Shown here in pieces: positions 1 to 64,000 of a DNA stretch of 64,000 bases. Numbering within the stretch: position 1 is the first letter of the stretch; each line of letters starts with the position of its first letter. Origin of the DNA: Streptomyces sp. SID9727 (GTDB lineage: Bacteria; Actinomycetota; Actinomycetes; Streptomycetales; Streptomycetaceae); the NCBI RefSeq assembly GCF_010550605.1, contig NZ_JAAGNI010000310.1, positions 1-64,000 of the forward strand. Direction: 5' to 3'. The notes below the pieces were generated by a model, which worked only from the letters and a program-made list of their open reading frames with translations, did not search any database and was not told the origin of the DNA. Made by a program: the position numbers and the translations under genes.

Positions 1-653
1 GCCATGGCCTGCTCGCCGAGGCAGCGGATCTTGGCGTGGGTGGTGTTGTGGCGGCGCTTCCATCTCTTGAGGCGGCGGCCCCGGAACGGGACCCGGACGG
101 GTCCGCCGGCGCCTTGGTACGCCTTGTCCGCCCAGCACCTGAGTCCTGCTTCGGTGAGGGCTTCGATGATCCCGTGATGTCGCGCGGCGGTCAGGTCGTG
201 GGTCGAGCCGGGCAGCGCCGGTGAGGCCCAGAGCAGCCGTCCGAACGGATCGGTGAGGACCTGCACGTTCATGCCGTGGCGCTTGTGCTTCCCGGAGTAG
301 TACGGGGTGTCGGCGGCGATGCGGTCGATCGGCAGGAGGGTGCCGTCGAGGATGACGAACGCCTTCTCCCGGATCGTCCGCATCGCCTCGTCCAGGGACG
401 GGGCAAGGCCGGCCAGGGCCTCGACGACTTCGCGTATGTAGCGGTAGACGGTCGCGATCCCGACGCCGAACCCGGCGGCAAGCTGGGCGTAGGTGTCACC
501 GCATCGCAGGTGGGCCAGGGCGAGCAGGGCCTGTCGCGAGGCGGGAAGGCGTCGCCAACGCGTCCCGATCTCCCGCCGCCTGGCCTCCAGCCGTCCGGTC
601 AGGAACCGCAGGGTGCGGCTGGACAGATCAATCGCCGACGGGTAGACAAGCAC
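1..653 (-). mobile_element. IS5-type transposase, truncated by the window edge
   Basis: The frame starts at a GTG (653-651) and stays open to base 1, so only the N-terminal 217 residues are present. It has an N-terminal helical/HTH part (including CGDTYAQLAAGFGVGIATVY) followed by a DDE-transposase core: FVILDGTLLPID (first Asp), then PGSTHDLTAAR and CWADKAYQGAG (second Asp region). This pattern is typical of the IS5/IS1647-like DDE_Tnp_4 transposases of Streptomyces. The C-terminal part and the left end of the element are outside the window. It lies directly downstream of a truncated PAPS-reductase-like gene, which suggests it inserted into that gene. I am confident about the family, not the named IS. 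Confidence 0.8.
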
Positions 654-765
654 ATGAAGCTCCTGGCAGACACGGGTGATCTTGGTCGAGAACCCGTCTA
701 CCAGGGGCTTCGTCGTTGTGCAGACCCGTCCAACTCGCGGTCATCGTCACCAGCTTGGAAAGAGC
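654..765. other. Non-coding end of the insertion sequence and junction
   Basis: About 110 bases between the transposase start and the stop codon of the truncated neighbour. It should contain the terminal inverted repeat and the target junction. I cannot define either repeat because the other end of the element is not in the window. Confidence 0.4.
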
Positions 766-1227
766 TCACTGCTCGACGTACATCTCCTTCGGGATGCGTG
801 CGGGGTAGGGGTAGCCGAGGAGTTCGCGGACTTGTCGCTTTATCGGCTTTATCTTGTACTCGCCGGTGCACTGCCTACGGGTCATCCCGGCCTTGCCGTC
901 CTGGTTGAGGATGTAGAGCGGCATGGAGGCGAACCGGTGATCGGGGTCGAGGGCGTCGTCGCGGATGTTGCCGGTGGACACGCGCAGGACGGGGATGCCG
1001 GCCGGAGCGGCGATCTCGCGCTCCAGTCGGTCGAGGTGCGCGTATACCGAGCGGGGTTCCCATCCGGTGTCGGCGAAGATCGCGTAATCGACCTTGGGGA
1101 GGATGCCCTCGGCGGACAGGGCGAGCAGGGTGCTGGACTGGACGCCCGCGCCCAGGGACAGGGCGCGGAACTGAGGCTGTTCGGTGATGGTCGGTCCTGA
1201 GGGGTGTGAGGGCTGGGGGCGCTTCAC
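766..1227 (-). pseudogene. PAPS-reductase/adenine-nucleotide alpha-hydrolase-like protein, 3' truncated
   Basis: The start is GTG at 1227, overlapping the upstream stop by four bases (GTGA). The protein (about 153 residues) begins with a PP-loop-type segment FRALSLGAGVQSSTLL, followed by FADTGWEPRSVYAHLDRL and a CTGEYKIKPI segment, as in phage- and plasmid-borne PAPS-reductase-like proteins. Those are usually well over 200 residues. Here the frame ends just after the CTGEYK region, at the edge of the insertion sequence. It was probably an ATP-using sulfur-transfer or nucleotidyl enzyme. It is most likely inactive now because the C-terminal half is missing. Confidence 0.65.
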
Positions 1228-1676
1228 CGCACTGGCGGGACGGGCGTGGCGGATGGCCGGGGCTGTTCCCATTGCGGGGAGAGGAGCCCGTCGAGCAGGT
1301 CGGCGGCGGAGGTGACGAACTGCTGCGGTGTGGGGCGCAGGAGCACGGGCGGAGAGGTCGTGGCGTCGCGTCGGCGGCGCTCGTTCTCGATGGCGCGGGC
1401 CAGTGCCGCGGTCAGTTCCGCCCCGGCGTCCTGGGCGGCCTTGGCGGCGCGGGCCAGCTGGTCGAGGCGGAGCAGATGCGCCTGGTCGCGCGCTGGTTCC
1501 CGCTCCAGATCGGGGAAGAGCTGGAGTGCGGCGGTGGCGAGCGCCTGTGCCTCGACGACCCGAGTCGTCAGCACCTGGGTGCAGTCGATGGGGCTGCTGC
1601 GCAGGCGCTGTTGTAGCGCGTATGCGTCTGCCGCGATCTGATCGAGAGCCTCGTGGAGGTCGGCGGTGTCAGGCAT
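1224..1676 (-). CDS. Hypothetical helical protein
   Basis: A 150-residue protein starting with ATG at 1676, eight bases inside the end of the TrpA-like gene, so translation is probably coupled. It is rich in Ala, Leu, Arg and Glu and looks mostly alpha-helical (for example LDQIAADAYALQQRLR and DAGAELTAALARAIENERRR). No catalytic motif or known domain was recognised. The gene sits in an unbroken leftward run and overlaps both neighbours, which supports that it is real. Confidence 0.65.
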   Translation of the reverse strand: MPDTADLHEALDQIAADAYALQQRLRSSPIDCTQVLTTRVVEAQALATAALQLFPDLEREPARDQAHLLRLDQLARAAKAAQDAGAELTAALARAIENERRRRDATTSPPVLLRPTPQQFVTSAADLLDGLLSPQWEQPRPSATPVPPVR

Positions 1677-2466
1677 CGTGGGCCGTGCCGATGGAGGGCT
1701 GGAGGGCCTGGGCGAACGCGGCGGTCACTGCGGCAGCGGGGGCCGGATCCGAGAGCAGGGCCTGGACGATGGGCGTGCCGATGACGACGGCATCGGCCAG
1801 GGGCGCCACGCGGGCCGCGAGGTCGGGGCTGGAGATACCCACCCCCGAGACCACGGGGAGCGCGCTCGCGGTGCGCAGCCGCCGGGTGAAGGCTTCGAGG
1901 GCCGTCAGGTCGAGGGGGCCTTGGAAGCCGGTGAGGCCGTCGCTCGCGGGTGCGTAGAGCCAGCCGGACGCACCCTCGATTGCGGAGGGAAGGTCGGCGT
2001 CCGTGGTGGCGCGCGGGATGAGATGCGGAGTGCTCAGGCCGGCGTCGTGGGCAGCGTGATGCCAGCGGAGCGCTTCGCTGCGGGGCAGGTCGACGACCAT
2101 GATCCCCGCAGCGCCCGCGTCCGCGAGCAGGCGGGCCAGACGCTCGGGGCCGTGGCGGCGGACGGGGCCCCAGTACGTCATGACCACCGTCGGGCGCAGC
2201 GACGCGGCGTGTGCGACGGCGCGGGCGGTGCGGTCCAGAACGTTCCCCTTGACCAGTACGCGCTGGTAGGCGGATCGGATGAGGCGGCCATCGAGGGCGG
2301 GGTTCGCGCAGGGCAGGCCGATCTCGAACAGGTCGGCCCCGGCGTGGGCGAGGTGGTCGAGTTGGCGGCGCTGGACGTCCGGCTCATGGACGCCGGCGGG
2401 AATGAACACTCCGAGCGCGCAGGAGGGTTGGGCGAGGCGGGTGTGGAGGGGGTTGGCGGTGGCCAG
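1669..2466 (-). CDS. Tryptophan synthase alpha-subunit-like protein
   Basis: A 265-residue TIM-barrel protein of the TrpA family. The segment DLFEIGLPCANPALDG holds both catalytic acids. Counting from a CTG at 2466 that follows GAAGGA, they are Glu48 and Asp59, one off the E49/D60 of enteric TrpA. Later landmarks are VVMTYWGP, AAGIMVVDLP and VVSGVGISSP. A GTG at 2409 would remove the first helix, so CTG is the better start. No trpB or other trp gene is near, so it may be an indole-releasing lyase or serve another pathway. No feature suggests inactivity. Length is normal for the family. Confidence 0.85.
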   Translation of the reverse strand: MATANPLHTRLAQPSCALGVFIPAGVHEPDVQRRQLDHLAHAGADLFEIGLPCANPALDGRLIRSAYQRVLVKGNVLDRTARAVAHAASLRPTVVMTYWGPVRRHGPERLARLLADAGAAGIMVVDLPRSEALRWHHAAHDAGLSTPHLIPRATTDADLPSAIEGASGWLYAPASDGLTGFQGPLDLTALEAFTRRLRTASALPVVSGVGISSPDLAARVAPLADAVVIGTPIVQALLSDPAPAAAVTAAFAQALQPSIGTAHDA

Positions 2467-2496
2467 GGCGTGTCCTTCGAGGTGGAGAGGGGCCGG

Positions 2497-3054
2497 TCAG
2501 CGGCGACGGATGGCCTGTGCGGTGGGCGGTGCGGCGACGGTGCTTCGCGCTGTCCGGGGAGCAGTGGGCTGCGGTGGCGATGCGAGGGCCGGCGGATCGT
2601 CGGCGAAGGCGGGATGGACGGCGTCGAGGCCATCGGCGAGGTCGCGCGTGTGGTCGGTGGCGTCGCGCAGCCATTCCCACGCGGAGTCGGGGAGCCGGCG
2701 CCAGTGGGCGTGGTTGCGGGCCCATTCGAGGATCTCGGCGGCGTTGCGCAATTGTTCGGCGAGCTGCTGCAGCACTGCGGCCTGCTGATCCGGATCATCG
2801 GTGGCGTGCGCGGCTTGCAGCAGCCCACCGAGGTCGGCGGGCAGCGGCTCGTCGCCCAGGGGCAGCCCATAGAGCTGGGCGTGCAGGGCCTGGGCATAGA
2901 CGGTCACGGGGCCGCCGCGGGAGCGGTAGCCGTGCTGGGCCGCGGCCTGGCGCCGGACGGCGAAGTTGACGGTGACGTCGCGGGGAGCGGCGCCGGGGAT
3001 CTGGTCGGCGAGCGCACGAGCGAAGTCGTGCACGGTGGGGATATCGGAGGACGT
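2497..3054 (-). CDS. Hypothetical protein, start codon unclear
   Basis: The clear coding part begins near TSSDIPTVHDFARALADQIP and runs about 185 residues to RR at 2497. AGGAG lies six bases before an in-frame ACG (3054), while the first canonical start is GTG at 3033, about 20 bases from that site. The middle is helical (LQQLAEQLRNAAEILEWAR) and includes a RSRGGPVTVYAQALHAQLYG segment. The C-terminal 40 residues are Pro/Ala/Arg-rich. I do not recognise the family. It follows the 3069 gene by 14 bases in the same leftward operon. Confidence 0.55.
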   Translation of the reverse strand, partial: TSSDIPTVHDFARALADQIPGAAPRDVTVNFAVRRQAAAQHGYRSRGGPVTVYAQALHAQLYGLPLGDEPLPADLGGLLQAAHATDDPDQQAAVLQQLAEQLRNAAEILEWARNHAHWRRLPDSAWEWLRDATDHTRDLADGLDAVHPAFADDPPALASPPQPTAPRTARSTVAAPPTAQAIRRR

Positions 3055-3068
3055 GAGGCTCTCCTGGT

Positions 3069-3890
3069 TCAGCGGGCGCGGGTCGTGGAGGCGGTGGGCC
3101 GGTGAGAGGCGGGGCGCGTGGTGGCCAGGGCGGGGGGCCGGGGGTGTGCGAAGGAGGCTGCGAGATCGCGGCGCCCGGCCGGGCTCAGGTGCACACGCTC
3201 GTCCACCAGCCACAGCTGGCAGTCCTCGCGCGTGATCAGCCCCCGGGTTTCCAGGGCGCGGATGGTGCTGATGCTGAAGCGGACGCCCTCGCGGCGGTGG
3301 TATGGCCGGCCGTCGCTGATGGTCACGTCCCCGCGGGCGACGGCGTGCAGCGTGCTGCTCTGGGTGCGCGACAGCGCGGGCGGCTGGTGCTCGGGGAGGT
3401 AGCCGTAGTGACGGCGTTCGGCAACGTACTGTTCGGCGGTCGCCACGGCGTCAAAGGCGCCGAGAGCGGTGAGCTCGGCAACGAGGGTGAAGCGGTGGCC
3501 GATCTCCTGGCGGGCGTCCTGCTCGCTGGGGACGGCCAGGAAGCCGTCGCCCAGCTCCATGGGCAGTCCCGCTTGGGCGTGGATGAGGATGTCGTCGGCG
3601 TCGATGAGGTGGTCGGCTGCGTCCGTGGCCAGGTGAGCGAGTTGGCGGATCCGGGCGTACACGGCGCGGATGACGGGGCTGTGGTACATCGACTCCGTGT
3701 TGAGCGTGGTGACGATGTCCAGGGCCGAGTTGGCCAGGGCTTGGGCGCCGGCCGTCTGGGTGGCCAGGATGTCGGCGGGCCGGTTCCCGTTGACCGCATG
3801 TCGCAGATGCAGGTCGTGGAAGCGGGTGAAGTCGGCAGCCAGGGCGAGGAGTTGTTCGGCCGGTTCAAGGGAGGCGATCTTTTCGGGCAG
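3069..3890 (-). CDS. Helical protein with winged-helix-like C-terminal tail
   Basis: About 273 residues if translation starts at CTG 3890, placed six bases after GGAG; the first ATG is 200 bases downstream (3689). The N-terminal two thirds are helical (EPAEQLLALAADFTRFHDLH). The C-terminal part reads ALSRTQSSTLHAVARG, then ISTIRALETRGLITREDCQL and HLSPAGRRDL, the pattern of a winged-helix domain (recognition helix plus beta wing). The same tail is found in the genes at 4622, 5500 and 44961, so this is one of a paralogous set. It may bind DNA, but no target is known. Confidence 0.6.
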   Translation of the reverse strand: MPEKIASLEPAEQLLALAADFTRFHDLHLRHAVNGNRPADILATQTAGAQALANSALDIVTTLNTESMYHSPVIRAVYARIRQLAHLATDAADHLIDADDILIHAQAGLPMELGDGFLAVPSEQDARQEIGHRFTLVAELTALGAFDAVATAEQYVAERRHYGYLPEHQPPALSRTQSSTLHAVARGDVTISDGRPYHRREGVRFSISTIRALETRGLITREDCQLWLVDERVHLSPAGRRDLAASFAHPRPPALATTRPASHRPTASTTRAR

Positions 3891-3914
3891 GGGTGGCTCC
3901 GGGGCATGGGGCGG

Positions 3915-4625
3915 TCAGCGGCGGCGAGGGCGGGAGAGCTGCGCGAGAGCGTGATCGACATGGGGGTTGATCGCGGCTCCGCGAACCGGGGTGATCAGGT
4001 TGCTGTGCTCGTGCCGTGTGCTGAGGGGCACGTCGGCGAAAGCCCGCTCCACCGCTGCGTCAGTGGCCAGGTGGGTGAAGAAGTTCCGCACGAGTGCCTC
4101 GGGGGCGTCGCTGGTGAAGGTGGCCAGCGGCTGCTTCTCGAAGAAGGCGTGCCAGGCCCGCCAAGCGATGTCCTCGTCGGGCGTGTGGATGAGCTGGCAG
4201 TACCAGTCGGGTGAGGTGAGGGATCTGTCCTCGACGGACCAGTCGTTGAGTGCGGCGATCTGGTCCAAAGGCATCTGCGTGATCGGGATGCGCTCGGCGT
4301 GCCGGGTGTCGCCGAGCAGCTGGGGCAGAGCCTGGGTGACGGCGGCGACGGCCTCCAGGGGCGTCTGCCTGCTGAACTGCGCTTCCCAGTAAGGCTCGTG
4401 GTGTGTGATCGTCCACCACTGTCCGAGGGGGTGGATGGGGTCGAAGTCGACGAACACGCTGCCGTCGGGGCTGTCGATTTTGACGTGTCCGGTGGCGGCG
4501 TCATGTTGCGGAGTCCAGCCGAAGAGGTGGATCAGCGGGCCGATCGTGTCGGCGAGCCGGTTGCCGGATCCGGCCATGTACCGCGGGGAGACCATGACCC
4601 GGTCGTCGGGTCCGTACGCGGTCAC
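3915..4625 (-). CDS. DUF317 family protein
   Basis: A 236-residue protein starting with GTG at 4625, overlapping the stop of the 4622 gene as GTGA. It begins with the DUF317 signature VMVSPRYMAGSGNRLAD followed by LFGWTPQHD. It carries a first domain ending FSRQTPLEAVAAVTQALPQ and a second, weaker half ending LATFTSDAPEALVRNFFTHLA. DUF317 proteins are almost restricted to Streptomyces and related actinomycetes and are common on plasmids. Their biochemical function is unknown. The two-repeat architecture is the same in the other DUF317 genes of this window. Confidence 0.85.
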   Translation of the reverse strand: MTAYGPDDRVMVSPRYMAGSGNRLADTIGPLIHLFGWTPQHDAATGHVKIDSPDGSVFVDFDPIHPLGQWWTITHHEPYWEAQFSRQTPLEAVAAVTQALPQLLGDTRHAERIPITQMPLDQIAALNDWSVEDRSLTSPDWYCQLIHTPDEDIAWRAWHAFFEKQPLATFTSDAPEALVRNFFTHLATDAAVERAFADVPLSTRHEHSNLITPVRGAAINPHVDHALAQLSRPRRR

Positions 4626-5479
4626 CGACGGGCTCCCTGCGCGACCACGGTCTTGGGTCCGGCGGCCACTTGAGTCGCAAGCCGAGCGGCCGGGCGCGGC
4701 TGGGCCAGGGCTTGCTGCCCCTGCTCGGTGACGGAGATCTTCTGCCCTCCCGCCCACAGGGAAGTGCTGGTGTCGTGGGTGACGAGTCCGCGCTTTGCCA
4801 GAGCCCGATAGGTGGCGATGGAGACGCGGGTGCCGTCGTTGGTGGTGACGCGGGTTACGCCCAGTCCGCGCGTGGTGCTCTCGTACAGGTAGCCCCCGCC
4901 GTTCAGGGCGGTGAGGGCGTCGTGCTGGGTGGGAGTCAGCGTGGGGCCTGCCGTCTGCTGTGCGACCGCAGTCTTGTGTTCCTGCGCGGCGGTCAGGTCC
5001 TCGGTGATGCCGTGGGCGAGGTAGTGGCAGCCGGTGGCGCACAGGTCGAGCTGGTGGACGGCATCGTCGAGGTGGCTGTTCATCTGCGGGATGGCCTCGG
5101 CATGGCGGACGGTGCGCACCGCCTCGTTGTCGGCCGGGTATCCGGCGAACTGCGTGCCCTCGTAGGGGTTGGCGAGCACCACGTGGGCCAGGTCGGTGCC
5201 GGCGAGCGAAGACGAGGACACGACCGAGGCCATCAGCTCCAGGCTGGCCCGGCTGCCGGCGATGTTCGTGTACGTGCTGTTGTCGAGGGCGGTCAGGCGC
5301 ACCAGGGCGGTGGCCGTGAGGTCCTGTGCCTGCAGGAGCAGGGGGCTGATGTGGCGCAGTGCGTCGGTGCCGGGGGTGTAGGAGATGTCGCGCACGCGCG
5401 CCTTGAGGGCTTCGAAGTCGGACGCCAACTGTCTGATCTGTCCGACCTGTTCGTGGAGGTCGAGTGGGGGCGTGTGGAT
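4622..5479 (-). CDS. Helical protein with winged-helix-like C-terminal tail
   Basis: About 285 residues if read from an ATC at 5479 that follows AGGAG by seven bases; the next possible start is TTG at 5428, which lacks a good ribosome site. The N-terminal part is helical and Ser/Ala-rich. A short CATGCHYLAHG segment could bind a metal. The C-terminal part (ALTALNGGGYLYES, VSIATYRALAKRGLVTHD, KISVTEQGQQAL) matches the winged-helix-like tail of the genes at 3069, 5500 and 44961. Its stop overlaps the start of the DUF317 gene at 3915. It could be a DNA-binding accessory protein, but this is inference. Confidence 0.6.
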   Translation of the reverse strand: MHTPPLDLHEQVGQIRQLASDFEALKARVRDISYTPGTDALRHISPLLLQAQDLTATALVRLTALDNSTYTNIAGSRASLELMASVVSSSSLAGTDLAHVVLANPYEGTQFAGYPADNEAVRTVRHAEAIPQMNSHLDDAVHQLDLCATGCHYLAHGITEDLTAAQEHKTAVAQQTAGPTLTPTQHDALTALNGGGYLYESTTRGLGVTRVTTNDGTRVSIATYRALAKRGLVTHDTSTSLWAGGQKISVTEQGQQALAQPRPAARLATQVAAGPKTVVAQGARR

Positions 5480-5499
5480 GGGATGGCTCCTGTGCTGTT

Positions 5500-6273
5500 T
5501 CAGCGGCTTCGGGTGGTGGCCTGCGTGGCGGTGGGCAAGGGGCGGGGTGTGGTGCCGGGTGCGGTGCGCGGCCCGGCGGGAGGCGCGTCGATGACCGAGG
5601 CGAGGGCGGTTATGCCGGCCGAGGTGAGGTGTACGCGGTCCAGGGGTGGGCCGCCGACGTAGGCGGCGGGCGCCGTGTGGGCGGTTCGTTCGGCCAGGCC
5701 CTTGGTCTCCAGGGCGCGCAGGGTGCTCATCAGTACCTTGGGCTCGCGGGAGCGGGTGAACTCGCGGCCCAGTGAGCTGCTGGCCACGACGTGCCCGCCG
5801 GCGATCTCGGCCAGGGCCGTGCGGTGCAGGGAGGTCAGCCGGTCGTCGGGGGCCGGTGCGCTCGCCCCGCGGCGCCGCCGGGTCTCGCCGGCGAGCGTCA
5901 CGGCGCAGCCGACAGCAGCTTCCGGGGCCAGTGCGGTCAGCTCGCGCGCGGCGCTGACGTGGAGGTCCACGCAGGCACCGGCCAGGAAGGCGAGCTGCCT
6001 CAGACGCATGACGGTCTCGTTCAACTCGACGCTCTCATAGAGCTTTTCGCCGTGGATCGCCTTGATGGCCGACTGGGTGTCGGTGGCCAGACGCTGCGCG
6101 GAGGCGGCGTGCGCATCGGCAGGCGGAGCGGCGCCGCGCAGAACAAGGTCGAGCGCGTCGTTGTGCTGGGTGTACTGGTCGGCCAGGTGAAGGAGCCGTT
6201 CGACGGGCGTGGGCGGTGGCGCCATGTCGAAGAGCAGGGAATCGGCAGGCGGCTCGGTCACACGCGCCGCCAC
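5500..6273 (-). CDS. Helical protein with winged-helix-like C-terminal tail
   Basis: A 257-residue protein if GTG 6273 is the start. ATG at 6225 (MAPPPTPVERLLHLADQ) is also possible and has no clearer ribosome site. The helical N-terminal domain contains VMRLRQLAFLAGACVDLHV. The C-terminal tail reads LTSLHRTALAEIAGGHVVAS, LMSTLRALETKGLAERT and HLTSAGITALA, as in its paralogues at 3069 and 4622. It lies just downstream of the coupling-protein gene, but I see no direct link with transfer. Confidence 0.6.
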   Translation of the reverse strand: MAARVTEPPADSLLFDMAPPPTPVERLLHLADQYTQHNDALDLVLRGAAPPADAHAASAQRLATDTQSAIKAIHGEKLYESVELNETVMRLRQLAFLAGACVDLHVSAARELTALAPEAAVGCAVTLAGETRRRRGASAPAPDDRLTSLHRTALAEIAGGHVVASSSLGREFTRSREPKVLMSTLRALETKGLAERTAHTAPAAYVGGPPLDRVHLTSAGITALASVIDAPPAGPRTAPGTTPRPLPTATQATTRSR

Positions 6274-6341
6274 GAGGTCGGGTGGGGGTGGATGGAACGT
6301 GCTCCCGTCAGGTGAGGTACGGCTGTCGGTCTCGGAGGTGC

Positions 6342-8135
6342 TCAGGCGGCCGGGCCGAAGTCGCTCTGCTTCGGGGCGGCCTTGGCGATGGCGCGGGCGG
6401 TGATGCCCTTGGAGGCGAGGGCGGAGGCGGCGGAGAGCGCGTCGGCGCCGGGCTCGAGATACCAGGGGCGCAGGTCGAGCATGGCCGCGCGCATGCCGGT
6501 GGCGAACGCGAGCGCGGTGCCCTTGGGCAGCGCGCGGATGGCGTCGGCGGCCAGGATGCGTTCCTGCCGCATGGACACCGAGGTGGACTTGCCGGACTCC
6601 GAGGTCGAGGTGGAGGTCGTCTCGACATCGTGGTCGCCGATCAGCCTGCTCAGCTTGTCGGCGAAGTCCGGGTCGTCGATACCGCTGCCGATGACCTTGA
6701 TGGTGGAGGCTGACCACATGGCGTCCATGCCCGCGTCGCCCCACACTTTCTGGCCCTGCCGGTAGGACTGCAGGATGGTGATCGGGATGATGCCGCGCGA
6801 GCCCAAGTGGGAGTACAGGTCGGGAAGGTCTGAGATTTTGCAGACGTTGGCGGCCTCGTCGAGGATCGCGAGCATCGGCGGGTCCAGGCGTCCGCCGGCA
6901 CGCTCGGCCTGCGCGGTCGCGGCCCGCATCACCGAGTCGGCGCACGCGGCGATGAGCGCAGAGGCTCCGCCGCCGCCGTCCTTGGACAACAGGTAGAGGG
7001 TGTCCGTCGAGGTGACGAACGTCCTCGGCGTGAACTCCGGGACGTCCTTCTGCGGGGTCACCCAGGCGGCGATCTCGGTGTTGAGGAGAGCGGCGGCGTA
7101 CTGGCGGGCCGTCTCGTAGATGCCGTCCCTGGTTTCCGGCGGGCCTTCGACGGTGCCCTTGAGCTGGGATGCGACCGCGGCGAACTTGTGGTCGCGCAGG
7201 ATGTCGAGCGGGGTGCGGTCGGCGGGGAAGGCGAGCCAGGCCATCACATCGGTGATCGGCCGCTCGTCGAGGGCCGCGGCCAGGAACAGCTGCGAGAGGA
7301 TGTTGCTGCCGGCCTTGGACCAGAAGTCGCCCTGCTGGGACGCGTCCACGCTCGCGGCGAGGAAGTGCCCGGCCAGCCGCCCTGCGCCGTCGAGGGTCTT
7401 GGCATCGGCCAAGGGGTTCCACCACATGGCCCGCTCCGCGTGGGCGATCTGCTGCGGGTCCATCGACCAGGTCCGGCCGACGGCCGCCCGCGCATCCAAG
7501 GTCGCGGTGTAGGCATCGCCTGCGGCCTTGTTCGAGGTGAGCAGGACCGGGCCGGGCGCGTTGAGGATCGAGGGGATCGCCAGGCTGGTCGTCTTGCCGG
7601 ATCGGGGTGCCATGATCGCGACGGCGACGTCCTCATACCCCATGCGCACCTCGTGCTTGGTGCCCTGGAGGTTGCCGAGGAGGATGCCGGTGTCGGCTGC
7701 GTCGAGCTGCTTGGCGTCCTTCAAACTCGGCCGAAGGGAACGTGCCTTGGCGGTGATCGCCTTGGACAGCAGTGGCTCGATGTCCTTCTGCTTGGCCATG
7801 CCGGCGACGCGCTTCTTACGGCCGTTGCCGCCGCCCCGGTGCCGCTTGTAGAGCACGGCAGCGGTGATGCCGAGGGCAATGAGCACCGCGCCCGGCAGGA
7901 TCCGCGCGCCGAGGAGAAGGGACGTTTCTCCCAGGTCAGGCCATAGCTGATCGGGATGCAGCAGGGCTTGCACCGGCTGGTACGGGGCGCCGGGCCCTGC
8001 ATGCGTGGCCCAGGAGGTGAGATTGCCTCCGAGCCAGGCGAGGTTGGCCAAGGGCACCGCGACGGCGAGGATGACGCCCAGGGCGCGGAAGGCAAGGTCG
8101 TAGCCGTCGGTAGACGTGGAGTTGGGCTGAGGCAA
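6342..8135 (-). CDS. TraG/VirD4-type coupling protein (T4CP)
   Basis: A 597-residue membrane ATPase that would link the relaxase-DNA complex to the transfer channel. TTG 8135 is chosen because GGAA stands six bases upstream and there is no overlap with the upstream gene. Two transmembrane segments come first (LGVILAVAVPLANLAWLGG and ILPGAVLIALGITAAVLY), then Walker A IMAPRSGKTTS at about residue 178, Walker B PMLAILDEAANV near 425 and a C-terminal GSGIDDPDFADKLSRLIG region, the order seen in VirD4/TraG. The length is typical. It lies 25 kb from the secretion genes at 33-41 kb, which is unusual. Confidence 0.9.
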   Translation of the reverse strand: MPQPNSTSTDGYDLAFRALGVILAVAVPLANLAWLGGNLTSWATHAGPGAPYQPVQALLHPDQLWPDLGETSLLLGARILPGAVLIALGITAAVLYKRHRGGGNGRKKRVAGMAKQKDIEPLLSKAITAKARSLRPSLKDAKQLDAADTGILLGNLQGTKHEVRMGYEDVAVAIMAPRSGKTTSLAIPSILNAPGPVLLTSNKAAGDAYTATLDARAAVGRTWSMDPQQIAHAERAMWWNPLADAKTLDGAGRLAGHFLAASVDASQQGDFWSKAGSNILSQLFLAAALDERPITDVMAWLAFPADRTPLDILRDHKFAAVASQLKGTVEGPPETRDGIYETARQYAAALLNTEIAAWVTPQKDVPEFTPRTFVTSTDTLYLLSKDGGGGASALIAACADSVMRAATAQAERAGGRLDPPMLAILDEAANVCKISDLPDLYSHLGSRGIIPITILQSYRQGQKVWGDAGMDAMWSASTIKVIGSGIDDPDFADKLSRLIGDHDVETTSTSTSESGKSTSVSMRQERILAADAIRALPKGTALAFATGMRAAMLDLRPWYLEPGADALSAASALASKGITARAIAKAAPKQSDFGPAA

Positions 8136-8184
8136 GGGCTGTTCCAGGTACGAGGTAGGAAGAGGGCCGGCCGCGACGGGCCGG

Positions 8185-8958
8185 TCAGCGGATGCGGCCT
8201 GGCGCCGGTCCGGGCGGCGCGGGGGCAACGCCGGTCACGCGGTGGTGCCGCTCGGCGAGGGCGCTGATGCGTCGCTCCAGAGCGAAGGCGACGTCCGTCG
8301 CGGGGACGTGGCGGGTGTCCACGGTCATGCGGTCGCGGGCCCAGCCCGGGATGCGGCGCGGGTCGCGCCTGATGGGCGCGGGTTCTGCGAGCGCCTGCGT
8401 CACGGCGGCGATCAGGTGTAGGGGCGTGGTGCCGGTGAACACGGCTCGCCAGATCGTGGGCTCCACGACGAATGGCGTGGTCTCGATCAGCCACAGGTCG
8501 CTGCCGGGAGTTCCGACCCGCTCGACGCGGGCGATGCCGTCGGGGGCCGCGAGCCCGCCGAAGTGCCGGGGCGTTTCCCACCCCGCGTCCTGCAACGCAG
8601 TGAAGGGGTCGGGCGGAGCCGTGGGCGGCCCGGACGGGTCGATCACCGCGTCGGTGAACGCGGCGATGATCTCGACGGGGGTGCGGCTCTGGAAGGTGGC
8701 CGCCCAGGCGGGCTGATCCGCGCTACGCGCATGGCGGACGGTCCACCAGTCCGGATCATCCGGATCTCCGGGCGCCAGACGCAGTTGCGTGAGCTGGTCC
8801 GGGCTGGTGAGCAGAACGCGCGGTATCAGCGGGTCGTGGCCGTAGCTCCAGCCCGTAACCCGGTGCAGAGGCTGGGTGATCCAGCCCGGATCGCCGATGC
8901 CCGCGAGGTAGCGCGGGGCGATGAACGCCTGCTCGACGGTCTCGCTCATCTCCGTCAC
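8185..8958 (-). CDS. DUF317 family protein
   Basis: A 257-residue protein starting with GTG at 8958 (GTGA overlap with the upstream stop). An ATG at 8949 is also in frame but touches the GGAG. It contains FIAPRYLAGIGDPGWITQ and VTGWSYGHDP (DUF317 signature), TPVEIIAAFTDAV closing the first repeat, and TPLHLIAAVTQALAEP closing the second. The C-terminal tail is Pro/Arg-rich. It sits between the coupling-protein gene and a helical unknown. No function can be deduced beyond family membership. Confidence 0.85.
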   Translation of the reverse strand: MTEMSETVEQAFIAPRYLAGIGDPGWITQPLHRVTGWSYGHDPLIPRVLLTSPDQLTQLRLAPGDPDDPDWWTVRHARSADQPAWAATFQSRTPVEIIAAFTDAVIDPSGPPTAPPDPFTALQDAGWETPRHFGGLAAPDGIARVERVGTPGSDLWLIETTPFVVEPTIWRAVFTGTTPLHLIAAVTQALAEPAPIRRDPRRIPGWARDRMTVDTRHVPATDVAFALERRISALAERHHRVTGVAPAPPGPAPGRIR

Positions 8959-9554
8959 CGCCGGACCCTGGACGGAGCGGCGGCGCCCTGGTGCGCGGGC
9001 GCGGTCGAGGGCAGGGCCGGCGCGGATGCGTTTGACTGCCGCTGTGCGAGGGCGTTGACGGCGAACAGGGCCTGCCCGTGGATGGCCCACTGGTCGAGGT
9101 AGGACCAGGCTTCCGCGTAGCTCTCGGCGAGCGGTTCCTCGTACGCCTTCGTACCGGGGCGTGCGCTGTCGGGAAGCGCGGCGCGTACGGCGAGCCAGTC
9201 GTCGTAGACCGCATAGAGGCGCTGTGTGGCATCCCGCAGTTCTCGGATCTGCCAGGCGTAGCGCCGGGTCCGCGCGGAGGGCGACAGCGCGGCGAGCTGC
9301 CGTTCGGCGACATCCACGAGTTCGTCCGCGTGGTAGTACACCCGGCCGAACGCGGACAGGGTGTCGGCGTCTCGTTTCTGCTGGCGACGGCCGTAGGCGT
9401 CCTCGTCGTGGGGCTGGGACGTCTCGGGGTCGGAGTGCCGGTCGGAGTAGTGGTCCCAGGCGGCGAGGATCTGCCGGCTGTGCCGAAGGTAGACGGCGAG
9501 CTGACTCAGATAGAGCCGGTGGGCCGGGCTGGGCGGTTCGAGTGAGATGGTCAA
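8955..9554 (-). CDS. Hypothetical helical protein
   Basis: A 199-residue protein starting with TTG at 9554, nine bases after AAAGG. It is strongly helical, with the segments HSRQILAAWDHYSDRHSDPE, RVYYHADELVDVAERQLAAL and RELRDATQRLYAVYDDWLAV. The C-terminal 30 residues are low complexity. No domain was recognised. The stop overlaps the start of the downstream DUF317 gene by four bases, so the two are probably translated together. Confidence 0.7.
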   Translation of the reverse strand: MTISLEPPSPAHRLYLSQLAVYLRHSRQILAAWDHYSDRHSDPETSQPHDEDAYGRRQQKRDADTLSAFGRVYYHADELVDVAERQLAALSPSARTRRYAWQIRELRDATQRLYAVYDDWLAVRAALPDSARPGTKAYEEPLAESYAEAWSYLDQWAIHGQALFAVNALAQRQSNASAPALPSTAPAHQGAAAPSRVRR

Positions 9555-9622
9555 AGAGGGCCTTTGGGCGTGCAGTTGTGCGGGTTGGCGGGGTGCGGAG
9601 CGGCCGGAGCCGCTCCGCACGG

Positions 9623-10450
9623 TCAGCGGCTGCGCGAGGTGGACGTGGCCGCCTCGATGGCGGGGCCAGTCGACGGCTGGGTGGTGGGTGGGGCGCTGCG
9701 GCGGGCCTTGCGGGCGGCGGCCCGGCTGGTCTTCAGCCGCGCTTCGTGGGCGGCGGCGAGCTGCTCGCCCTGGGCGCCGCGTTCCACCTGCGTGACCAGA
9801 TGGGCGTGGGGGACGTCGTAGCGGCCCCGGGAAACGGGAGCCGGATCGACCAGGGCGGCGGCGAAACCGGCGAGCAGGTGGCGAGGGGTGCGGTCGTCGA
9901 AGTGCGCCTGCCACAGCCGTTCGTGGCCGCCGAGCCCGGTGGGCAGCGCGACTTCGGCAGTCCAGGCGAAGTGATCGCTGGTCAGGTTGGCGCGCCGCTC
10001 CAGGGTGGTGATGCCGTCCGGATGGCGTGCTTGCTCGTTGCCTCGTTCGTCGCGCTCATAGGTCCAGTCGGCTGTTCGCAGCGTTGACCAGATGTCCGGT
10101 TCGTCCTCGGGCGGCGTGCGCACGAGCGCGTCAGTGAACCCGGCGATGATCTCGACGGGTGTGTTGCCGCCGAAGGACGCGTGCCATCCACCCCACGGTG
10201 TCGAGGCGATACGCCACCAGGGGCCGAAGGCGTTGGGTGTGGGTTCCAGGACGAACGAGTGCTGGTAGTCAGGGCTGACCAGGACGACATGGGGGAAGTC
10301 GGGGTCGTCGAAGTTCTTCCACCCGGCGGCCCGCAGAGCCTGGGTGATGTGGCGCGGGTCGCCGGGGCCGGCGAGGTGGCGGGGTGTGGTGTCGCACCAC
10401 ATGCGGGACCAGGGGTCGTGGGCCTGGCTGGGTATGTACGGGCGGGTCAC
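9623..10450 (-). CDS. DUF317 family protein
   Basis: A 275-residue protein starting with GTG at 10450 (GTGA overlap with the upstream stop). The signature TTPRHLAGPGDPRHITQAL followed by AAGWKNF is one of the clearest DUF317 starts in the window. The first repeat ends TPVEIIAGFTDALV and the second TPRHLLAGFAAALVDPAP. A basic, Ala/Arg/Ser-rich tail follows, which may contact nucleic acid (inference). Confidence 0.88.
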   Translation of the reverse strand: MTRPYIPSQAHDPWSRMWCDTTPRHLAGPGDPRHITQALRAAGWKNFDDPDFPHVVLVSPDYQHSFVLEPTPNAFGPWWRIASTPWGGWHASFGGNTPVEIIAGFTDALVRTPPEDEPDIWSTLRTADWTYERDERGNEQARHPDGITTLERRANLTSDHFAWTAEVALPTGLGGHERLWQAHFDDRTPRHLLAGFAAALVDPAPVSRGRYDVPHAHLVTQVERGAQGEQLAAAHEARLKTSRAAARKARRSAPPTTQPSTGPAIEAATSTSRSR

Positions 10451-10857
10451 GGCTCGCCTGCCGAAGCGCGGATGTCGGAGGGGAGAATCGAGTCGAACGG
10501 CAGCCCGCCCAGGCGGTGGATGTCCCAGTGAAGGTCGTGGCAGTCAGTCACTTCGGGGGCGGCTGCCCGCAGTCTGGCGATGATGTGCCGGACCTCGACG
10601 GGCCACGGGCCCAGTGCGTGCATCTCGATGAGATGGGCGGTGTTGCGCAGGAGGGCACCGAGGATCATGGGGACGCCCCACTCCTCGTTCAGTACCTTCG
10701 CCAGCAACGGCTGGGCGTCGGTGACGAGTATCGGTTTGCGCAGATACCAGGCGAGCCGGTCCAGAACGTCCAGGGCGTGGTCGATGTCGTCGGCGGTGGG
10801 CGGCACCGGGCGGGGGCTAGCGGGCGAGGACAGGTGGGGCTCCTGTGGCTGGTTCAT
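10447..10857 (-). CDS. Small paralogous protein (ADDI...LHWD family)
   Basis: A 136-residue protein starting with ATG at 10857 (ATGA overlap with the upstream stop). It resembles its upstream neighbour along most of its length: ADDIDHALDVLDRL against ADDIAQATAALAKV, GVPMILGALLRNTAHL against GVPILLGDILRNAARL, and TDCHDLHWDIHRL against TDWHVLHWDVQRL. The two genes are therefore tandem duplicates. The fold looks all-alpha. The family is not recognised. Confidence 0.72.
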   Translation of the reverse strand: MNQPQEPHLSSPASPRPVPPTADDIDHALDVLDRLAWYLRKPILVTDAQPLLAKVLNEEWGVPMILGALLRNTAHLIEMHALGPWPVEVRHIIARLRAAAPEVTDCHDLHWDIHRLGGLPFDSILPSDIRASAGEP

Positions 10858-11204
10858 TGGGTGGCCGACGCCTCGGTGGCCGGGGAGAAGTGAGCGTTCA
10901 GGCGCTGTACGTCCCAGTGCAGGACGTGCCAGTCGGTAGCCTCCTGGGCGGCTTCCCGAAGCCCGTCAACGATCAGCCGGACCTCGTCGTTGTCGGGCTT
11001 CGCCTCCTGGGCGACGAGGCGTGCGGCATTACGAAGGATGTCGCCGAGCAGGATGGGTACGCCGGTGTCCGCGTCGAGGAGGACGGAGAGCAGCGGCAGC
11101 ACGTCGGCCACAGGCGGATCGGTGTGCAGGTAGTTCTGGACCTTCGCCAGGGCGGCTGTCGCCTGCGCGATGTCGTCGGCGCTGGGAGTGGAGGGATGGG
11201 GCAT
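10854..11204 (-). CDS. Small paralogous protein (ADDI...LHWD family)
   Basis: A 116-residue protein. ATG 11204 follows AAGGA by five bases; a TTG directly before it (11207) is also possible. It is the tandem paralogue of the 10447 gene, sharing the ADDI start, the GVPxxLGxxLRNxA core and the LHWDxxRL end. More distant similarity to the gene at 12861 suggests a third member. Function unknown. Confidence 0.72.
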   Translation of the reverse strand: MPHPSTPSADDIAQATAALAKVQNYLHTDPPVADVLPLLSVLLDADTGVPILLGDILRNAARLVAQEAKPDNDEVRLIVDGLREAAQEATDWHVLHWDVQRLNAHFSPATEASATQ

Positions 11205-11248
11205 CAATGTCCTTGGGCGAGGGAGAGGGGAGGCCGTACTGGCGCCGG

Positions 11249-12061
11249 TCAGCGGTGTCGCTTGTGGCGCGCCGGGCCGGGTGGTGGTGCTGGCGTGCCC
11301 GTGCGCTGCACGGCCTCGAGGCGCCGCAGATGCTGCAGGCGGTGCTGCTCCGGTGTGATGGGGCTGCGGCGTGAGTCGAGGAAGCCAAAGGTGTGCTGAG
11401 GTGTCTGCCCTTCCGAGCGCAGCAGCGGGGCGGGGTCGGTGAGCGCGTCGATGAACCCGGTGAGGGCTGCCGACGGGGCGGCTTCGTCGATGGAGGCGTT
11501 CCAGATCCACCGCTGCCGTCCTTCGCCGAGCGGTACGGAGACCTGAACTGACCAGCGCGATATGGGGTTCTCGGCGAGTGAGGATTCGCGGAACAGGGAG
11601 GCGGTCTTGTCCGGGGACAGGGCGGCACGCTGTCTGCCGGCCAGTTGCATGGTCCATCCGCGGCTGGCCGCGAGGCGCCACAGCTCGGTCTCTTCGGGCC
11701 GTGGCCCCGTGCTGTGCAGCGCGCCGGTGAACCCCGCGATCATCTCCACCGGGGTGTGGATGCCGAACTGGGCCGACCACGCGTGCCCCTGGGCCGGGTG
11801 GACGCGCCAGGAGGACAGGAACTCGTCCGCTTCGGGTTCCAGCGTGAGGTGCAACCGTCGGTCTCGGCTCTCCAGCAGAACATGCGGATAGCCCGGAACC
11901 GAGTGGTTGCTCCAGCCGGACGCGAGCAGATGTTCCGTCACATGCCGTGGGTCGCCCCCGCCGGCCAGGTGGCGCGGCGCCACCTCGTCCAGCCAGCGGA
12001 CGGCGTTCACGCGGTGCAGGGTGGGTCCGTTGACCCGGGAGTAGAAGCGCTCGTGGCTCAC
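11249..12061 (-). CDS. DUF317 family protein
   Basis: A 270-residue protein starting with GTG at 12061 (GTGA overlap with the next DUF317 gene). It has a short N-terminal extension, then EVAPRHLAGGGDPRHVTEHL and ASGWSNHSVPG. The first repeat ends TPVEMIAGFTGAL and the second PSAALTGFIDALTDP. The C-terminal tail (EQHRLQHLRRLEAVQR, then Pro/Arg-rich) is predicted helical and basic. It stands in tandem with the DUF317 gene at 12058, most likely by duplication. Confidence 0.87.
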   Translation of the reverse strand: MSHERFYSRVNGPTLHRVNAVRWLDEVAPRHLAGGGDPRHVTEHLLASGWSNHSVPGYPHVLLESRDRRLHLTLEPEADEFLSSWRVHPAQGHAWSAQFGIHTPVEMIAGFTGALHSTGPRPEETELWRLAASRGWTMQLAGRQRAALSPDKTASLFRESSLAENPISRWSVQVSVPLGEGRQRWIWNASIDEAAPSAALTGFIDALTDPAPLLRSEGQTPQHTFGFLDSRRSPITPEQHRLQHLRRLEAVQRTGTPAPPPGPARHKRHR

Positions 12062-12864
12062 CGCATCCGCCCGGCCTTGGCGTACGGCCGGGCCCCGGGA
12101 CCCTGAGGACGTGCCCGGTTGCTGGCGAAGGTGTTGCTGGCCCAGGTGGCGGCGCGGGCGGCGGTGATCCGGGCCTGCTGCCATGCGCTGAGCTGTGAGG
12201 GCAGCACGGACACCGAGGTCGTGCGGATTCGCTGGGAGGGCGGGACGTGGCCGAGGGGCCGCATCACCGGCTGCGGGTCGGCGAGTGCGGTGCTGAATGC
12301 CTGCACCAGGTGCATGGGCGTGGTCGGCGTGAACGTCGCCTCCCATACCGTCCCGTGCTCGTTGCGGGCGCCGGCCCACCAGTGGGCCTGTCCGGGGGCG
12401 GACTGGTGGAAGCGGACGACGGCGTCGCCGTCCGGACTGCGGGCGGTGAAGTGCTGTCCGCGCTCGGTTTCCCAGCCTTGTGCCTCCAGCGGCGCCCACA
12501 CGTTGGGGGCGTGTGCGGAGCGCGGCCGGGTCAGTGCGTCGGTCATTCCGGCCACGATCTCGACGGGGACCTGCCGGCCGAGTGTGGCGTGCCACGCCCC
12601 TTCCGTCCGGCTCTGCTTCCCGCTGATCGTCCAGCCGCCGGGCTGGGTGTACGGGTCGTACCCGATGCGCACGGACTTGTCGGGGCTGTCGAAGACGACG
12701 GGCCCGCCGGTCTTGGACTTGTCCTTCCAGCCCGAGGCGCGCAGGTACTCGGTGACGAAGCGCAGGTCGCCGCCTCCGGCGAGGTGGCGGGGTTCGACGA
12801 GGTAGTGCTGCTGGGCCTGCTGACCGGTGGGGCCCCAGCCGGCCCACTGCTTGTTCTTCTTCAC
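12058..12864 (-). CDS. DUF317 family protein
   Basis: A 268-residue protein starting with GTG at 12864 (GTGA overlap with the upstream gene). The signature is VEPRHLAGGGDLRFVTEYL with ASGWKDKSKTG. The first repeat ends VPVEIVAGMTDALT and the second TPMHLVQAFSTALADPQPV. Both ends are basic: MKKNKQ at the start, and a tail with ARITAARAATWASNTFASNR. Closest in the window to the adjacent 11249 gene. Confidence 0.87.
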   Translation of the reverse strand: MKKNKQWAGWGPTGQQAQQHYLVEPRHLAGGGDLRFVTEYLRASGWKDKSKTGGPVVFDSPDKSVRIGYDPYTQPGGWTISGKQSRTEGAWHATLGRQVPVEIVAGMTDALTRPRSAHAPNVWAPLEAQGWETERGQHFTARSPDGDAVVRFHQSAPGQAHWWAGARNEHGTVWEATFTPTTPMHLVQAFSTALADPQPVMRPLGHVPPSQRIRTTSVSVLPSQLSAWQQARITAARAATWASNTFASNRARPQGPGARPYAKAGRMR

Positions 12865-13250
12865 CGGCGCCGCCGGAGGACCATCGCCGAGGCGACCGGC
12901 ACCGTGGCCGGTCTGCTGGACGGCGGGGTGGGCGCGGCGACCTGCTTGATGGTGCCGGTGTGCTCGTTGAGGTCGGCGCCCACGTCGTTGAGTTCGTTGG
13001 CGGCGCGGCCCAGGGCGAGCCAGACCTCGGGCGGCAGGACACCGCGCTCGGAATGGTCCCTCGCGAAGCGCGAGCCGGTTTCGACGAGGTGGGTGACCTC
13101 GCCGAGGAGCCCGGTGTCGTAGTCCAGGACGGTGGCGAGGATCTGGGCGGCTTCGTGCGACGGCGCCTGGGCGAGGTGGCGATGGAGCTGTCCCAGCTGG
13201 GCGGTGATGGCGCCCGCGAGCCGTATGGAGGGGAGGTTGGAGTCGGTCAT
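12861..13250 (-). CDS. Small hypothetical helical protein
   Basis: A 129-residue protein. ATG 13250 is preceded by AGGAGGCCC, one of the best ribosome sites on this strand. The middle (AAQILATVLDYDTGLLGEVT and VWLALGRAANELNDVGADLN) weakly resembles the tandem pair at 10447 and 10854. The last 25 residues are Pro/Arg-rich. Its stop overlaps the DUF317 gene at 12058. Confidence 0.68.
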   Translation of the reverse strand: MTDSNLPSIRLAGAITAQLGQLHRHLAQAPSHEAAQILATVLDYDTGLLGEVTHLVETGSRFARDHSERGVLPPEVWLALGRAANELNDVGADLNEHTGTIKQVAAPTPPSSRPATVPVASAMVLRRRR

Positions 13251-13279
13251 GGGCCTCCTGAACAGGCCGGTTCGAGGTT

Positions 13280-13501
13280 CTAGTCGTGGTGGCGGATGCG
13301 GTGGCTGTCGATGAGGAGGAACATGTCGCGGCGGCGGGCTTCGTCGAGGGCAGCCTCGGGGCGCCCGCCGGCCAGCGGGATGGGGCGCTCCCGGCTGCCG
13401 ACGGTCACGGCGCGCAAGTAGCGACGGAACAGGGCAGTGACCAGGCGGGGTTTGCGCCCGGTGGTGATGGGCGGGGGTGTGCGGTCGTGCTCGTGAGTGA
13501 C
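13280..13501 (-). CDS. Small hypothetical protein without a canonical start
   Basis: A coding-like frame of up to 73 codons in the space between two genes, ending with TAG at 13280. The segments RKPRLVTALFRRYLRA and PEAALDEARRRDMFLLIDSH look like a genuine small basic protein. AGGAG lies six bases before an in-frame GTC at 13501. The only canonical starts inside the frame are a TTG and a GTG (AVTVGSRERP), which would give about 42-45 residues. The start is unresolved. The function is unknown. Confidence 0.45.
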   Translation of the reverse strand, partial: VTHEHDRTPPPITTGRKPRLVTALFRRYLRAVTVGSRERPIPLAGGRPEAALDEARRRDMFLLIDSHRIRHHD

Positions 13502-13548
13502 GGCGGGCTCCTGGGGAGGGTGGGCCCGGCCCCGGTGGGGCCGGGCGG

Positions 13549-14250
13549 TCAGCGCGTACGGCGTACGTGCGCGGCGGGTGGCGGTGGCGGTCGGAGTGCT
13601 GCCTGATCGGCGAGCGCGGCGCGGTAGGCGGTGCCGCCGAAGAGGCCCGCGTCGATGTCGACCCGGTATCCGGCACGGGCCAGCAGAGGCACAGCCCGGT
13701 CGGCCATGGTCTTCATGACGACCTCGTCCGTCTCGTCCGGGATCTGGTGCCAGACGTCGTCCTCGACCTGGTGCCGGTCGAGGCCGAGGCCGTCAAGCAG
13801 GGCCAGGAGAGGCTCGGGGGCCGCGGCGCGAGTGTCGACGTAGATCGTTCCGTCGCTGTGGTACACGGTGACGTCGACGTCGCGCTCGTCAGCGAGGGTC
13901 ATCGAACCGAGCCGCACAAGGCGGCTGCGGTGCGCAGGCGGGGCGGGGGCGCCGTGGTCGCGCAGGGCCATGGCCGCGTCCGTGTAGGCGGCGGCGTCCC
14001 ACACGTCATCGTCGATACGGACCACATATCCGGCCTTGTGCAGCCAAGGCACCGCGTGGGTAGCGAGCTGATTCTTCGCGTCCTCGCCGAGGTGGGCGGG
14101 TGCTTCGTGCCAGACGTATGCGGGCCCGGGGGTGGGCAGGGTCCGGCGCTCGAACCCGAGGTCGTCGAGGAGGGTGAGCAGGCGCTCGGGCGCGCCGGTT
14201 CGGGTGTCGGCGTGCACGGTGTCGGTGAGGGCCTTGAAGTAGATCGTGAC
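13549..14250 (-). CDS. Hypothetical protein with an internal tandem duplication
   Basis: Two copies of a roughly 100-residue unit. The first holds DVTIYFKALTDTVHADTRTG, PERLLTLLDDLGFER and VPWLHKAGYVVRIDDDVWD; the second holds DVTVYHSDGTIYVDTRA, PEPLLALLDGLGLDR and VPLLARAGYRVDID. The only canonical start of the first copy is GTG at 14217, which would cut its first strand. The homologous part reaches to about 14250, where a GTC stands seven bases after GAAGG. The true start is therefore uncertain. No known domain was recognised. Confidence 0.6.
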   Translation of the reverse strand, partial: VTIYFKALTDTVHADTRTGAPERLLTLLDDLGFERRTLPTPGPAYVWHEAPAHLGEDAKNQLATHAVPWLHKAGYVVRIDDDVWDAAAYTDAAMALRDHGAPAPPAHRSRLVRLGSMTLADERDVDVTVYHSDGTIYVDTRAAAPEPLLALLDGLGLDRHQVEDDVWHQIPDETDEVVMKTMADRAVPLLARAGYRVDIDAGLFGGTAYRAALADQAALRPPPPPAAHVRRTR

Positions 14251-14429
14251 GTCGGTGCCTTCGTCGTCGGCACGGTTTCCCCCGGGCGGATACTCCTGTG
14301 CGGGTCGGGGCTATCGCCGTCGCGCGGACGGCACGGACGAGGTGCCTGGGGGTATGGCGGTCGGGCCTGGTCGCGGATGAGCGCGGTCCGTCGTGCGTGG
14401 TTGGACAGGCTGCTCGTCATCGCGGGGCG
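14251..14429. other. Gap with no assigned gene
   Basis: About 180 bases. A frame from ATG 14420 (MTSSLSNHARRTALIRDQ) runs through it on the minus strand but becomes Pro/Thr/Ser-rich and then continues antiframe into the 13549 gene, so I do not call it. An AGGAG lies at about 14290. A frameshift joining this frame to the 13549 gene cannot be excluded. Confidence 0.35.
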
Positions 14430-15176
14430 TCATCGGCCCCGGTACGGGGATACGACAGACGGGCTCGGCGGTGCGACGGGGGTGGTGCCCAAAGCGGGCC
14501 GCGTCTGCGGATGACGCAGCACCGTGTCGATGCCCAGAGCGGACAGCCGCTCACCGGTGGCTCGTACGGAGGCGGCCTGGCGGGCGGTGTCGTCGCCGGG
14601 CAGGACCAGGACGGATCGCGCCGTGTCGTGGACGAAGCCGTGGTCGGTCAGTACCCGGGTGATGTCGGCGCGGTCGGGTTCATCGACCACGAGTGCACCG
14701 TCCGACCAGGTCATGACCAGGCGTTCTTCAGTGGGTGCTTCCCGCGTGAGGTGCTCGGTGTTCTTGAAGACCTGGTGGGCCGCGACGTAGTAGCGGGGAA
14801 GGAGGTCGAAGGTGAGGTGTTCGGCCGCGCTGAACGGGTCGGCGTCGATTGCGATTCCGTCGGGCTCGCGTACGCCACGGAATGCCTCGGCCGGTGCGTC
14901 GGCGGGGGCCAGCGCGGCGATGAGGTAGCCCTCGGCGTGGCCGGGCTGTTCCGCGACGAACAGGCGTGTTCCGTCGCTCCGTTGCAGTACGGCGCAGTGG
15001 TCCACCGGATGCTTGGCCAGTGCTTCGGCGACCTCGTTCATGTCCCAGACCGCATCGGTGACGACGTCGAGGCCGCTTCGGTCGGGGTGGTACGTGCTGG
15101 TCCAGGTGCCCGGCAGTTCGCCGGCGAGGACGGTGGCGAACGAGCCGAGGCTGGTGTCGGGGGTGGGGTCGTGCAT
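14430..15176 (-). CDS. 'LPGTW' paralogous family protein
   Basis: A 248-residue protein starting with ATG at 15176 after GAGGAGCCC. It shares a conserved core with the genes at 23377, 25256 and 32429: GELPGTWTSTYHPDR, AVWDMNEVAEAL, DGTRLFVAEQPGHAEGYLIA and FDLLPRYYVAA. A second region (MTWSDGALVVDEPDRADITR and VLTDHGFVHD) is shared with the 32429 gene. The pattern of strands and helices suggests a compact alpha/beta domain. No known Pfam family comes to mind. The function is unknown. Confidence 0.72.
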   Translation of the reverse strand: MHDPTPDTSLGSFATVLAGELPGTWTSTYHPDRSGLDVVTDAVWDMNEVAEALAKHPVDHCAVLQRSDGTRLFVAEQPGHAEGYLIAALAPADAPAEAFRGVREPDGIAIDADPFSAAEHLTFDLLPRYYVAAHQVFKNTEHLTREAPTEERLVMTWSDGALVVDEPDRADITRVLTDHGFVHDTARSVLVLPGDDTARQAASVRATGERLSALGIDTVLRHPQTRPALGTTPVAPPSPSVVSPYRGR

Positions 15177-15202
15177 GGGCTCCTCGGAGGGGAAGGGGGC
15201 GT

Positions 15203-15913
15203 TCAGTGCCGCGGGTGTGCCGGTGCGGGCGGGACCGGCGCGGCGGCGGGGGTGGTGGTCAGGCGCGGCGGATGCGGCGGGCAGCCGCAGACGGCGGAGG
15301 CTTCGTACTCGTCCGGTCCGACCTCGGCGGCGCACACACGGCGCTGGGGATGGTCCTGGTGCCGGTCGGCGAGGTCGTTGCGGATGTGCGCGAGGTCGGA
15401 CCACAGGACGGCGAGCCGGTGCTCGGCGAGGTAGTGCAGCCGCTCCGCGGTGTGCGGATCAGGCGGCTGGCCGAGGTCTTGATAGAAGGCGGCGGTGGCC
15501 GCGAGCACCTCGCCGAGGGCGATGAGCACGCCGTCGTGGGAGGCCGTGAGTTCGGTCAGGGCGTCGGCGACCTCGTCGCTGGTGGTGGCTTCGCGGATCC
15601 GCTCGGCGAGGTGTGCGACGGACGAGCCGAGCGGAAGGTAGTGCGCCTCGCGCGTCTCGGTGTCGAAGTCGTCGTCGGTGTCGACGCCGTACTTCACGGC
15701 ACGCAGACGGGCGACGGCGCGGGTGGCGAGACGTTTCTCCTCGGCTGCGTCGAGGCCGACAGGCAGCCGGTGATAGGTCTCGTGGAGACGGACGACGGGG
15801 ACGAAGCCGGATCGCTGGAGGATGCTGTGGGCTTCGGGATCGCCGCCGCGGGCGAGTACCTCTCCGGAGTGCACGTCGCGCCCCAGAGTCAGATAGCGGT
15901 CGGCAAGGGCCAA
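15203..15913 (-). CDS. Conserved Streptomyces hypothetical protein (ILQRxGF...YHRLP family)
   Basis: A 236-residue protein starting with TTG at 15913, after AAGGAACACCTTC. Conserved-looking parts are AHSILQRSGFVPVVRLHETY, HRLPVGLDAAEEKRLATRAV, LPLGSSVAHLAERIREATTS and LTELTASHDGVLIALGEVL, and a C-terminal VCGCPP. I recall similar proteins being widespread in Streptomyces genomes and plasmids as hypotheticals. The N-terminal LQR-GF...RLP part is shared with the small gene at 24439. No function is known. Confidence 0.75.
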   Translation of the reverse strand: MALADRYLTLGRDVHSGEVLARGGDPEAHSILQRSGFVPVVRLHETYHRLPVGLDAAEEKRLATRAVARLRAVKYGVDTDDDFDTETREAHYLPLGSSVAHLAERIREATTSDEVADALTELTASHDGVLIALGEVLAATAAFYQDLGQPPDPHTAERLHYLAEHRLAVLWSDLAHIRNDLADRHQDHPQRRVCAAEVGPDEYEASAVCGCPPHPPRLTTTPAAAPVPPAPAHPRH

Positions 15914-15933
15914 GAAGGTGTTCCTTCGGATGG

Positions 15934-16833
15934 TCAGCGGGCCAGCCGAGGGCTGGTCGGGATTGCCGGTGTGGCCGACTGAGCTGGCCATGCCGGGCTC
16001 GGTCGCGCGGCGACCGGCAGGGCGGCGGCCATGGACTCGAGACTCTGTTGGATGCCGTACAGGCGGCGAGCGACCATCTCCAGCTGGTGTGCACTGTCCG
16101 GGCCGTAGGCGTCCGGCAGGTCCTCAAGGCGGTGGGCCGCGTGTTCGACGAGGCCGCGGACGGTGGCCAGCGGGCCGGTGCGTTCGTCGGCGAGCTGTCG
16201 CAGCAGACCGGCGAGTTGAGATGTGGTGTCGGCGGTGTCGGCCTGTCGGGTGCGTCCCGCGAACCGGGCCTGCTGGACTGCTTGCTGCGGATCGGGGCCG
16301 CTCCGGGGCGAGATGAGGCCCAGCTCGGCTTCGATGCGCCGGCTCTCGGCGGCCAGAAGTGCGGGCAGCCGGTGCGGCTGCGTGGTCCAGGTGTCGTCGG
16401 GTCGGATGAGGTTGGCGATCAGATCGAGGCGGCCGGGCTGCGCCTGCACGGCGATCCAGCGGCAGCCGCAGTCGTCGCCGGGACGTTGGATGCCGGAGAT
16501 GCGGGCGATTCGGTGAGCGATCTCGGTCCACTCGGGGCCGGTCAGTTCACGGTCGGCCGGGTGCAGGCGCACATCCGCATGCCAGATGGCGCGGTGGTCG
16601 CCATGCGGACTGACGGTGTCGGGGTGGCGCCAGTTGGGGTCGTCCAGGTGCCGGGCGAACTCGGCGGTCGTCCAGATCTGTCCCTCGTCGAAGGAGGCGT
16701 ACACCTCCAGGTTGTTCGAGTGGGCGACCACCGTGTGGTCGGTCAGGCCCTCTTGGTCGCTGACCGGACGGCCGAGGGCTTCGGTAAGCGGCCCGACGGC
16801 GTTGATGTCGTGCGGCCCGATACGGATGATCAC
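15934..16833 (-). CDS. Relaxase-like protein lacking the catalytic histidines
   Basis: A 299-residue protein starting with GTG at 16833 (GTGA overlap). The region AIWHADVRLHPADRELT, WTEIAHRIARISGI, CRWIAVQAQPGRLDLIANL and IRPDDTW follows the pattern of the actinobacterial MobA-like relaxase domain, where the matching place usually reads RWVAVRH--DHIHIVATLARED. Here the HIHI motif that binds metal is replaced by RLDL. The C-terminal part is helical (LVEHAAHRLEDLPDAYG). I infer a relaxase homologue without nicking activity, perhaps an oriT-binding accessory. The similarity is judged by eye. Confidence 0.6.
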   Translation of the reverse strand: MIIRIGPHDINAVGPLTEALGRPVSDQEGLTDHTVVAHSNNLEVYASFDEGQIWTTAEFARHLDDPNWRHPDTVSPHGDHRAIWHADVRLHPADRELTGPEWTEIAHRIARISGIQRPGDDCGCRWIAVQAQPGRLDLIANLIRPDDTWTTQPHRLPALLAAESRRIEAELGLISPRSGPDPQQAVQQARFAGRTRQADTADTTSQLAGLLRQLADERTGPLATVRGLVEHAAHRLEDLPDAYGPDSAHQLEMVARRLYGIQQSLESMAAALPVAARPSPAWPAQSATPAIPTSPRLAR

Positions 16834-17603
16834 GGGGTGGGTTCCGGGCGGTGGGGGATGAGGAGCGCCAGATCGTGCGCCGTGGTGATCAGCGCCCGTT
16901 CGCGTACCAGGTCGGCGTGGACTGCCAGTTCGCCGGGCGGCAGCAGTTCCAGGGCGTGGTCGATGGCGGTGAGGGCCTCGGGATAGTGGCCCAGAGCTCG
17001 CCGTGCCGAGGCCATGCGGAACAGCGCGATCGGATCGTCGAGCCCGCCTTTGGGGAGCAGCCCCACCAGCATCAGCAGCAGGGGTGCTCGGCCGGGAAGA
17101 AAGGTGCCCAGCCACACGCCGTGCAGCAGGACGTGCAGGGTCTTGGGGTGGTCGGGTGCGGCCACGAGGACCCGGTGCAGTACGGCGAGGCCGTCGGAGC
17201 GAGACTGCCCCAACCGCGAGAAGGCGTACAGGGCTTCGCTGTAAGGGTCCTCGTTCAGCACGCTCACCGGCACCTTGTTCATAAGTGATTCGATGTCGCG
17301 GCAGCGGAAGTCATAGCGCAGACCGGTCAGGTACAGGTGCCGGTATGTCCGCCAGATCACGGGGTCGGGACTGGCGGCGGTGACGTGCTCGGGGGTGAGC
17401 GCGACCAGTGCGCTGTTGCCGGCGGCGCGGGCCTGCCAGGCGATGTCGGCGCATACCTCGGCCGACTCCTGCCACGTCGCCTCGATCTCGCGCAGAGCCT
17501 CGGCGAGCAGCGTCGGCCACTGGTTCCTGGTGATCGCCTCGATGGCCGCCGAGGCCGCACCGTTCAGGGCCGCGGCGCGCTCCGAGCTGAGTATCTGGGT
17601 CAC
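16830..17603 (-). CDS. Hypothetical TPR-like helical protein
   Basis: A 257-residue protein starting with GTG at 17603 (GTGA overlap with the upstream gene). It is almost wholly helical, with repeating helix pairs such as YSEALYAFSRLGQSRSDGLA and FRMASARRALGHYPEALTAI followed by DHALELLPPGELAVHADLV, which resemble degenerate tetratricopeptide repeats. It would be a protein-interaction scaffold. The stop overlaps the start of the relaxase-like gene, so the two proteins may work together (inference from coupling only). Confidence 0.65.
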   Translation of the reverse strand: MTQILSSERAAALNGAASAAIEAITRNQWPTLLAEALREIEATWQESAEVCADIAWQARAAGNSALVALTPEHVTAASPDPVIWRTYRHLYLTGLRYDFRCRDIESLMNKVPVSVLNEDPYSEALYAFSRLGQSRSDGLAVLHRVLVAAPDHPKTLHVLLHGVWLGTFLPGRAPLLLMLVGLLPKGGLDDPIALFRMASARRALGHYPEALTAIDHALELLPPGELAVHADLVRERALITTAHDLALLIPHRPEPTP

Positions 17604-18016
17604 CGGCCGCTCCGGGCGTCGGCGACGTGCACCACCTGGTTGAGGTGGGTGAGCGAGTACCAGCCGCAGTCGACGTCCTCGTCGGCGCCGGCCAGGCGCG
17701 GGACCAGGTAACTGCGCAGCGCCTGCTGGTAGATGAGGCAGTCCGGGCAGCGGCTGGAGAGGTGGACCAGGTAGCGCGGGTGCGCGGTGATGTAGGTGCG
17801 TTCGCCGCCGGCGGGGTCGTACAGGCGCCAGCCGTCCTCGTCGGTCGGGGTGTGCCACGAGGGGGTGACGACCTTGTAGGCGTCGCCCCACAGTTCGCTG
17901 CCGGAGGTGCCCTTGAGGATGACGACCTGGTCACCGGGCCGGAAGTGGGCGTGGGTGATGTCCCGGTCGGGGGTGACGATGTCACCGGGGGCATGCGGAT
18001 GGCGGGATGGGGGCAC
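17600..18016 (-). CDS. Hypothetical protein with CPDC motif
   Basis: A 138-residue protein starting with GTG at 18016, seven bases after AAGGAA. It contains PGDQVVILKGTSGSELWGD, a small beta-barrel-like opening, then YLVHLSSRCPDCLIYQQALR, with one CxxC. It is the first gene of the leftward run 18016 to 653. A -10-like box and the element's palindrome lie about 60-100 bases upstream. No function recognised. Confidence 0.7.
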   Translation of the reverse strand: MPPSRHPHAPGDIVTPDRDITHAHFRPGDQVVILKGTSGSELWGDAYKVVTPSWHTPTDEDGWRLYDPAGGERTYITAHPRYLVHLSSRCPDCLIYQQALRSYLVPRLAGADEDVDCGWYSLTHLNQVVHVADARSGR

Positions 18017-18070
18017 AGCGGGTTCCTTCCACGAGGTGCGCGGGGAGGCGGTGGGAGGAACAAGGATCCG

Positions 18071-18103
18071 GACGATCCCCGGTTTCGGTAACCGGGGATC
18101 GTC
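18071..18103 (-). promoter_or_regulatory. Palindromic operator/leader hairpin, copy 1
   Basis: GACGATCCCCGGTT and AACCGGGGATCGTC form perfect 14-base arms around a 5-base loop. Read in the direction of the downstream genes (minus strand) the loop is ACCGA, identical to copy 3 at 46497. A -10-like TATACC lies a few bases upstream of the palindrome (near 18108-18113). The sequence just after the hairpin (TCCGGATCCTTGTTC) also matches copy 3 (TCCGGATTCTTGTTC). It may bind a repressor or form a hairpin in the leader RNA. Confidence 0.75.
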
Positions 18104-18122
18104 GGGTATACAGCCCTGCGTC

Positions 18123-18620
18123 CTACCGGAACGGGTTCTCTGTTCCGATGTCGTTGGAGGCGGCGGCGTCCAGGAGTTCGGGCAGGTCAGAGCCCTCAGC
18201 GTCCCTCTGGTCGATCCACCATCCGGCGCGGGCGATGGTGCGGATCTTGTCTTCGAGGACGGCCCAGTCGGCCTCGTCCCAGGTGCCCTCGCTCACCAGT
18301 GCGCTGTACGCGGCGGTGACGAGCTGGTGGCGGGAGCGCTCTCCCCAGGCGAGGGCCTTCTCGGGTCCTTCGAGCGGCGGCATGTCGAACTGCTCGGCCC
18401 ACTCGCGGGCGGCCTGCTGTTCCTCGGCGCGCTTGGCGGCGAGCCAGGCTTCCTTGGATTCCGTGTCGGAGTCGCGGGCAGCCTTCCAGCAGTCGGTGCA
18501 GTCGCGGCCTTCGAGCCAGCGGGCGTATCCGGCGCGCCGGTCGGCCGGTCGGTTGGACAGGTTGTGCGTCACTTCGTGTCCACAGCTGTGGATGATCTTG
18601 TAGGACGTGCGTACTGCCAC
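18123..18620 (-). CDS. Hypothetical zinc-binding-like protein
   Basis: A 165-residue protein starting with GTG at 18620. It opens with YKIIHSCGHEVTHNL and, 30 residues later, GRDCTDCWKAARD, a CGH...CxxC arrangement that could hold zinc. The rest is charged and helical (KEAWLAAKRAEEQQAAREWA) and ends with a WWIDQRDA segment. Similar proteins of unknown role are common in Streptomyces. It ends the run of genes that starts at 33196. Confidence 0.72.
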   Translation of the reverse strand: MAVRTSYKIIHSCGHEVTHNLSNRPADRRAGYARWLEGRDCTDCWKAARDSDTESKEAWLAAKRAEEQQAAREWAEQFDMPPLEGPEKALAWGERSRHQLVTAAYSALVSEGTWDEADWAVLEDKIRTIARAGWWIDQRDAEGSDLPELLDAAASNDIGTENPFR

Positions 18621-18654
18621 GTTGTTGTTCCTGCTTTCTGTCTTCTGCGTTGTC

Positions 18655-20454
18655 TCAGCGTGTCCGGCGGATGGCGTCTGTGGCCGCCTTGGCGATGGCG
18701 ACGGGGGCGCTGGAGGGCCGGGGCAGGTGCAGCAAAGTGGTCCCCGGCAAATGTTGAGACCTGGCGGTGAGGGTGAGTTGGAGTACGGCGCAGCCGGCGT
18801 TCGTGAGCTGCTTGACGCGGGTGACGGCTTGAGCGGTTTCGTCGCTGCTGTACTGGGCGTCGGTGACGATCACGAGGAGGCGGCCGGCGCCGGGGCGGCT
18901 GAGTTCGAGGCCGTGGTCGAGTGCGTTGATTGCGTCGCCGAGGTTGTGGGCGCCGCCGTTGGCGGCGAACGTCGTCACGCGTTCTGGTGCTCGGTGACCG
19001 GGGCGGGTCAGCGCGGTGAGGTGGTGGTCGTAGGCGATGGTGGCGGTACGGGAGTCGGGGTCGGTCAGGGCTGCTGCGCGTGCCACGATCCAGGCGGCGG
19101 AGGCGACGGGGGCGCAGGCGGCACGCATGGAGCCGGAGACGTCGACGGCGATCCCCACGCGCAGCGGTGGGGTGGGTGAGGTGCGGCGGCGGGTCTGGGT
19201 GAACGGCTCTGCTGTCGGTATCGATCCGGCGGCGCGCTGGGCGTCGCGGGCGAGGGCACGGCCCATGTTGAGGCGGCCGGGCGGGGTGGGGCTGGTGGTC
19301 TGTTCCTCGGTCCGTTCGCGGTAGGCGGCGGCACGCAGGGCGCGGCTCAGGCGCGCGGCGGCGCTCTTCTCGGCGGCGGTGGGCTTGCGGGTGCCGGTGA
19401 CTGGGTTGCTGCGGGGCGCCGGTGTGCCGTCGGGGTTGACGGTGGTGCCACGGGTGTTGAAGACGCTCTTGGCGGTGGCGGCGGCTTTGCGTCGCTGGTT
19501 GGCCCGCTGGGCGCGGTCCTGAGCTTGCGCCTTGGACTGCGCGTCCACGGCGTTGGTCGCTGCTGCCTGTGCGGCGAGGTCGGCGGCGTCGGCGGCTGCC
19601 GCGCTGTCCATGACCACTCGCACGGCGCCGGACAGTAGGTCGGTGAGGTTCTCCGGCACGGACCGGGCGGGGGCCGCCGCGTCCAGAGCGTCACACCATT
19701 GTTGACCGTGCGCGAGCATGGTGGTGGAGTCGTGGTCGGCGCACTGGTGGGCTGCGGTCCAGATGCGGGTGAGGGTGGCCAGCAGGGGTGCACCCAGCAC
19801 CTTCTCGCACAGATCGGAGACGGCCCGGGTCTCGCCGGCGTCCAGGATGCCGACGTCTCGGCGGCCGAGGATCAGGGCCGCCGCGCCGGCGGCCTGCTCG
19901 ATGCCCTGGATGGTGGGGTGGGCGATGTCGGGCATGACCAGGGTGCGGGCACTGGTGCGCAGGTACGTGCGGTCCGTGGGCCGCGTGATCAGGTGTGCGC
20001 CTTCGACACGGCTCTCCTCCAGCAGGAGCGCGGCCTCGACGACACGGGGGTCCGCACCGTCCGGCTGTGTCCAGACGGAGTGGGCTGCGTGGGCGGCCTC
20101 GTGGACGAACACGCCCCAGGCGGCGGGGTAGCGGTCCTCGTCGCCCTCGATCCGCGGATGGATCTCGTGGTGCTGGAGTGGGGCGAACAGGTTGGCGTCG
20201 AATTCGACTTCGCCCAGGGTGGGGAAGTAGGCGGCGGGTGCGCCGCTGCGCGTGCCGGGGCGGCAGGTGACGAGGAGGTCCTGGCGGCCGGAGAGGGTGA
20301 CCAGACGGTCGCCGAGTTCGGCTCCCACGCGCAGCCATGCGTCCGGGGAGGAACGGGGTTGCGCGGGCGGTGCGCCGTCGTCGTCCCAGCGCGCGAGGTC
20401 GGCGTCGTCGTCCCGGGTGGCGGCTGGGGACTGGACGTGGTGGTGGGCGCTCAT
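18655..20454 (-). CDS. VWA-domain protein with HExxH metallopeptidase motif
   Basis: A 599-residue protein starting with ATG at 20454 (ATGA overlap with the MoxR gene). The N-terminal half has VFVHEAAHAAHS (HExxH at residues 118-122) and downstream ALLLEESRVEG, which could supply a third metal ligand. The middle is an Ala/Lys/Arg-rich linker. The C-terminal half is a von Willebrand A domain with the MIDAS motif IAVDVSGSMRAA near 440 and VIVTDAQYSSDE. The architecture recalls the DUF2201-type metallopeptidase/VWA proteins and CobT. It is probably the partner of the adjacent AAA+ ATPase. Confidence 0.82.
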   Translation of the reverse strand: MSAHHHVQSPAATRDDDADLARWDDDGAPPAQPRSSPDAWLRVGAELGDRLVTLSGRQDLLVTCRPGTRSGAPAAYFPTLGEVEFDANLFAPLQHHEIHPRIEGDEDRYPAAWGVFVHEAAHAAHSVWTQPDGADPRVVEAALLLEESRVEGAHLITRPTDRTYLRTSARTLVMPDIAHPTIQGIEQAAGAAALILGRRDVGILDAGETRAVSDLCEKVLGAPLLATLTRIWTAAHQCADHDSTTMLAHGQQWCDALDAAAPARSVPENLTDLLSGAVRVVMDSAAAADAADLAAQAAATNAVDAQSKAQAQDRAQRANQRRKAAATAKSVFNTRGTTVNPDGTPAPRSNPVTGTRKPTAAEKSAAARLSRALRAAAYRERTEEQTTSPTPPGRLNMGRALARDAQRAAGSIPTAEPFTQTRRRTSPTPPLRVGIAVDVSGSMRAACAPVASAAWIVARAAALTDPDSRTATIAYDHHLTALTRPGHRAPERVTTFAANGGAHNLGDAINALDHGLELSRPGAGRLLVIVTDAQYSSDETAQAVTRVKQLTNAGCAVLQLTLTARSQHLPGTTLLHLPRPSSAPVAIAKAATDAIRRTR

Positions 20455-21653
20455 CGCGAGCGGCCCCGGTGTGCGGAGCTGGTGCTCGGGGGCTGCCGGG
20501 CGGCTGAGGCGGGGAGCTGCTTGCCGAGGGTGAGGGGTGCGATCTTCTTGACGCCGACAGCCTTGATGACGGCATCGGCGACGGCGTCGCGATCCTCCGC
20601 AGGAGCGATGCCGACCAGGTTCGCGAGCGCGGCTTTGGTGCCCAGGACGGCCTCGGTCTTCTGGTAGGAGAGCAGCTCACGCAGCTGAGGGGCCCAGCCC
20701 AGTTCGCCGAGTTCGACCTGGCGGGCGAGGTGCTGGGCGACCCTGACTACCCGGGCATCGATCCGCAGCGCCTTGGCGAGGTCGTAGTCCGTGCCGATCT
20801 GGATCTGCACGCTGAACCGGGACGACAGCGCCTCGGTCAGGATCGCGCCGTGCACGCCCGGATTGTGGCCCGCCACCACGTAGAAGCCCGGCTCGGCCTT
20901 GATGGTCTCGCCCTTGTGGGCCTTGACCTGGATCTGCCGGCGCCCGTCCATCGCGGGATACAGCGCCGCCAACACTTTCGGGGAGATCAGGGTGGCGTCG
21001 TCGAGGAGCAGGGCGCGGCCCTCGGTCATCGCGGTGACCAGCGGACCGTACTGGAAGACGTAGCCCCCGCCATCGGCCTGCGTCCACTCGCCGATCAGGT
21101 CTCCGACCGTGGTGTCGCCGTCCCCGGCGACGGTGAGCAGGTCCGGGAACGCAGCCTCCACCAGCGATGTCTTGCCGGTGCCCGGAGGGCCGTAGAGCAG
21201 TACGGGCACGTCGGCGTCGCGCAGACGGTTCAGCGCCTCGACGTCCGGCAGATCGGCCAGCTCCCGGGGGTGGTAGAGCTGTCCCCCCGCGCGGCGGATC
21301 GGGCCAGTCTGCTTCGGCGCGGTGGCGGCGGTGATGGTCGGGCGGGCCGTGGTCGGCTGGGCGCGGGGAGAGTGGGTGCCTGGCGGGCTGATCACGGCAG
21401 ACTGCGCGGCTGCGGCGGTTTTCGCGTTCGCTCGGAACGACGGTTGCCCGCTCCCGCTTTGGTCGGCCTCGCCGCGTGTGACCAGGGTGTGAGCTGCGTT
21501 GCGGACGGCGCCGTGGGAGTGGCCCAGCTGCCTGGCCATGTCCCCGATGGTGAGCGCGTCCGCCGGCCGGTCGGCCAGCAGCCGGGCAACCTTGGCTCGT
21601 AGTTCGCCGCCCTTGGTACGCGCTGGACTGGCAGGCGGTGCGGGTGTGGTCAC
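20451..21653 (-). CDS. MoxR-type AAA+ ATPase with N-terminal helix-turn-helix
   Basis: A 400-residue protein starting with GTG at 21653. Residues 15-70 look like a winged helix (LTIGDMARQLGHSHGAVRNA). After a linker comes a MoxR/CobS-like AAA+ module: Walker A YGPPGTGKTSLVE (155-162), Walker B ALLLDDATLI with DD in place of DE, and a sensor-like VAGHNPGVHG. Such ATPases are usually encoded next to VWA proteins and remodel or load metal into a target. The coding overlap with the VWA gene supports this. The added DNA-binding-like domain is uncommon. Confidence 0.85.
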   Translation of the reverse strand: MTTPAPPASPARTKGGELRAKVARLLADRPADALTIGDMARQLGHSHGAVRNAAHTLVTRGEADQSGSGQPSFRANAKTAAAAQSAVISPPGTHSPRAQPTTARPTITAATAPKQTGPIRRAGGQLYHPRELADLPDVEALNRLRDADVPVLLYGPPGTGKTSLVEAAFPDLLTVAGDGDTTVGDLIGEWTQADGGGYVFQYGPLVTAMTEGRALLLDDATLISPKVLAALYPAMDGRRQIQVKAHKGETIKAEPGFYVVAGHNPGVHGAILTEALSSRFSVQIQIGTDYDLAKALRIDARVVRVAQHLARQVELGELGWAPQLRELLSYQKTEAVLGTKAALANLVGIAPAEDRDAVADAVIKAVGVKKIAPLTLGKQLPASAARQPPSTSSAHRGRSR

Positions 21654-21760
21654 AACGTAAGTCCTTCAACAGGTGCGGATGCGGGCGGGGTTGGAGATCT
21701 TCTGCAGAGGGTGGTTGCTCTCGGAGCGGTTCACGCACTGAATCGACATCGGCGACCGGG

Positions 21761-22036
21761 TCAACCGTGGTCTGCTGCCGGCGCTCGCCGGCCGACCGAG
21801 GGCTCGGTCCAGGGGCAGGGGGTGGCCGGCGACGTGCAGCTCTCGTGCTGCCGAGCAGGTCCGTGCGTGTGCTCCGTGCCGGGATTCGTCGCTCGGCAGG
21901 TGCAGACGGACGTCTCTTCGAAGCCGTCCTGGAGCAGGATCCGTCGGGCGGCGGCGTTGTAGCCGGTGGTGGTGATCTCACCAGTGGTGCTGTGCCGGAT
22001 CGGTAGGAACGGCTCTGCTGGTGCTCCTTCGGGCAA
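21761..22036 (-). CDS. Small Cys-containing hypothetical protein
   Basis: A 91-residue protein starting with TTG at 22036, seven bases after GGAG. The recognisable part is FLPIRHSTTGEITTTGYNAA followed by RRILLQDGFEE and SVCTCRATNPGTEHTHG, a CxC...HxH arrangement that may bind a metal. It stands alone between the MFS and MoxR genes, with about 100 bases without a gene downstream. Function unknown. Confidence 0.6.
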   Translation of the reverse strand: MPEGAPAEPFLPIRHSTTGEITTTGYNAAARRILLQDGFEETSVCTCRATNPGTEHTHGPARQHESCTSPATPCPWTEPSVGRRAPAADHG

Positions 22037-22076
22037 GGTGGATCTCCTATCGGTGGGGAAGGGAAAGCGGTGGGGC

Positions 22077-23333
22077 TCAGCGACGCGCGGCGTGGGACGG
22101 CATGCGGCGGTGCCGGCCCCGGCGGTGTGCGGCGACAGATTCGGTGAGGCGGCGGCGGGCGCCGAGCAGCACCACCAGGCACGCCAGGGCGCCGACGGCC
22201 GGGAGCGCGGCGGATGAGGGGTGCGTGGAGAGGACGCCGGCCAGGGCGGTGCCCGCGGCCTGTCCGGTGCCGACCGCGGCGATCAGCCAGGCGTATGCCT
22301 CGGTGCGGGTGCCGGTCGGGGCGAGGGCATCCGCAGTGAGGAACGCGCTGGTGATCAGTACGGTGAGAAAGAGGCCCGGCAGTGCCGTGAGCGCGGTCGC
22401 GGCGACCGGGCCCGGGTGGGCGACGAGTGGAAGCCACGCGAGGGCGAACAGCGCTGCTGCGAGGCGGAGTTGGGTGCCCAGTCGGGCGGGTCGGCGAAGT
22501 CGGCCGTACAGGACGCCGCCGACGAGGCTGCCGAGGGACAGAGCGGCAGGGATTACGCCGGACAGCAGGGTCATGCCGTGTTGGTCGGCCATGGAGACCG
22601 CCCACACGTTCATCGAGCCCAAGGCGAAGCCGACCCCGCTGATGGCGAGGAACAGCAGCCGAAGCCCGCTGTGTTGCAGGGGTCCGAGGAACCCGCTCGT
22701 GCGGGTGCCTTCGGGATGCCACTGCCTGGACGGTGCGGCGCTGAGCACCGCGCTGGCTCCGAGCAGTCCGAGTACCGCGGTGAGCGTCATGGCGGTGCCG
22801 GGGCCCTGGAGGGCGGACAGCGCGGCGACCAGCGGTGGTCCGGCGACGTAGATCAGGCCCTGGGCGCCGGTGTCGAGCGCGAGCGCGGCGCGGCGCCGCT
22901 CCGGGTCCGGCAGCACGGCGCCCCACAGGGCTCGCAGGTTTGCCTCCAGCGGCGGCGTGCTCAGCCCCGCCAGGACGACCAGACCTGCCGCGAGCGCCGG
23001 CTGAGCGACGGCGTCGGTGTACGGCAGTAGCAGGAGGCAGGCCGTGGTGAGCAGGACGGCGGCCGTGGTGACCCGCGTTTGGCCGCGCCGGTCGACCATC
23101 CGCCCCAGCACCGGCTGACCGACGGCGCTGGCCAGGCCGTACAGCGCGCACAGCAGCCCGCCGGTCGCGAGCGATCCGCCCTGCGCGGCGATCAACAGGA
23201 GGATCGCGACGGGCGCCATGCCGTTGGGCAGTCGCCCGATCAGGGTGCCCAGCAACAGCCGGGCGACATGCCGCTCGGTGAGCAGTGGCCGGGAGATGGT
23301 GCGGTCCGGCGGGCAACCGGTGTCGGAGTTCAA
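22077..23333 (-). CDS. MFS transporter
   Basis: A 418-residue membrane protein starting with TTG at 23333. It has about twelve hydrophobic segments and the MFS landmark GRMVDRRGQTRVTTAAVLL in the loop after helix 2, with a second half starting around GLRLLFLAISGVGFALGS. The C-terminus is short and basic. It most likely exports a small molecule. There is no adjacent biosynthetic or regulatory gene that names a substrate. It is not close to the second MFS gene at 49776. Confidence 0.85.
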   Translation of the reverse strand: MNSDTGCPPDRTISRPLLTERHVARLLLGTLIGRLPNGMAPVAILLLIAAQGGSLATGGLLCALYGLASAVGQPVLGRMVDRRGQTRVTTAAVLLTTACLLLLPYTDAVAQPALAAGLVVLAGLSTPPLEANLRALWGAVLPDPERRRAALALDTGAQGLIYVAGPPLVAALSALQGPGTAMTLTAVLGLLGASAVLSAAPSRQWHPEGTRTSGFLGPLQHSGLRLLFLAISGVGFALGSMNVWAVSMADQHGMTLLSGVIPAALSLGSLVGGVLYGRLRRPARLGTQLRLAAALFALAWLPLVAHPGPVAATALTALPGLFLTVLITSAFLTADALAPTGTRTEAYAWLIAAVGTGQAAGTALAGVLSTHPSSAALPAVGALACLVVLLGARRRLTESVAAHRRGRHRRMPSHAARR

Positions 23334-23376
23334 ACGCGGGGTGCTTTCCGTGGGCTTCTGGGGCGGATGGGAGGGG

Positions 23377-24408
23377 CTAGCGGGTGCGTCCTGTGGCGAC
23401 CGCTGCCGGTGGCTTCGGCGGCGTGGTGGCGGTGATGGCCGGGCGGGCGGTCTCCTCGACGGGGCTGACGGTGGCGGTGCGGATCACGTCGAGCAGGTCC
23501 TCGCCGGCTTCGAGCCACAGCGCCAGGGCTTCGTCCAAGCCGTCCGCCTCGGATCCGCTTCGGGTGCTGGCACCGGCGGGGGCTCGTGCGAGGAGGGTCT
23601 CGAAGCGGGTGAGGACGGCCGTCTCGCCGGCGGCCAGCGGTTTGGTGCCGCTCCGGCGGGTGGCCGCCAGCAGGTAGGGCGCGTGGGTGAGGAACCGGTC
23701 CAGTGCCGCGTCCATCTCCACGGCGTCCACGGTGCCGGGCTCGGCACTCTGCACCCAGTCGAGGTCCTGCTGGACTTCGCGGAGCCGGGACAGATGCACC
23801 AGCTCCTCGAACTCGGGCAGCAGACGCGAGCGCACGTCGGCAGCTGCCTCGCGGGCGGTGGCAGCGACCACGGTGCGTGGCCCGGCCCCGATCACATTCA
23901 GGTGGTCCGGTGACGGGAGCAGGGTGCCGACCACATACCGGCCGTCCCAGGGGCGTTCGGCCAGCAGAAGTTCGGTGCCGGCACCGTCGCGGAGGATCGC
24001 CGCTCCGGGGACGCGGTACGTGCCCAGCGTGGACAACACGGGACTGGCCTCCCACACCCAGTCCAGAAGGTGAGAGGGGACGGCGCGGTCCGGGTAGTGC
24101 TCGATGCTCACGTCCCACTCGCCGGGCAGGGCCGCGGCGACGGCGTGTGCAGTGTCGCCGAAGTAGGGCCGCTCACTGGTGATGACCTTGGCCTGGCAGT
24201 CCTGAGCGGTCTGGTGCAGCCGGGTGAGGGCCTCGCGTGCGCTGGCATGGTCAGCGAGGGACAGCCGATGGGCATCGCCCTCGTGCGCCCGGGTGAAGCC
24301 GGCCAACTCCAGCGCGGTCGTGGCCCACTGGTGCCGCTCCCCGCTGGGGAGCGCGACGATCGTGTTGCCGGAGCTGAGGTGGAGGGAGACGGCGGCGGAG
24401 GAAGTCAG
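23377..24408 (-). CDS. 'LPGTW' paralogous family protein
   Basis: About 343 residues from a CTG at 24408 that follows AAAGG by nine bases. Alignment with the paralogue at 25256 covers the extra N-terminus (WATTALELAGFTRAHEGD against ANQVLEAAGFSRQTGG), so the later TTG at 24306 is too short. Shared core: VITSERPYFGDTAHAVAAAL, PGEWDVSIEHYP, DGAGTELLLAERPWDGRYVV and RSRLLPEFEELVHL. The C-terminal part is helical with a Pro/Thr tail. The function is unknown. Confidence 0.72.
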   Translation of the reverse strand: MTSSAAVSLHLSSGNTIVALPSGERHQWATTALELAGFTRAHEGDAHRLSLADHASAREALTRLHQTAQDCQAKVITSERPYFGDTAHAVAAALPGEWDVSIEHYPDRAVPSHLLDWVWEASPVLSTLGTYRVPGAAILRDGAGTELLLAERPWDGRYVVGTLLPSPDHLNVIGAGPRTVVAATAREAAADVRSRLLPEFEELVHLSRLREVQQDLDWVQSAEPGTVDAVEMDAALDRFLTHAPYLLAATRRSGTKPLAAGETAVLTRFETLLARAPAGASTRSGSEADGLDEALALWLEAGEDLLDVIRTATVSPVEETARPAITATTPPKPPAAVATGRTR

Positions 24409-24438
24409 GGCAAAGGGCCTTTGGGTCGGATCGGCGGG

Positions 24439-24789
24439 TCAGCGCTGTCGCCGCCGCGGGGTGCCGGCGGGCGCGGACTGTGCGGTCATGGCGGTCTTGG
24501 TGCGGCGTGGCGCTACCGGGGCGGATGCGGCGGGCGGGACGGCACGCAGGCCGGGGTCGAGGTCGACGCTGTAGCGGGCAGCGGCGAGCATTTCGGCGGC
24601 CCAGGTGGCGTGTTCGTTCTCCCAGGTGCGGCCCAGGTCGAACGGCAGCCGGATCCAGACGCCGCGCAAGGTGGGGTAGGTGTCAAACCCGGCTCGCTGA
24701 AGGACGCTCGCGGCGAAGCCGTCGACCGGGCCCTCGACGTCGACTTCGCCGCCCTGGCCGCGGGTGATGCGGATCGGCTCGTCGCTCAT
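24439..24789 (-). CDS. Conserved Streptomyces hypothetical protein
   Basis: A 116-residue protein starting with ATG at 24789 (ATGA overlap with the upstream stop). The segment ASVLQRAGFDTYPTLRGVWI followed by RLPFDLGRTWENEHATWAA and ARYSVDLDPGLR is a pattern I recall from many Streptomyces hypothetical proteins, and its beginning matches part of the 15203 gene. The tail is basic. The function is unknown. Confidence 0.72.
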   Translation of the reverse strand: MSDEPIRITRGQGGEVDVEGPVDGFAASVLQRAGFDTYPTLRGVWIRLPFDLGRTWENEHATWAAEMLAAARYSVDLDPGLRAVPPAASAPVAPRRTKTAMTAQSAPAGTPRRRQR

Positions 24790-25232
24790 CGACTCCGTCC
24801 CTTCCCGACCGTCTGGGTCTGACCGCCCACCGGCACGGAGCCGGGCTGGGGCAGGAACTCAGGGAGGGCGGTGGTCGGGGCGCCGCGCTGCTGCGGGGAT
24901 CGGGTGGCGGCTGCCTGCGCGATGCGGTTGCGGCGCTCCATCAGCCCGTTGCGCACGGCCGGCTGGGGCGGCGGGGCGCTGCGGCCGGGGTCGAGGCTGT
25001 AGTCGGCGTGGACTTCATAGCCGTGGCGCCGAAGATCGTGAACGGCCTGGCGGGTGCGGCGGATCCCGTCCTGCTCGGGGTTGGTGAGCCGGTACAGGCC
25101 CGGTGTGTCAGGTACGGGCTCGAACTGCTCGCGTACGAGGAACCAGTCGGCGAGGTGGGCGGGGATGTTCGCTGTGGCGGCGGCCACGAATCCGTGGTCG
25201 GGGTGAGCGCCGAAGCGGAAGTGGTCAGACAG
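24786..25232 (-). CDS. Hypothetical protein with a CTG start
   Basis: A 148-residue protein that reads SDHFRFGAHPDHGFVAA straight after a CTG at 25232, eight bases from AAGGA. The next in-frame ATG is more than 250 bases downstream, inside the conserved part, so CTG is the only sensible start. It continues with LYRLTNPEQDGIRRTRQAV and HDLRRHGYEVHADYSLDPG. It is probably the functional partner of the coupled downstream gene 24439, which shares the 'VDLDP'-type ending. The function is unknown. Confidence 0.7.
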   Translation of the reverse strand: MSDHFRFGAHPDHGFVAAATANIPAHLADWFLVREQFEPVPDTPGLYRLTNPEQDGIRRTRQAVHDLRRHGYEVHADYSLDPGRSAPPPQPAVRNGLMERRNRIAQAAATRSPQQRGAPTTALPEFLPQPGSVPVGGQTQTVGKGRSR

Positions 25233-25255
25233 GGGCGGATTCCTTCTGTGAGCGG

Positions 25256-26437
25256 TCAGCGTCGTGACGCTGGAGCTGGGGAGGCCGGTGGGAGCGCCGG
25301 AAGCGGATTTACCGTGGGCGGGGTGGCTGCGGACAGCGTGTGCGTCCCGGCCGGCTGTGCCGCCCGGACCTGCCGCTCGAATACCGCGGAGTCGGCGAGC
25401 CATGTCTGGATGGCCGGCAGTGCGGACATGCCGTACTCGGCGCGGACGTGGTGGTACTCGTGAGAGCGCAGTAGCCGCGGTATCGCGTGCAGATGGCTGC
25501 TCAGGGTGGTCTCTTCCTGCCGTACTGCTGCGTTGTCGGAGAGGGCGGCGCGCAGTCGTGTTAGTGCTGCTGCGTCGTCGGGCCATTCCGTGGTGGCTGG
25601 ACGGCACTGGGCGAGCAGCTGTGGCCCGTGTTCGAGCACGGTGCGGAAGGCGATCCAGGCGTGGTCGGCGAAGGCGCGTTCCATGCTGCCGATGAGGCGG
25701 CTGCTGAGCGGCACGCCGTCGGTGTAGCGGCCGGTCGCCTTGATGGTCTGGAGCGTGTTGTGCTCCTTGCGGATCCGGTCCAGGGCGAAGAGGACGGTGT
25801 TCAGGTCCCGGTGGTGCAGGGCGTGGCGCAAGGACGGCAGGAATGAGCTGGTGATGGTGGTCGCTGCGCGGTCCGGCTCAGCGGGAAGGACCATGGTCTT
25901 CGGCGTGGTGGGGTCATCGAGGACGTCTTCCTTCTCGTCGTCGGTGAGCGCGCCGATGAGGTAGCCGGCCGAGTGGTTGGGCCGTTCGATCAGCAGCAGC
26001 TCCGTGCCTTTTCCGTCCTTGAGTACGGACGCGAAGGGGATGCGGTGGTCCTGGAGGGCGCGATGGATTTCGCCGGCCTCCCAGAGCTGGTACCAGAGGT
26101 CGTCCTGCCACAGCGGGTAGCTGTAGAGCTCCAGCTGGGCGGTCCAGGTGCCGGGCAGCCGGGCGGCGATCTCGGTGCCGATGTCGCCGAGGTAGGGGCG
26201 GGTGCTGGTGACGAGGGCGACGCCGTGTTCGGTGGCGTGGGCCGCCAAGGCGCTGGCGGTGCGGCGGGCCGCCTGAGTATCGGCGAGCGAGACGGCGTAC
26301 GCGCCACCGGTCTGGCGGCTGAACCCGGCAGCTTCGAGAACCTGGTTGGCCTGCTTGTAGTTCTCGCCGGCTGCCATGGCGACGAGGCCGAGCGTGCGGC
26401 TGGTGCTGAGGGTGATCTCGGTGGAGGGGGTGGGCAT
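25256..26437 (-). CDS. 'LPGTW' paralogous family protein
   Basis: A 393-residue protein. ATG 26437 is used; a TTG directly before it is an alternative. N-terminal part: LEAAGFSRQTGGAYAVSLAD and VTSTRPYLGDIGTEIAARL, then the family core PGTWTAQLELYSYP, QLWEAGEIHRAL, GKGTELLLIERPNHSAGYLI and SSFLPSLRHALHH. The longer helical C-terminus is shared in outline with the 23377 gene. The function is unknown. Confidence 0.74.
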   Translation of the reverse strand: MPTPSTEITLSTSRTLGLVAMAAGENYKQANQVLEAAGFSRQTGGAYAVSLADTQAARRTASALAAHATEHGVALVTSTRPYLGDIGTEIAARLPGTWTAQLELYSYPLWQDDLWYQLWEAGEIHRALQDHRIPFASVLKDGKGTELLLIERPNHSAGYLIGALTDDEKEDVLDDPTTPKTMVLPAEPDRAATTITSSFLPSLRHALHHRDLNTVLFALDRIRKEHNTLQTIKATGRYTDGVPLSSRLIGSMERAFADHAWIAFRTVLEHGPQLLAQCRPATTEWPDDAAALTRLRAALSDNAAVRQEETTLSSHLHAIPRLLRSHEYHHVRAEYGMSALPAIQTWLADSAVFERQVRAAQPAGTHTLSAATPPTVNPLPALPPASPAPASRR

Positions 26438-26489
26438 CAAGGTCCTGGAGGGTCGAGCCCGCGGGCGACGTCGTCGAGGAGGACGGGGC

Positions 26490-27296
26490 TCAGCGGGTCT
26501 TCGGGGTGCGCTTGGGCTCGAGGCTGCGGGCGGGTTCGGCGGGTGATGGCCGCGCTGCGGGAGGCCGAGGCGACGGGACGTGCTGGATGTTCACCAGCGG
26601 CACGACGGCTTTGGGAAACGGGAACGCCGTGGAGCGCAGGATGGGCCGCGGATCGAGGGTCTTGGCGACGACGGCATGCATGAGGAAGTCGGGCGCCTGC
26701 TGGGTGAACGAGATGTCCCACAGGTGACCGAGGTCGTCCGGGGAGGCGGCCACATGCCAGGCGATGGCAGCGTCGCCGTGGATAGGCGGTGCCGGGGAGT
26801 CCTGCGGTCGGCCGATCACTGCTGCCTGTCCGTCGCGTGAGATGAATCCGGAGAGTCCAGAGGCGTCGAAGGGACTCCAGGCGTCGATGTCGACCAGCAG
26901 CTCGAACGGGCCGGGCTCGGTGCCGATTCCGTAGACGACGTGATCCGGATCGGCTTCCAGCTCGGCTGCCAGGGTGCCCAGGAGCGTGGCGACGAACTCG
27001 ACCGGCACGGCGCCGCTGACACTGGTGCGCCATCGCTCGGCTGCGTCCTCGTCGCTACGGGCCGAGATCACCAGGTGGGGGCGTAGCCCCGCGGCCGTCT
27101 CGTCGTGGCGGATGGTGACGCGCCGGCAGGGACTGGTAACGGTCAACGACGAGTTGTCCGTCGCCGCACTCCACCCCGTCTCCTCGGCGAAGATGTCCAG
27201 GAAGTGGTGGTGAGTGGTGGGGAGGCTGGCGGCCAGGTAGCGGGGAGAGATGAGGACCTTCTCCGGCGAGCGGTCTTGAGCGGGGGTGTCGGGCAT
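26490..27296 (-). CDS. DUF317 family protein, divergent
   Basis: A 268-residue protein starting with ATG at 27296 after AAAGG. It opens with VLISPRYLAASLPTTHHHFL and EETGWSAATD, a DUF317 start with an altered glycine region. The first repeat ends VPVEFVATLLGTLAAEL and the second APDFLMHAVVAKTLDPRP. It is acidic apart from a basic Pro/Arg tail. It is the most divergent minus-strand copy in the window. Confidence 0.78.
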   Translation of the reverse strand: MPDTPAQDRSPEKVLISPRYLAASLPTTHHHFLDIFAEETGWSAATDNSSLTVTSPCRRVTIRHDETAAGLRPHLVISARSDEDAAERWRTSVSGAVPVEFVATLLGTLAAELEADPDHVVYGIGTEPGPFELLVDIDAWSPFDASGLSGFISRDGQAAVIGRPQDSPAPPIHGDAAIAWHVAASPDDLGHLWDISFTQQAPDFLMHAVVAKTLDPRPILRSTAFPFPKAVVPLVNIQHVPSPRPPAARPSPAEPARSLEPKRTPKTR

Positions 27297-27340
27297 AGGT
27301 GCCTTTGGTGGGTAGGAGCGGGGCGGGTCGAGGGGCTCAC

Positions 27341-28111
27341 CTACACGGAGGGGGAAGCGGCATCGCGTAGTGATGAGGACGCGTCGCGCAGGCTGATGCC
27401 AAATCGGTGTGCGAAGGCCCGCGCCCTTGCCTCCAGCTGGTCGTATGAGTCCTGCGCTGTCATCTGCCCGGGATGCTTGCGGTAGCGGTAGACCGGCACG
27501 GGCAGCACGATGCCCGGGGCGAGGCAAGTGACGGCGAGAGTGCAGTAGTCCTCTCCCTGGACGAGCCCGCCCATCGGAGCCGCGCGCACCAGGTCGGTGC
27601 GGGCCAGGAGGGTGGTCGGGCCGAGCGGGATGGTGTCGGCCGGGTCGTTCCAGTACCGCCACACGTCCCCGGCCTCGTGCCGACCCGGCGGCGTCGGGGG
27701 CCGCCACAGGGTCGTGGCCCCGTCGGGGTGGAGGTCTTGGCTGTACCCGGCGCACCAGCCCACCCCGGTCGCCTCCAGGGCGCGCAGTCGCAGCGCCATG
27801 GCGTCGTCGCAGAACTCATCGTCATCATCGGCCCAGTTCAGATACTCGGTCCGCACTTCCGTGAGCGCGAAGTTCCTGGCGCAGGCCGCGCCGACCGGGC
27901 GCGGCAGGGTGAGGGTGCGCACGCGCGGGTCGGCGGTGAGAGCGGCGGGAAGGCGGGCAGGGTCGGCGCCATCGAGGGCGACGATGGCCTCCCACGGCGC
28001 GCTCTGGCGGCACAGGCTGGCGTGCATGGCGGTGAAGAACGCGAGGCGATCCGAGCGGAGTTGGGTGGCGATGACCACGGTGATCTTCGGGTGCGAGTGC
28101 GGGGACAGCAT
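27341..28111 (-). CDS. Family 2-like glycosyltransferase
   Basis: A 256-residue protein starting with ATG at 28111 after GGAGAAC. The N-terminal nucleotide-binding half (ITVVIATQLRSDRLAFFTAM and ALDGADPARLPA) and the acidic ADDDDEFCDDAMALRLRALE segment, the DxD motif, are those of a GT-A glycosyltransferase. No transmembrane segment is seen, so it should act in the cytoplasm. It may modify a surface polymer or a small molecule. The neighbouring genes do not name the substrate. Confidence 0.82.
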   Translation of the reverse strand: MLSPHSHPKITVVIATQLRSDRLAFFTAMHASLCRQSAPWEAIVALDGADPARLPAALTADPRVRTLTLPRPVGAACARNFALTEVRTEYLNWADDDDEFCDDAMALRLRALEATGVGWCAGYSQDLHPDGATTLWRPPTPPGRHEAGDVWRYWNDPADTIPLGPTTLLARTDLVRAAPMGGLVQGEDYCTLAVTCLAPGIVLPVPVYRYRKHPGQMTAQDSYDQLEARARAFAHRFGISLRDASSSLRDAASPSV

Positions 28112-28159
28112 GTTCTCCGGGCGGTGCGGCGGGCGGGGACGGAGCGGGATGGGCCGGGG

Positions 28160-28732
28160 CTAGCGGCGGGTGGTCTTGCGGGGTGCTGGTGCTGGTACGG
28201 CGGTGGCCAGGCGTGGGGCCGTTCGCGGCGCAACGATCGGAGCGGGCGTGTCCGGGTGCCACGCACTCGGATTCGTCGTGACTCGGCTGCGTGGGTCGGT
28301 GTCCCACGCGACGACGGGACCGCGGTCGTACGCCTGCAGGGCGATCACCTCGATGCCGTGTGGGTGCAGGACATACGCCCACTCCTCGGCGCCGATGCCG
28401 TCCTGCGTGACCAGAGTTCGCTCGTCCGGCGGGCCGCCCACGCAGATCACGTTGGTCATGTCTATCTGCCGGCTGGGGAAGTCCTCGCCCCCGGTCAGGG
28501 ACCGGCGCAGTGCGGCGGGGGCGCCGTCGAGGAGATCGGTGCCCAGCTCGTCCCAACCATGAGGCACGTCGTCGATCAGGTGGCGGGCCATGGCCTCCAC
28601 GTCACCGGCGAACCGGTACTGGCAGGCGGCCAGGAGGAGCGGCAGCTTGTTGTCAGGGGTGCCGTCGAAGTGGACGTGCACCCCGGTGAATCCGTCGGGA
28701 GTGGGGCGGGCGATGGCCGCGTTGGTGGACAG
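28160..28732 (-). CDS. Paralogous hypothetical protein, CTG start
   Basis: A 190-residue protein. CTG 28732 lies six bases after AGGAG and begins STNAAIARPTPDGFTGVHVH. The adjacent paralogue at 28761 begins SNRSVIARPTSTGYAGTYVH after its own CTG, so the N-terminus is conserved and the later GTG (28681) is too short. Shared core: LPLLLAACQYRFAGDVEAMA, LLDGAPAALRRSL and YVLHPHGIEVIALQAYDRGP. The last 30 residues are Pro/Arg-rich. The function is unknown. Confidence 0.72.
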   Translation of the reverse strand: MSTNAAIARPTPDGFTGVHVHFDGTPDNKLPLLLAACQYRFAGDVEAMARHLIDDVPHGWDELGTDLLDGAPAALRRSLTGGEDFPSRQIDMTNVICVGGPPDERTLVTQDGIGAEEWAYVLHPHGIEVIALQAYDRGPVVAWDTDPRSRVTTNPSAWHPDTPAPIVAPRTAPRLATAVPAPAPRKTTRR

Positions 28733-28760
28733 ATCGGTCTCCTAAGAAGCCGAGGCGGGG

Positions 28761-29321
28761 TCAGTGCGTGCGAGGGCGCGTTGTGGGGCGTTCGGCGGGC
28801 TGGGCCGGGGACGAGGTGCGTGGGGCGACTTGGGGTGGTGTCGTGGCCGGGATGGGAAGGCCGGACTTCCACAGGCAGGCGGTGTCGCGGAACCGCGCGC
28901 GGGGATCAGCGCTCCATGCGACGATCGGGCCGCGTTCTACGCCGGGCGTGCTGATCACTTCGATGCCTTGAGGGTGGAGGACGTAGCCCCAGTTCAATCG
29001 GGACGACGTCCGCTCCGTGTAGACCGGCGGCGGGTGGATCGGATGCGGCGGGTATGGACGGCCGGGGTCGTCGCGGCCAGCACTCAGGTGCTGGCGCAGG
29101 GCATCGGGAGCGCCGTCCAGGAGTTCGGTGCCGATGTAGGACCAGCCGTCAGGAGCGCTGTCGACGAGGTAGGCGGTCAGGGCCTCGGTGTTGCCGGCGA
29201 ACCGGTACTGGTGTGCGGCGAGGAGCAGGGGCAGGTGATAGCTGGGCTCGCCGTTCCAGTGGACGTACGTGCCGGCGTAGCCGGTGGAGGTGGGGCGGGC
29301 GATGACAGAGCGATTGGACAG
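28761..29321 (-). CDS. Paralogous hypothetical protein, CTG start
   Basis: A 186-residue protein, tandem paralogue of the 28160 gene. CTG 29321 stands five bases after GGAAGG. No ATG, GTG or TTG occurs in frame until about 29000, more than 100 residues into the conserved part. Shared core: LPLLLAAHQYRFAGNTEALT, LLDGAPDALRQHL and YVLHPQGIEVISTPGVERGP. A Pro-rich linker lies between the halves. The function is unknown. Confidence 0.72.
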   Translation of the reverse strand: MSNRSVIARPTSTGYAGTYVHWNGEPSYHLPLLLAAHQYRFAGNTEALTAYLVDSAPDGWSYIGTELLDGAPDALRQHLSAGRDDPGRPYPPHPIHPPPVYTERTSSRLNWGYVLHPQGIEVISTPGVERGPIVAWSADPRARFRDTACLWKSGLPIPATTPPQVAPRTSSPAQPAERPTTRPRTH

Positions 29322-29345
29322 AGGAGCCTTCCGGTGGTGAGCGGG

Positions 29346-29858
29346 TCAGCGGGCGGCTCGGCGGACAGCGGTTGGGGCAGGAACCCTCGCGACGGTGGGC
29401 GGGGGCTGCGCGGGTGCCGACCGGTTCGTGCGCCGGTAGGTGCTGGCCAGGTGGTCCTCGCCGAGGTAGACGAGTTGATCACCGAGTGCGGACAGCTCCT
29501 CGGCGTGCTGGCGGTAGCGTGCCGCGATGCTCGGTTCCTGGTTGTGCTCGCACCATTCGGCTGCGGTCTCCAGGAATGTGTGCAGCTCGCTCAGGCCACT
29601 GCGTCCGTCGCCGAGGACGGCCTGTGCAACGGTGTTCAACTCGGCTGCTGTGCGGACCCGGTAGAGATGGCGGGTCCAGTCGCTGATGCTCTGACCAGGC
29701 TCGCCGTCGGGGAGCGCGGTGCTGAACTTCCGTGCGTCGTGGGCCGCCCAGCGATGCAGGTCGTCGGCGGTCGGCCGGTCGTCCCGATGGGCCGTGATCT
29801 GCTCGGTGGTGCGGCCGACGTTGTCGTACAGCTCGAAGTCGGGGTGCGGCAGGGACAC
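29346..29858 (-). CDS. Hypothetical helical protein
   Basis: A 170-residue protein starting with GTG at 29858 after GGAGGCGAACC. It reads SLPHPDFELYDNVGRTTEQI and then helical segments TAAELNTVAQAVLGDGRSGL and ELHTFLETAAEWCEHNQEPS, with a basic tail. No motif was recognised. It lies between the lipoprotein gene and the CTG-start pair. Confidence 0.65.
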   Translation of the reverse strand: MSLPHPDFELYDNVGRTTEQITAHRDDRPTADDLHRWAAHDARKFSTALPDGEPGQSISDWTRHLYRVRTAAELNTVAQAVLGDGRSGLSELHTFLETAAEWCEHNQEPSIAARYRQHAEELSALGDQLVYLGEDHLASTYRRTNRSAPAQPPPTVARVPAPTAVRRAAR

Positions 29859-29875
29859 GGTTCGCCTCCTCCCGG

Positions 29876-30937
29876 TTACGCGCGGTCCGTGGCTGCGGAG
29901 CCGACGGGCGGGCCGGAGGCGTCGGTGCGGGCACACGTGTAGCCGATCAGGCGAGACGGGGCGGCCTTCGCGGGCACGGTGGCGGCATCGGCGCAGACGA
30001 ACGTGTACGTCACCGAGGTGCGCGGGATGCCGTGGAGCCAGGCGTTGTCGTCCTTGTCCGGGTTGATCTGCAGCCCGGAGTGCGCGACGGCATCGGTTTG
30101 CGTGTGGGTGTGGGCGAACAGGACCAGTGCACTGCCGTCGCTGGTCTTCAGCGCGTAGGCGTCCTTGAAACGGTTGGTACCGCCGGCGAAGACGGTGGTG
30201 CCCAACTTCCCGTACTTGCGGGTGGTTTTGTCGTGGACCTTGATCTGCTGCTTGCTGGCCTTGGTCGGGTCGAAGACCTTGGTGCCGGTGTTCGTCCCGC
30301 CGGTCGAGAAGTTGTCGATCACCGCAGTGCGCAGCACGTTGGCGTCGGCGGCGAGCTGCTTGTTGCCGGTGGCGGCGACCGCGGTGGCGTAGCCGTCCTT
30401 GTCGAGGGCAATGTGTGGCAGCGTCGTGCTGTCGAGGTCGACGACGGAGACCAGCTCCCACCGCTTGTCCTTCGGCTGCTCGGCGAAAAGGGCGATGCGG
30501 CTGGGGTCCTTGTCCTTGTCCTTGTCGCTGGAGAGCGCGGCGGCGAACCAGCGGCCCTGGCCGGCTGTGAAGCGCGGAATGTACAGCTTGGCGCTGGCGG
30601 TGTCGTACGACCAGGGCTTGTACGGCTTGCGGTCGGCCTTGGGCAGGCCCTCGGTCTCGGTGTAGTCGGAGACGGACATCGCGTACGTCGGCCCGTCCTC
30701 GACGGTGTCGAGCAGGGCGCGGTCGCGCTGTGCGTTGGCCTTGTTATTGATCTTCGAGTAGTTGCTGATAACGGCGTGAGCCTGGTTCGCGCTGAGCGCG
30801 GGCACCGGCTTCGGCGCGGCGGTTGGGGTGGCGTTCTTCTTCGCGGACGGTGCCTCGTCGCTGCTGCACGCGGTGACGGCCCCGGTGAGTAGGGCGGCAC
30901 AGACGAGCAGGGGAAGGGCACGGCGGGCGGTGTGGAT
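29876..30937 (-). CDS. Secreted lipoprotein, ATC start
   Basis: A 353-residue protein. ATC 30937, seven bases after GGAG, gives a normal lipoprotein signal: HTARRALPLLVCAALLTGAV followed by TACSS, with Cys at the lipobox. The only other start, a CTG, would remove the basic n-region. The mature part is Lys/Asp/Thr-rich and probably a two-domain beta-rich surface protein (RWFAAALSSDKDKDKDPSR; VFAGGTNRFKDAYALKTSDG). No enzyme motif. It may be a conjugation- or exclusion-related surface protein, which is only a guess. Confidence 0.75.
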   Translation of the reverse strand: MHTARRALPLLVCAALLTGAVTACSSDEAPSAKKNATPTAAPKPVPALSANQAHAVISNYSKINNKANAQRDRALLDTVEDGPTYAMSVSDYTETEGLPKADRKPYKPWSYDTASAKLYIPRFTAGQGRWFAAALSSDKDKDKDPSRIALFAEQPKDKRWELVSVVDLDSTTLPHIALDKDGYATAVAATGNKQLAADANVLRTAVIDNFSTGGTNTGTKVFDPTKASKQQIKVHDKTTRKYGKLGTTVFAGGTNRFKDAYALKTSDGSALVLFAHTHTQTDAVAHSGLQINPDKDDNAWLHGIPRTSVTYTFVCADAATVPAKAAPSRLIGYTCARTDASGPPVGSAATDRA

Positions 30938-30969
30938 GGGTGTGCTCCAGGGACTTGGTCGGGAAAGGA

Positions 30970-31527
30970 TCAGCGGCTGCGGGCGGTGGCTGGGCGGGGC
31001 GGGGTGACAGGGATGGTGCTGGTCGTACTGGGGCTGCGGTTCGGTGCCGGCGCTGCGGCGAGCCGATCGGCCTGCTGATGGAGTCGACCGCCGGCCTGGT
31101 TCAGCCGGTGGCGGGTGCTGTCGATCCGGGCGCACAGCCGGGAGCGGGCAGAGGCGATGGCCGTGGCGCGCTGCGCGGAGCGGGGAAGGGAGCCGAGCTG
31201 GTGGAGGGCGCCGGCGTGGGCCACGGCTTCCCCGAGGTCGGCCAGGGCGTACCCCAGGGCGCCCACCGTGAGCGTGAGCTGGGCGACCGTGCGGCGGGTG
31301 ATGTCGGCTTCAGGGCCGCGACCACGTCGGACGGTGCGCGCTGCGAAAGCTGCCGCGGTCGTGAGGTGGGTGATCAGTCCGGCGACGTCGCGGACGCGGT
31401 CGTCGAGGTCGTCGAGGTTGTCGACGCCGGAGTGCACCGAGTCGGTGAGCGGCAGCTCGTCGGCCGCGTTGTGGATGCGTTCGGCCAGCGAATGCAGCTG
31501 ACTGACCTGGTCGTACGGGAAGGACAG
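30970..31527 (-). CDS. Hypothetical coiled-coil-like protein, CTG start
   Basis: A 185-residue protein. CTG 31527 lies five bases after AGGAG and gives SFPYDQVSQLHSLAERIHNA. There is no canonical start in the first 20 codons. It is almost wholly helical (VRDVAGLITHLTTAAAFAAR and ARSRLCARIDSTRHRLNQAG), with a Thr/Pro-rich end. It could be a coiled-coil structural protein. The family is not recognised. Confidence 0.65.
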   Translation of the reverse strand: MSFPYDQVSQLHSLAERIHNAADELPLTDSVHSGVDNLDDLDDRVRDVAGLITHLTTAAAFAARTVRRGRGPEADITRRTVAQLTLTVGALGYALADLGEAVAHAGALHQLGSLPRSAQRATAIASARSRLCARIDSTRHRLNQAGGRLHQQADRLAAAPAPNRSPSTTSTIPVTPPRPATARSR

Positions 31528-31562
31528 ATGGACTCCTGGAATGGTTCGGCGGAAATACTTGG

Positions 31563-32378
31563 TCAGCGAGTTCGGGGGCCTGGACGGCCGGGCGCCGGTA
31601 CGCCAGGAGCAGGTGTCCCTGGAGGCTGAGGCAACTGTGCTCTCGCGGCAGACGTTCCATGCGGTGGTGCGCGGCGGCAGGGAGCCTCGCGCGGGGGTGA
31701 GGTTCTCGGTCCAGCGTTGGGAGCGCTGGGGTGGGTGCCGCCGAGGAGGGAGGGGGTGCCGTCGAGTTCGTCGAGCCACTTGAGGAGCTTCGGCAGGTTC
31801 TTGTCGGGCCCGTACGCGAGGTAGGTGCCGTCGGCGCTGTCGCAGCCGAACCACTCGGCGATCCCAAGACGAGCCCGGGAATTGACGCGGCCCATGTGCA
31901 CGCTCTTGCCGCGGGCCTTCGCCTCGCGGGCCAGCCGTTCGGCGACGGGGCCGAGTTTCCATTCGGTCGATCCGGCCAGGAACAGGACGTCGATGCTGTC
32001 CCAGGGCAGCAACTCGGGTTGATCGCAGCCGTCCTGTGCTGCGTAGGCCGCGGGGACGCCCAGTTCACGAATGCGGGCCAGCCACGGCAGCGACTCGGTG
32101 AGGGTGCCGGCGGCGTCGAACGGCTGGTCCGGGGCGAGCGCCCACAGGCAGCGATCCGGCCCGTACCTCTCGACGGTCCGCGACAGCCAGGCGAACCATG
32201 CCTCGGTGCCGGGCCAGTAGCGGCCCTTGCCGTCGCTGCCGAACTTGGAGTTGTCGCAGGCGTACAGGGCGCCTTCGGGGATGCGGCTGCCTTGCGCCGG
32301 GGTGGTCATACAGCCGAGGCGTCCCGCGCTCATCGCGGCCCGAATGTCAGGCCCCGAGGGGGTGCCGAGGTAGCGCAG
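31563..32378 (-). CDS. DpdA/TGT-like protein (7-deazaguanine transferase family), CTG start
   Basis: About 271 residues. CTG 32378 is six bases after GGAGG and gives RYLGTPSGPDIRAAMSAGRL, the usual N-terminus of these phage-type proteins as I recall them, so the later ATG (32333) is too short. Other landmarks: YACDNSKFGSDGKGRYWPG, ALAPDQPFD, VLFLAGSTEWKLGP, VHMGRVNSRARL and GCDSADGTYLAYGPD. This resembles the TIM-barrel tRNA-guanine transglycosylase/DpdA2-like proteins of actinophages, which exchange guanine for a 7-deazaguanine. Substrate (DNA or tRNA) is not shown. The Pro-rich tail is extra. Confidence 0.7.
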   Translation of the reverse strand: MRYLGTPSGPDIRAAMSAGRLGCMTTPAQGSRIPEGALYACDNSKFGSDGKGRYWPGTEAWFAWLSRTVERYGPDRCLWALAPDQPFDAAGTLTESLPWLARIRELGVPAAYAAQDGCDQPELLPWDSIDVLFLAGSTEWKLGPVAERLAREAKARGKSVHMGRVNSRARLGIAEWFGCDSADGTYLAYGPDKNLPKLLKWLDELDGTPSLLGGTHPSAPNAGPRTSPPREAPCRRAPPHGTSAARAQLPQPPGTPAPGVPAPGRPGPRTR

Positions 32379-32428
32379 GGTGCACCTCCCCGGAGCCGCC
32401 GCAGATCGTCATCTGGGCGTCGGGGTGG

Positions 32429-33196
32429 TCAGCGGTGATGGCTGCGGACGGCCGTGGGGAGCGTGGGCGGCAGCACGGGGGGCATGTCCGGTGCGGAGTG
32501 GCGCAGGTTTACCCCGATGCCTTGCGCGGCGAGCCGGTGGGCGACTGCCTGAATCCGTAGAGCGCGGCCGTCCTCGCCGTACGCAGCGGGCAGCAGGAAG
32601 GCCGCCTGGTGCGGGTGGTACTGGAATCCGTGCGCGTACAGCGTCATCCGTGCCTGCTCCGGGACGCTCCCATACGGCGCCCCGAGTGCCCCGTCGTCGT
32701 ACCAGGTCAGCGTCACCACCTGGGCAACCTGCGGTGGAGCCGGGCGGTGCGGGGGCTCGGGCTGCTCGGCGGCGTTGCGGCGTACGGTCTGCAGCGCGCG
32801 CTCGTACTGGGGAAGGAGCCGACGTGCGATGCGGGTGGAGGCGCGTACGGGGTCGTTGGGGACGGCGATGCCGTTCGGTTCGTCGACGCCGACGAAGTGG
32901 TGGGGCTTGAGATGGGCGTCGTCCGGCTCGAGCGGGGCGACGACGAACTGGTGCGGGTGCAGAGGGCGGTCGGTGATGTAGAGGCGTCGGCCGTCGGGTC
33001 CGTGCAGGACGGCGTCGTGGGTGAGGACGAACTCGCTGACCACCCAGTTGACATGACCGTGGTCCCAGACCTGGTTGGCGAGGGGGAACTGGTCTTTGTA
33101 GGCGGCGTGGTGGTGGTACTCGCTGTTCCAGATACCCGGCAGGCGGAAGGCCAGGTCGGTGGCGAAGGCGTTCAGGTCGGTGCGGGCTGGGGGCAT
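32429..33196 (-). CDS. 'LPGTW' paralogous family protein
   Basis: A 255-residue protein starting with ATG at 33196. It carries the family core: FRLPGIWNSEYHHHAAYKDQ, NQVWDHGHVNWVV, DGRRLYITDRPLHPHQFVVA, VGVDEPNGIAVPNDPVR and LLPQYERAL, and the second region VVTLTWYDDGALG with YAHGFQYHP. It is closest to the 14430 gene. It is the first gene after the secretion cluster in the leftward direction. The function is unknown. Confidence 0.72.
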   Translation of the reverse strand: MPPARTDLNAFATDLAFRLPGIWNSEYHHHAAYKDQFPLANQVWDHGHVNWVVSEFVLTHDAVLHGPDGRRLYITDRPLHPHQFVVAPLEPDDAHLKPHHFVGVDEPNGIAVPNDPVRASTRIARRLLPQYERALQTVRRNAAEQPEPPHRPAPPQVAQVVTLTWYDDGALGAPYGSVPEQARMTLYAHGFQYHPHQAAFLLPAAYGEDGRALRIQAVAHRLAAQGIGVNLRHSAPDMPPVLPPTLPTAVRSHHR

Positions 33197-33260
33197 GGGT
33201 TCCCGGTGGTGGTGGCTGAAACATCGCAGGTGGCAGCCGATGTGGTCGGAAATCTTGAAG

Positions 33261-34775
33261 TCAGTGCATGCGGGCGTCGGTGTCGAAGAGTGCCAACTCG
33301 TGCGGGTGCAGGAGGTGTTGCACGATGAAGCTGCGCCCCGCGACCTTCCAGAGCCCGCGTCCGCGGTTGAGGTGGGAGATCGCGTCGGCTTCCACGGACG
33401 TGAGTCCCAGCAGGGCTGCGGCAGCGTGGAGCTGGTCGGTCTCCTGGCGGTAGATGATGCGGGTGGAGCAGTCGGCGAGCAGGCCCTCGGCGAGTGCCCG
33501 GCCGCGGGAGCCGGCGTCTCCCGCGGTGAGCAGGTCGCTGAGCCGGTGGATGACCATGAGGTTGGCGATGCCCAGGCCGCGGCTGAGCTTCCACTGGGAC
33601 TGCATGCGCGCGAGGAGGCCGGGGTGGCGCATCAGGCGCCATGCCTCGTCGTAGACGATCCAGCGCCGACCGCCGTTCGGGTCGGAGAGCGCGGATTCCA
33701 TCCACGCGGAGGCGCAGGTCATGGCGAGCACCAGAGCGGTGTCGTCGCCCGATCCGCCCAGGCGTGACAGGTCGATGGTCAGCATGGGCGAGTTGGGGTC
33801 GAAGGCCACGGTGCTGGGGGCGTCGAACATGCCGGCCAGGTCGCCGTGCACCAAGCGGCGCATGGCGTGGGCCAGGTCGCGCGAGGCGTCGCCGAGGCGG
33901 CCGGACATGACGCCGCCGACCCGGTCGAGTTCGTCGGGGTTGTTGAGGGTGGCGGCGATGTCGCCGAGCAACGGTGTGCGTCCGCTCGCGGTGGCGCGGG
34001 CGACGACGGCGTCCAGGGCGACATCGAGGCCGGTGTGCTCCATCGGCAGCAGGTCCCGCCCGAGGACGGTGCGGGCCAGCGAGCCGAGCAGCAGCAGACG
34101 GCGCTTGCGGATTTCGCCAGCCCAGTCGGCTTCGGAGACGCTGTTGGGGCGCGGTGCGGCGTCCAGCGGATTGAGCTTGCCGGGCAGCCCGGGGCCGAGG
34201 GCGATGGAGGTACCGCCCAACGCCTGTGCCACGGGCGTCCACTCGCCCTTCGGATCACACGGGACATAGACGCGGTAGCCGAAAGCGATCGACCGCAGCG
34301 CGAAGCTCTTGGCCAGCGCTGACTTGCCCTGCCCGATCACCCCGGCCAACAGCACGTTCGGGTTGGTGAAGCCTTCGATCTTGCCGTACAGCGCGAACGG
34401 ATCGAAGCAGAAGGACGCTTCGGCGTGCACGTCGCGGCCGATGTAGATGCCCTCGGCGCCCAGCCCGCCCTCGGCGAGGAACGGGTACGCGCCGCTCGCG
34501 GTGGCGGTGGTCATGCGGTGGGCAGGCAGCTTGATCTTGTTGTTGCGGGAGGACGCGGGGCCGGGGCGTCCGGCCGGCGAGAAGAGCGGCGCCGGCATCT
34601 GGTTCTCGGCTGCGCCGGAGCCGCTGGCATGGGCGGCAGCTTCGGTGCGGGCCTTCGCGGCGGCCTCGGCGAGTTGGCGGCGGGCGGCCTTGCGCGAGGC
34701 GCGGTCGGTGCCGTGCGGGGTGAACAGCGGAGAGGCGGAGGCGCGGCGGGCACGACGCGAGGGCCGATGGCTCAT
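33261..34775 (-). CDS. VirB4-type ATPase, C-terminal domain protein
   Basis: A 504-residue cytoplasmic ATPase of the type IV secretion apparatus, starting with ATG at 34775. It has a basic N-terminus, then Walker A LLAGVIGQGKSALAKSF, the VirB4-like SIALGPGLPGKLNPLD, Walker B RRWIVYDEAWRLMRHP and a C-terminal LADCSTRIIYRQETDQL. At about 500 residues it is shorter than full VirB4 (about 800). The missing N-terminal domain seems to be in the protein at 35912. It should energise pilus assembly and DNA transfer. Confidence 0.88.
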   Translation of the reverse strand: MSHRPSRRARRASASPLFTPHGTDRASRKAARRQLAEAAAKARTEAAAHASGSGAAENQMPAPLFSPAGRPGPASSRNNKIKLPAHRMTTATASGAYPFLAEGGLGAEGIYIGRDVHAEASFCFDPFALYGKIEGFTNPNVLLAGVIGQGKSALAKSFALRSIAFGYRVYVPCDPKGEWTPVAQALGGTSIALGPGLPGKLNPLDAAPRPNSVSEADWAGEIRKRRLLLLGSLARTVLGRDLLPMEHTGLDVALDAVVARATASGRTPLLGDIAATLNNPDELDRVGGVMSGRLGDASRDLAHAMRRLVHGDLAGMFDAPSTVAFDPNSPMLTIDLSRLGGSGDDTALVLAMTCASAWMESALSDPNGGRRWIVYDEAWRLMRHPGLLARMQSQWKLSRGLGIANLMVIHRLSDLLTAGDAGSRGRALAEGLLADCSTRIIYRQETDQLHAAAALLGLTSVEADAISHLNRGRGLWKVAGRSFIVQHLLHPHELALFDTDARMH

Positions 34776-34821
34776 GGTGGGGTGGCTTTCACGTGACGGA
34801 GGTCAGGACGCACGGGGCAGA

Positions 34822-35364
34822 TCAGACGCGCGGGGAGGCGCTGAATAGGAGCGGCTTGTGGTAGCCCGCGCCGTCGCCGGACCAGTCCAGCTCGATGTAG
34901 CCGTCCGCGAGGTACTGGTACTGGCCGCTGGCCTTGGTCTTCAGCGTTCCGGTCTCGTAGCTCCCGTTGCCGTTGCCGCTGCTGTGTTCGAGGGCGTGCT
35001 CCAGGTACGTGTAGTTCGCGTACTTCACGACCGGGTCCTTGCCCGCGGTGGACCGCTTGGTCTGCAGGTGGAAGCGCGCCTTGTTGAAGGTGAGGCTGCT
35101 GTGCTGGTTGGCCGCGTACGGGCCGTCCCAGGTGACCTTGGCCGTGGTGTAGATGTAGCCGCCGCTCCGCTTGGCGCAGAGCTGGACGTCGAAGTCCCAG
35201 TTGTCGGAATCGGGGCCGGTGTACGACGGGTCGTCGACGGTGTAGCTGCTGGTCTTGCAGTGGTAGCTGGCGGCGGAGGCCGGCGCGGCAGTGGCCAGGG
35301 CGGCGGTACCGGCGAGCGTGGCGACGAGGACGGCGGTGGAGGTGGAGCGCTTGAGCTTGCGCAT
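34822..35364 (-). CDS. Secreted hypothetical protein
   Basis: A 180-residue protein starting with ATG at 35364 after GAAAGG. A Sec signal peptide (KLKRSTSTAVLVATLAGTAA, then APASAA) is clear, so the mature protein is about 150 residues. It is Tyr/Ser/Thr-rich and probably beta-stranded (SDNWDFDVQLCAKRSGGYIY; YQYLADGYIELDWSGDGAGY). Two Cys could form a disulfide. It lies inside the transfer cluster, so it may be a cell-surface component of the mating channel (inference). Confidence 0.75.
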   Translation of the reverse strand: MRKLKRSTSTAVLVATLAGTAALATAAPASAASYHCKTSSYTVDDPSYTGPDSDNWDFDVQLCAKRSGGYIYTTAKVTWDGPYAANQHSSLTFNKARFHLQTKRSTAGKDPVVKYANYTYLEHALEHSSGNGNGSYETGTLKTKASGQYQYLADGYIELDWSGDGAGYHKPLLFSASPRV

Positions 35365-35385
35365 GCAGGGCCTTTCGGTGATGGG

Positions 35386-35850
35386 TTACTGGGCGCAGGT
35401 CGTGGTGCGACCGGGTGCGGGGGCGCTGAGATCGGCCGGGGTGGTCTTGCGGCGCACGACGTGGCTGGCGGCGAGGTGGCGTTGGCAGATGGTCAGGACG
35501 GGCGGCCCCTCGGGGAGGCGCTCGGGGTGGCATTCGGTGCCGGGCTCGTTCGCCACGGGCAGGAGGTGGAAGGCGTCGTGAACGGCGGCGGTGGCTTGCC
35601 ACAGGCGGGTGTGAGCGGTGGCGAGCTGTCGCCCGGCAGCGGGGTGCGGGGGCCGGGTGGTCTCGGTGAGCTGGTCGAGCAGCTGGTGCAGCGAGGTCAG
35701 GTGGGAGTGCAGCACGTCGAGGTGCGCGCGGTCGGCGGCCGTGGCCGAGTGATCTGGGCGCGGGGTGAGGGTTCGGGAGTGGTGGCGGATGCCGGCGCTG
35801 GCGGCCCGCAGGTACGGGTACGCGTCTCCGACGGGAATGGCAGAGGTCAA
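35386..35850 (-). CDS. Hypothetical protein in the transfer cluster
   Basis: A 154-residue protein starting with TTG at 35850, eleven bases after AAGGAA. Helical in the middle (HLTSLHQLLDQLTETTRPPH and LATAHTRLWQATAAVHDAFH), with a CAQ end. It has no signal peptide. It lies between the split VirB4 halves. No family recognised. Confidence 0.62.
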   Translation of the reverse strand: MTSAIPVGDAYPYLRAASAGIRHHSRTLTPRPDHSATAADRAHLDVLHSHLTSLHQLLDQLTETTRPPHPAAGRQLATAHTRLWQATAAVHDAFHLLPVANEPGTECHPERLPEGPPVLTICQRHLAASHVVRRKTTPADLSAPAPGRTTTCAQ

Positions 35851-35911
35851 AGGGGGAATGGTTCCTTCCTGCCGAGCGGCAGGACGTCGGCGGTCGGCCG
35901 GAGTGCGGGGT

Positions 35912-37384
35912 TTACAGGGCCGTGCGGGCGAGGGGCAGGGCGCCGAGCGTGAACGCGTCGGGCTGCTGGAAGTTGAGCCTGCGCAGGTCGACCTGGGCGG
36001 TGACCGCGGCGGTCTCGATCTGCGCGCAGGCGGCATCGAGGAGCGCGTCCGTCTCGGCGGACACGGTGAGCAGTCCGGTCAGGGCGACGTCGGCGTGCCC
36101 GGCGATCAGCTGACGCTCGCGGGTTTTGACGTCCGCGTACTCGACACTGTCGGCTTCGGAGTCGACCTGTCCGCGCCGCGACCTTTCGTTGGCGTCGGCG
36201 ATGATCGCAGCCTTCTTGCGCTGCACATCGCGCATCGCGGACTCGAGCCCCTGCGGCACGTATATAAGGGAGAGGGTGCGCCGGACCCCTGCGGTGAACA
36301 TGAGCCCGTGCAGGAAGCCGGGGCTCGTCTCGGTGCGCGGCCAGTCCTCGACCCAGTAGGTGGCGTGCCGGGCGGAGTCCGTGGCGAGCCGGTCATACTC
36401 CTCGACCTGCACCACCGGGCCGGCCGCAGCGGGGTCCGCCTCGGCCCGCCCGGACTCCGACCACTGCTGCAGCGCGGAGAGCGCCTTGGGGTCGTAGGCG
36501 GTACGGATGACGGCGGCGATCTCGCGCGCCGAGAGCCATCCGGTCACCATCAGTCCGGCACTGCGCGCGGCCTGCGCGATCGAGGATGTCGTCTGCTCCA
36601 TCACGGTGAAGGCGCCAGGCAGCCCGCCACCGGCCTGGCTGATCAGGCGCTTGGCGGCCTTCAGGTCGAGGGAGATCGCGAGGTACGCCTCGTGCGGGGC
36701 GGCGGCCGGTCCGGCGGAGGCGACCAGTTCGCTGTAGACCTGCCCGGCGACCGGGGTCTCGGGATGGCCCTGCTGGCTCCAGTGCCGGGCGAGGGTGTCG
36801 CCGCTGTCGGGGACGGTGCGCTCCAGGACCTGCACAGTGGCCACGTGTCCGGTACGGGCGATGCCGGCCAGGGCCCGCCCCCATCCGCCGACGTTGTGGT
36901 TCTGTGTGGCGGGGTCCAGCAGGGCGAAGGCGCGGCTGGAGACGCGGGCGATGGCCGTCAAGGTCTGCTGGTGCGGATCGTGGACGGCGGCGGCGCCGTT
37001 GGCGGAGTCGCCGGGGGTGACGACCCGCAGCGAGGCGGCGGTGCCGGGCAGGTGCAGGACGCCGTCCTGGCGGGGGCGGGTGACGGGTCGGGCGAGCCAC
37101 AGGGTCTGTCCGGTGCGGCGCCGCCGTGTGAAGCGCAGGACGATCGGCGCCCAGTCGATCAGCGAGCGGCCGTGCCGGCGGATGGCGACAAGGGCGGCGA
37201 CGACGGCCCACAGCGGGGTCAGGGCGATGGCGCCGAGCAGCCCGGTGGACACCACCGTGCCCAGCAGGAGCGCCAACGCGCAGGACACGAGTACGAGTTG
37301 CGGCAGCGAAAGGCCGAGCAGGATGCCGCGCCGGGAGCGGTGGGGGAATTTGACGGTGAGCGGTTGGACGGTGAGATCAGACAA
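35912..37384 (-). CDS. SCO6880-type T4SS protein (VirB3/PrgI plus VirB4 N-terminal domain)
   Basis: A 490-residue protein starting with TTG at 37384, seven bases after GGAA. Two membrane segments near the N-terminus (LVLVSCALALLLGTVV; TPLWAVVAALVAIRR) form a VirB3/PrgI-like part. The rest has the layout of the VirB4 N-terminal (CagE/TrbE/VirB) domain: YLAISLDLKAAKRLIS, TGWLSAREIAAVIRTAYDPK, YWVEDWPRTETSPGFLHGLM and GLLTVSAETDALLDAACAQI. With the ATPase at 33261 it would make one split VirB3-VirB4. The match to SCO6880 of S. coelicolor is from memory. Confidence 0.82.
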   Translation of the reverse strand: MSDLTVQPLTVKFPHRSRRGILLGLSLPQLVLVSCALALLLGTVVSTGLLGAIALTPLWAVVAALVAIRRHGRSLIDWAPIVLRFTRRRRTGQTLWLARPVTRPRQDGVLHLPGTAASLRVVTPGDSANGAAAVHDPHQQTLTAIARVSSRAFALLDPATQNHNVGGWGRALAGIARTGHVATVQVLERTVPDSGDTLARHWSQQGHPETPVAGQVYSELVASAGPAAAPHEAYLAISLDLKAAKRLISQAGGGLPGAFTVMEQTTSSIAQAARSAGLMVTGWLSAREIAAVIRTAYDPKALSALQQWSESGRAEADPAAAGPVVQVEEYDRLATDSARHATYWVEDWPRTETSPGFLHGLMFTAGVRRTLSLIYVPQGLESAMRDVQRKKAAIIADANERSRRGQVDSEADSVEYADVKTRERQLIAGHADVALTGLLTVSAETDALLDAACAQIETAAVTAQVDLRRLNFQQPDAFTLGALPLARTAL

Positions 37385-37470
37385 GGGCCGTTCCGAGGGT
37401 GCGCGGGCGGTGGCCGGGGCGGCACGCGGCGAAGTGACGCGGCGCGTGCCACCCCGGAGTCGGGCAGGGG

Positions 37471-38823
37471 CTACAGGCCGGTGGGCGGGGGCGGCGGAGC
37501 GCCGGTCCCGCTGGTGTCGGCCGAGTTCGGTGCCGGCGGGGCGCCCTGCGGCGGGGGCGTGGAGGCGCCGGCGCCGGGCTGTGACAGGAAGCCGCTGCCA
37601 CCGGTGGGCGCTGATGCGGAACCGTCGCCGCCCCCGGGTGCGCCGCCGACCTGGCCGCTGGTGTCGTCGCTGGGACTGGTCGGGGGTGGCTGGACGGCCT
37701 TCTCCAGACCGTTCTTGAGGCCGTCGCCTCCGGAACCCGGGGAGCTTTGGCTCTCCTGCCCACCGCTTCCCCCGGTGGGGTTGGCGGCGATGTCGCCGGG
37801 GAATCCGCCGCCGGCGGCCTCCGGTCCTGCGGCGCCCGCTCCGGCTGCTGCTCCGCCGGTTCCTGCGGTGGCAGCTGCGGCGGCGGCCTTGCGGCCCGCC
37901 TTCTCGGCGTGCTGCCGGGCGAGCTGAGCACCTGCGCCACCGGCGCGGTGGATCGATTCTCCGTCCGTGCCCTCGGCCGCCCAGTGGACAAATTTGAAGG
38001 TGGCGTACGGGCAGAGCAGCACCAGAACCATGACCACGATGCCTGCCATGACGTCGGCGAGGGCGCCCAGGCCGTCCTTGGCCTCGGTCTTGCCCATGGC
38101 GGCGATACCGAGGACGAAGATCACGGTCATCAGGAGCTTGCTGACGACGAGGGTGGCGGTGGCTTCGATCCAGCCGCGCCGCCAGCGGCGGGCGACCTCC
38201 CAGCCTCCGCCGGCCCCGGCGAAGATCGCGAGCGTGACCATGACGAGGATGCCGACCTTGCGGACCATCATCACGCACCAGTACATGAACGCGCCGATTG
38301 CGGCGCCGAGCCCGGCGAACACGGCGACGAGCCAGCCCAGACCGGCCAGTGAGGGGATCTGGGAGACCTTCACGATGCGGCGCACGGCTGTTTCGATGGA
38401 CAGGTGTGATGCTTTGAACAGACCGGCCGACAACGCGTCGACCACCTCGATGGCGACGGTGGTCAGGGCGATGGCGGCGAACGCGAAGATCACGCCGCTG
38501 GCGGTGCCGGTGAACGCCTGGCTGAGAGCCTGCCCGTCACGTTTGACGGCGGCCCGGATGAGCTGCGCACAGAATGTGCCGACGAGGATGACCAGGCCGA
38601 TCGGCAGCAGCATCTCGTAGTTGTCGCGGAACCATCCGGCATTCAGGTCGACTTTGGTGGTGGCGTCGACTGCCTTGGCGGCCAGGTCGGCTGCGGCGGC
38701 GGCGAGTTCGCCGGCGCTCTTGGCCATCCAGTCGCCGATGGCCTTGCCGGGGTCGGAGGCGAAGTCGACGGCCTCGCCGACGGCGCAGAGTTTGTCCGCT
38801 ACGGGAAAGTCGCAGAAACCCAA
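37471..38823 (-). CDS. VirB6/TrbL-like polytopic membrane protein
   Basis: A 450-residue protein starting with TTG at 38823. After a soluble N-terminus come about six hydrophobic segments (MLLPIGLVILVGTFCAQLI; AGLGAAIGAFMYWCVMMVR; GILVMVTLAIFAGAGGGWEV; LLMTVIFVLGIAAMG; ADVMAGIVVMVLVLLCPYAT). The C-terminal 150 residues are a low-complexity Gly/Pro/Ala/Ser tail. This layout and the position in the cluster fit VirB6/TrbL, the inner-membrane channel subunit. The disordered tail is common in actinobacterial versions. Confidence 0.85.
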   Translation of the reverse strand: MGFCDFPVADKLCAVGEAVDFASDPGKAIGDWMAKSAGELAAAAADLAAKAVDATTKVDLNAGWFRDNYEMLLPIGLVILVGTFCAQLIRAAVKRDGQALSQAFTGTASGVIFAFAAIALTTVAIEVVDALSAGLFKASHLSIETAVRRIVKVSQIPSLAGLGWLVAVFAGLGAAIGAFMYWCVMMVRKVGILVMVTLAIFAGAGGGWEVARRWRRGWIEATATLVVSKLLMTVIFVLGIAAMGKTEAKDGLGALADVMAGIVVMVLVLLCPYATFKFVHWAAEGTDGESIHRAGGAGAQLARQHAEKAGRKAAAAAATAGTGGAAAGAGAAGPEAAGGGFPGDIAANPTGGSGGQESQSSPGSGGDGLKNGLEKAVQPPPTSPSDDTSGQVGGAPGGGDGSASAPTGGSGFLSQPGAGASTPPPQGAPPAPNSADTSGTGAPPPPPTGL

Positions 38824-38858
38824 GGGGAGTTGACCTCCTTATCGGTCGGTGAGGTGGG

Positions 38859-39539
38859 TCACTGCGTGACGCTGGGAGCGATGGCGGCCAGGGTGCAGTC
38901 GTGGTTGGGTCGGCACTGCACGGCGAGGGTCACGGCGCGGTCCTCGGCTCCGCCGCCGCCCTTCTTCCACTCGATCTGCTGCTTGCCGTTGACGGTGACG
39001 ACGTAGATGTACGCCTCGGTGATCGCGGACGGGTCCTCGGCGAGGGCTTGCTTGAACGCGCCGGGGTAGTGGCCTTCGGTGACCGTGGCGCTGGCGTGCT
39101 GGTCCTGGTCGGTCATGCGCGACCACAGCAGCGGGTCGGGGACCTGGCCGGATACGGAGGCCCAGTCGGTGTACTTGGTTTCCTTGGTCATCCACGCGCG
39201 CATGCCGGCGAGCTGCTGGTCGCGGCTGGTGTCGCGGGTGTCGTAGGACCAGAGCATCGCGGCTGCGGCCTTGGCGAAGGCGACGGGTTCGGCGATCTGC
39301 GGAGGTTTGGGAACCGACCCCGACCCGGCCGCGGGCTTCGGTGCGGCCTCGGAGGGTGAAGAGCTGCTGTTCTGTGAAGGTGGGTCGGCGCTCTGGTGGT
39401 CTTCGCCGCGGCCGGTGAACCAGGCGGCGGTCGCGGCGAGAGCGAGGAGCGCGGTGATGACCAGGGCGACGATCGCGACGCGCTTGTTGGCCGACCAGGT
39501 CACGCCGTACTCGGACAGGGAGGGGAATCGTTTCGGCAT
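38859..39539 (-). CDS. VirB8-like conjugation protein
   Basis: A 226-residue bitopic protein starting with ATG at 39539, overlapping the pilin-like gene stop by one base. A single transmembrane helix (VAIVALVITALLALAATAAW) precedes a Ser/Pro linker and an extracytoplasmic domain (AAAMLWSYDTRDTSRDQQLA; YIYVVTVNGKQQIEWKK) of the size and topology of VirB8/TcpC proteins. Such proteins scaffold the channel. The assignment rests on topology and context. Confidence 0.72.
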   Translation of the reverse strand: MPKRFPSLSEYGVTWSANKRVAIVALVITALLALAATAAWFTGRGEDHQSADPPSQNSSSSPSEAAPKPAAGSGSVPKPPQIAEPVAFAKAAAAMLWSYDTRDTSRDQQLAGMRAWMTKETKYTDWASVSGQVPDPLLWSRMTDQDQHASATVTEGHYPGAFKQALAEDPSAITEAYIYVVTVNGKQQIEWKKGGGGAEDRAVTLAVQCRPNHDCTLAAIAPSVTQ

Positions 39540-39856
39540 CAGTGGACCTGCGACCCCAGGCCGGAGAAGAACGCCACGATGCCGTTGGCGGCGCCGAGGC
39601 CGAGCGCGGCGCCGGCCGCGACGACCGCGCCCTTCTTTCCGTTGGCCTCGGCCTGGTGGCCACCGGTGTGGTGACCCCAGGCCCACACGCCGAGGGACAC
39701 GGCGAGGGCGCCGACGACGGCGATGATCCCGAACATGTTGATGCTGTTGACGACGTTCCTCAGCACGGACAGGCCGGGGAGGCCGCCGCCCTTGGGGGAG
39801 ATGCCTGGGTCGTAGGCGAGGAGGACGGCGGCGCGATCTGCGAGAGGTATGGGCAT
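39539..39856 (-). CDS. VirB2-like small membrane protein (DUF6112-type)
   Basis: A 105-residue protein with ATG at 39856. It has two hydrophobic segments (INMFGIIAVVGALAVSLGVW and GAVVAAGAALGLGAANGIVA) separated by a short polar, His/Lys-containing loop, as in VirB2 pilins and the actinobacterial DUF6112 proteins that replace them. No cleavable signal peptide is obvious. Its stop overlaps the start of the VirB8-like gene. The ribosome site is unusually far (GGAG 13 bases from ATG). Confidence 0.75.
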   Translation of the reverse strand: MPIPLADRAAVLLAYDPGISPKGGGLPGLSVLRNVVNSINMFGIIAVVGALAVSLGVWAWGHHTGGHQAEANGKKGAVVAAGAALGLGAANGIVAFFSGLGSQVH

Positions 39857-39993
39857 AGGTGTGGCGGGGCTCCTTGCGTGCGCGGGCCGTGCAGGGGCCG
39901 GCGAAAAGGGAAAGAGAGAGGGGAGGGGGCGCTCGCGACGCGAGAAGGGAGGCGTCGGGCGCGGCCGGGGAGGAGTCCGGGAGGCGCGCAGCG
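39857..39993. other. Purine-rich intergenic tract inside the transfer operon
   Basis: 137 bases between the NlpC/P60 and pilin-like genes. The plus strand is strikingly purine-rich (runs such as GAAAAGGGAAAGAGAGAGG near 39902-39921), so the transcript from the minus strand is pyrimidine-rich. I see no gene or clear hairpin. Confidence 0.5.
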
Positions 39994-41124
39994 TCAGAGG
40001 ACGCGGCGGACGGCCAGAATGTCCCAGTCCTTGATCGGCGTGATCCGGACCGGTTTCGATGTGCGCGGCGCCTCGATGACGAGGCCCTCGCCCATGTACA
40101 TGCCGACGTGTTCGGGCCGGGCCGCGGTGCCGCGGCTGAAGATCAGGTCACCGGGCTTGAGGTTCTTCGCCGAGACGGCCTTGCCCTCGCCCACCTGCGT
40201 GTACGTGGTGCGGGTGAGTTTGACGTCGGCGTGCGCGTACGCCTGCTGCATGAGCGAGCTGCAGTCGCAGCGGCCCATCGGGTCGGGGCCGTGGGAGTCG
40301 GTGCACGAGCCGCCCCACTGGTACTGGGTGCCGAGCTGGTGCATGGCCCACTCGATGGCCTTGCGGGCCTTAGGGTCGGCATCCTTGGGGATCTTGTAGC
40401 CCTTCGGGACGCTGCCCTCGGGGATCCGCCCGAAGGACGTGCCGTCCTTGTCGGGTGCGCACCCTCCGGTAGTGGCCTCGGTGTCCTTGTCCTTGGTCGA
40501 GTCCTTGGCGGGTTCGTCCTTGTCGGCGTTCGGGAACGTCTTGGCGATGGCGGTCTGCAGCGCGGTGGCGAGGTCCTCCCACTGCGCGTAGGCGTCGGGG
40601 TAGCCGGACTTCTGGACGGCCTGTGCGGCTTGGGTGACCTTCATCTGCTGCCAGCCGTCGACCTTCAGCAGGCGCTTGTAGAACTGCTCGCTCGCATAGA
40701 CGGGATCGCGGATCTGCTGCGCGGTTCCCCACCCCTGGCTGGGGCGCTGCTGGAACAAGCCCAGGGAGTCGCGGTCGCCCGAGTTGAGGTTGCGCAGCCG
40801 TGACTCCTGCATCGCGGTGGCAATCGCGATGACCTGGCCCTTCTTGGGTACGTCCAGGCTGATGCCGGTGGCCACGATGGTCTGCGCGTTGGGGATCTGC
40901 TCGGCCGGAAGGTCCAGGCCCTGGATGTGGACGTCCTTGCCGTCAGCGCCGTCGAGGAGCTTGGTGACCTCCTTGGTCACTTCGCCGGTGTCGATGTCGG
41001 TCAGGCATCCGCTGAAGGAGGCGGTGGTGGAGGCTTCGCTGGAGGACGCCATCATCATGGCGGTGCCGGCGAGCAGGAGCGGGGAGAGGACGACGACGCC
41101 GATGCCGGCGGCTATGCCCTTCAA
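39994..41124 (-). CDS. NlpC/P60 cell-wall hydrolase with lytic-transglycosylase-like domain (VirB1-like)
   Basis: A 376-residue protein starting with TTG at 41124 (TTGA overlap with the upstream small gene). The N-terminus is a membrane or signal segment (AAGIGVVVLSPLLLAGTAMM). Residues about 90-180 resemble a lytic transglycosylase (IAIATAMQESRLRNLNSGDR, SLGLFQQRPSQGWGT). The C-terminal NlpC/P60 domain has MGRCDCSSLMQQAYA with the catalytic Cys and RPEHVGMYMGEGLVIEAP with the catalytic His. It would open the peptidoglycan for the mating channel. Confidence 0.9.
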   Translation of the reverse strand: MKGIAAGIGVVVLSPLLLAGTAMMMASSSEASTTASFSGCLTDIDTGEVTKEVTKLLDGADGKDVHIQGLDLPAEQIPNAQTIVATGISLDVPKKGQVIAIATAMQESRLRNLNSGDRDSLGLFQQRPSQGWGTAQQIRDPVYASEQFYKRLLKVDGWQQMKVTQAAQAVQKSGYPDAYAQWEDLATALQTAIAKTFPNADKDEPAKDSTKDKDTEATTGGCAPDKDGTSFGRIPEGSVPKGYKIPKDADPKARKAIEWAMHQLGTQYQWGGSCTDSHGPDPMGRCDCSSLMQQAYAHADVKLTRTTYTQVGEGKAVSAKNLKPGDLIFSRGTAARPEHVGMYMGEGLVIEAPRTSKPVRITPIKDWDILAVRRVL

Positions 41125-41414
41125 TCCGGTCCGCCTCCCGGAAGGCGGTCACGGGCCGGCGGACGGATCGCGGGCAGGGGAGGGTAGAGCGATGTCACAG
41201 CGTGGTCCTTGGTGAAGTCCCGGCGGCGCGTGCGTCGTTGAGGAAAGGGCGCGACGTCCGGGTGGTGGGTAATTCGGGTGGAGCCGGTGCTGGTGCGAGT
41301 TGCCGCTCGCACCAGCACGGGGCGTCGGGTCAGGTGTGCCAGGGCATGGGGGAATACCTCCACGAACACAGGGGCTGGGATGTGCCATCGGCGGTGTCCG
41401 CCGGGCAGTTCCAA
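41121..41414 (-). CDS. Possible small leader gene of the transfer operon
   Basis: A 97-residue frame from TTG 41414 (LELPGGHRRWHIPAPVFVEV; FPHALAHLTRRPVLVRAAT) whose TGA overlaps the TTG of the NlpC/P60 gene by four bases, the overlap style seen throughout this element. Third-position GC is moderate. A perfect 13-base inverted repeat lies inside it. The GGAACT before the next codons is not a convincing ribosome site. It may be real and translationally coupled, but evidence is limited. Confidence 0.42.
   Translation of the reverse strand: MELPGGHRRWHIPAPVFVEVFPHALAHLTRRPVLVRAATRTSTGSTRITHHPDVAPFPQRRTRRRDFTKDHAVTSLYPPLPAIRPPARDRLPGGGPD
41287..41318. repeat. Perfect 13-base inverted repeat
   Basis: GTGCTGGTGCGAG (41287-41299) and CTCGCACCAGCAC (41306-41318) flank a six-base loop TTGCCG. 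No T-run follows on either strand, so it is not a classical terminator. It lies between the divergent promoters and the NlpC/P60 gene and could be an operator or an RNA hairpin in the transfer mRNA. Confidence 0.7.
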
Positions 41415-41649
41415 AACAGTAAGGGCGGATCCCCGGTTGCCGAAATCGTTCGTGATCAAGGCTCTATTTCGGGGTTTTCGGCGGCGATAGGGCTCAACCG
41501 GGGATCGTGCCCTACAGTTTTGGCTCCTCCCCTCGCCCCCTCACGTCGCAGACCGCGGAGCCGTCCGCCCGCATTCGGTCCTGTGGGGTCGTCCAAGCGA
41601 GCTGGAGCGTCTCTCCCTCATCTCACCTGACCCGAATTGGGGTATCTCT
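41415..41649. promoter_or_regulatory. Divergent control region with two half-palindromes
   Basis: 235 bases between the leftward transfer operon and the rightward methyltransferase. Facing right, GGATCCCCGGTTGCCGAAATCG (41427-41448) is an imperfect copy of the element's palindrome, preceded by AACAGTAAG where the other copies have a -10-like box. Facing left, GATCCCCGGTTGAG (read on the minus strand, 41494-41507) follows CTGTAGGGCAC, which matches CTGTATACCCGAC before copy 1. Together they suggest back-to-back regulated promoters. The stretch also contains a T/C-rich leader before the TTG at 41650. Confidence 0.6.
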
Positions 41650-42405
41650 TTGCCTTTTTCCCTGCACCAGGGCGACGCGCTCGGCGTCCTCGCCGAGCTG
41701 CCCGACAACTGTGTCGACTCCGTCATCACCGACCCGCCGTACAACAGCGGCGGGCGGACGGCGAAGGAGCGCACCTCCCGGTCCGCGAAGCAGAAGTACA
41801 CCTCGGCCGACGCCGGCCACGAGCTGCCGGACTTCACCGGCGAGAACATGGATCAGCGCAGCTACGGCTTCTGGCTGACGCAGATCATGACCGAGGCGCA
41901 CCGGCTCACCAAGGTCGGCGGCACCGCGTTGATCTTCACGGACTGGCGGCAGCTGCCGATCACCACGGACGCCATCCAGGCCGCCGGCTGGCTGTGGCGC
42001 GGCGTCCTCGCCTGGCACAAGCCGCAGGCGCGGCCCCAAAAGGGGCGTTTTACCCAGAATTGTGAATTCATCGTCTGGGCGTCCAACGGTCCGATCGACG
42101 CGGCCCGTAACCCGGTCTACCTGCCGGGTCTCTACAGCGCTTCGCAGCCCAGCGGCAAGGCGCGCCAGCACATCACGCAGAAGCCGGTCTCGGTCATGCG
42201 GGAGCTGGTACAGATCGCCCCGCCCGGCGGCACGGTGCTGGACTTCACCTGCGGATCCGGCTCGACCGGTGTCGCGGCGCTGCTGGAGGGCCGCGACTTC
42301 ATCGGTGTCGAGAAGACCAAGCAGTACGCCGAGATTGCTGCCGACCGCCTCACCGAGACGATGCAACAGACCCTTACTCAGAATGACTTGACGCTGGTCG
42401 TCTGA
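41650..42405 (+). CDS. Orphan site-specific DNA methyltransferase (beta type)
   Basis: A 251-residue protein starting with TTG at 41650. The catalytic motif IV (SVITDPPYNSGG) comes near residue 30 and the SAM-binding motif I (VLDFTCGSGSTGVAALLEGR) near 200, with HITQKPVSVMRELV just before it. That order is the beta class of N6-adenine or N4-cytosine methyltransferases. No restriction gene is adjacent, so it probably protects or regulates the element. It is monocistronic, with a terminator-like hairpin after it. Confidence 0.9.
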   Translation: MPFSLHQGDALGVLAELPDNCVDSVITDPPYNSGGRTAKERTSRSAKQKYTSADAGHELPDFTGENMDQRSYGFWLTQIMTEAHRLTKVGGTALIFTDWRQLPITTDAIQAAGWLWRGVLAWHKPQARPQKGRFTQNCEFIVWASNGPIDAARNPVYLPGLYSASQPSGKARQHITQKPVSVMRELVQIAPPGGTVLDFTCGSGSTGVAALLEGRDFIGVEKTKQYAEIAADRLTETMQQTLTQNDLTLVV

Positions 42406-42418
42406 GACGGATTCTGCC

Positions 42419-42468
42419 GTGCGGCGCGGGGTTCAGCATGTCCCGAGCGTGTTCGCGTCGCGCCGCAC
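42419..42468 (+). terminator. Terminator-like hairpin
   Basis: GTGCGGCGCG (42419-42428) pairs with CGCGCCGCAC (42459-42468), with a 30-base loop, directly after the methyltransferase stop and before the next -10-like box. No T-run follows, as is common in Streptomyces. Confidence 0.5.
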
Positions 42469-42471
42469 GGA

Positions 42472-42513
42472 GCGTTATAGCAGCGAATCCCCGGTTACGG
42501 AAACCGGGGATTC
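42472..42513 (+). promoter_or_regulatory. -10-like box and palindromic operator/leader hairpin, copy 2
   Basis: TTATAG (from about 42475) is followed by GAATCCCCGGTT (42485-42496), loop ACGGA and AACCGGGGATTC (42502-42513): perfect 12-base arms. The spacing would place the transcription start at or near the left arm, so the palindrome would be both an operator site and the first hairpin of the mRNA. It precedes the 42574 operon. Confidence 0.72.
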
Positions 42514-42573
42514 TCTGGATGGTTGGAGCCGCAATCGACGCTCTATGGCTGCGGCCCAAGGAGGCCCCTTTTC

Positions 42574-43302
42574 GTGTCTGAATCCATAAATCCCCCGGAA
42601 GATGCGGAGACGGACCCGGTCCGGATACCCGAAAGCCCTCGCCTATCGGATAGCGAAGAGATGGAGCCGGTCCGGGTCCCGGAGTCCCATCTGGCAAGCA
42701 TGCAGGCGGACATGGCGAAGCTGATGGATCTGGCCGCGCAGCACGATCGGCAGATCGACGACCTCTCGGCCGCGCCACCGGCACCGGACTCGCCGTTCGC
42801 CGCCTACGGGCTGCCCAGCTTCGCGGGCCTGCCGCCCGCTTCGGCGCCACCCGAGCCGCGTCCGATTCTCGAGCTGGAGGACGAGGAGTACGAAGACGAA
42901 CTCGACGCCCTGTCCGACTGGGTTGATGACTTCCTCATGCGCGTCTACGGGGCGGAGGTCACCACCGCCGCCCCGTGGTGCGAGCAATGGCAGGAGCACG
43001 ACGACGTCGTCGCCTGGCTGCACGCGCTGTGGCTGGCCTACCAGCAGCACAAGGACGCCGAAGCCGGACTGTCCGGCTTGTTCGTGTGGCACCGCGACTT
43101 CCTCACCCACGCCATGGCCACCGTCCGCGCCGCTGGTGGACCACTGTCCGCGTGCATGACCGACCCGGACCGGCCCGCACACCGTCTGCTCCCCGGCCCT
43201 CGCCCCTCGAACCGGACCACCTCCGCGATCGAGGAGCCCGACGAGCCCGAGGACCGCGTGGACCATGAGGAGACCGGCGAGCCGGGTCAGGCAAGCGGAT
43301 GA
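42574..43302 (+). CDS. DUF4913 domain protein
   Basis: A 242-residue protein starting with GTG at 42574 after AAGGAGGCCCC. The N-terminal half is acidic and Pro-rich. The C-terminal half has the DUF4913 pattern: LSDWVDDFLMRVYGAEVTTA, PWCEQWQEHDDVVAWLHALW and LFVWHRDFLTHAMATVRAAG. The family is found on actinobacterial plasmids and is of unknown function. It is often beside transfer genes. The stop overlaps the next start (ATGA). Confidence 0.82.
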   Translation: MSESINPPEDAETDPVRIPESPRLSDSEEMEPVRVPESHLASMQADMAKLMDLAAQHDRQIDDLSAAPPAPDSPFAAYGLPSFAGLPPASAPPEPRPILELEDEEYEDELDALSDWVDDFLMRVYGAEVTTAAPWCEQWQEHDDVVAWLHALWLAYQQHKDAEAGLSGLFVWHRDFLTHAMATVRAAGGPLSACMTDPDRPAHRLLPGPRPSNRTTSAIEEPDEPEDRVDHEETGEPGQASG

Positions 43303-43787
43303 CCGACCGAGAGGACCGGCCGGCATACGGCCTGTCCTTCGACCCCCGCGCCCTGACCGATCTCCTGCAAGCCCCCGTCGACATCCGCGACCTGGCACTC
43401 GCCCAGCTCCAGGACATCGTCAACGCCCGTCTCCACGGTGCCAAACTCACCCGCGATCTCGCCGGATGCCGCAAGGTCTACTTCGACCACCGGGCGCAGT
43501 GGCGCATCGTCTACGCCCAGCGGCCGGCGCCCGCGAACTCCACACACACCACTGAGATCCACGTCGTGGCCATCCGCCCGCGCGAAGCGCACGACGTGTA
43601 CGACACCGCCCGCGCCCGCCTCGGTATTAGCCGACGCCCGCTGGGCGAGCGCACCCACGCGGCCCGCACCCGCTCGCCGCAGCTGGGCACCCGCCCGCCC
43701 GTCCCCAAGCCGGGACCACCGCGCTCCGCGATGCCCGGCCTTCCCCAACCCGCACAGCCCCCGACCCTGAAGGGCCCCGTTCGTTGA
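43299..43787 (+). CDS. RelE/ParE-like protein
   Basis: A 162-residue protein starting with ATG at 43299. The core DLAGCRKVYFDHRAQWRIVY followed by TEIHVVAIRPREAHDVYD has the strand order and basic residues of the RelE/ParE toxin fold. The N-terminus includes DIRDLALAQLQDIVNARLHG. The C-terminal 45 residues are Pro/Arg-rich. There is no typical antitoxin. The overlapping DUF4913 gene is the only candidate partner. It may be a domesticated toxin-fold protein. I rate the fold as likely, the toxicity as unproven. Confidence 0.72.
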   Translation: MTDREDRPAYGLSFDPRALTDLLQAPVDIRDLALAQLQDIVNARLHGAKLTRDLAGCRKVYFDHRAQWRIVYAQRPAPANSTHTTEIHVVAIRPREAHDVYDTARARLGISRRPLGERTHAARTRSPQLGTRPPVPKPGPPRSAMPGLPQPAQPPTLKGPVR

Positions 43788-44473
43788 CGCAGTTCCCCAC
43801 CCTGATCGACCAGGTAGCCGCAGCCGTACTGGCGCCGGCCCAGGCCATTGAGAACCCGCACCACCGCGCCATCCTCGACACCTTCGTCGAGATCCAGGAA
43901 CTCGACCGACAGCTCGCCGAGCTCGCGGAAGCCGAGCTTCCCGCCATCAGCCCCACTGAGCAGCTGAACACCCTGACCGACCTGCTGGTTGAACGGATGG
44001 CTGCCGGCGCCGCCCTGAGCGCACTGTTGTCCACTTCTTGCTGCTGCGCAGCCGCGTACTCGCCCGAGTACGAACCGCTGGACGACGAAGAGCCTCACTT
44101 CGACCCGGAATTCGAGGAGTTGTACGACTTCGAGGATCCGAACGGTCTCGACGACTTCCACGACGGTGCGTGCGAGGAGTTCCTGTCCTGCCCCAGTCGC
44201 CCGCAGACGATCGTCCACGCCTGCCTCGCTGTCTTCGACGACGAGGGCGCCCCGGAGTACGTGAGTACCGCGGAGCTGGTCGAGCGCCTGCGTGATCTGC
44301 CCGGCCAGGCCGAGGAGCGCTGGAGCTACGCCGACCTCACCCCGCTGCGGCTGGGCCTGCTGCTGCGCGGCTACGGAGTTCAGCCCTGCAAGCCGCGCGC
44401 GGCCGACGGCAGCCGCTACCGTGCCTACCGGCGCGCCGACCTGCTGGCCGCCCGCCCGAACTGCTCCTGCTGA
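43784..44473 (+). CDS. DUF3631-like protein
   Basis: A 229-residue protein starting with TTG at 43784 (TTGA overlap). The N-terminal part is helical and acidic, with an odd STSCCCAAAYS cysteine cluster. The C-terminal 70 residues (YVSTAELVERLRDLPGQAEE; LTPLRLGLLLRGYGV; SRYRAYRRADLLAA) match the DUF3631 pattern that in actinobacteria is usually the tail of a plasmid primase/helicase-like protein. Here it stands without an ATPase domain. It may bind DNA. Confidence 0.68.
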   Translation: MTQFPTLIDQVAAAVLAPAQAIENPHHRAILDTFVEIQELDRQLAELAEAELPAISPTEQLNTLTDLLVERMAAGAALSALLSTSCCCAAAYSPEYEPLDDEEPHFDPEFEELYDFEDPNGLDDFHDGACEEFLSCPSRPQTIVHACLAVFDDEGAPEYVSTAELVERLRDLPGQAEERWSYADLTPLRLGLLLRGYGVQPCKPRAADGSRYRAYRRADLLAARPNCSC

Positions 44474-44964
44474 GGCATCCCGCCCTCGCGCACACCCGGC
44501 GGGTGACGGAGGCGGACTGGGACCTGGTCGCGGCCCTGCACGCGCAGTGCTCCGAGCAGAACCTGCTGCGCCGCTGGGGCCGCACCCACCTGGCACCCCG
44601 CGACCTGTCCCGGCTCCTTGCCCAGGCGCAGTGCTGGATCGGGCTCGGCGCAGACGAGCGGCCGGTGGCCCTGGTCTGCGCCGGGCCCGTCACCCGGGAG
44701 CCGGGGGTCTTCGACCTCGGACTGCAGGTCGTCGACCACCACCAGCGCCAGGGCATCGGCATGGCATTGGCCCGGCAAGCCGCCTTCCTAGCCCGCGCGC
44801 ACGGAGCCCACACCCTCTCCGCGTTCACCCAGGCATCCAATGCGCCCATGCTCCGGCTCCTCGACCGGCTCGGCCCGACGTCGCACACCCGCGACGGCCC
44901 GTACGTCGAGGTCCGCGTCGCCCTGGACGCGCTCGCCCCGGACCCAGAAACCGCTCCGTCATGA
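44470..44964 (+). CDS. GNAT-family acetyltransferase, CTG start
   Basis: A 164-residue protein. Its frame opens with CTG at 44470 that overlaps the upstream TGA as CTGA, the same four-base arrangement as ATGA, GTGA and TTGA elsewhere here. The later GTG (44503) would cut the first strand. Landmarks: LHAQCSEQNLLRRWG, VFDLGLQVVDHHQRQGIGMA (the acetyl-CoA-binding QRQGIG loop) and LSAFTQASNAPMLRLLDRLG. It would acetylate an amine on an unknown small molecule or protein. Confidence 0.82.
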   Translation: MRHPALAHTRRVTEADWDLVAALHAQCSEQNLLRRWGRTHLAPRDLSRLLAQAQCWIGLGADERPVALVCAGPVTREPGVFDLGLQVVDHHQRQGIGMALARQAAFLARAHGAHTLSAFTQASNAPMLRLLDRLGPTSHTRDGPYVEVRVALDALAPDPETAPS

Positions 44965-45641
44965 CGCGACCCCCGCCCGACGGGTTGGTGCCCACCGCCC
45001 TCGACCAGCGCATCGAGGCCGCCGTCGGATACGGCATCGAGGAGCTGCACCGGCACCGCCACAGCGGACTCCTCGACGTACCGCACGCCACCCTGGCCGA
45101 CGCGCACCGTGAACTGGCTGCGGCCGAGCGGGACGTCACCTTCCACCGCGCCCGTCTCGCCCGCCTCGCCGCCGGCGAACTCCCCGTTGACCAGGCGCTG
45201 TTCGCCTCGATTGACCGTGCCCTCGGCCAGCTCGCACAGGCCGCCGACGTACGCAATGCGAAGCAGGCCACCGCCGCCCAGGCGCTGTGGCCGATCGAGA
45301 CCGCCGCTCCCCGGAAGGCGCCACCGCACCTCGCGACGAAGGATGTCGCGGCCCTGCTCGCCATCGCCCAGGGCGCCAAGTTGCACGAGCACCTCGTCAC
45401 CCACCGCCTCGCCGTGGCGACCTCCACGCGCACCCGGATCTCCTACCCCCAGCTCCAGCGCCTGGAGGCCATGGGACTGGTGGTCCGCGACACCACGCAC
45501 CCGGTGCAGGCAGGTCAGCCCGTCGCGCTCACCGATATCGGCCGCGCTGCGCTGACCGCACCCCGCCGCTCCGGCCCGCCCGGCACCACGCCCGCGCTCC
45601 ACCCGCCGGCCTTTCCCGCCGTCTCCCGAACACGCCGCTGA
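44961..45641 (+). CDS. Helical protein with winged-helix-like C-terminal tail
   Basis: A 226-residue protein starting with ATG at 44961 (ATGA overlap). The N-terminal half is helical and resembles the trio at 47018-48346 (RIEAAVGYGIEELHRH). The C-terminal half (LATKDVAALLAIAQG; ISYPQLQRLEAMGLVVRDTT; PVALTDIGRAAL) has the winged-helix-like tail of the minus-strand genes at 3069, 4622 and 5500. It thus links two paralogous families. Function unknown. Confidence 0.68.
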   Translation: MTRPPPDGLVPTALDQRIEAAVGYGIEELHRHRHSGLLDVPHATLADAHRELAAAERDVTFHRARLARLAAGELPVDQALFASIDRALGQLAQAADVRNAKQATAAQALWPIETAAPRKAPPHLATKDVAALLAIAQGAKLHEHLVTHRLAVATSTRTRISYPQLQRLEAMGLVVRDTTHPVQAGQPVALTDIGRAALTAPRRSGPPGTTPALHPPAFPAVSRTRR

Positions 45642-45696
45642 ACAGCGCATCCGTCCCACGCGCATGAAGTCGCAGGCGTCACGACCGAAAGCACCG

Positions 45697-46410
45697 ATGC
45701 CCAACTACGAACCCGATTTCCGCCTCGACGGATACGAAGCCGTCAACGACCGTGTCGCCGACCAGTTCTGGATGCACATCGGCATCGAGCAGTCCGACAT
45801 GACCCTCCTCGCCGAACATCACAGCGACGACGCCGAGCACAGCTTCTACGTGATGCACAACCGCGCCGTCACCTGGGGAATCCCCGGTGAACCGCAGCTG
45901 GTCGCCCTGCACCTCAAACGCGACCCGGCCGCCCGCACCTTCCAGTTCGACCACGCACAGCTGCCGCTGCCGTCCATGGCGCAGTCCTGGCTGATCGCCC
46001 GCGGGTGTCCGGAAGAGCGCATTCTCCTGCCCGAGGGCATGGGAACCGCTCCCGCGAACGACGCCACCCGCGCCTTGGAGAAGCGGCTGCGCAGCGACGG
46101 CGATCACTTCGCCCTGCTCACCAGCTACACCTACGACGACGAGCCGATGCAGACGACCGTGATGCTGCGTGCCATCGACGAGAAGGCGGCGCTGCCCTTC
46201 CGCGTGCTCCTCGAAGAGGTCGACACGACCGCATGGACGCACACCCTGCGCGAGGGCGGCTTTCCGACCTTCGACGCCGTCACCCAGTGGTGGGAAGCGC
46301 ACTGGAGGGGCGACAAGCCGCAGCTGCCGACGGCCTCGCCGGCGACCCGGGCCGCCGCCGTCCCCGGCCTGCCGGCGCTCCCCGCTCCGCCCCGCGGGCC
46401 GAGCCGCTGA
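45697..46410 (+). CDS. Hypothetical protein
   Basis: A 237-residue protein. ATG 45697 follows GAAAG by five bases; an ATG at 45664 is also in frame but has no ribosome site. Alternating strands and helices: GYEAVNDRVADQFWMHIGIE, HSFYVMHNRAVTWGIPGEPQ and LLTSYTYDDEPMQTTVMLR. The end is Pro/Ala-rich. No family recognised. It is the last gene of the 42574 operon. Confidence 0.65.
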   Translation: MPNYEPDFRLDGYEAVNDRVADQFWMHIGIEQSDMTLLAEHHSDDAEHSFYVMHNRAVTWGIPGEPQLVALHLKRDPAARTFQFDHAQLPLPSMAQSWLIARGCPEERILLPEGMGTAPANDATRALEKRLRSDGDHFALLTSYTYDDEPMQTTVMLRAIDEKAALPFRVLLEEVDTTAWTHTLREGGFPTFDAVTQWWEAHWRGDKPQLPTASPATRAAAVPGLPALPAPPRGPSR

Positions 46411-46483
46411 ACTTCCGCTGCACTGGAGGGATTTCGCCTTCGCTCTGCGGCGAATTGACGTCAGTCGCGTGCGAGACGGTGCG

Positions 46484-46523
46484 GAACATAGCACGCAATC
46501 CCCGGTTACCGAAACCGGGGATT
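46484..46523 (+). promoter_or_regulatory. -10-like box and palindromic operator/leader hairpin, copy 3
   Basis: AACATAGC (from about 46485) is followed by AATCCCCGGTT (46497-46507), loop ACCGA and AACCGGGGATT (46513-46523). The sequence after it (CTCCGGATTCTTGTTC) matches that after copy 1. It lies about 85 bases before the secreted SH3-like gene at 46610. Confidence 0.74.
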
Positions 46524-46609
46524 CTCCGGATTCTTGTTCTCAGCCCGCACGGCATTCGCCCGGGGCTACTTCCGCATTCCCTCATTCCTGCCATGGAGGC
46601 AACTTCCGT

Positions 46610-46957
46610 ATGCGCACTGCCCGTTTCACCGTGACCGCCGCGATTCTCGGCGCCCTGGCGCTTCCTGTCCTGTCCGCTCCGAGCGCGGTGGCCGCGCCCG
46701 CCGAAGCGCCTGCCTCGGCCCCGACCAGCCGTCCGTGTGACCGGCTCGGCCCGTGGGTGATCGGCGCGAAGGCCGTCACGATCCGGTCCAAGGCCACCAG
46801 CAAGTCCACTGCCCGCGGCGTCCTCTACCGAGGCCACAAGTTCACCGTCCACAAGACCCAAGGCAATTGGCACTACATCACCGACAAGACAACCGGCGTA
46901 AAGGGCTGGGTGTCCGGCTCGTACGTCTACCGCGACGTCTACTTCTGCCTCGACTAG
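46610..46957 (+). CDS. Secreted SH3-like protein
   Basis: A 115-residue protein starting with ATG at 46610 after GGAGG. A Sec signal peptide (TARFTVTAAILGALALPVLS, then APSAVAAP) precedes an SH3b-like domain: VTIRSKATSKSTARGVLYRG, GNWHYITDKTTGVKGWVSGS. Such domains bind cell-wall or other surface ligands. Two Cys near the ends could form a disulfide. It may be a surface factor of the element. Confidence 0.78.
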   Translation: MRTARFTVTAAILGALALPVLSAPSAVAAPAEAPASAPTSRPCDRLGPWVIGAKAVTIRSKATSKSTARGVLYRGHKFTVHKTQGNWHYITDKTTGVKGWVSGSYVYRDVYFCLD

Positions 46958-47017
46958 TCGACGCCGCCTTGCTTCGCATTCCCACGCCCGTATTTCCGAA
47001 CTGAAGGGAGCTTCTTC

Positions 47018-47476
47018 GTGCTCGACGCCAGCGAAGACGTGATGGGCGTCATTACTGAGCGCATCGAGGACCGATTCCAGATGCCGCTCGCCGACCTGCG
47101 CCGGGCGGTGCAGGCGGCACCGCAGGCCAACCCGGAGGCCACCACCGTCGTGCACTGGTACGGCCTGCTCGACGAAACACAGCGGGCCCTCGACACGGCC
47201 GAGGACGCGCTCGTCGAGGCGCTGGGCACGCAGCCGGGCGACGTACTCGACGATCCGGTCATGGAGTTGGCCCACCAGGTCAACGCCGCGGTCGCCTCCC
47301 GCGACGGCCGCGCCATGGTCGTGAAGTACCTCCTCGACCCCAACGCTCCTGGCAAGCGGGGACCCGGGGTATGGCGCGGCGCAGCCCCGGCCGCCCGTCG
47401 CGCTCCAGCGCTGCCCACTTCCCCGCCCACGCTGCCCAGCGCGCAGAACACCGCGGTGCGCGGGGTGACGCGGTGA
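47018..47476 (+). CDS. Small helical paralogue 1 of 3
   Basis: A 152-residue protein starting with GTG at 47018 after GGGAG. Helical core: ITERIEDRFQMPLADLRRAV, TQRALDTAEDALVEALGT and AHQVNAAVASRDGRAMVVKY. The next two genes share this layout (RIE...PLAxLxA, A-E pair helices, VASRD near the end), so they arose by tandem duplication. The tail is Pro/Ala-rich. The function is unknown. Confidence 0.68.
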   Translation: MLDASEDVMGVITERIEDRFQMPLADLRRAVQAAPQANPEATTVVHWYGLLDETQRALDTAEDALVEALGTQPGDVLDDPVMELAHQVNAAVASRDGRAMVVKYLLDPNAPGKRGPGVWRGAAPAARRAPALPTSPPTLPSAQNTAVRGVTR

Positions 47477-47913
47477 GCGTCATCGGCAAGCCCAGCAGCC
47501 GCGATGCGGCGCTGCAGGAAGCATTCGGCTCTGCGGTGGCCGAGCTGTACGCACAGGTCGCCCAAGGCGAGGCCAACGCCGCACTCCAGCGTGCGCTGGA
47601 ACTGCGCAGCTTCCTCGCCATCGCCGAGGAGCAGGTGGCCCGCGTCCGTGACCGCGTCCATGCCATGACGGGACCCGACGGGGACATGAGCGACCTGTCC
47701 GCCGAGGACCTGCGGTGGGACGCGGACTGGCTGGATGCGGCGCTGGCCGCCCGCGACGGCTACACCGCCGCCCTCGACGAGCTGCTGCGCACCATGCCGG
47801 CGCCGAACCAAGCAGGCGCGGCACGCCCGGGGTTGAGCCCCAAGATCACCACCGCTGCTCCGCCCGCCCCGACAGCACCCCGCGCCGGGGCGGTGCGGAC
47901 CCGACATCCCTGA
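47473..47913 (+). CDS. Small helical paralogue 2 of 3
   Basis: A 146-residue protein starting with GTG at 47473 (GTGA overlap). Core: ALQEAFGSAVAELYAQVAQG, LRSFLAIAEEQVARVRDRVH and ADWLDAALAARDGYTAALDE, parallel to its neighbours. The end is Pro/Ala-rich. It may form a helical bundle or a hetero-oligomer with the others (inference). Confidence 0.68.
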   Translation: MSVIGKPSSRDAALQEAFGSAVAELYAQVAQGEANAALQRALELRSFLAIAEEQVARVRDRVHAMTGPDGDMSDLSAEDLRWDADWLDAALAARDGYTAALDELLRTMPAPNQAGAARPGLSPKITTAAPPAPTAPRAGAVRTRHP

Positions 47914-47923
47914 AAGCCACCGA

Positions 47924-48346
47924 TTGCCCCGACCCGACACCCCGTCCCACACCGAATCCGAACGCGTCGCCCAGCGCATCGAGGCGCTGTACGGACAGCC
48001 GCTCGCTGAACTCGAAGCCCTCGCCGACGCGACCCCCGAGACCACGCTGCTCGCCGCCCTGACCGGCACCCACAGCGACTTGGCCCTCGCCGAACGCAAC
48101 ATCGTCTTCCAGCTTCAGCGGTTGCGCGAACTCACCGCCCCTGACCGGGAGATCGGCCGGTTCGCCGCCGGTCACATCCTCGACTGCGCCCGCCGCATCG
48201 CCGAGTCCGTCGCCAGCCGCGACGCCTACGCCAAGAGCACCAGCGCGGTCCTGGGCGGCCTGCGCCGGGTGTCCGCCCCGGACACCCACCCGCCGGCTCC
48301 ACCCCTACCTGCCGCCCCGACGGCTACCACCTCCCGCACCCGCTGA
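47924..48346 (+). CDS. Small helical paralogue 3 of 3
   Basis: A 140-residue protein starting with TTG at 47924, seven bases after AAAG. Core: SERVAQRIEALYGQPLAELE, TGTHSDLALAERNIVFQLQR and ARRIAESVASRDAYAKSTSA. It is the clearest member of the trio and most like the N-terminal half of the 44961 protein. The function is unknown. Confidence 0.68.
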   Translation: MPRPDTPSHTESERVAQRIEALYGQPLAELEALADATPETTLLAALTGTHSDLALAERNIVFQLQRLRELTAPDREIGRFAAGHILDCARRIAESVASRDAYAKSTSAVLGGLRRVSAPDTHPPAPPLPAAPTATTSRTR

Positions 48347-48376
48347 TCCACCTGTACCGCTTGAGGAGCCCCCTTC

Positions 48377-49270
48377 TTGGCCACCAACGCGCCGTCGCCC
48401 GCCACACCGAACGATCTCTTGGGCGTCACCAAGACCCTGGACCTGCTCGCTCCGCGCTGGAGCGTGTGGGTGCTGATGACCGTCTCCTCCCAGCCGCTGC
48501 GCTACGCCGAGTTCAAGCCGAGGCTGCCCTGGCTGGCGGACGGCCAGCTCCACCCCCGGCTGCGGCACCTCACCAACGCCGGCGTCATCGAGCGCACGGA
48601 GTACGCCCCGCGCCACGTCACCTATGGCCTGACCAACCGCGGAGCCGCGCTGCTGCCCGTCCTGGCGGTGATCGCGTCCTGGGGCGACACGTATCTGGAG
48701 AAGGAGCTGGTCGCCAACAAGGACACCGGGGAGCTGGAACCCGAACGGATCGCGCCGGCCCAGAACATCGACGATGCCGTGGCACTGATCGTGCCCCGCC
48801 ATGCCACCCCGATCCTGTTCTCCCTGCAGAGCCGGGGCACCGCGACCGCCAAGACGCTGGCGGCCGAGGCCATGCCCGGCTACGGGCTGACCGCCGTCTA
48901 CAAGCCCCTGGAACGCCTGGTCGCCGACGGCCTCGTCACCGCCAGCGGCACCGGCGGCTACCAGCTGACCGGGAGCGGCCAGGCGCTCGCCCCCGTCTTC
49001 GAGGCGGTCTCCGCCTGGGCCACCGCGCCTGCCCCCGAGTCCGATGCCCGTCGGCCCCGGGGGCAGGGCGCCGCCCCGTCACAAACCCGTTCCGGCCCGT
49101 GGGCGACGACCCCGACCCGTCTTCCCGCACCGGCAGTGCCAGCCGCGCCGACAGCTCGTCCCGCCCTCACCACCACGCCCCCGGACGGCCCGGCCTGGAA
49201 GTCGGGCGACCTCTTCTCCCACCAGATACCCGCCCGCCCGATCTCCCCGGCAGGAGGCCCGCGCCGATGA
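48377..49270 (+). CDS. HxlR-type winged-helix regulator
   Basis: A 297-residue protein starting with TTG at 48377 after GGAG. Residues 10-100 follow the HxlR pattern: LDLLAPRWSVWVLMTVSSQP, RYAEFKPRLPWLADGQLHPR and YGLTNRGAALLPVLAVIASW. A second winged-helix-like unit follows (ATPILFSLQSRGTATAKTLA; YQLTGSGQALAPVFEAVSAW). Having two units in one chain is unusual. The C-terminal 70 residues are Pro-rich. It may regulate the downstream MFS and ATP-grasp genes, or the palindromes. Confidence 0.8.
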   Translation: MATNAPSPATPNDLLGVTKTLDLLAPRWSVWVLMTVSSQPLRYAEFKPRLPWLADGQLHPRLRHLTNAGVIERTEYAPRHVTYGLTNRGAALLPVLAVIASWGDTYLEKELVANKDTGELEPERIAPAQNIDDAVALIVPRHATPILFSLQSRGTATAKTLAAEAMPGYGLTAVYKPLERLVADGLVTASGTGGYQLTGSGQALAPVFEAVSAWATAPAPESDARRPRGQGAAPSQTRSGPWATTPTRLPAPAVPAAPTARPALTTTPPDGPAWKSGDLFSHQIPARPISPAGGPRR

Positions 49271-49779
49271 ACCACTCCCTGCCCCGGACACTTCTGCACG
49301 AGCGCCGCGCGATCAGGACCCTGACCCTTCCTGCCTTGATTCGCCTGGTCACCGAGATCGACGACAACGGCCCCATCAGCCACCAAAAGGGCAGCCTGCA
49401 GAGTGCCTTCGGCGACCTCACTCCCGGGCAACTGCGCCATGCCATCGACGTCGCCCGCGACCTCCGTCTCGTCGACGCCGACGAGCAGGCCCGCGACCGC
49501 TACCGGCTCACTGCCAGCGGTGAGGCCCTGGCTGAGGTGTACGACACCGCGGCCCGCTGGGCGCGCGAGCGTCAGTTCCCCGATGCCAGCAGCGACTTCG
49601 TCACCCGCGTTCAGCACACCCTCCAGCTGTCGAGCAGCCCGCAGACGACCGGCTTGAGCCTGGAGTCCTCGGCACCGCACCACGTCTTGGCCGAGTTTCT
49701 GCAGGCGTACCCCCGTGTCCGGCAGCACTCCGACGTCCGCTGCGCGCTTCCGCCGGCGGAAGCGGGGCGCGCTGCGTGA
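49267..49779 (+). CDS. Winged-helix-like hypothetical protein
   Basis: A 170-residue protein starting with ATG at 49267 (ATGA overlap). The layout LPALIRLVTEIDDNGPISHQ, DLTPGQLRHAIDVARDLRLV and RYRLTASGEALAEVYDTAAR is that of a winged-helix domain. It looks like a DNA-binding companion of the HxlR protein. The C-terminal part is less ordered. The stop overlaps the MFS start. Confidence 0.68.
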   Translation: MNHSLPRTLLHERRAIRTLTLPALIRLVTEIDDNGPISHQKGSLQSAFGDLTPGQLRHAIDVARDLRLVDADEQARDRYRLTASGEALAEVYDTAARWARERQFPDASSDFVTRVQHTLQLSSSPQTTGLSLESSAPHHVLAEFLQAYPRVRQHSDVRCALPPAEAGRAA

Positions 49780-51017
49780 GATCCCGTGTCGGACCGCGGC
49801 ATGCCCGCCGCCCGGTCCCCACCGTGCTGCGCGGCATCTACTTGCCGCGCGGCACGGACGCCGGAGCATTCGCCATGACCACCTACGGCATCCCGCTGCT
49901 GGTGTTGGCCACCACCAACTCCGCAGCCCTGACCGGTCTGGCGTTCGCGCTGGAGTGGATTCCGCGACTGGGTGCGTTCGCGTTCGCCGGGGCCCTGGTC
50001 GACCGCCATGGCACCACTGCGGTGCTCCGCTACGCATCCGTGGCCCGCGCGCTGGTCGTCCTGGCCGCCGCAGTCCTCCTGCCCCGGCAGGAGACGGGAC
50101 TCGGGGCAACCGTCACGGTCATGGTGCTCGCCGCGTCCACCGGAATCCTCACCGAGTGCTCGTACATCGCGGCCGAGACCGCAGGCGGCGTGGCCAGCCG
50201 CGAGGCAGGCGCCGGCGCCCACCGGGTGCAGTCCGTGCTCCTCGGCATCGACCAGGTCGCCACCCTGGCTGGCCCCGCGCTGGCCGGCCTGCTGCTCCAG
50301 TGGACCGGCGCCACCGGCATGCTGATCGTGATCGCCGTCTTCTCGCTGCTCACCAGTGCCCTCGCCCCGCGCCAATACCGACAGTCCAAGCCCGCCGCGG
50401 CGCATCCGGTCGGCAAGGGACTGCGCACCGGCTGGTCGACCCTGCGCTCCCTGCCGGCCCTCGGCTGGCTGGTGGCAGGACTGACCGTGTCCAACCTGGC
50501 CGTCGGCCTGCTGCAGGCCGCCGCTCCGGTGATCATCGTCAAGCGCCTCGGCCACTCCACGGCCGACGTCGGATTCATCTGGTCGGTGGCCGCGGTCGGC
50601 ACGCTCGGCGCGGTCGCCCTTTGCCGCCGGGCGATTGACCGTCTCGGCCTGTGGCCGGTCGGAGTCGTCTCCGCCACGATCGCCGCCACGGCCTGCCTGG
50701 CCGTCTCCTTCGCCGACTCCTACCACGCCTATCTCGCCCTGATCACCGTCCTCATGGCTGGCGAAGGCGGGATGACCGTCGTGCTGCGCACCCTGCGCTC
50801 CCGCCTCATCCCCGCGAACGTGTTCGGCGCCACCCTCTCCCTGACGATCTTGCTGTTGCTGTTGCCCTTCCCACTGGCCGGCGTCCTCGTCGCCGTCGTA
50901 CCGCCCGCCCAGCTCGGCCACGTCATCACGCTCTGCGCCGTACTCCAGGCCACGGGCCTGTTCACCGCCTTCACCCGGCTGCGCACCGCCCCCGCCCTGC
51001 GCCCCTCCTCCGCCTGA
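49776..51017 (+). CDS. MFS transporter
   Basis: A 413-residue membrane protein starting with GTG at 49776 (GTGA overlap). About ten to twelve hydrophobic segments, e.g. GVVSATIAATACLAVSFAD, with the MFS loop FAGALVDRHGTTAVLRYASV after helix 2. It is likely an efflux pump. Its place between two DNA-binding proteins and an ATP-grasp ligase suggests it exports the ligase's product (inference). Confidence 0.82.
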   Translation: MRSRVGPRHARRPVPTVLRGIYLPRGTDAGAFAMTTYGIPLLVLATTNSAALTGLAFALEWIPRLGAFAFAGALVDRHGTTAVLRYASVARALVVLAAAVLLPRQETGLGATVTVMVLAASTGILTECSYIAAETAGGVASREAGAGAHRVQSVLLGIDQVATLAGPALAGLLLQWTGATGMLIVIAVFSLLTSALAPRQYRQSKPAAAHPVGKGLRTGWSTLRSLPALGWLVAGLTVSNLAVGLLQAAAPVIIVKRLGHSTADVGFIWSVAAVGTLGAVALCRRAIDRLGLWPVGVVSATIAATACLAVSFADSYHAYLALITVLMAGEGGMTVVLRTLRSRLIPANVFGATLSLTILLLLLPFPLAGVLVAVVPPAQLGHVITLCAVLQATGLFTAFTRLRTAPALRPSSA

Positions 51018-51054
51018 CCACCGGTCGCTTCCCTGCACCTAACGGAGCCCCGCC

Positions 51055-51393
51055 ATGCCCACGTCCCCCGCCCCGGCCGACCAGATACTCCTGCCGGTAC
51101 CCCGCCCGTCGCTTCGCGCGGGATCGCGGCCCACCCTGATGGATCGCTTCCTGGCCTTCGACGCCGAGCACCCGTACGTCTACCGCGCGCTGGAACGCCT
51201 GACCGCCGACCGGCTCGCCACCGGCGCCACCCGCGTCGGGCTGAAGGCCCTGTTCGAGGACCTGCGCTGGCAGTTGCCCGCAGGCGTGCGCGGGCTCAAC
51301 AACAACTTCACCGCCCTGTACGCGCGAAAGCTGATCGAGGACCACCCCCACTGGGCGTCCGCCTTCGAGCTGCGCCGTCGCCGCACCCCCTAA
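51055..51393 (+). CDS. Conserved hypothetical protein
   Basis: A 112-residue protein starting with ATG at 51055 after CGGAG. The core LMDRFLAFDAEHPYVYRALE followed by RVGLKALFEDLRWQLPAG and LNNNFTALYARKLIEDHP is a pattern found in many phage and bacterial hypothetical proteins. It is small and has no motif of catalysis. The role is unknown. Confidence 0.75.
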   Translation: MPTSPAPADQILLPVPRPSLRAGSRPTLMDRFLAFDAEHPYVYRALERLTADRLATGATRVGLKALFEDLRWQLPAGVRGLNNNFTALYARKLIEDHPHWASAFELRRRRTP

Positions 51394-51444
51394 CGCCCGC
51401 CGCCTACATCAACTCCTATTGCCCTGCCACTGTTTGGAGCCTTG

Positions 51445-52689
51445 TTGTCCTCTCGCCCCGTCGTCCTGGTCGTCGCAGCCGCCGACATGGAGGCGCACGC
51501 GTATCGGGCCTATTGCCTTGAAAACGTCCGTGCCCACTACGACGTCGTCCTGATCTCCGGCGCCGAGCCGACCTGGGAGAAAGAGTTCGTCGTCGACTAC
51601 ACCGTCGCCGACCCCACCGACCAGGCGGCCCTGGCCGCGGCCGGGCACGCGCTCGCCGAGCGGCACGAGCTGGCCGGTGTGATGACGTGGACCGAGTGGT
51701 ACCTCGTGCCCGTCGCCCGTCTCGCCCGCCAGCTCGGCCTGCCCACGACGACTCCAGAAGCCCTCCAAGGCTGCCGCAACAAGCACACCTCCCGCACGCT
51801 ATTCGCCCGCCACGGGGTGCCCTCCGCCATCTCCGTGAGCGTGCGCACCGAGCAGGAGGCGGCCGACGCCGCCGCACTGATCGGCTACCCGGTCGTCCTC
51901 AAGCCTGCCGCCCACGCCGCGAGCATGGGCGTCATCCGCGTCGACAACGCCAGCGAACTGCCCGCCGCGTACGTCTTCGCCGCGCAGACCGCAGGCCACG
52001 GAGTGGAGAGCACCCAGGTCCTGGTCGAGGAGTACCTCGACGGGGAGGAGGTGAGTGTCGAGTGCGTCACCTTCCAGGGGCAGACCACCGTGGTCGCAGT
52101 CACCCGCAAGACCGTCGGGATGCCGCCCTTTTTCGAGGAGATGGCGCACGTAGTCGACGCGAGCGACCCGCTGCTCGCGACCGTGGCGCCGGTCGCCGTC
52201 GCGGCCCTCGACGCCGTCGGCGTCACCGACGGCGTCAGCCACGTCGAGATCCGCATCGTCGACGGCCGCCCGCGCCTGATCGAGGTCAACGCCCGCATCG
52301 CCGGCGACATGATCGGCCACCTCATCCATCTGGCCACCGGTGTCGACCTGGCCCGCGCCGCCGCCGACATCGCCTGCGGCGTGCTGCCCGACCTCACCCC
52401 AACACGCAGCCAGGCAGCGGCGATCCGGCTGATCTATCCCGCCTACTCCGGCACCCTCACCGAGCGCCGCCTGGACGCCGAGTTCACCGACCACGCCGAC
52501 TGGCTCGAGCGCGTCACCTTCCACCGCGACGCCGGCGACCGGCTCGTGCTGCCGCCGGACGGCGACATGTTCAGCGCCCGCATCGGCTACCTCATCACCA
52601 CCGGACCCAGCGCCAAGGTTGCGCAGGCCCGCTCCACCGAGGCGTACCGGCACCTGGCCGTCCAGGTCACCCCCGCTGAGATCGCCTGA
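51445..52689 (+). CDS. ATP-grasp ligase
   Basis: A 414-residue protein. TTG 51445, five bases after GGAG, is preferred to the TTG at 51442. It has the ATP-grasp pattern: TPEALQGCRNKHTSRTLFAR, YPVVLKPAAHAASMGVIRVD, VLVEEYLDGEEVSVECVTF and the metal-binding LIEVNARIAGDMIGHLI. It resembles the carboxylate-amine (dipeptide-type) ligases that join amino acids. With the MFS gene it could form a small biosynthesis and export unit. No substrate can be read from the sequence. Confidence 0.86.
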   Translation: MSSRPVVLVVAAADMEAHAYRAYCLENVRAHYDVVLISGAEPTWEKEFVVDYTVADPTDQAALAAAGHALAERHELAGVMTWTEWYLVPVARLARQLGLPTTTPEALQGCRNKHTSRTLFARHGVPSAISVSVRTEQEAADAAALIGYPVVLKPAAHAASMGVIRVDNASELPAAYVFAAQTAGHGVESTQVLVEEYLDGEEVSVECVTFQGQTTVVAVTRKTVGMPPFFEEMAHVVDASDPLLATVAPVAVAALDAVGVTDGVSHVEIRIVDGRPRLIEVNARIAGDMIGHLIHLATGVDLARAAADIACGVLPDLTPTRSQAAAIRLIYPAYSGTLTERRLDAEFTDHADWLERVTFHRDAGDRLVLPPDGDMFSARIGYLITTGPSAKVAQARSTEAYRHLAVQVTPAEIA

Positions 52690-52725
52690 CGCGCCCACGC
52701 GCCTGACCTGTATCCGGATGCCTAC

Positions 52726-53604
52726 TTGAACGATCCCGACGCCGACATAGACGGCGACGTCTACGTCTTCCCCCGCTATCTCGCCGGCAGCACCTACACC
52801 GGCGACCCCGCCCTTGAGCCCCTGCTGGTACTCGGCTGGGAACTGACCGACGACGATCTCGGAAACGTCTACGTCACGGCTCCCGACCGCAAGATCCGTC
52901 TCGGCTACCTGCCCGAGGGCGACGATGACGGTCTGTGGCGGGTCAATGCCTACGAGGACCGCTTCGGTCCGCCCACCTGGGGCGTCAGCTTCAACGACAT
53001 GTGCCCCACTGAGTTCGTCACTGCGTTCACCACGGCCCTGGCGGCTGCGTACCAGGCCGGCCCCGAGCACTACCTCGCCCGCCCCGACCCCGCCGCCCCC
53101 GAACTCGACGCCTTCAATGCGATCGTCCCGCTGATCAACCGCGGCTGGAAGATCCAGCACCCGCGGTGGGGTGTCATGGAACTGCAGACCACCGACGGCA
53201 TGGCCGGACTCGAATTCGCCACCGGACGCCTCGATCCGGAGAAGGAACTCACCACACTTCAGGCCCGCTGGTATCTGCAGGGAGGCCCGCCCAGCGGATA
53301 CGCCCGGTGGTACGCCACCGCGTCCACGAACACGCCGATCCCACTGGTCACGGCCATCACCGAGAGCGTGTCCGACCCCAGGCCCCTGCCCCGCTGGAAG
53401 GAGCAGATGCTGCGTGGCCTGCGCGAGACCGCCCAGCTCGTACCCGTCACCCCTGCGCCGCCCCCGGTTCCCACACCGCTCGACGTCCGCCGTACCGCTC
53501 CTCGTCGGGCCCCCGCGCTGACCACGCGCAGCGTTCCGCGCTGGAGCACCACAACCACCCCGTCCGCAGCCCTGCCCGCCCGCCGGTCCGGCCTGCGCCG
53601 CTGA
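52726..53604 (+). CDS. DUF317 family protein
   Basis: A 292-residue protein starting with TTG at 52726. It opens with DVYVFPRYLAGSTYTGDPAL and VLGWELTDDD. The first repeat ends CPTEFVTAFTTALAAAY and the second TPIPLVTAITESVSDPRP. The Ser/Thr/Arg/Pro tail is longer than in the other copies. It follows the ATP-grasp gene at 37 bases. Confidence 0.83.
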   Translation: MNDPDADIDGDVYVFPRYLAGSTYTGDPALEPLLVLGWELTDDDLGNVYVTAPDRKIRLGYLPEGDDDGLWRVNAYEDRFGPPTWGVSFNDMCPTEFVTAFTTALAAAYQAGPEHYLARPDPAAPELDAFNAIVPLINRGWKIQHPRWGVMELQTTDGMAGLEFATGRLDPEKELTTLQARWYLQGGPPSGYARWYATASTNTPIPLVTAITESVSDPRPLPRWKEQMLRGLRETAQLVPVTPAPPPVPTPLDVRRTAPRRAPALTTRSVPRWSTTTTPSAALPARRSGLRR

Positions 53605-53637
53605 CTGACCAGATGCCCTTCGTCCGAGAGAAGCTCT

Positions 53638-54114
53638 TTGGCCCTGCACGCCCAGCAGTTCTTCGATGACGTCCTCGAACTGCCCTTCCACCAGTACGCC
53701 GTCGTCGGCGACGCCCTGTACGCAGCCCCGCAGCCGAACTCGCCGCTGCGGCTGCGGATCGACTTCGCCCCGACCATCCGCCACGGCGAGTACGACGGAC
53801 TGCGCCTGCGCGTCGTCCACCCCGAGCAGGGCGTCCTCGACACCGCGATCCTCCGCTTCGCCGACCACGGCACCTTCGCCCGCCGCGATGGGGCCCGCGA
53901 CCTGGCGGCCGGCCGCGACGGCCACGCCGTCATCCGCGACTGGCACGCCCACAGCAGCCAGCCGCCGTGGCACGGCGCGGACGGCGCCGGCCTGCGCACC
54001 GCGATCGAGCAGTATGCCCATCTCTGGATCCCGGCACCTGCCGCGCCCCGTCCGGCAGCCCGCCCTGTTGCCCAGCCCACAGCCACCACCGGGTCCTCAC
54101 TCCGCAGCCGCTGA
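53638..54114 (+). CDS. Hypothetical protein
   Basis: A 158-residue protein starting with TTG at 53638 after GAGAGAAGC. It reads LHAQQFFDDVLELPFHQYAV, GEYDGLRLRVVHPEQGVLDT and HGTFARRDGARDLAAGRDGH, a mostly beta pattern. A Pro/Ala-rich tail follows. I do not recognise the family. The stop overlaps a CTG that may start the next gene. Confidence 0.66.
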   Translation: MALHAQQFFDDVLELPFHQYAVVGDALYAAPQPNSPLRLRIDFAPTIRHGEYDGLRLRVVHPEQGVLDTAILRFADHGTFARRDGARDLAAGRDGHAVIRDWHAHSSQPPWHGADGAGLRTAIEQYAHLWIPAPAAPRPAARPVAQPTATTGSSLRSR

Positions 54115-54635
54115 CCGCCCACCTCGTCACGGAGTTCCCCATTTCCCCACCTCTCTGGTTCCCCTCCCACCATCGGCCACAGCCACCGACGACCACGGTC
54201 CCCGACCCACCTCCGCCGCCGGGCCCGAACGGGTTCTGGATCACCGACCCGGACTTCCGCGACCGGCTGCACAGCGCGACGCTGACCCTCCTCGACATCG
54301 TTGAGAACTGCCTCAACGATGACGTCCCGCTCACCGAGATTCTCGACGGCGCCCGCGACCACGCCGAGCACCTGCTCGGAGTCCCCAGCACCTACGGCGT
54401 CCTCGTCGAAGCCGAAGCCGCCGCGCAGATCGTCCAGGCCGCCGGCCTGGACGCCGGATCGCCCTTCGGCCTGGCCGTCGCCCAGGGCCTGGCCGGCATC
54501 GCCCAGCTGCCCTTCGAGCAGCAACAGCAACTCGTCCGTGCCGCCGCCCGCCGCTACGCGATCACCGCACCCTCCCGGCCGACAACTGGACTGCCCGCTG
54601 CACCCCCGCGCCCGGCGTCGGGCCGCACCCGCTGA
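54111..54635 (+). CDS. Hypothetical helical protein, non-canonical start
   Basis: A frame of up to 174 residues. CTG 54111 overlaps the upstream TGA (CTGA), and an ATT at 54141 stands six bases after GGAG; no canonical start precedes the conserved-looking part. The N-terminus is Pro-rich. The core NGFWITDPDFRDRLHSATLT and ENCLNDDVPLTEILDGARDH is helical. The real start is undecided. The function is unknown. Confidence 0.6.
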   Translation: MTAHLVTEFPISPPLWFPSHHRPQPPTTTVPDPPPPPGPNGFWITDPDFRDRLHSATLTLLDIVENCLNDDVPLTEILDGARDHAEHLLGVPSTYGVLVEAEAAAQIVQAAGLDAGSPFGLAVAQGLAGIAQLPFEQQQQLVRAAARRYAITAPSRPTTGLPAAPPRPASGRTR

Positions 54636-54693
54636 ACAACGACCCGCTTGCCCGCCTTGCCCATTCCCCCTGTATCCCTTGGAGAGTTCCTTC

Positions 54694-55695
54694 TTGCGCA
54701 TCCGTTCCGCTCGCATCCTCCCGGTCGCCGTTGCTGTCGCTGCCACGGTGACCGGTTCCCTGTCCTGGGCGCCGACCGCCTCGGCCCAGAGCCCCGGCCC
54801 CACGCCGTCCGCATCCACGTCCTCGACTCCGCGTAACGCGGCCGAGCCGGAGACCGGCGGCGTGGCCATCCTGAAGAAGGATCCCGGCGGCGACGTGCTC
54901 GCCGGCGCGGCCTTCGCCCTCTTCGACTCCGCGGGCAGGGAAGCCGCCAACGGCAAGACCGACGCCCAGGGCAAGCTCGCCTTCCAGGACCTCGCACCGG
55001 GCGTCTACCGGCTCAAGGAGGTGTCCAGCGGAAGCAATCTGCACGACACGGTCGACGACCAGGACGTCATCGTCGCCCCCGGCACGGACACCCCGCTCAC
55101 GATCGTCGACCCGTTCAAGGACGCCTCGGTCCTGCTGAAGGCCAAGGATGACAAGACCGGCAAGCTCCTGGCCGGATCCACCGTCAACATCGGCAGCGGC
55201 GACAAGGCCCTCCTCACCCTGACCACCGGCTCCGACGGCACGGCCACCGGCAAGCTGCCCGTCAACTCCCGGACCGGCACGGACTTTTGGGTCAAGCAGG
55301 TGAAGGCACCCGAGGGCTACGACCTCTACAAGCCCTCGAAGACGTTCAAGGCCAAGCCGGGCGATCCGGTGACGGTGACCACGACCAACGCCAAGACCGC
55401 CACCACCCCCACGGAGAAGCCGACCGGAAAGCCCACCGACAAGCCGAGCCACAAGCCCACCCCGGATAAGCCCGGCAAGGACGAGCACACAGCGACACCG
55501 TCCGCCTCGCAGACGTCGGTCGCCGACGAGACGTCGAGCACCACCGCACCCGCCCCCGAGGGCGCGCTCGCGCACACCGGTGCTGACGCCACCCCGTGGC
55601 TGATCGGCGGCGCCGGAATCTTGATCGCTGCTGGCGGAGGCGCCCTCTTCGCCGTCCGACGGCGTCGCACGGACGATCCGACCGACGAGAGCTAG
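54694..55695 (+). CDS. Sortase-anchored SpaA-type surface protein
   Basis: A 333-residue protein starting with TTG at 54694, nine bases after GGAGAG. A signal peptide (ILPVAVAVAATVTGSLSW) is followed by two SpaA/Cna-B-like units (GVAILKKDPGGDVLAGAAFA; VLLKAKDDKTGKLLAGSTVN), a Thr/Lys/Pro wall-spanning repeat and the anchor LAHTG, a membrane helix (LIGGAGILIAAGGGALFAV) and RRRR. LAxTG is the class E sortase motif of Streptomyces. It would be covalently tethered to the cell wall, perhaps as a mating or adhesion factor. Confidence 0.88.
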   Translation: MRIRSARILPVAVAVAATVTGSLSWAPTASAQSPGPTPSASTSSTPRNAAEPETGGVAILKKDPGGDVLAGAAFALFDSAGREAANGKTDAQGKLAFQDLAPGVYRLKEVSSGSNLHDTVDDQDVIVAPGTDTPLTIVDPFKDASVLLKAKDDKTGKLLAGSTVNIGSGDKALLTLTTGSDGTATGKLPVNSRTGTDFWVKQVKAPEGYDLYKPSKTFKAKPGDPVTVTTTNAKTATTPTEKPTGKPTDKPSHKPTPDKPGKDEHTATPSASQTSVADETSSTTAPAPEGALAHTGADATPWLIGGAGILIAAGGGALFAVRRRRTDDPTDES

Positions 55696-55714
55696 CTCCT
55701 CCCGCAACTCTGCC

Positions 55715-55748
55715 GAAGGCCCCCGGAATCCTGACTCCGGGGGCCTTC
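55715..55748 (+). terminator. Rho-independent-like terminator
   Basis: GAAGGCCCCCGGA (55715-55727) and TCCGGGGGCCTTC (55736-55748) form a perfect 13-base stem with an 8-base loop, just after the surface-protein gene. No T-run follows. It ends the 46610 transcription unit. Confidence 0.8.
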
Positions 55749-55832
55749 GCGTGCGATCGGGGAAAGGGCGGATCAGTAATGCCCAGTGCTTCACTCGGGC
55801 GCGCTGCCTCGACTCAGAAGTCGGCCGTGCAG

Positions 55833-55982
55833 CTAGCGCGCCCGAAGGAGTAGTGCCAGGAGCCGTTCAGCACGCTCCCTGACCGGCGGCTCCGGGTGCG
55901 CCAGAGCTACGGCGAACAGCACCGTCAAGAGCGCCAGGAACGAACTGGAGAAGGCCGCGACGGGTGCTTCAAGAATCGTCAT
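55833..55982 (-). CDS. Small single-pass membrane protein
   Basis: A 49-residue protein (ATG 55982, TAG 55833): one hydrophobic segment (SSSFLALLTVLFAVALAH) then a basic, amphipathic tail (RERAERLLALLLRAR). It resembles small hypotheticals I recall from Streptomyces genomes. A GGAC just before the ATG is a weak ribosome site. It lies convergent to the surface-protein terminator. Confidence 0.6.
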   Translation of the reverse strand: MTILEAPVAAFSSSFLALLTVLFAVALAHPEPPVRERAERLLALLLRAR

Positions 55983-56378
55983 GTCCAGGAAGGTACCCGA
56001 ACCGCCCCTTACCTGCTCTTTTCACTAATGTACCCAGGAGGTGGGGCATATCAAATTAATAGGGTCAATCGGTAATAACCGTGCAGGCCAGTCGAGTTGG
56101 CGACCGTCACCGTGCGCCTGCTCCCGATGTGATCTTTGTGATGCAGGTCATGGTCCGACTGGTGTCCAACCTGGCTGAGGCTTGCTGTTTTCGGCCGGGT
56201 GGCCGCTTGTCGTCACTGCCCGAAGCGGCAGCCGATCGGCAACGATCGTATGGGCGTTCACCGCCAGGGGTGGACCTGTCCGCTCGTTCGTGTCGTGCAG
56301 TGTCGAACGCCAGCGCGACCGTGTGGGTGTGCGACACACTGCGGCGAAGCCTTCTCCCGGATCAAGGAGCCGTCTCCC
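55983..56378. other. Gene-free stretch with an AT-rich patch
   Basis: About 400 bases without a convincing gene. At 56020-56070 there is an AT-rich patch (ATATCAAATTAATAGG) rare in this DNA, containing CGGTAATAACCG, a short palindrome. It could hold divergent promoters for the 55833 and 56379 genes, or mark a junction. The remainder contains short frames in several phases, none coding-like. Confidence 0.5.
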
Positions 56379-56795
56379 GTGACCGAGTCGATTTCTGTCC
56401 CTGCTCTGTGGCAAGGGCGTTGCCAGTGTGGCGACCACGCGTACGAGGCATCCGGTGTTCCCGACGATCCTCACCTGTGCTCGTGTCAGCACTGCACACG
56501 GCTCTCGGGAGCGCCGGCGATGGCGTGGGTCGGTTTCCACAAGAGCGCCCTGACCTGGACGAGTCCCGCAGGAGAGCCGTCGTACTTCTCGACGTGGCCG
56601 ACCCTGCACCGAGGATCCTGCCAGCGCTGCCGGACACAGCTCACCTCCGTGGCAGACGGTTCGGACATGATCATGGTGACGATCTTCAGCCTCGCTCGCG
56701 GTGCCGAACTGCTTCCGGTCGGACACAGCTACCGCGACGAGGCGATGCCCTGGATGACCATCACGCTCGCGCCTGATCCGCAACGCCACACGTGA
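56379..56795 (+). CDS. GFA-family zinc protein
   Basis: A 138-residue protein starting with GTG at 56379, eight bases after AAGGAG. The zinc ligands GRCQCGDHAYEASG, LCSCQHCTRLSGAPAM and SCQRCRTQL are those of the glutathione-dependent formaldehyde-activating (GFA/CENP-V) family. The true substrate of most family members, including those in mycothiol-using actinomycetes, is unknown. Length is typical. Confidence 0.85.
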   Translation: MTESISVPALWQGRCQCGDHAYEASGVPDDPHLCSCQHCTRLSGAPAMAWVGFHKSALTWTSPAGEPSYFSTWPTLHRGSCQRCRTQLTSVADGSDMIMVTIFSLARGAELLPVGHSYRDEAMPWMTITLAPDPQRHT

Positions 56796-56861
56796 GCGCC
56801 TGGCAGGACGGCAGACCGTGGCACCCCCGGGGCCCAGCGGGCGCCTCGCTAGGCTTCCGCA

Positions 56862-57590
56862 GTGAATGATCCTTCCTCGCTGCCCGGTGACCCCTCTGAA
56901 CTGCACCTGCGAGTCGTCTTCGACGACGAGCTCTGGGACACCCCGCAAGCTGACACGCTGGAGCGGTGGAACGTCTCCGTCCTCCACCGCCTACGTACGC
57001 ATGATGCTGCGCCGGACGCATCGGCCGGCGAGGACTGCGCAGCCGCGGAATGCCCGTCGTGCACGACGGACGCCACCGTCGGGTCGATGACCTTCTACCG
57101 GGTCCATCTGGACCGCGGGCGCAACGCCTACTGGGCGATGGAGGAAGAGTCCGAGGAGCTGTACGAGACCGCCCAGGCGCTCCTCGACCCCGAGACCGGC
57201 TCCTTCACGACGGAAGCCAGCGAGCGCCTGGACTATGTCGGCTCCGCGCTGCTCGTCATGGACCGGGTGACGCTGGATCCCGCATGGCGCGGCTACGGGC
57301 TGGCTGCCGTACTCGGCAGCGAGGTGATCCACCGCCTCATGGCCGGCTGCCGGGCTATCGCCTGTTCGCCCGGCGTCTCCGACCTCAGCAGCCAGGAACT
57401 GAGGGACCGGATCGAGTGGGATCGCGTCAACGCCAAGATCGCCCGCGGGTGGGAGAGCCTCGGATTCCGCCTCTACCGCGACAACGTCTATCTCCTCTCG
57501 CCCACCTCGCAGGACCTGGCGGAGCAGCGCAGCAATCTTCGGAAGCGCCTCGCAGAACTCGGGGCGTCCTGGCGAGCGCAGGCGTCATGA
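56862..57590 (+). CDS. GNAT-like hypothetical protein
   Basis: A 242-residue protein starting with GTG at 56862. The C-terminal half contains LLVMDRVTLDPAWRGYGLAA (an acetyl-CoA-loop-like R-G-Y-G-L) and IARGWESLGFRLYRDNVYLL, as in GNAT folds. The N-terminal half (LHLRVVFDDELWDTPQ; CAAAECPSC) is unusual. It may be a diverged acetyltransferase. It is convergent with the 57585 gene, overlapping at the ends. Confidence 0.65.
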   Translation: MNDPSSLPGDPSELHLRVVFDDELWDTPQADTLERWNVSVLHRLRTHDAAPDASAGEDCAAAECPSCTTDATVGSMTFYRVHLDRGRNAYWAMEEESEELYETAQALLDPETGSFTTEASERLDYVGSALLVMDRVTLDPAWRGYGLAAVLGSEVIHRLMAGCRAIACSPGVSDLSSQELRDRIEWDRVNAKIARGWESLGFRLYRDNVYLLSPTSQDLAEQRSNLRKRLAELGASWRAQAS

Positions 57591-57926
57591 CGGGCGGCGT
57601 CGCGGCCCGAGACGATCGCGCCACGGACGCTTCCCGCCACGGTGGCGAGTGGATGCCTCACCCTGGTCCGGCAGCTCCTTGGGCGGCGGAGCGATCTTGT
57701 CGGGCTCCAGACCGATCCTGTCCGGATGGACGCAGGCCGGCACGGCCTCGCGGGTGTACCGGTGTCCGTTTTCCGGGTGAAACGGGCACTCCCACGAGGG
57801 CCGGCTGTAGACCACGAATTGCCCGCGCGGATACAGCAGGGCCGGGCAGATCCCGCAGACCGGACGCTTCGGGTCTGGGCGATCCGGATCGATGTATGGC
57901 GGACCGGTCGGCTCCGGGATCTCCAT
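57585..57926 (-). CDS. Small hypothetical protein with Cys/His pairs
   Basis: A 113-residue protein starting with ATG at 57926. It reads EPTGPPYIDPDRPDPKRPVC then GICPALLYPRGQFVVY and PSWECPFHPENGHRYTREAV; CxxC and CxxH-type ligands might bind zinc. The tail is Arg/Pro-rich. No family recognised. Confidence 0.55.
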   Translation of the reverse strand: MEIPEPTGPPYIDPDRPDPKRPVCGICPALLYPRGQFVVYSRPSWECPFHPENGHRYTREAVPACVHPDRIGLEPDKIAPPPKELPDQGEASTRHRGGKRPWRDRLGPRRRPS

Positions 57927-58104
57927 AGACGCAAGAGGGTAGCGCCCGCACGCAGCAGGACACCGAGCCGCGGCCACAGGGCGGGAAGGACGGCAGTTCG
58001 CCGGGGGCAGACAAGGAAGATCACCCAAAGGACTGGTGGACGCCGCAACGCTATGTGAACCTGAACGACCTTCCGAAAGAACCCCAGGTCAGAGAGGTGA
58101 TTCT
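57927..58104. promoter_or_regulatory. Divergent intergenic region
   Basis: About 180 bases between the starts of the divergent genes at 57926 and 58105; it should hold both promoters. I see no copy of the palindrome. Confidence 0.4.
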
Positions 58105-58476
58105 GTGGCGTTGGATGCAGCGCAACCTGGATTTGCCACCACGGTCGCGGCCCAGAGGCTGCGCGCCTGGCGGCTCGGTGCCGGCCAGCCGATGGAGGTG
58201 ATCGACCAGTTCTCGGATGCCGATTTCACCCACATCGTCGACGACCGTGCCGACGTGCACGTCAGCTCCCGCGATGGCCGCTTCTACCTCGGCTACTTCC
58301 CGACCGGCCGGCCCGGTGGCCCGGACGAGGACTGGGTGACGGGTGAAGGCTGGGTGATCGCGGTCACCGGTACCGCGAAGGTCCCCGGCTACCGCATCGC
58401 CTTCGGCACGGACGCCCCGGCGGAGATCGTCGCCGGTGTGGTGGCCAGCATCCTGTCCACCTCCCGCCCTGTGTGA
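58105..58476 (+). CDS. Single-unit DUF317-like protein
   Basis: A 123-residue protein starting with GTG at 58105 after AGAGG. It resembles one half of a DUF317 protein: DVHVSSRDGRFYLGYFPTG, EGWVIAVTGTAKVPGYRIAF and DAPAEIVAGVVASIL, as at the end of the first repeat of larger copies. It may be a stand-alone domain. The N-terminus (LDAAQPGFATTVAAQRLRAW) is distinct. Confidence 0.6.
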   Translation: MALDAAQPGFATTVAAQRLRAWRLGAGQPMEVIDQFSDADFTHIVDDRADVHVSSRDGRFYLGYFPTGRPGGPDEDWVTGEGWVIAVTGTAKVPGYRIAFGTDAPAEIVAGVVASILSTSRPV

Positions 58477-58562
58477 GGGGCACGCCCGCCCTCCTAATAC
58501 ATACGCGCCGAGTACCCTGCCCCTGCTCGCGCGGATTCGTCCGCCACCGCTAGGAGAACGCC

Positions 58563-58865
58563 TTGGCCCCGCACTCGCCCGAAATGACCGTCGGCGACAT
58601 CATCGACGCACTGTCCGCCTTCGACCGCGACACACCCGTCCGTCTCGCCATCAACCCCTTCTTCCCCATGGCCCACCGCCTGGGCGGCGTGGAGAAGTCG
58701 GTGGACGAGAACGGCCGGCCGGTGGTCTACATCGCCGAGTCGCCGGAGGCCGAACAGTTCGGCCCCCTACTGCCCGCCGTGGCTGTCGCCCTGGCCTGGC
58801 AGGGGCCGGTCGATGCACCCCCGCGCCGCCGACGCGGCGCGACCCGGCCCGATGACGGCCACTGA
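58563..58865 (+). CDS. Small hypothetical protein
   Basis: A 100-residue protein starting with TTG at 58563, nine bases after AGGAG. It contains MTVGDIIDALSAFDRDTPVR then LAINPFFPMAHRLGGVEKSV and YIAESPEAEQFGPL. A basic tail follows. The opening recalls small conserved actinobacterial proteins. The function is unknown. Confidence 0.62.
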   Translation: MAPHSPEMTVGDIIDALSAFDRDTPVRLAINPFFPMAHRLGGVEKSVDENGRPVVYIAESPEAEQFGPLLPAVAVALAWQGPVDAPPRRRRGATRPDDGH

Positions 58866-58892
58866 CTCACCCTCGAACCGACGGAGGCGCCC

Positions 58893-59612
58893 CTGCACCC
58901 GCACCACCCCATCTCGCCCGACCCGATGTACTGGGTCACCCCACGCCACCTTGCCGGTGACGACGGCATCCTCGCCGAGCGGATCGGCGACACACTGACC
59001 GACCTCGGCTGGCGCATGTGGCCGACCTCCCGCAACTCCCTGTTGTACGTGAGCCCCGACGGCCTACGCGGCGCCGAGTGGATCCTCGCCTCCTACCCCT
59101 TCGAGCTGGGCGGCCTCCCGGTGGCCTGGCAGATGTCGGCCCGCCCGCACCCGGACTCGGCGCTCACCGAGTGGAACGCCTACTTCACCGCCGGCGTACC
59201 GCACGAGGCACTCACCGACTACCTGCTCGCGCTCGACGCGAGCGAGAGCCCGGATGCCGGGCTCGAGAACGCCGAGGCGGTACTGGCCGCGCTCACCGCC
59301 CGCGGGTGGCTGCGCGACATGGACCGCCCGCGTACGACCGCCTCGGACCCGGGCTTCTCCACGAACGTATCGCTGGAAATGCTGCCGCCGCTCATCCACG
59401 ACGCCGACCCCCGCGATGACCTTCTGGGATGGCAGGCGTGGGCGGAGCCCGTACTCGGGGCTCCTTACCTGTGGTGTGCGAGCTTCAGCGCGAGCGCCCC
59501 GCACGAGTTGGTCGCGGCCTTCGCCTCCTCGCTCGCAGCGCCCGGCCCGGTACCGCGCCGAGCGCTCCCCGAGGGAGCCGAAGACCGGCTCACCGTCGTC
59601 CGCCGCGGATAG
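58893..59612 (+). CDS. DUF317 family protein, CTG start
   Basis: A 239-residue protein. CTG 58893, five bases after GGAGG, precedes HPHHPISPDP and MYWVTPRHLAGDDGILAERI; the ATG at 58926 has no ribosome site. The DUF317 signature continues LGWRMWPTSRNS. The first repeat ends VPHEALTDYLLALDASE and the second APHELVAAFASSLAAPGP. A double hairpin follows the stop. Confidence 0.84.
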   Translation: MHPHHPISPDPMYWVTPRHLAGDDGILAERIGDTLTDLGWRMWPTSRNSLLYVSPDGLRGAEWILASYPFELGGLPVAWQMSARPHPDSALTEWNAYFTAGVPHEALTDYLLALDASESPDAGLENAEAVLAALTARGWLRDMDRPRTTASDPGFSTNVSLEMLPPLIHDADPRDDLLGWQAWAEPVLGAPYLWCASFSASAPHELVAAFASSLAAPGPVPRRALPEGAEDRLTVVRRG

Positions 59613-59637
59613 CGGTCTGCGCATAGCCGCAGACCGC
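59612..59637 (+). terminator. Hairpin after the DUF317 gene
   Basis: GCGGTCTGCG (59612-59621) and CGCAGACCGC (59628-59637) with a six-base loop, starting on the stop codon. Confidence 0.6.
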
Positions 59638-59671
59638 GGCGGGAATCGACGGGCGTGATGCCCTTGCTCCC

Positions 59672-59718
59672 AGGCCCGGTGGTGCCGCTCTCTTCACGAG
59701 GGCGGCACCACCGGGCCT
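59672..59718 (+). terminator. Strong terminator-like hairpin
   Basis: AGGCCCGGTGGTGCCGC (59672-59688) pairs with GCGGCACCACCGGGCCT (59702-59718), a perfect 17-base stem with a 13-base loop. It closes the 58105-59612 run. Confidence 0.8.
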
Positions 59719-59774
59719 TCGCCGTACCTCGGCACCGGCAAACCTGAAGGGCCTCTGGAACCAAGATCGAGACC

Positions 59775-60866
59775 GTGCGTAGGATCACCGCCGTGGCAGC
59801 CAAAGTGATCGGCAAAGGACCCTTGCGCGGCTACCTCCTGGAGGAGGTGCTGGCCTGGCTCTTGCGCTCCAGCGGCTTCGAGGTCCTCACGGCCGACGAC
59901 GACCAGGACAAGGAGCCGTGGAAGGTCCTGAAGGAGGACAAGAACGGGCTCCTGGTCCGCGGACGCGGAGCATGGCACCAGGTGGATGCCCTCGGGCAGT
60001 TCCGGTACGTGCCGCCGTTCTCCCTGCCCGTCCGCCTGTTCGTCGAGGCAAAGTACCTGACCACTCAGCAAGTTCAGTTGCCCACGGTGCGCAACGGCCA
60101 CGGCGTCATCCACGACGTGAACGAAGGCGAAATCACCACGCTCACCGCGACAGGCAGCGGCCGACCGCGGACGCGATACCGCTACAGCTACGCAATCTTC
60201 TCCACCTCCGGCTTCAGCCCAGCAGCACAGGACTACGCCCTCGCCCACCAGATATCCCTGATCGACCTTTCCGCCCCGGACTTCGCCGTGCTGCGGAATC
60301 TCGTCAAGAACACCGCCGACGCCATTCACGCCGTGCTGGAAGCGACTCCGGCCGCCGGGAGACCGAAGGTGCGTGACCTACGGACGTATCTTCGCGGTCC
60401 TCTTCTGGACATGGACCCGGGCAACATAGACCTGCCCGAATCGATACGCGAACCCCTCGATCACCTTGCGCAGGCCCTGTACAGCCGTTCCCAGCTCGGT
60501 CTGGTCCTGGCGTTCCCTGCGGCCCCGTTCGTTCTGGGACTGGCCTCGGACGATCTGTACTCATTCGTGGATTACGCCCGTGAGCATCCGACGCACGCGG
60601 TGCGCCTTCGTCGTGTCGATCAGCCGGCGTCACATCCCGTTTGGGAACTGCGCTCTGCGGAGCACCCCGAGGCGTACGCGCTGCGGTTCGGACTACCGGA
60701 GCGGGTTGAGAAGTGGATCGTCGCGCAGGACGAAGGCATGCCCTCGCGAACCCGGTACGTCAAGCGCAGCATGCTGTCGACCATGACCTTGTACTGGATG
60801 CACGGGGAGCACGCCCAGACCTTCCAACTCCGTTACGAGCCAGGCGAACTACGCCTCGACGGCTGA
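59775..60866 (+). CDS. Mrr/PD-(D/E)xK-like nuclease domain protein
   Basis: A 363-residue protein starting with GTG at 59775. The N-terminal 110 residues have a restriction-endonuclease-like pattern: LRGYLLEEVLAWLLRSSGFE, GRGAWHQVDALGQFRY (conserved Asp) and LPVRLFVEAKYLTT (ExK). That is the Mrr-like PD-(D/E)xK core. The C-terminal half is unknown, with QLGLVLAFPAAPFVLGLASD and PVWELRSAEHPEAYALRFG. It has no methyltransferase partner nearby. It may be a stand-alone defence nuclease. The start is not firmly set. Confidence 0.72.
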   Translation: MRRITAVAAKVIGKGPLRGYLLEEVLAWLLRSSGFEVLTADDDQDKEPWKVLKEDKNGLLVRGRGAWHQVDALGQFRYVPPFSLPVRLFVEAKYLTTQQVQLPTVRNGHGVIHDVNEGEITTLTATGSGRPRTRYRYSYAIFSTSGFSPAAQDYALAHQISLIDLSAPDFAVLRNLVKNTADAIHAVLEATPAAGRPKVRDLRTYLRGPLLDMDPGNIDLPESIREPLDHLAQALYSRSQLGLVLAFPAAPFVLGLASDDLYSFVDYAREHPTHAVRLRRVDQPASHPVWELRSAEHPEAYALRFGLPERVEKWIVAQDEGMPSRTRYVKRSMLSTMTLYWMHGEHAQTFQLRYEPGELRLDG

Positions 60867-60979
60867 TTCCTCGACGCCGCGCTCGGGCTGCTTCATTCCG
60901 GCCAGCCTATGGCGAGAAATCTGGCCATGGGCGTCACGAGGCAGTGGCATTACGTCAGACTTGTTGTTGCACGGCCTGG

Positions 60980-61013
60980 GCGGCCCCTGGAACGTCGGCG
61001 TTCCAGGGGCCGC
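60980..61013. terminator. Hairpin between convergent genes
   Basis: GCGGCCCCTGGAACG (60980-60994) and CGTTCCAGGGGCCGC (60999-61013) with loop TCGG: a perfect 15-base stem with a stable tetraloop. Confidence 0.75.
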
Positions 61014-61079
61014 TCCTACGCGTGCTGCCAGCACATCGCGCAGGGATTCCCGTTCACACCTCCAAGGCCGCATGACGAA

Positions 61080-61122
61080 CCCCGGTGTCGTCCCTGCCGG
61101 GAGGGCAGGTACGACACCGGGG
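61080..61122 (-). terminator. Terminator of the lipoprotein gene
   Basis: CCCCGGTGTCGT (61080-61091) pairs with ACGACACCGGGG (61111-61122) and CCTGCC with GGCAGG inside. It lies just past the stop of the minus-strand lipoprotein gene. Confidence 0.75.
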
Positions 61123-61138
61123 CGGATGGAAGAGCGCG

Positions 61139-61825
61139 TCAGCGTGCGGTGCGCGCCTTGGTCAGCGCCTTGCTCAGGTGGGAGTCCACGAGGCCCGGTG
61201 AGCCGGAGACGAGGACCAGGATGTTGCCGGTTCGGATGGCCGTCTGCTTGACGACGCTGCGCTGACCGCCGGCGGTGAAGGTGAGCAGTTGGCTCCACTG
61301 CTCGTCGCCGAGGTCGGGCGCGGCCGACTTGGCGGTGCCCATGTCGATGACCGCGCTGCCTGACGCCACCTGGTAGGAGGGGCAGGAGAGCATCGCGTCG
61401 AAGACCTTCGAGATGCCCGTGGAGAGCTTCGCCGGGCTGTCGCTGTACAGCTCCTCGCTCACCTCGGAGCTGCTGCTGCCGGTGTAAGTGAAGGACGCCT
61501 TCGTCTTGTGGGCGAAGTCCAGACCGGCGCCGATGGCGCTGTCGCCGCCGAGCTTTTCCAGTGCCGGGCAGCCGATCACAGACAAGTCGTCGTTGCGCCG
61601 AGCGGTCTCGGGCTTGCGGGTGTAGCCCTCGCCGAGATCGCTCTCGTCGAGCAGCCGCTTGTTGAGCTGAGCGGACGACAGCGGCGCGGACGCCGTGGGC
61701 GTGCCGCCGCCCTGTTGAGCGGAGGCGGAGGAGTCGGCCGAGTCTGCGTGGCCGGCGCAGCCGGTCAGAGCGAGGGCGGCGATGACAGCACTCAGGCTGA
61801 GGGCGGTCGTGGTGGAGCGGCGCAT
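61139..61825 (-). CDS. Secreted lipoprotein
   Basis: A 228-residue protein starting with ATG at 61825. The signal RRSTTTALSLSAVIAALALT ends in a lipobox LTGC. The mature part is Ser/Ala-rich, then STGISKVFDAMLSCPSYQVA and VVKQTAIRTGNILVLVSGSP, a pattern seen in the sensor-like (PknH-type extracellular domain) lipoproteins of actinomycetes. One conserved Cys pair is probable. The role is unknown. Confidence 0.78.
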   Translation of the reverse strand: MRRSTTTALSLSAVIAALALTGCAGHADSADSSASAQQGGGTPTASAPLSSAQLNKRLLDESDLGEGYTRKPETARRNDDLSVIGCPALEKLGGDSAIGAGLDFAHKTKASFTYTGSSSSEVSEELYSDSPAKLSTGISKVFDAMLSCPSYQVASGSAVIDMGTAKSAAPDLGDEQWSQLLTFTAGGQRSVVKQTAIRTGNILVLVSGSPGLVDSHLSKALTKARTAR

Positions 61826-61921
61826 GCGGAAAACCCCTTGGTGATGCGAGACGGATGGTCTGACCGGTCGGCCCTCCGGGTGCCGACGAACGCAGGTGTG
61901 GGGGGAAGGGGTTTCGCGTCT

Positions 61922-62362
61922 TCAGTGGCCGAGGTGGCGCAGACCGTCTTCGAGGGTGGGGTGGAAGTGGTCGACCGGACCCGAGTTGCGGTTGTACCAG
62001 GCGGTGTCCAGCCGAGTCTCCTGCGTCTCGTGGCCGGCCTCGCAGCGCAGCCACACCGAGTCGTCGCGCATGTTGAACACGATCCAGTTCCGATACGCAC
62101 CGCAGTGACAGGCGTGGACTTCGCCCTCGATGACGATCGGCAGGTCCCAGCGCATCATGAAGCCCGACACGTCCTGGCGGCACGGTGCCCGGAACTCCGG
62201 CGGCAGGAAGTCGGGCACCACCGTGGCGTCGGTCGGCGCGGCCGGGGCCGGCGCGGAGACCGGGACGGGAGCCTCCGGCCACTCGGTGTGCATGGCCAGC
62301 AGCGCCTGGCCGGCACGCTGGGCTTCACGGAACTCTCGGTCCGCACGGTTGCGTCGGAACAT
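61922..62362 (-). CDS. Zinc-ribbon-like hypothetical protein
   Basis: A 146-residue protein starting with ATG at 62362. It has a basic N-terminus and a C-terminal domain GEVHACHCGAYRNWIVF and DDSVWLRCEAGHETQETRLD, with CxC and CxxGH that would hold zinc. The function is unknown. Confidence 0.68.
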   Translation of the reverse strand: MFRRNRADREFREAQRAGQALLAMHTEWPEAPVPVSAPAPAAPTDATVVPDFLPPEFRAPCRQDVSGFMMRWDLPIVIEGEVHACHCGAYRNWIVFNMRDDSVWLRCEAGHETQETRLDTAWYNRNSGPVDHFHPTLEDGLRHLGH

Positions 62363-62553
62363 GCCGTCTCCATCTCAGTCGTATCGCCTGCACGAGGAGA
62401 GTGCCGCAAGTCGCTGACCTGCTGCAACTCTAGAATTCGTGAATTCCGGCCGAGGTCTTCCGATGCCGCCTGGACGAGGCAGGCAGGGCGCAGCGCCGCA
62501 TTACATTTGCGTTGCGTCCCGTTCCGGCGGTCGCGCTGCGGCGTTGTCCAGGT
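62363..62553. other. Intergenic region with a short palindrome
   Basis: About 190 bases between divergent genes. It contains GAATTCGTGAATTC (about 62433-62446), two inverted GAATTC halves separated by GT, possibly an operator. Confidence 0.4.
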
Positions 62554-62772
62554 ATGCCCGCCACCACTCCTCCGCCCGTCGTCTCACCGCAGCTGCGAGG
62601 CTCCTACTGGATGGACTCGCCATACCTGTCGCACGGCCCTGGCTGCGCATGCGGCGGTACCCGCGAAGCGACGTCGGCGCCGGCTCGTCGTCGAGCGCCG
62701 GCCGTACGCACCGTCATGCTGTGCATCGCGGCGGCCACGGTGGCCGTCTCGGTCGTCGCCGTCCTGGTCTGA
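62554..62772 (+). CDS. Small membrane-anchored hypothetical protein
   Basis: A possible 72-residue protein starting with ATG at 62554: SPQLRGSYWMDSPYLSHGPG, then CACGG, a basic linker and a C-terminal hydrophobic helix (VMLCIAAATVAVSVVAVLV). Ends ten bases before the relaxase stop on the other strand. The ribosome site is weak, so moderate confidence. Confidence 0.5.
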   Translation: MPATTPPPVVSPQLRGSYWMDSPYLSHGPGCACGGTREATSAPARRRAPAVRTVMLCIAAATVAVSVVAVLV

Positions 62773-62781
62773 ACGCCCGCT

Positions 62782-64000
62782 TCACCGTTGGTGCTCGCGC
62801 GAGCTGTCGGTTCCCGTGCCCGGCCTGCGGGGCGACGGCGCGGTGCGGGTCCCTCCACGAGGCATGGCCGCCGTCGTGCGCTTCGGCTGGCTCGGAGGCA
62901 CTGCGGAAGCGTCAGCGGGCAGGTCCGCAATCCGTCGCAGCCGCCATACCAGGACATCACTGATCGACTCGGCGGTGTCCAACTCCCGTCGCTCGGCTGC
63001 CTCGGCCAGGAGCGCGGCCGGGTCATGCCCAGCACGCTCGACGTCGGCGAGCGTGGCGGCCAAGGCGTACCAGCCCGGCTCGGCGAGGACCTGCTCGGCC
63101 AGCTCCGGCACCGCCCGGCGCAGGTAGGTGGTCTGCTTGCGCTGCAGCGGCTGGGACAGGCTCCGGCCACGCTGGCGCATGGGCCCCAAGTACATGGGTG
63201 CGGCGGCCTGGTAGGCGGCGCGCAGGTGTTCGGCGGCCTGGCGGGCAGCAGCGGCCTGCTGGGCGTGCTCCTTCTTCCCGTGCCAGTGAGCGGCGGCGAG
63301 CACGAAGAAGATCGCCATGTCGATCAGCATGGCCGTGGTGGCGCCGGCCTCCCCGCGGCCGAGCGCGGGCCCGCCTCGGACGAGGTCGCGGGCGGCCTGG
63401 CGCAGGGCGCGGTCGTGGCCCCGTTCGGCCCGGATGTGGGAGCGGGAGGCCCGCTCGAACGCCCAGGCCGCTTCTCGCAGTTCACGGCGCGTGTGTGCGG
63501 CCGAGGTCTTGGCCAGCGCGTCGAGCACCTCGCCGTACGCGGAGATCAGAGCGGAGACCTGTCCGTCGTCGCCCTGGTCGAGGATGAGGACGGCCTGCCA
63601 GGACGCCGACGTAGCCTGGCGGCGTGCGGTCGAGGGAGTGACACGCGCCGAACGAGCCGAACGTTCCGTGGCGGGATCGTGGCCGGCGGCATCGCTGGAC
63701 CACCGTTCACGGATCCGGGGCAGGGAGAGGTCGGCGGCGAGTTTCGACCCGGGATAGAACACGGGCTTGCCGTCCTTGTTGACGTCGTCCGTGAGGGCGA
63801 CCTTGTAACCGAGGAGATCGCCGGAGGGCGCGACGCGCGTCTCGACCAGGACGCCGGCGGCGGTCAGGCGGTCGAAGAACTCCTCTTCGCTCTTGACACC
63901 GGCGACGGCGCGGCGCACCGTCTCGCGCAACTCCTCGCGAGCGGTCCGCTCCCGTCCCTGGCGTTCGGCCTTGTGGCGCTCGGCGCTGGTGGGCCTCTTC
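62782..64000 (-). CDS. Conjugative relaxase (MobA-like), C-terminal part
   Basis: The frame is open from the right edge to TGA at 62782, giving about 405 residues of the C-terminal part. It begins with RPTSAERHKAERQGRERTAR, then LRETVRRAVAGVKSEEEFFD and SGDLLGYKVALTDDVNKDGK, a segment found in actinobacterial relaxase/mobilization nucleases. A hydrophobic MLIDMAIFFVLAAAHW lies in the middle. The N-terminal nicking domain with the His motif is outside the window. It should cut and pilot the transferred strand. Confidence 0.75.
   Translation of the reverse strand, partial: KRPTSAERHKAERQGRERTAREELRETVRRAVAGVKSEEEFFDRLTAAGVLVETRVAPSGDLLGYKVALTDDVNKDGKPVFYPGSKLAADLSLPRIRERWSSDAAGHDPATERSARSARVTPSTARRQATSASWQAVLILDQGDDGQVSALISAYGEVLDALAKTSAAHTRRELREAAWAFERASRSHIRAERGHDRALRQAARDLVRGGPALGRGEAGATTAMLIDMAIFFVLAAAHWHGKKEHAQQAAAARQAAEHLRAAYQAAAPMYLGPMRQRGRSLSQPLQRKQTTYLRRAVPELAEQVLAEPGWYALAATLADVERAGHDPAALLAEAAERRELDTAESISDVLVWRLRRIADLPADASAVPPSQPKRTTAAMPRGGTRTAPSPRRPGTGTDSSREHQR

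Follow-up and report, generated by a model that had tools for sequence, protein, structure and literature searches.

Probable CTG translation starts in two adjacent Streptomyces paralogues and disfavoured start codons in the surrounding accessory cassette

Locus and gene content

The window, i.e. the whole stretch of 64,000 nucleotides that was analyzed, belongs to a contig of 66,015 bases (G000:C257) in the 7.66-Mb draft genome of Streptomyces sp. SID9727; this contig need not be a plasmid. Two paralogous genes, A and B, are located in tandem on the minus strand (Table 1), share 49% identity and are the only copies of their family in this genome. At the start of gene A, an in-frame stop TAG (28744-28742), a Shine-Dalgarno sequence (SD) and six bases precede CTG, which is followed by STNAAIARPT; at the start of gene B, the stop of the upstream gene (29348-29346), the SD and five bases precede CTG and then SNRSVIARPT. 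The stop of the upstream gene lies 28 nt before the start of A and 24 nt before that of B.

Table 1. Features of the window, with start sites where these were read.
Feature	Positions	Strand	Start site and remarks
VirD4/TraG-like coupling protein	6342..8234		
g19, related to g16	23377..24408	-	possible CTG start 24408-24406
c7	24786..25232	-	predicted CTG start 25232-25230
g16	25256..26437		
DUF317 (SPDY) protein	26490..27296	-	ATG start
Family-2 glycosyltransferase	27341..28111	-	GGAG-AAC-ATG-CTG
Gene A	28160..28732	-	predicted CTG start 28732-28730; SD AGGAG 28743-28739; 189 residues after start
Gene B, paralogue of A	28761..29321	-	predicted CTG start 29321-29319; SD GGAAGG 29332-29327
c5, 'PDFELYDN' family	29346..29858	-	GTG start here; CTG, TTG or ATC in most homologues with an SD
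Lipoprotein, distantly SCO2278-like	29876..30937	-	predicted ATC start 30937-30935 after GGAG 30948-30945
c11	30970..31527	-	predicted CTG start 31527-31525 after AGGAG
PHROG 15826 match	31563..32309		
VirB4-like ATPase, upstream edge of cassette	33261..34775	-	ATG start
SCO6881-family protein	37471..38838		
ATP-grasp ligase-like ORF	51394..52689		

An earlier note on this DNA, made from the sequence alone, described two adjacent paralogues, each starting with CTG at a conserved N-terminus shortly after an SD, and this layout was confirmed. The N-terminal motif is indeed common to A and B, but the opening S-x-N given for it was wrong, as B reads S-N-R; the motif is S-x-x-x-x-I-A-R-P-T. Since an in-frame stop lies close upstream of the CTG in both genes, no ATG, GTG or TTG is available before it, and none was found between that stop and the CTG in either gene. 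The interval likewise contains no trace of a lost canonical codon, the loss of an upstream start by sequencing error being one way in which the note had expected that its claim could fail. Counting CTG as codon 0, the next canonical codon downstream is GTG at codon 17 in A and TTG at codon 108 in B, which agrees with the description of B as free of in-frame ATG, GTG and TTG for over 100 residues.

The VirB4-like ATPase upstream of A and B has profile scores under the curated cut-offs. Also upstream are an NlpC/P60 protein and a neighbour matching the SCO6881 family (NF047967) at 582.5 bits against a cut-off of 325; the coupling protein is located farther off. SCO6881-family and VirB4-like genes are likewise found in the type-IV-secretion-like clusters SCO6871-6884 / cmdABCDEF of S. 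coelicolor (PMC2782261). The glycosyltransferase matched family 2 (PF00535) with 39.7 bits (gathering score 23.3), and the lipoprotein is a relative rather than a member of the SCO2278 family (NF053531; 92 bits against a cut-off of 210). Among 61 loci, each cut at 5 kb, at least 44 have a VirB4-like ORF as a neighbour, at least 33 the lipoprotein and at least 18 c5. The best explanation is that A and B belong to a Streptomyces accessory cassette beside type-IV-secretion-like genes.

Profiles of defence systems found no system among the scanned cassette proteins; the sole match, of the VirB4-like ATPase to mad8, was taken as a shared ATPase fold. No IF3 gene was found among the proteins scanned, and no tRNA carried by the element that might read CUG was found in the window. 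One ORF inside the cassette matched the phage family PHROG 15826 (E 8.6e-80), and elsewhere in the window an ATP-grasp ligase-like ORF had its best profile match at E 3.7e-62, under the curated cut-off.

Predicted protein of gene A

The AlphaFold2 model of A, built with 47 aligned rows, has a mean pLDDT of 90.9 and places strands at residues 4-10 and 13-19, so that the first beta-strand is predicted to begin at residue 4 after the CTG. No family in Pfam or NCBIfam was matched by A or B at E 0.1 or better, and no match in a PDB fold search reached E 0.001 (the best was VIA Z 2.6). The sole fold match of note is weak, to an uncharacterised phage protein (BFVD A0A6J5NAV2; E 1.2e-6, TM 0.50/0.61, 17% identity). 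The PHROG 25001 profile matched weakly (E 0.013) and in residues 1-33 only, and tblastn with A found no match among 50,697 phage records.

Start codons of homologues

A homologue of A/B is present in 59 of 392 genomes of the same genus (own genome counted), and a family-level search gave matches in 25 of 200 genomes. The scan of named genomes yielded 75 loci; their source records belong to Streptomyces and Kitasatospora, apart from a few that carry broader names. Among 72,556 plasmid records one carries a homologue. The codon aligned with the CTG was read in 102 distinct start regions (loci L001-L107) and was CTG in 80, TTG in 14, ATG in 3, ATC in 3 and GTG in 2, i.e. non-canonical (CTG or ATC) in 83 and canonical in 19. 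The genome sets overlap, and since merging was limited to identical start regions, near-identical rows persist among the 102. Nine match rows without the motif were skipped; eight of these are partial copies or pieces lying in another frame, and the ninth (L100) has a variant motif and was later read as TTG, outside the 102.

CTC was observed in none of the 102 start regions. Within the genes of the family the leucine codons are CTG 802, CTC 794, CTT 41, TTG 39, CTA 22 and TTA 1, and as CTC is about as common there as CTG, an ordinary leucine position would show many CTC codons (Fisher P 1.4e-23 for CTG against CTC at the start position and internally, relatedness of rows ignored). Read from the alignment, the codons at this position are the set of start codons, not the set of leucine codons. 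A G-rich SD block is found at -10 to -7 throughout the homologue set. Among the 83 rows with CTG or ATC, the interval from the upstream stop to the start is free of canonical codons in 51, while 32 have some in-frame canonical codon upstream. Downstream, 81 of the rows reach their next canonical codon only after 10 codons or more.

In seven distant homologues, for which longer stretches were read, exactly the codon that is CTG in A and B is ATG (2), GTG (2) or TTG (3). This is the comparison that the earlier note had proposed, and no homologue starting inside the conserved region, which would have spoken against CTG initiation, was found. All seven lie in stretches without a listed match to the VirB4-like ATPase, the lipoprotein, c5 or the glycosyltransferase (two of these stretches are short, 7.9 and 9.8 kb), and the start is CTG in all three distant-search stretches with VirB4. 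The rule is not absolute, since the five A/B rows with ATG or GTG include cassette members, e.g. L028, whose lipoprotein reads ATC. Taken together, the canonical codons of the distant homologues, the start-codon set, the constant SD distance and the position of beta-strand 1 strongly support CTG initiation, and A and B very probably begin at CTG, not ATG. The family would accordingly have a start codon other than ATG, GTG or TTG that is conserved across Streptomyces species.

On a tree of 89 of the 102 rows (partial, short and identical proteins excluded), the start codon changed in 8 steps at position 1, none at position 2 and 1 at position 3. Fourfold sites averaged 14.7 steps, with 11 of 88 at 8 or fewer, which points to only moderate purifying selection on position 1; the average first codon position had 8.2. 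GC3 dips after the start at codons 2-3 (0.59 and 0.48) and averages 0.82 in codons 1-8, compared with 0.90 in codons 9-59, but this is weak evidence since codon 42 also dips (0.52).

In the plasmid record (L107, NZ_CP050437.1) the annotated starts of both A copies, at 9998 and 15049, fall 51 nt inside the CTG. The (incomplete) table lists no CDS for one c7 copy, and in one copy the c5 frame continues open into A. The A homologues of L101, L103, L104 and L106 have internal frame breaks and are decaying copies or sequencing errors.

Start codons in the neighbouring families

The earlier note presented A and B as two odd genes and spoke of Streptomyces plasmids. Both genes are real, but the trait is family-wide and common to unrelated neighbouring families. 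In the window, the conserved N-termini of c11, c7 and g19 also follow a CTG that has an SD-like stretch before it, and that of the lipoprotein follows ATC. In the SD-anchored census of neighbours, matches of at least 55 bits beginning within 20 residues of the query start were taken and the codon was sought 4-9 nt after the SD. Glycosyltransferase homologues had CTG in 57 of 65 (TTG 1, ATG 1, other 4, no SD 2), lipoprotein homologues (n=34) ATC in 26, ATT in 5, CTG in 2 and another codon in 1, and c5 homologues (n=45) CTG in 13, TTG in 12, ATC in 7, GTG in 1 and other codons in 4, with no SD in 8. Homologues of c7, read by motif position (n=59), had TTG in 28, CTG in 26 and ATG in 3, the motif being absent in 2. 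The close homologues of c11 in L032 and L033 also have CTG; this set holds only 9 rows, 5 of them without an SD. For g19 (n=55) the codons were ATG 16, GTG 10, CTG 8 and other 5, with no SD in 16, and since the paralogue g16 is also mixed, g19 is the least certain rare-start member.

Several other genes of the region have conventional starts. For the VirB4-like ATPase the motif was located in 20 of 44 cluster members, every one of them with ATG; g7, g15 and phrog15826 have mostly ATG where an aligned start was listed, and several cassette genes of the window start with ATG. In the glycosyltransferase of the window, an ATG (28111-28106 for the two codons) directly precedes the CTG of its relatives, which survives as codon 2; this ATG is 3 nt from the SD, the relatives' CTG 6 nt, and the gene may have acquired its canonical start recently.

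A census without choice of families covered 339 distinct ORFs on the cassette strand of loci L032-L106, with 38 stretches of 20 kb (760 kb, 509 ORFs) from the complete genome G013 as control. In the control, enrichment after an SD near the coding onset was 3.89 for ATG, 2.50 for GTG and 1.54 for TTG, and CTG (0.67; 24 after an SD, 391 not), ATC (0.41) and CTC (0.38) were not enriched. The slight excess of CTG over CTC there (24 against 13 after an SD) means that a few CTG starts elsewhere are possible. In the cassette, CTG reached 4.61 (85 after an SD, 289 not) and ATC 3.53 (55 and 244), beside ATT 4.88, TTG 4.29, ATG 3.95 and CTC 0.80. The Fisher P values for cassette against control (CTG 2.8e-12, ATC 3.6e-8) ignore relatedness and are descriptive only, since the same homologues recur among the cassette ORFs. 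CTG (2.58), ATC (3.05) and GTC (3.19) also had raised values, with small counts, in the other 102 distinct ORFs of these loci. Automatic start calling in the cassette region of G013 gave candidates for 7 of 31 ORFs, including one CTG and one ATC; as the coding onset was often misplaced and few starts were named, alignments were relied on. The N-terminal columns assigned automatically to control clusters could not be relied on.

Sequence comparison shows the position of the start, that it is conserved and that such starts are concentrated in the cassette, and several unrelated cassette families conserve the bacterially disfavoured start codons CTG, ATC and ATT.

Translation signals

The SD strength of the CTG members of A/B is -7.11 kcal/mol, compared with -6.84 for ATG and -5.81 for GTG genes of the control. 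As these SDs are no weaker than those of the control genes, the start codon is likely rate-limiting. Within the family, ATG/GTG members showed no clear compensation in SD strength (P 0.15, 5 genes). The RNA structure at the start of A is not more stable than that of shuffled sequences (z 0.74), and a scan for sigma-70 promoters found none.

Interpretation

Non-canonical starts of this type have precedents. In S. coelicolor, sigR is reported to have a GTC start repressed by IF3, and canonical codons in its place overproduce SigR; infC itself is given as starting with ATT in E. coli and ATC in Streptomyces (Feeney et al. 2017, PMC5472188). The infC of the genome studied here (L148 1251-1253) reads GAGGAGGATCC-ATC; its ATC follows GAGGAGG, the arrangement already known in Streptomyces. 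Like A and B, sigR is a Streptomyces gene with a conserved non-canonical start and a good SD, invisible to gene finders, and like the cassette lipoprotein, infC has ATC behind a strong SD. However, sigR is one regulatory gene with GTC and infC is essential and autoregulating, whereas the cassette has CTG, ATC and ATT in several adjacent unrelated families and its proposed response to IF3 is drawn from these parallels. In M. smegmatis leadered starts, ATT was reported as selected (9.8%) and CTG as not selected (0.03%) (PMC4633059).

The pattern suggests a common brake on translation of the cassette genes, and by analogy with sigR and infC we infer that IF3 exerts it. An ordinary SD would recruit the ribosome to the cassette starts, IF3 would destabilize initiation complexes on CUG, AUC and AUU and keep output low, and output would rise when IF3 discrimination is reduced. 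Start-codon identity may in this way set the cassette genes jointly, as an IF3-discriminated group. The preferred reading, to which a probability of about 0.6 is assigned, is that A and B translated from CTG, the conservation of disfavoured starts in the cassette and its gating by IF3 are properties of one gene group. The stronger proposal of a translational regulon defined by start codon, in which the whole cassette would open only once initiation becomes less accurate (at low IF3, under stress or at a developmental stage), is tentative and rather less likely to hold than to fail. TTG is reported not to be discriminated by IF3 and, in Streptomyces, to be a stronger start than either ATG or GTG (PMC5472188), so the TTG members (14 among the 102 A/B starts, 28 among the 59 of c7) should escape IF3, which counts against such gating, as do the five A/B members with ATG or GTG. 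Further points against the preferred reading are the only moderate conservation of start-codon position 1, the raised CTG, ATC and GTC values in the other ORFs of the cassette loci, the slight CTG excess in the control and the ATG starts of several cassette genes.

The same observations may be read as fixed low expression, in which rare starts hold output down for reasons of dosage or toxicity with no conditional control by IF3. In E. coli, output from CUG is reported to be 0.86% of that from AUG (PMC11497404), and with ordinary SDs the weakness most obviously lies in the start codon; the TTG members would nevertheless start strongly (PMC5472188), and the ATG/GTG members show no clear compensation by SD strength, so that this account is somewhat unlikely, if the most serious competitor. 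It is improbable that the starts are instead reached by reinitiation or coupling from the upstream gene, their identity being unimportant and CTG, ATC and TTG persisting by drift. The closeness of the upstream stops and the near-average rate of change at position 1 would fit, but only start-type codons occur there, CTC being absent, and the codon is specific to each family (ATC/ATT in the lipoprotein, CTG in the glycosyltransferase) and not random.

A still less probable alternative is that CTG and ATC starts are common throughout Streptomyces genomes and missed by gene finders, which assume ATG, GTG or TTG (PMC5472188), the cassette being nothing special. The slight excess of CTG over CTC in the control leans this way; the lack of CTG and ATC enrichment after an SD in the 509 control ORFs, set against their enrichment in the cassette, and the ATG in all 20 readable VirB4-like neighbours lean the other. 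Least probable is a start elsewhere, with the CTG as an ordinary leucine codon. A GTG is available at codon 17 of A and upstream canonical codons exist in the 32 rows mentioned above, but B offers nothing until codon 108, the other 51 rows have no upstream candidate, distant homologues have ATG or GTG at the CTG position, and CTC is absent from it. A start at the GTG of A would, in the model, also delete beta-strand 1 and cut strand 2.

Significance

CUG is reported to account for about 0.024% of bacterial start codons (PMC11497404), and in 36 groups of genomes a switch from AUG to CUG was reported for only 2 of 61,358 AUG starts (PMC5622118). With CUG so rare and weak, a family in which 80 of 102 starts are CTG, beside ATC/ATT and CTG families, is far outside the norm. 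IF3-type non-canonical starts were known before; here they are apparently cassette-wide. Among the papers listed in full-text searches of open-licence literature, none dealt with a Streptomyces family that starts at CTG or with a cassette sharing non-canonical starts. The two misplaced A annotations in the sole plasmid record expose a systematic annotation error. Feeney et al. describe the totality of IF3-repressed genes as unknown (PMC5472188), and the cassette is a ready set of candidates for genes under this repression. If the tentative regulon proposal is true, unrelated genes beside conjugation-like machinery would have jointly kept start codons that IF3 rejects.
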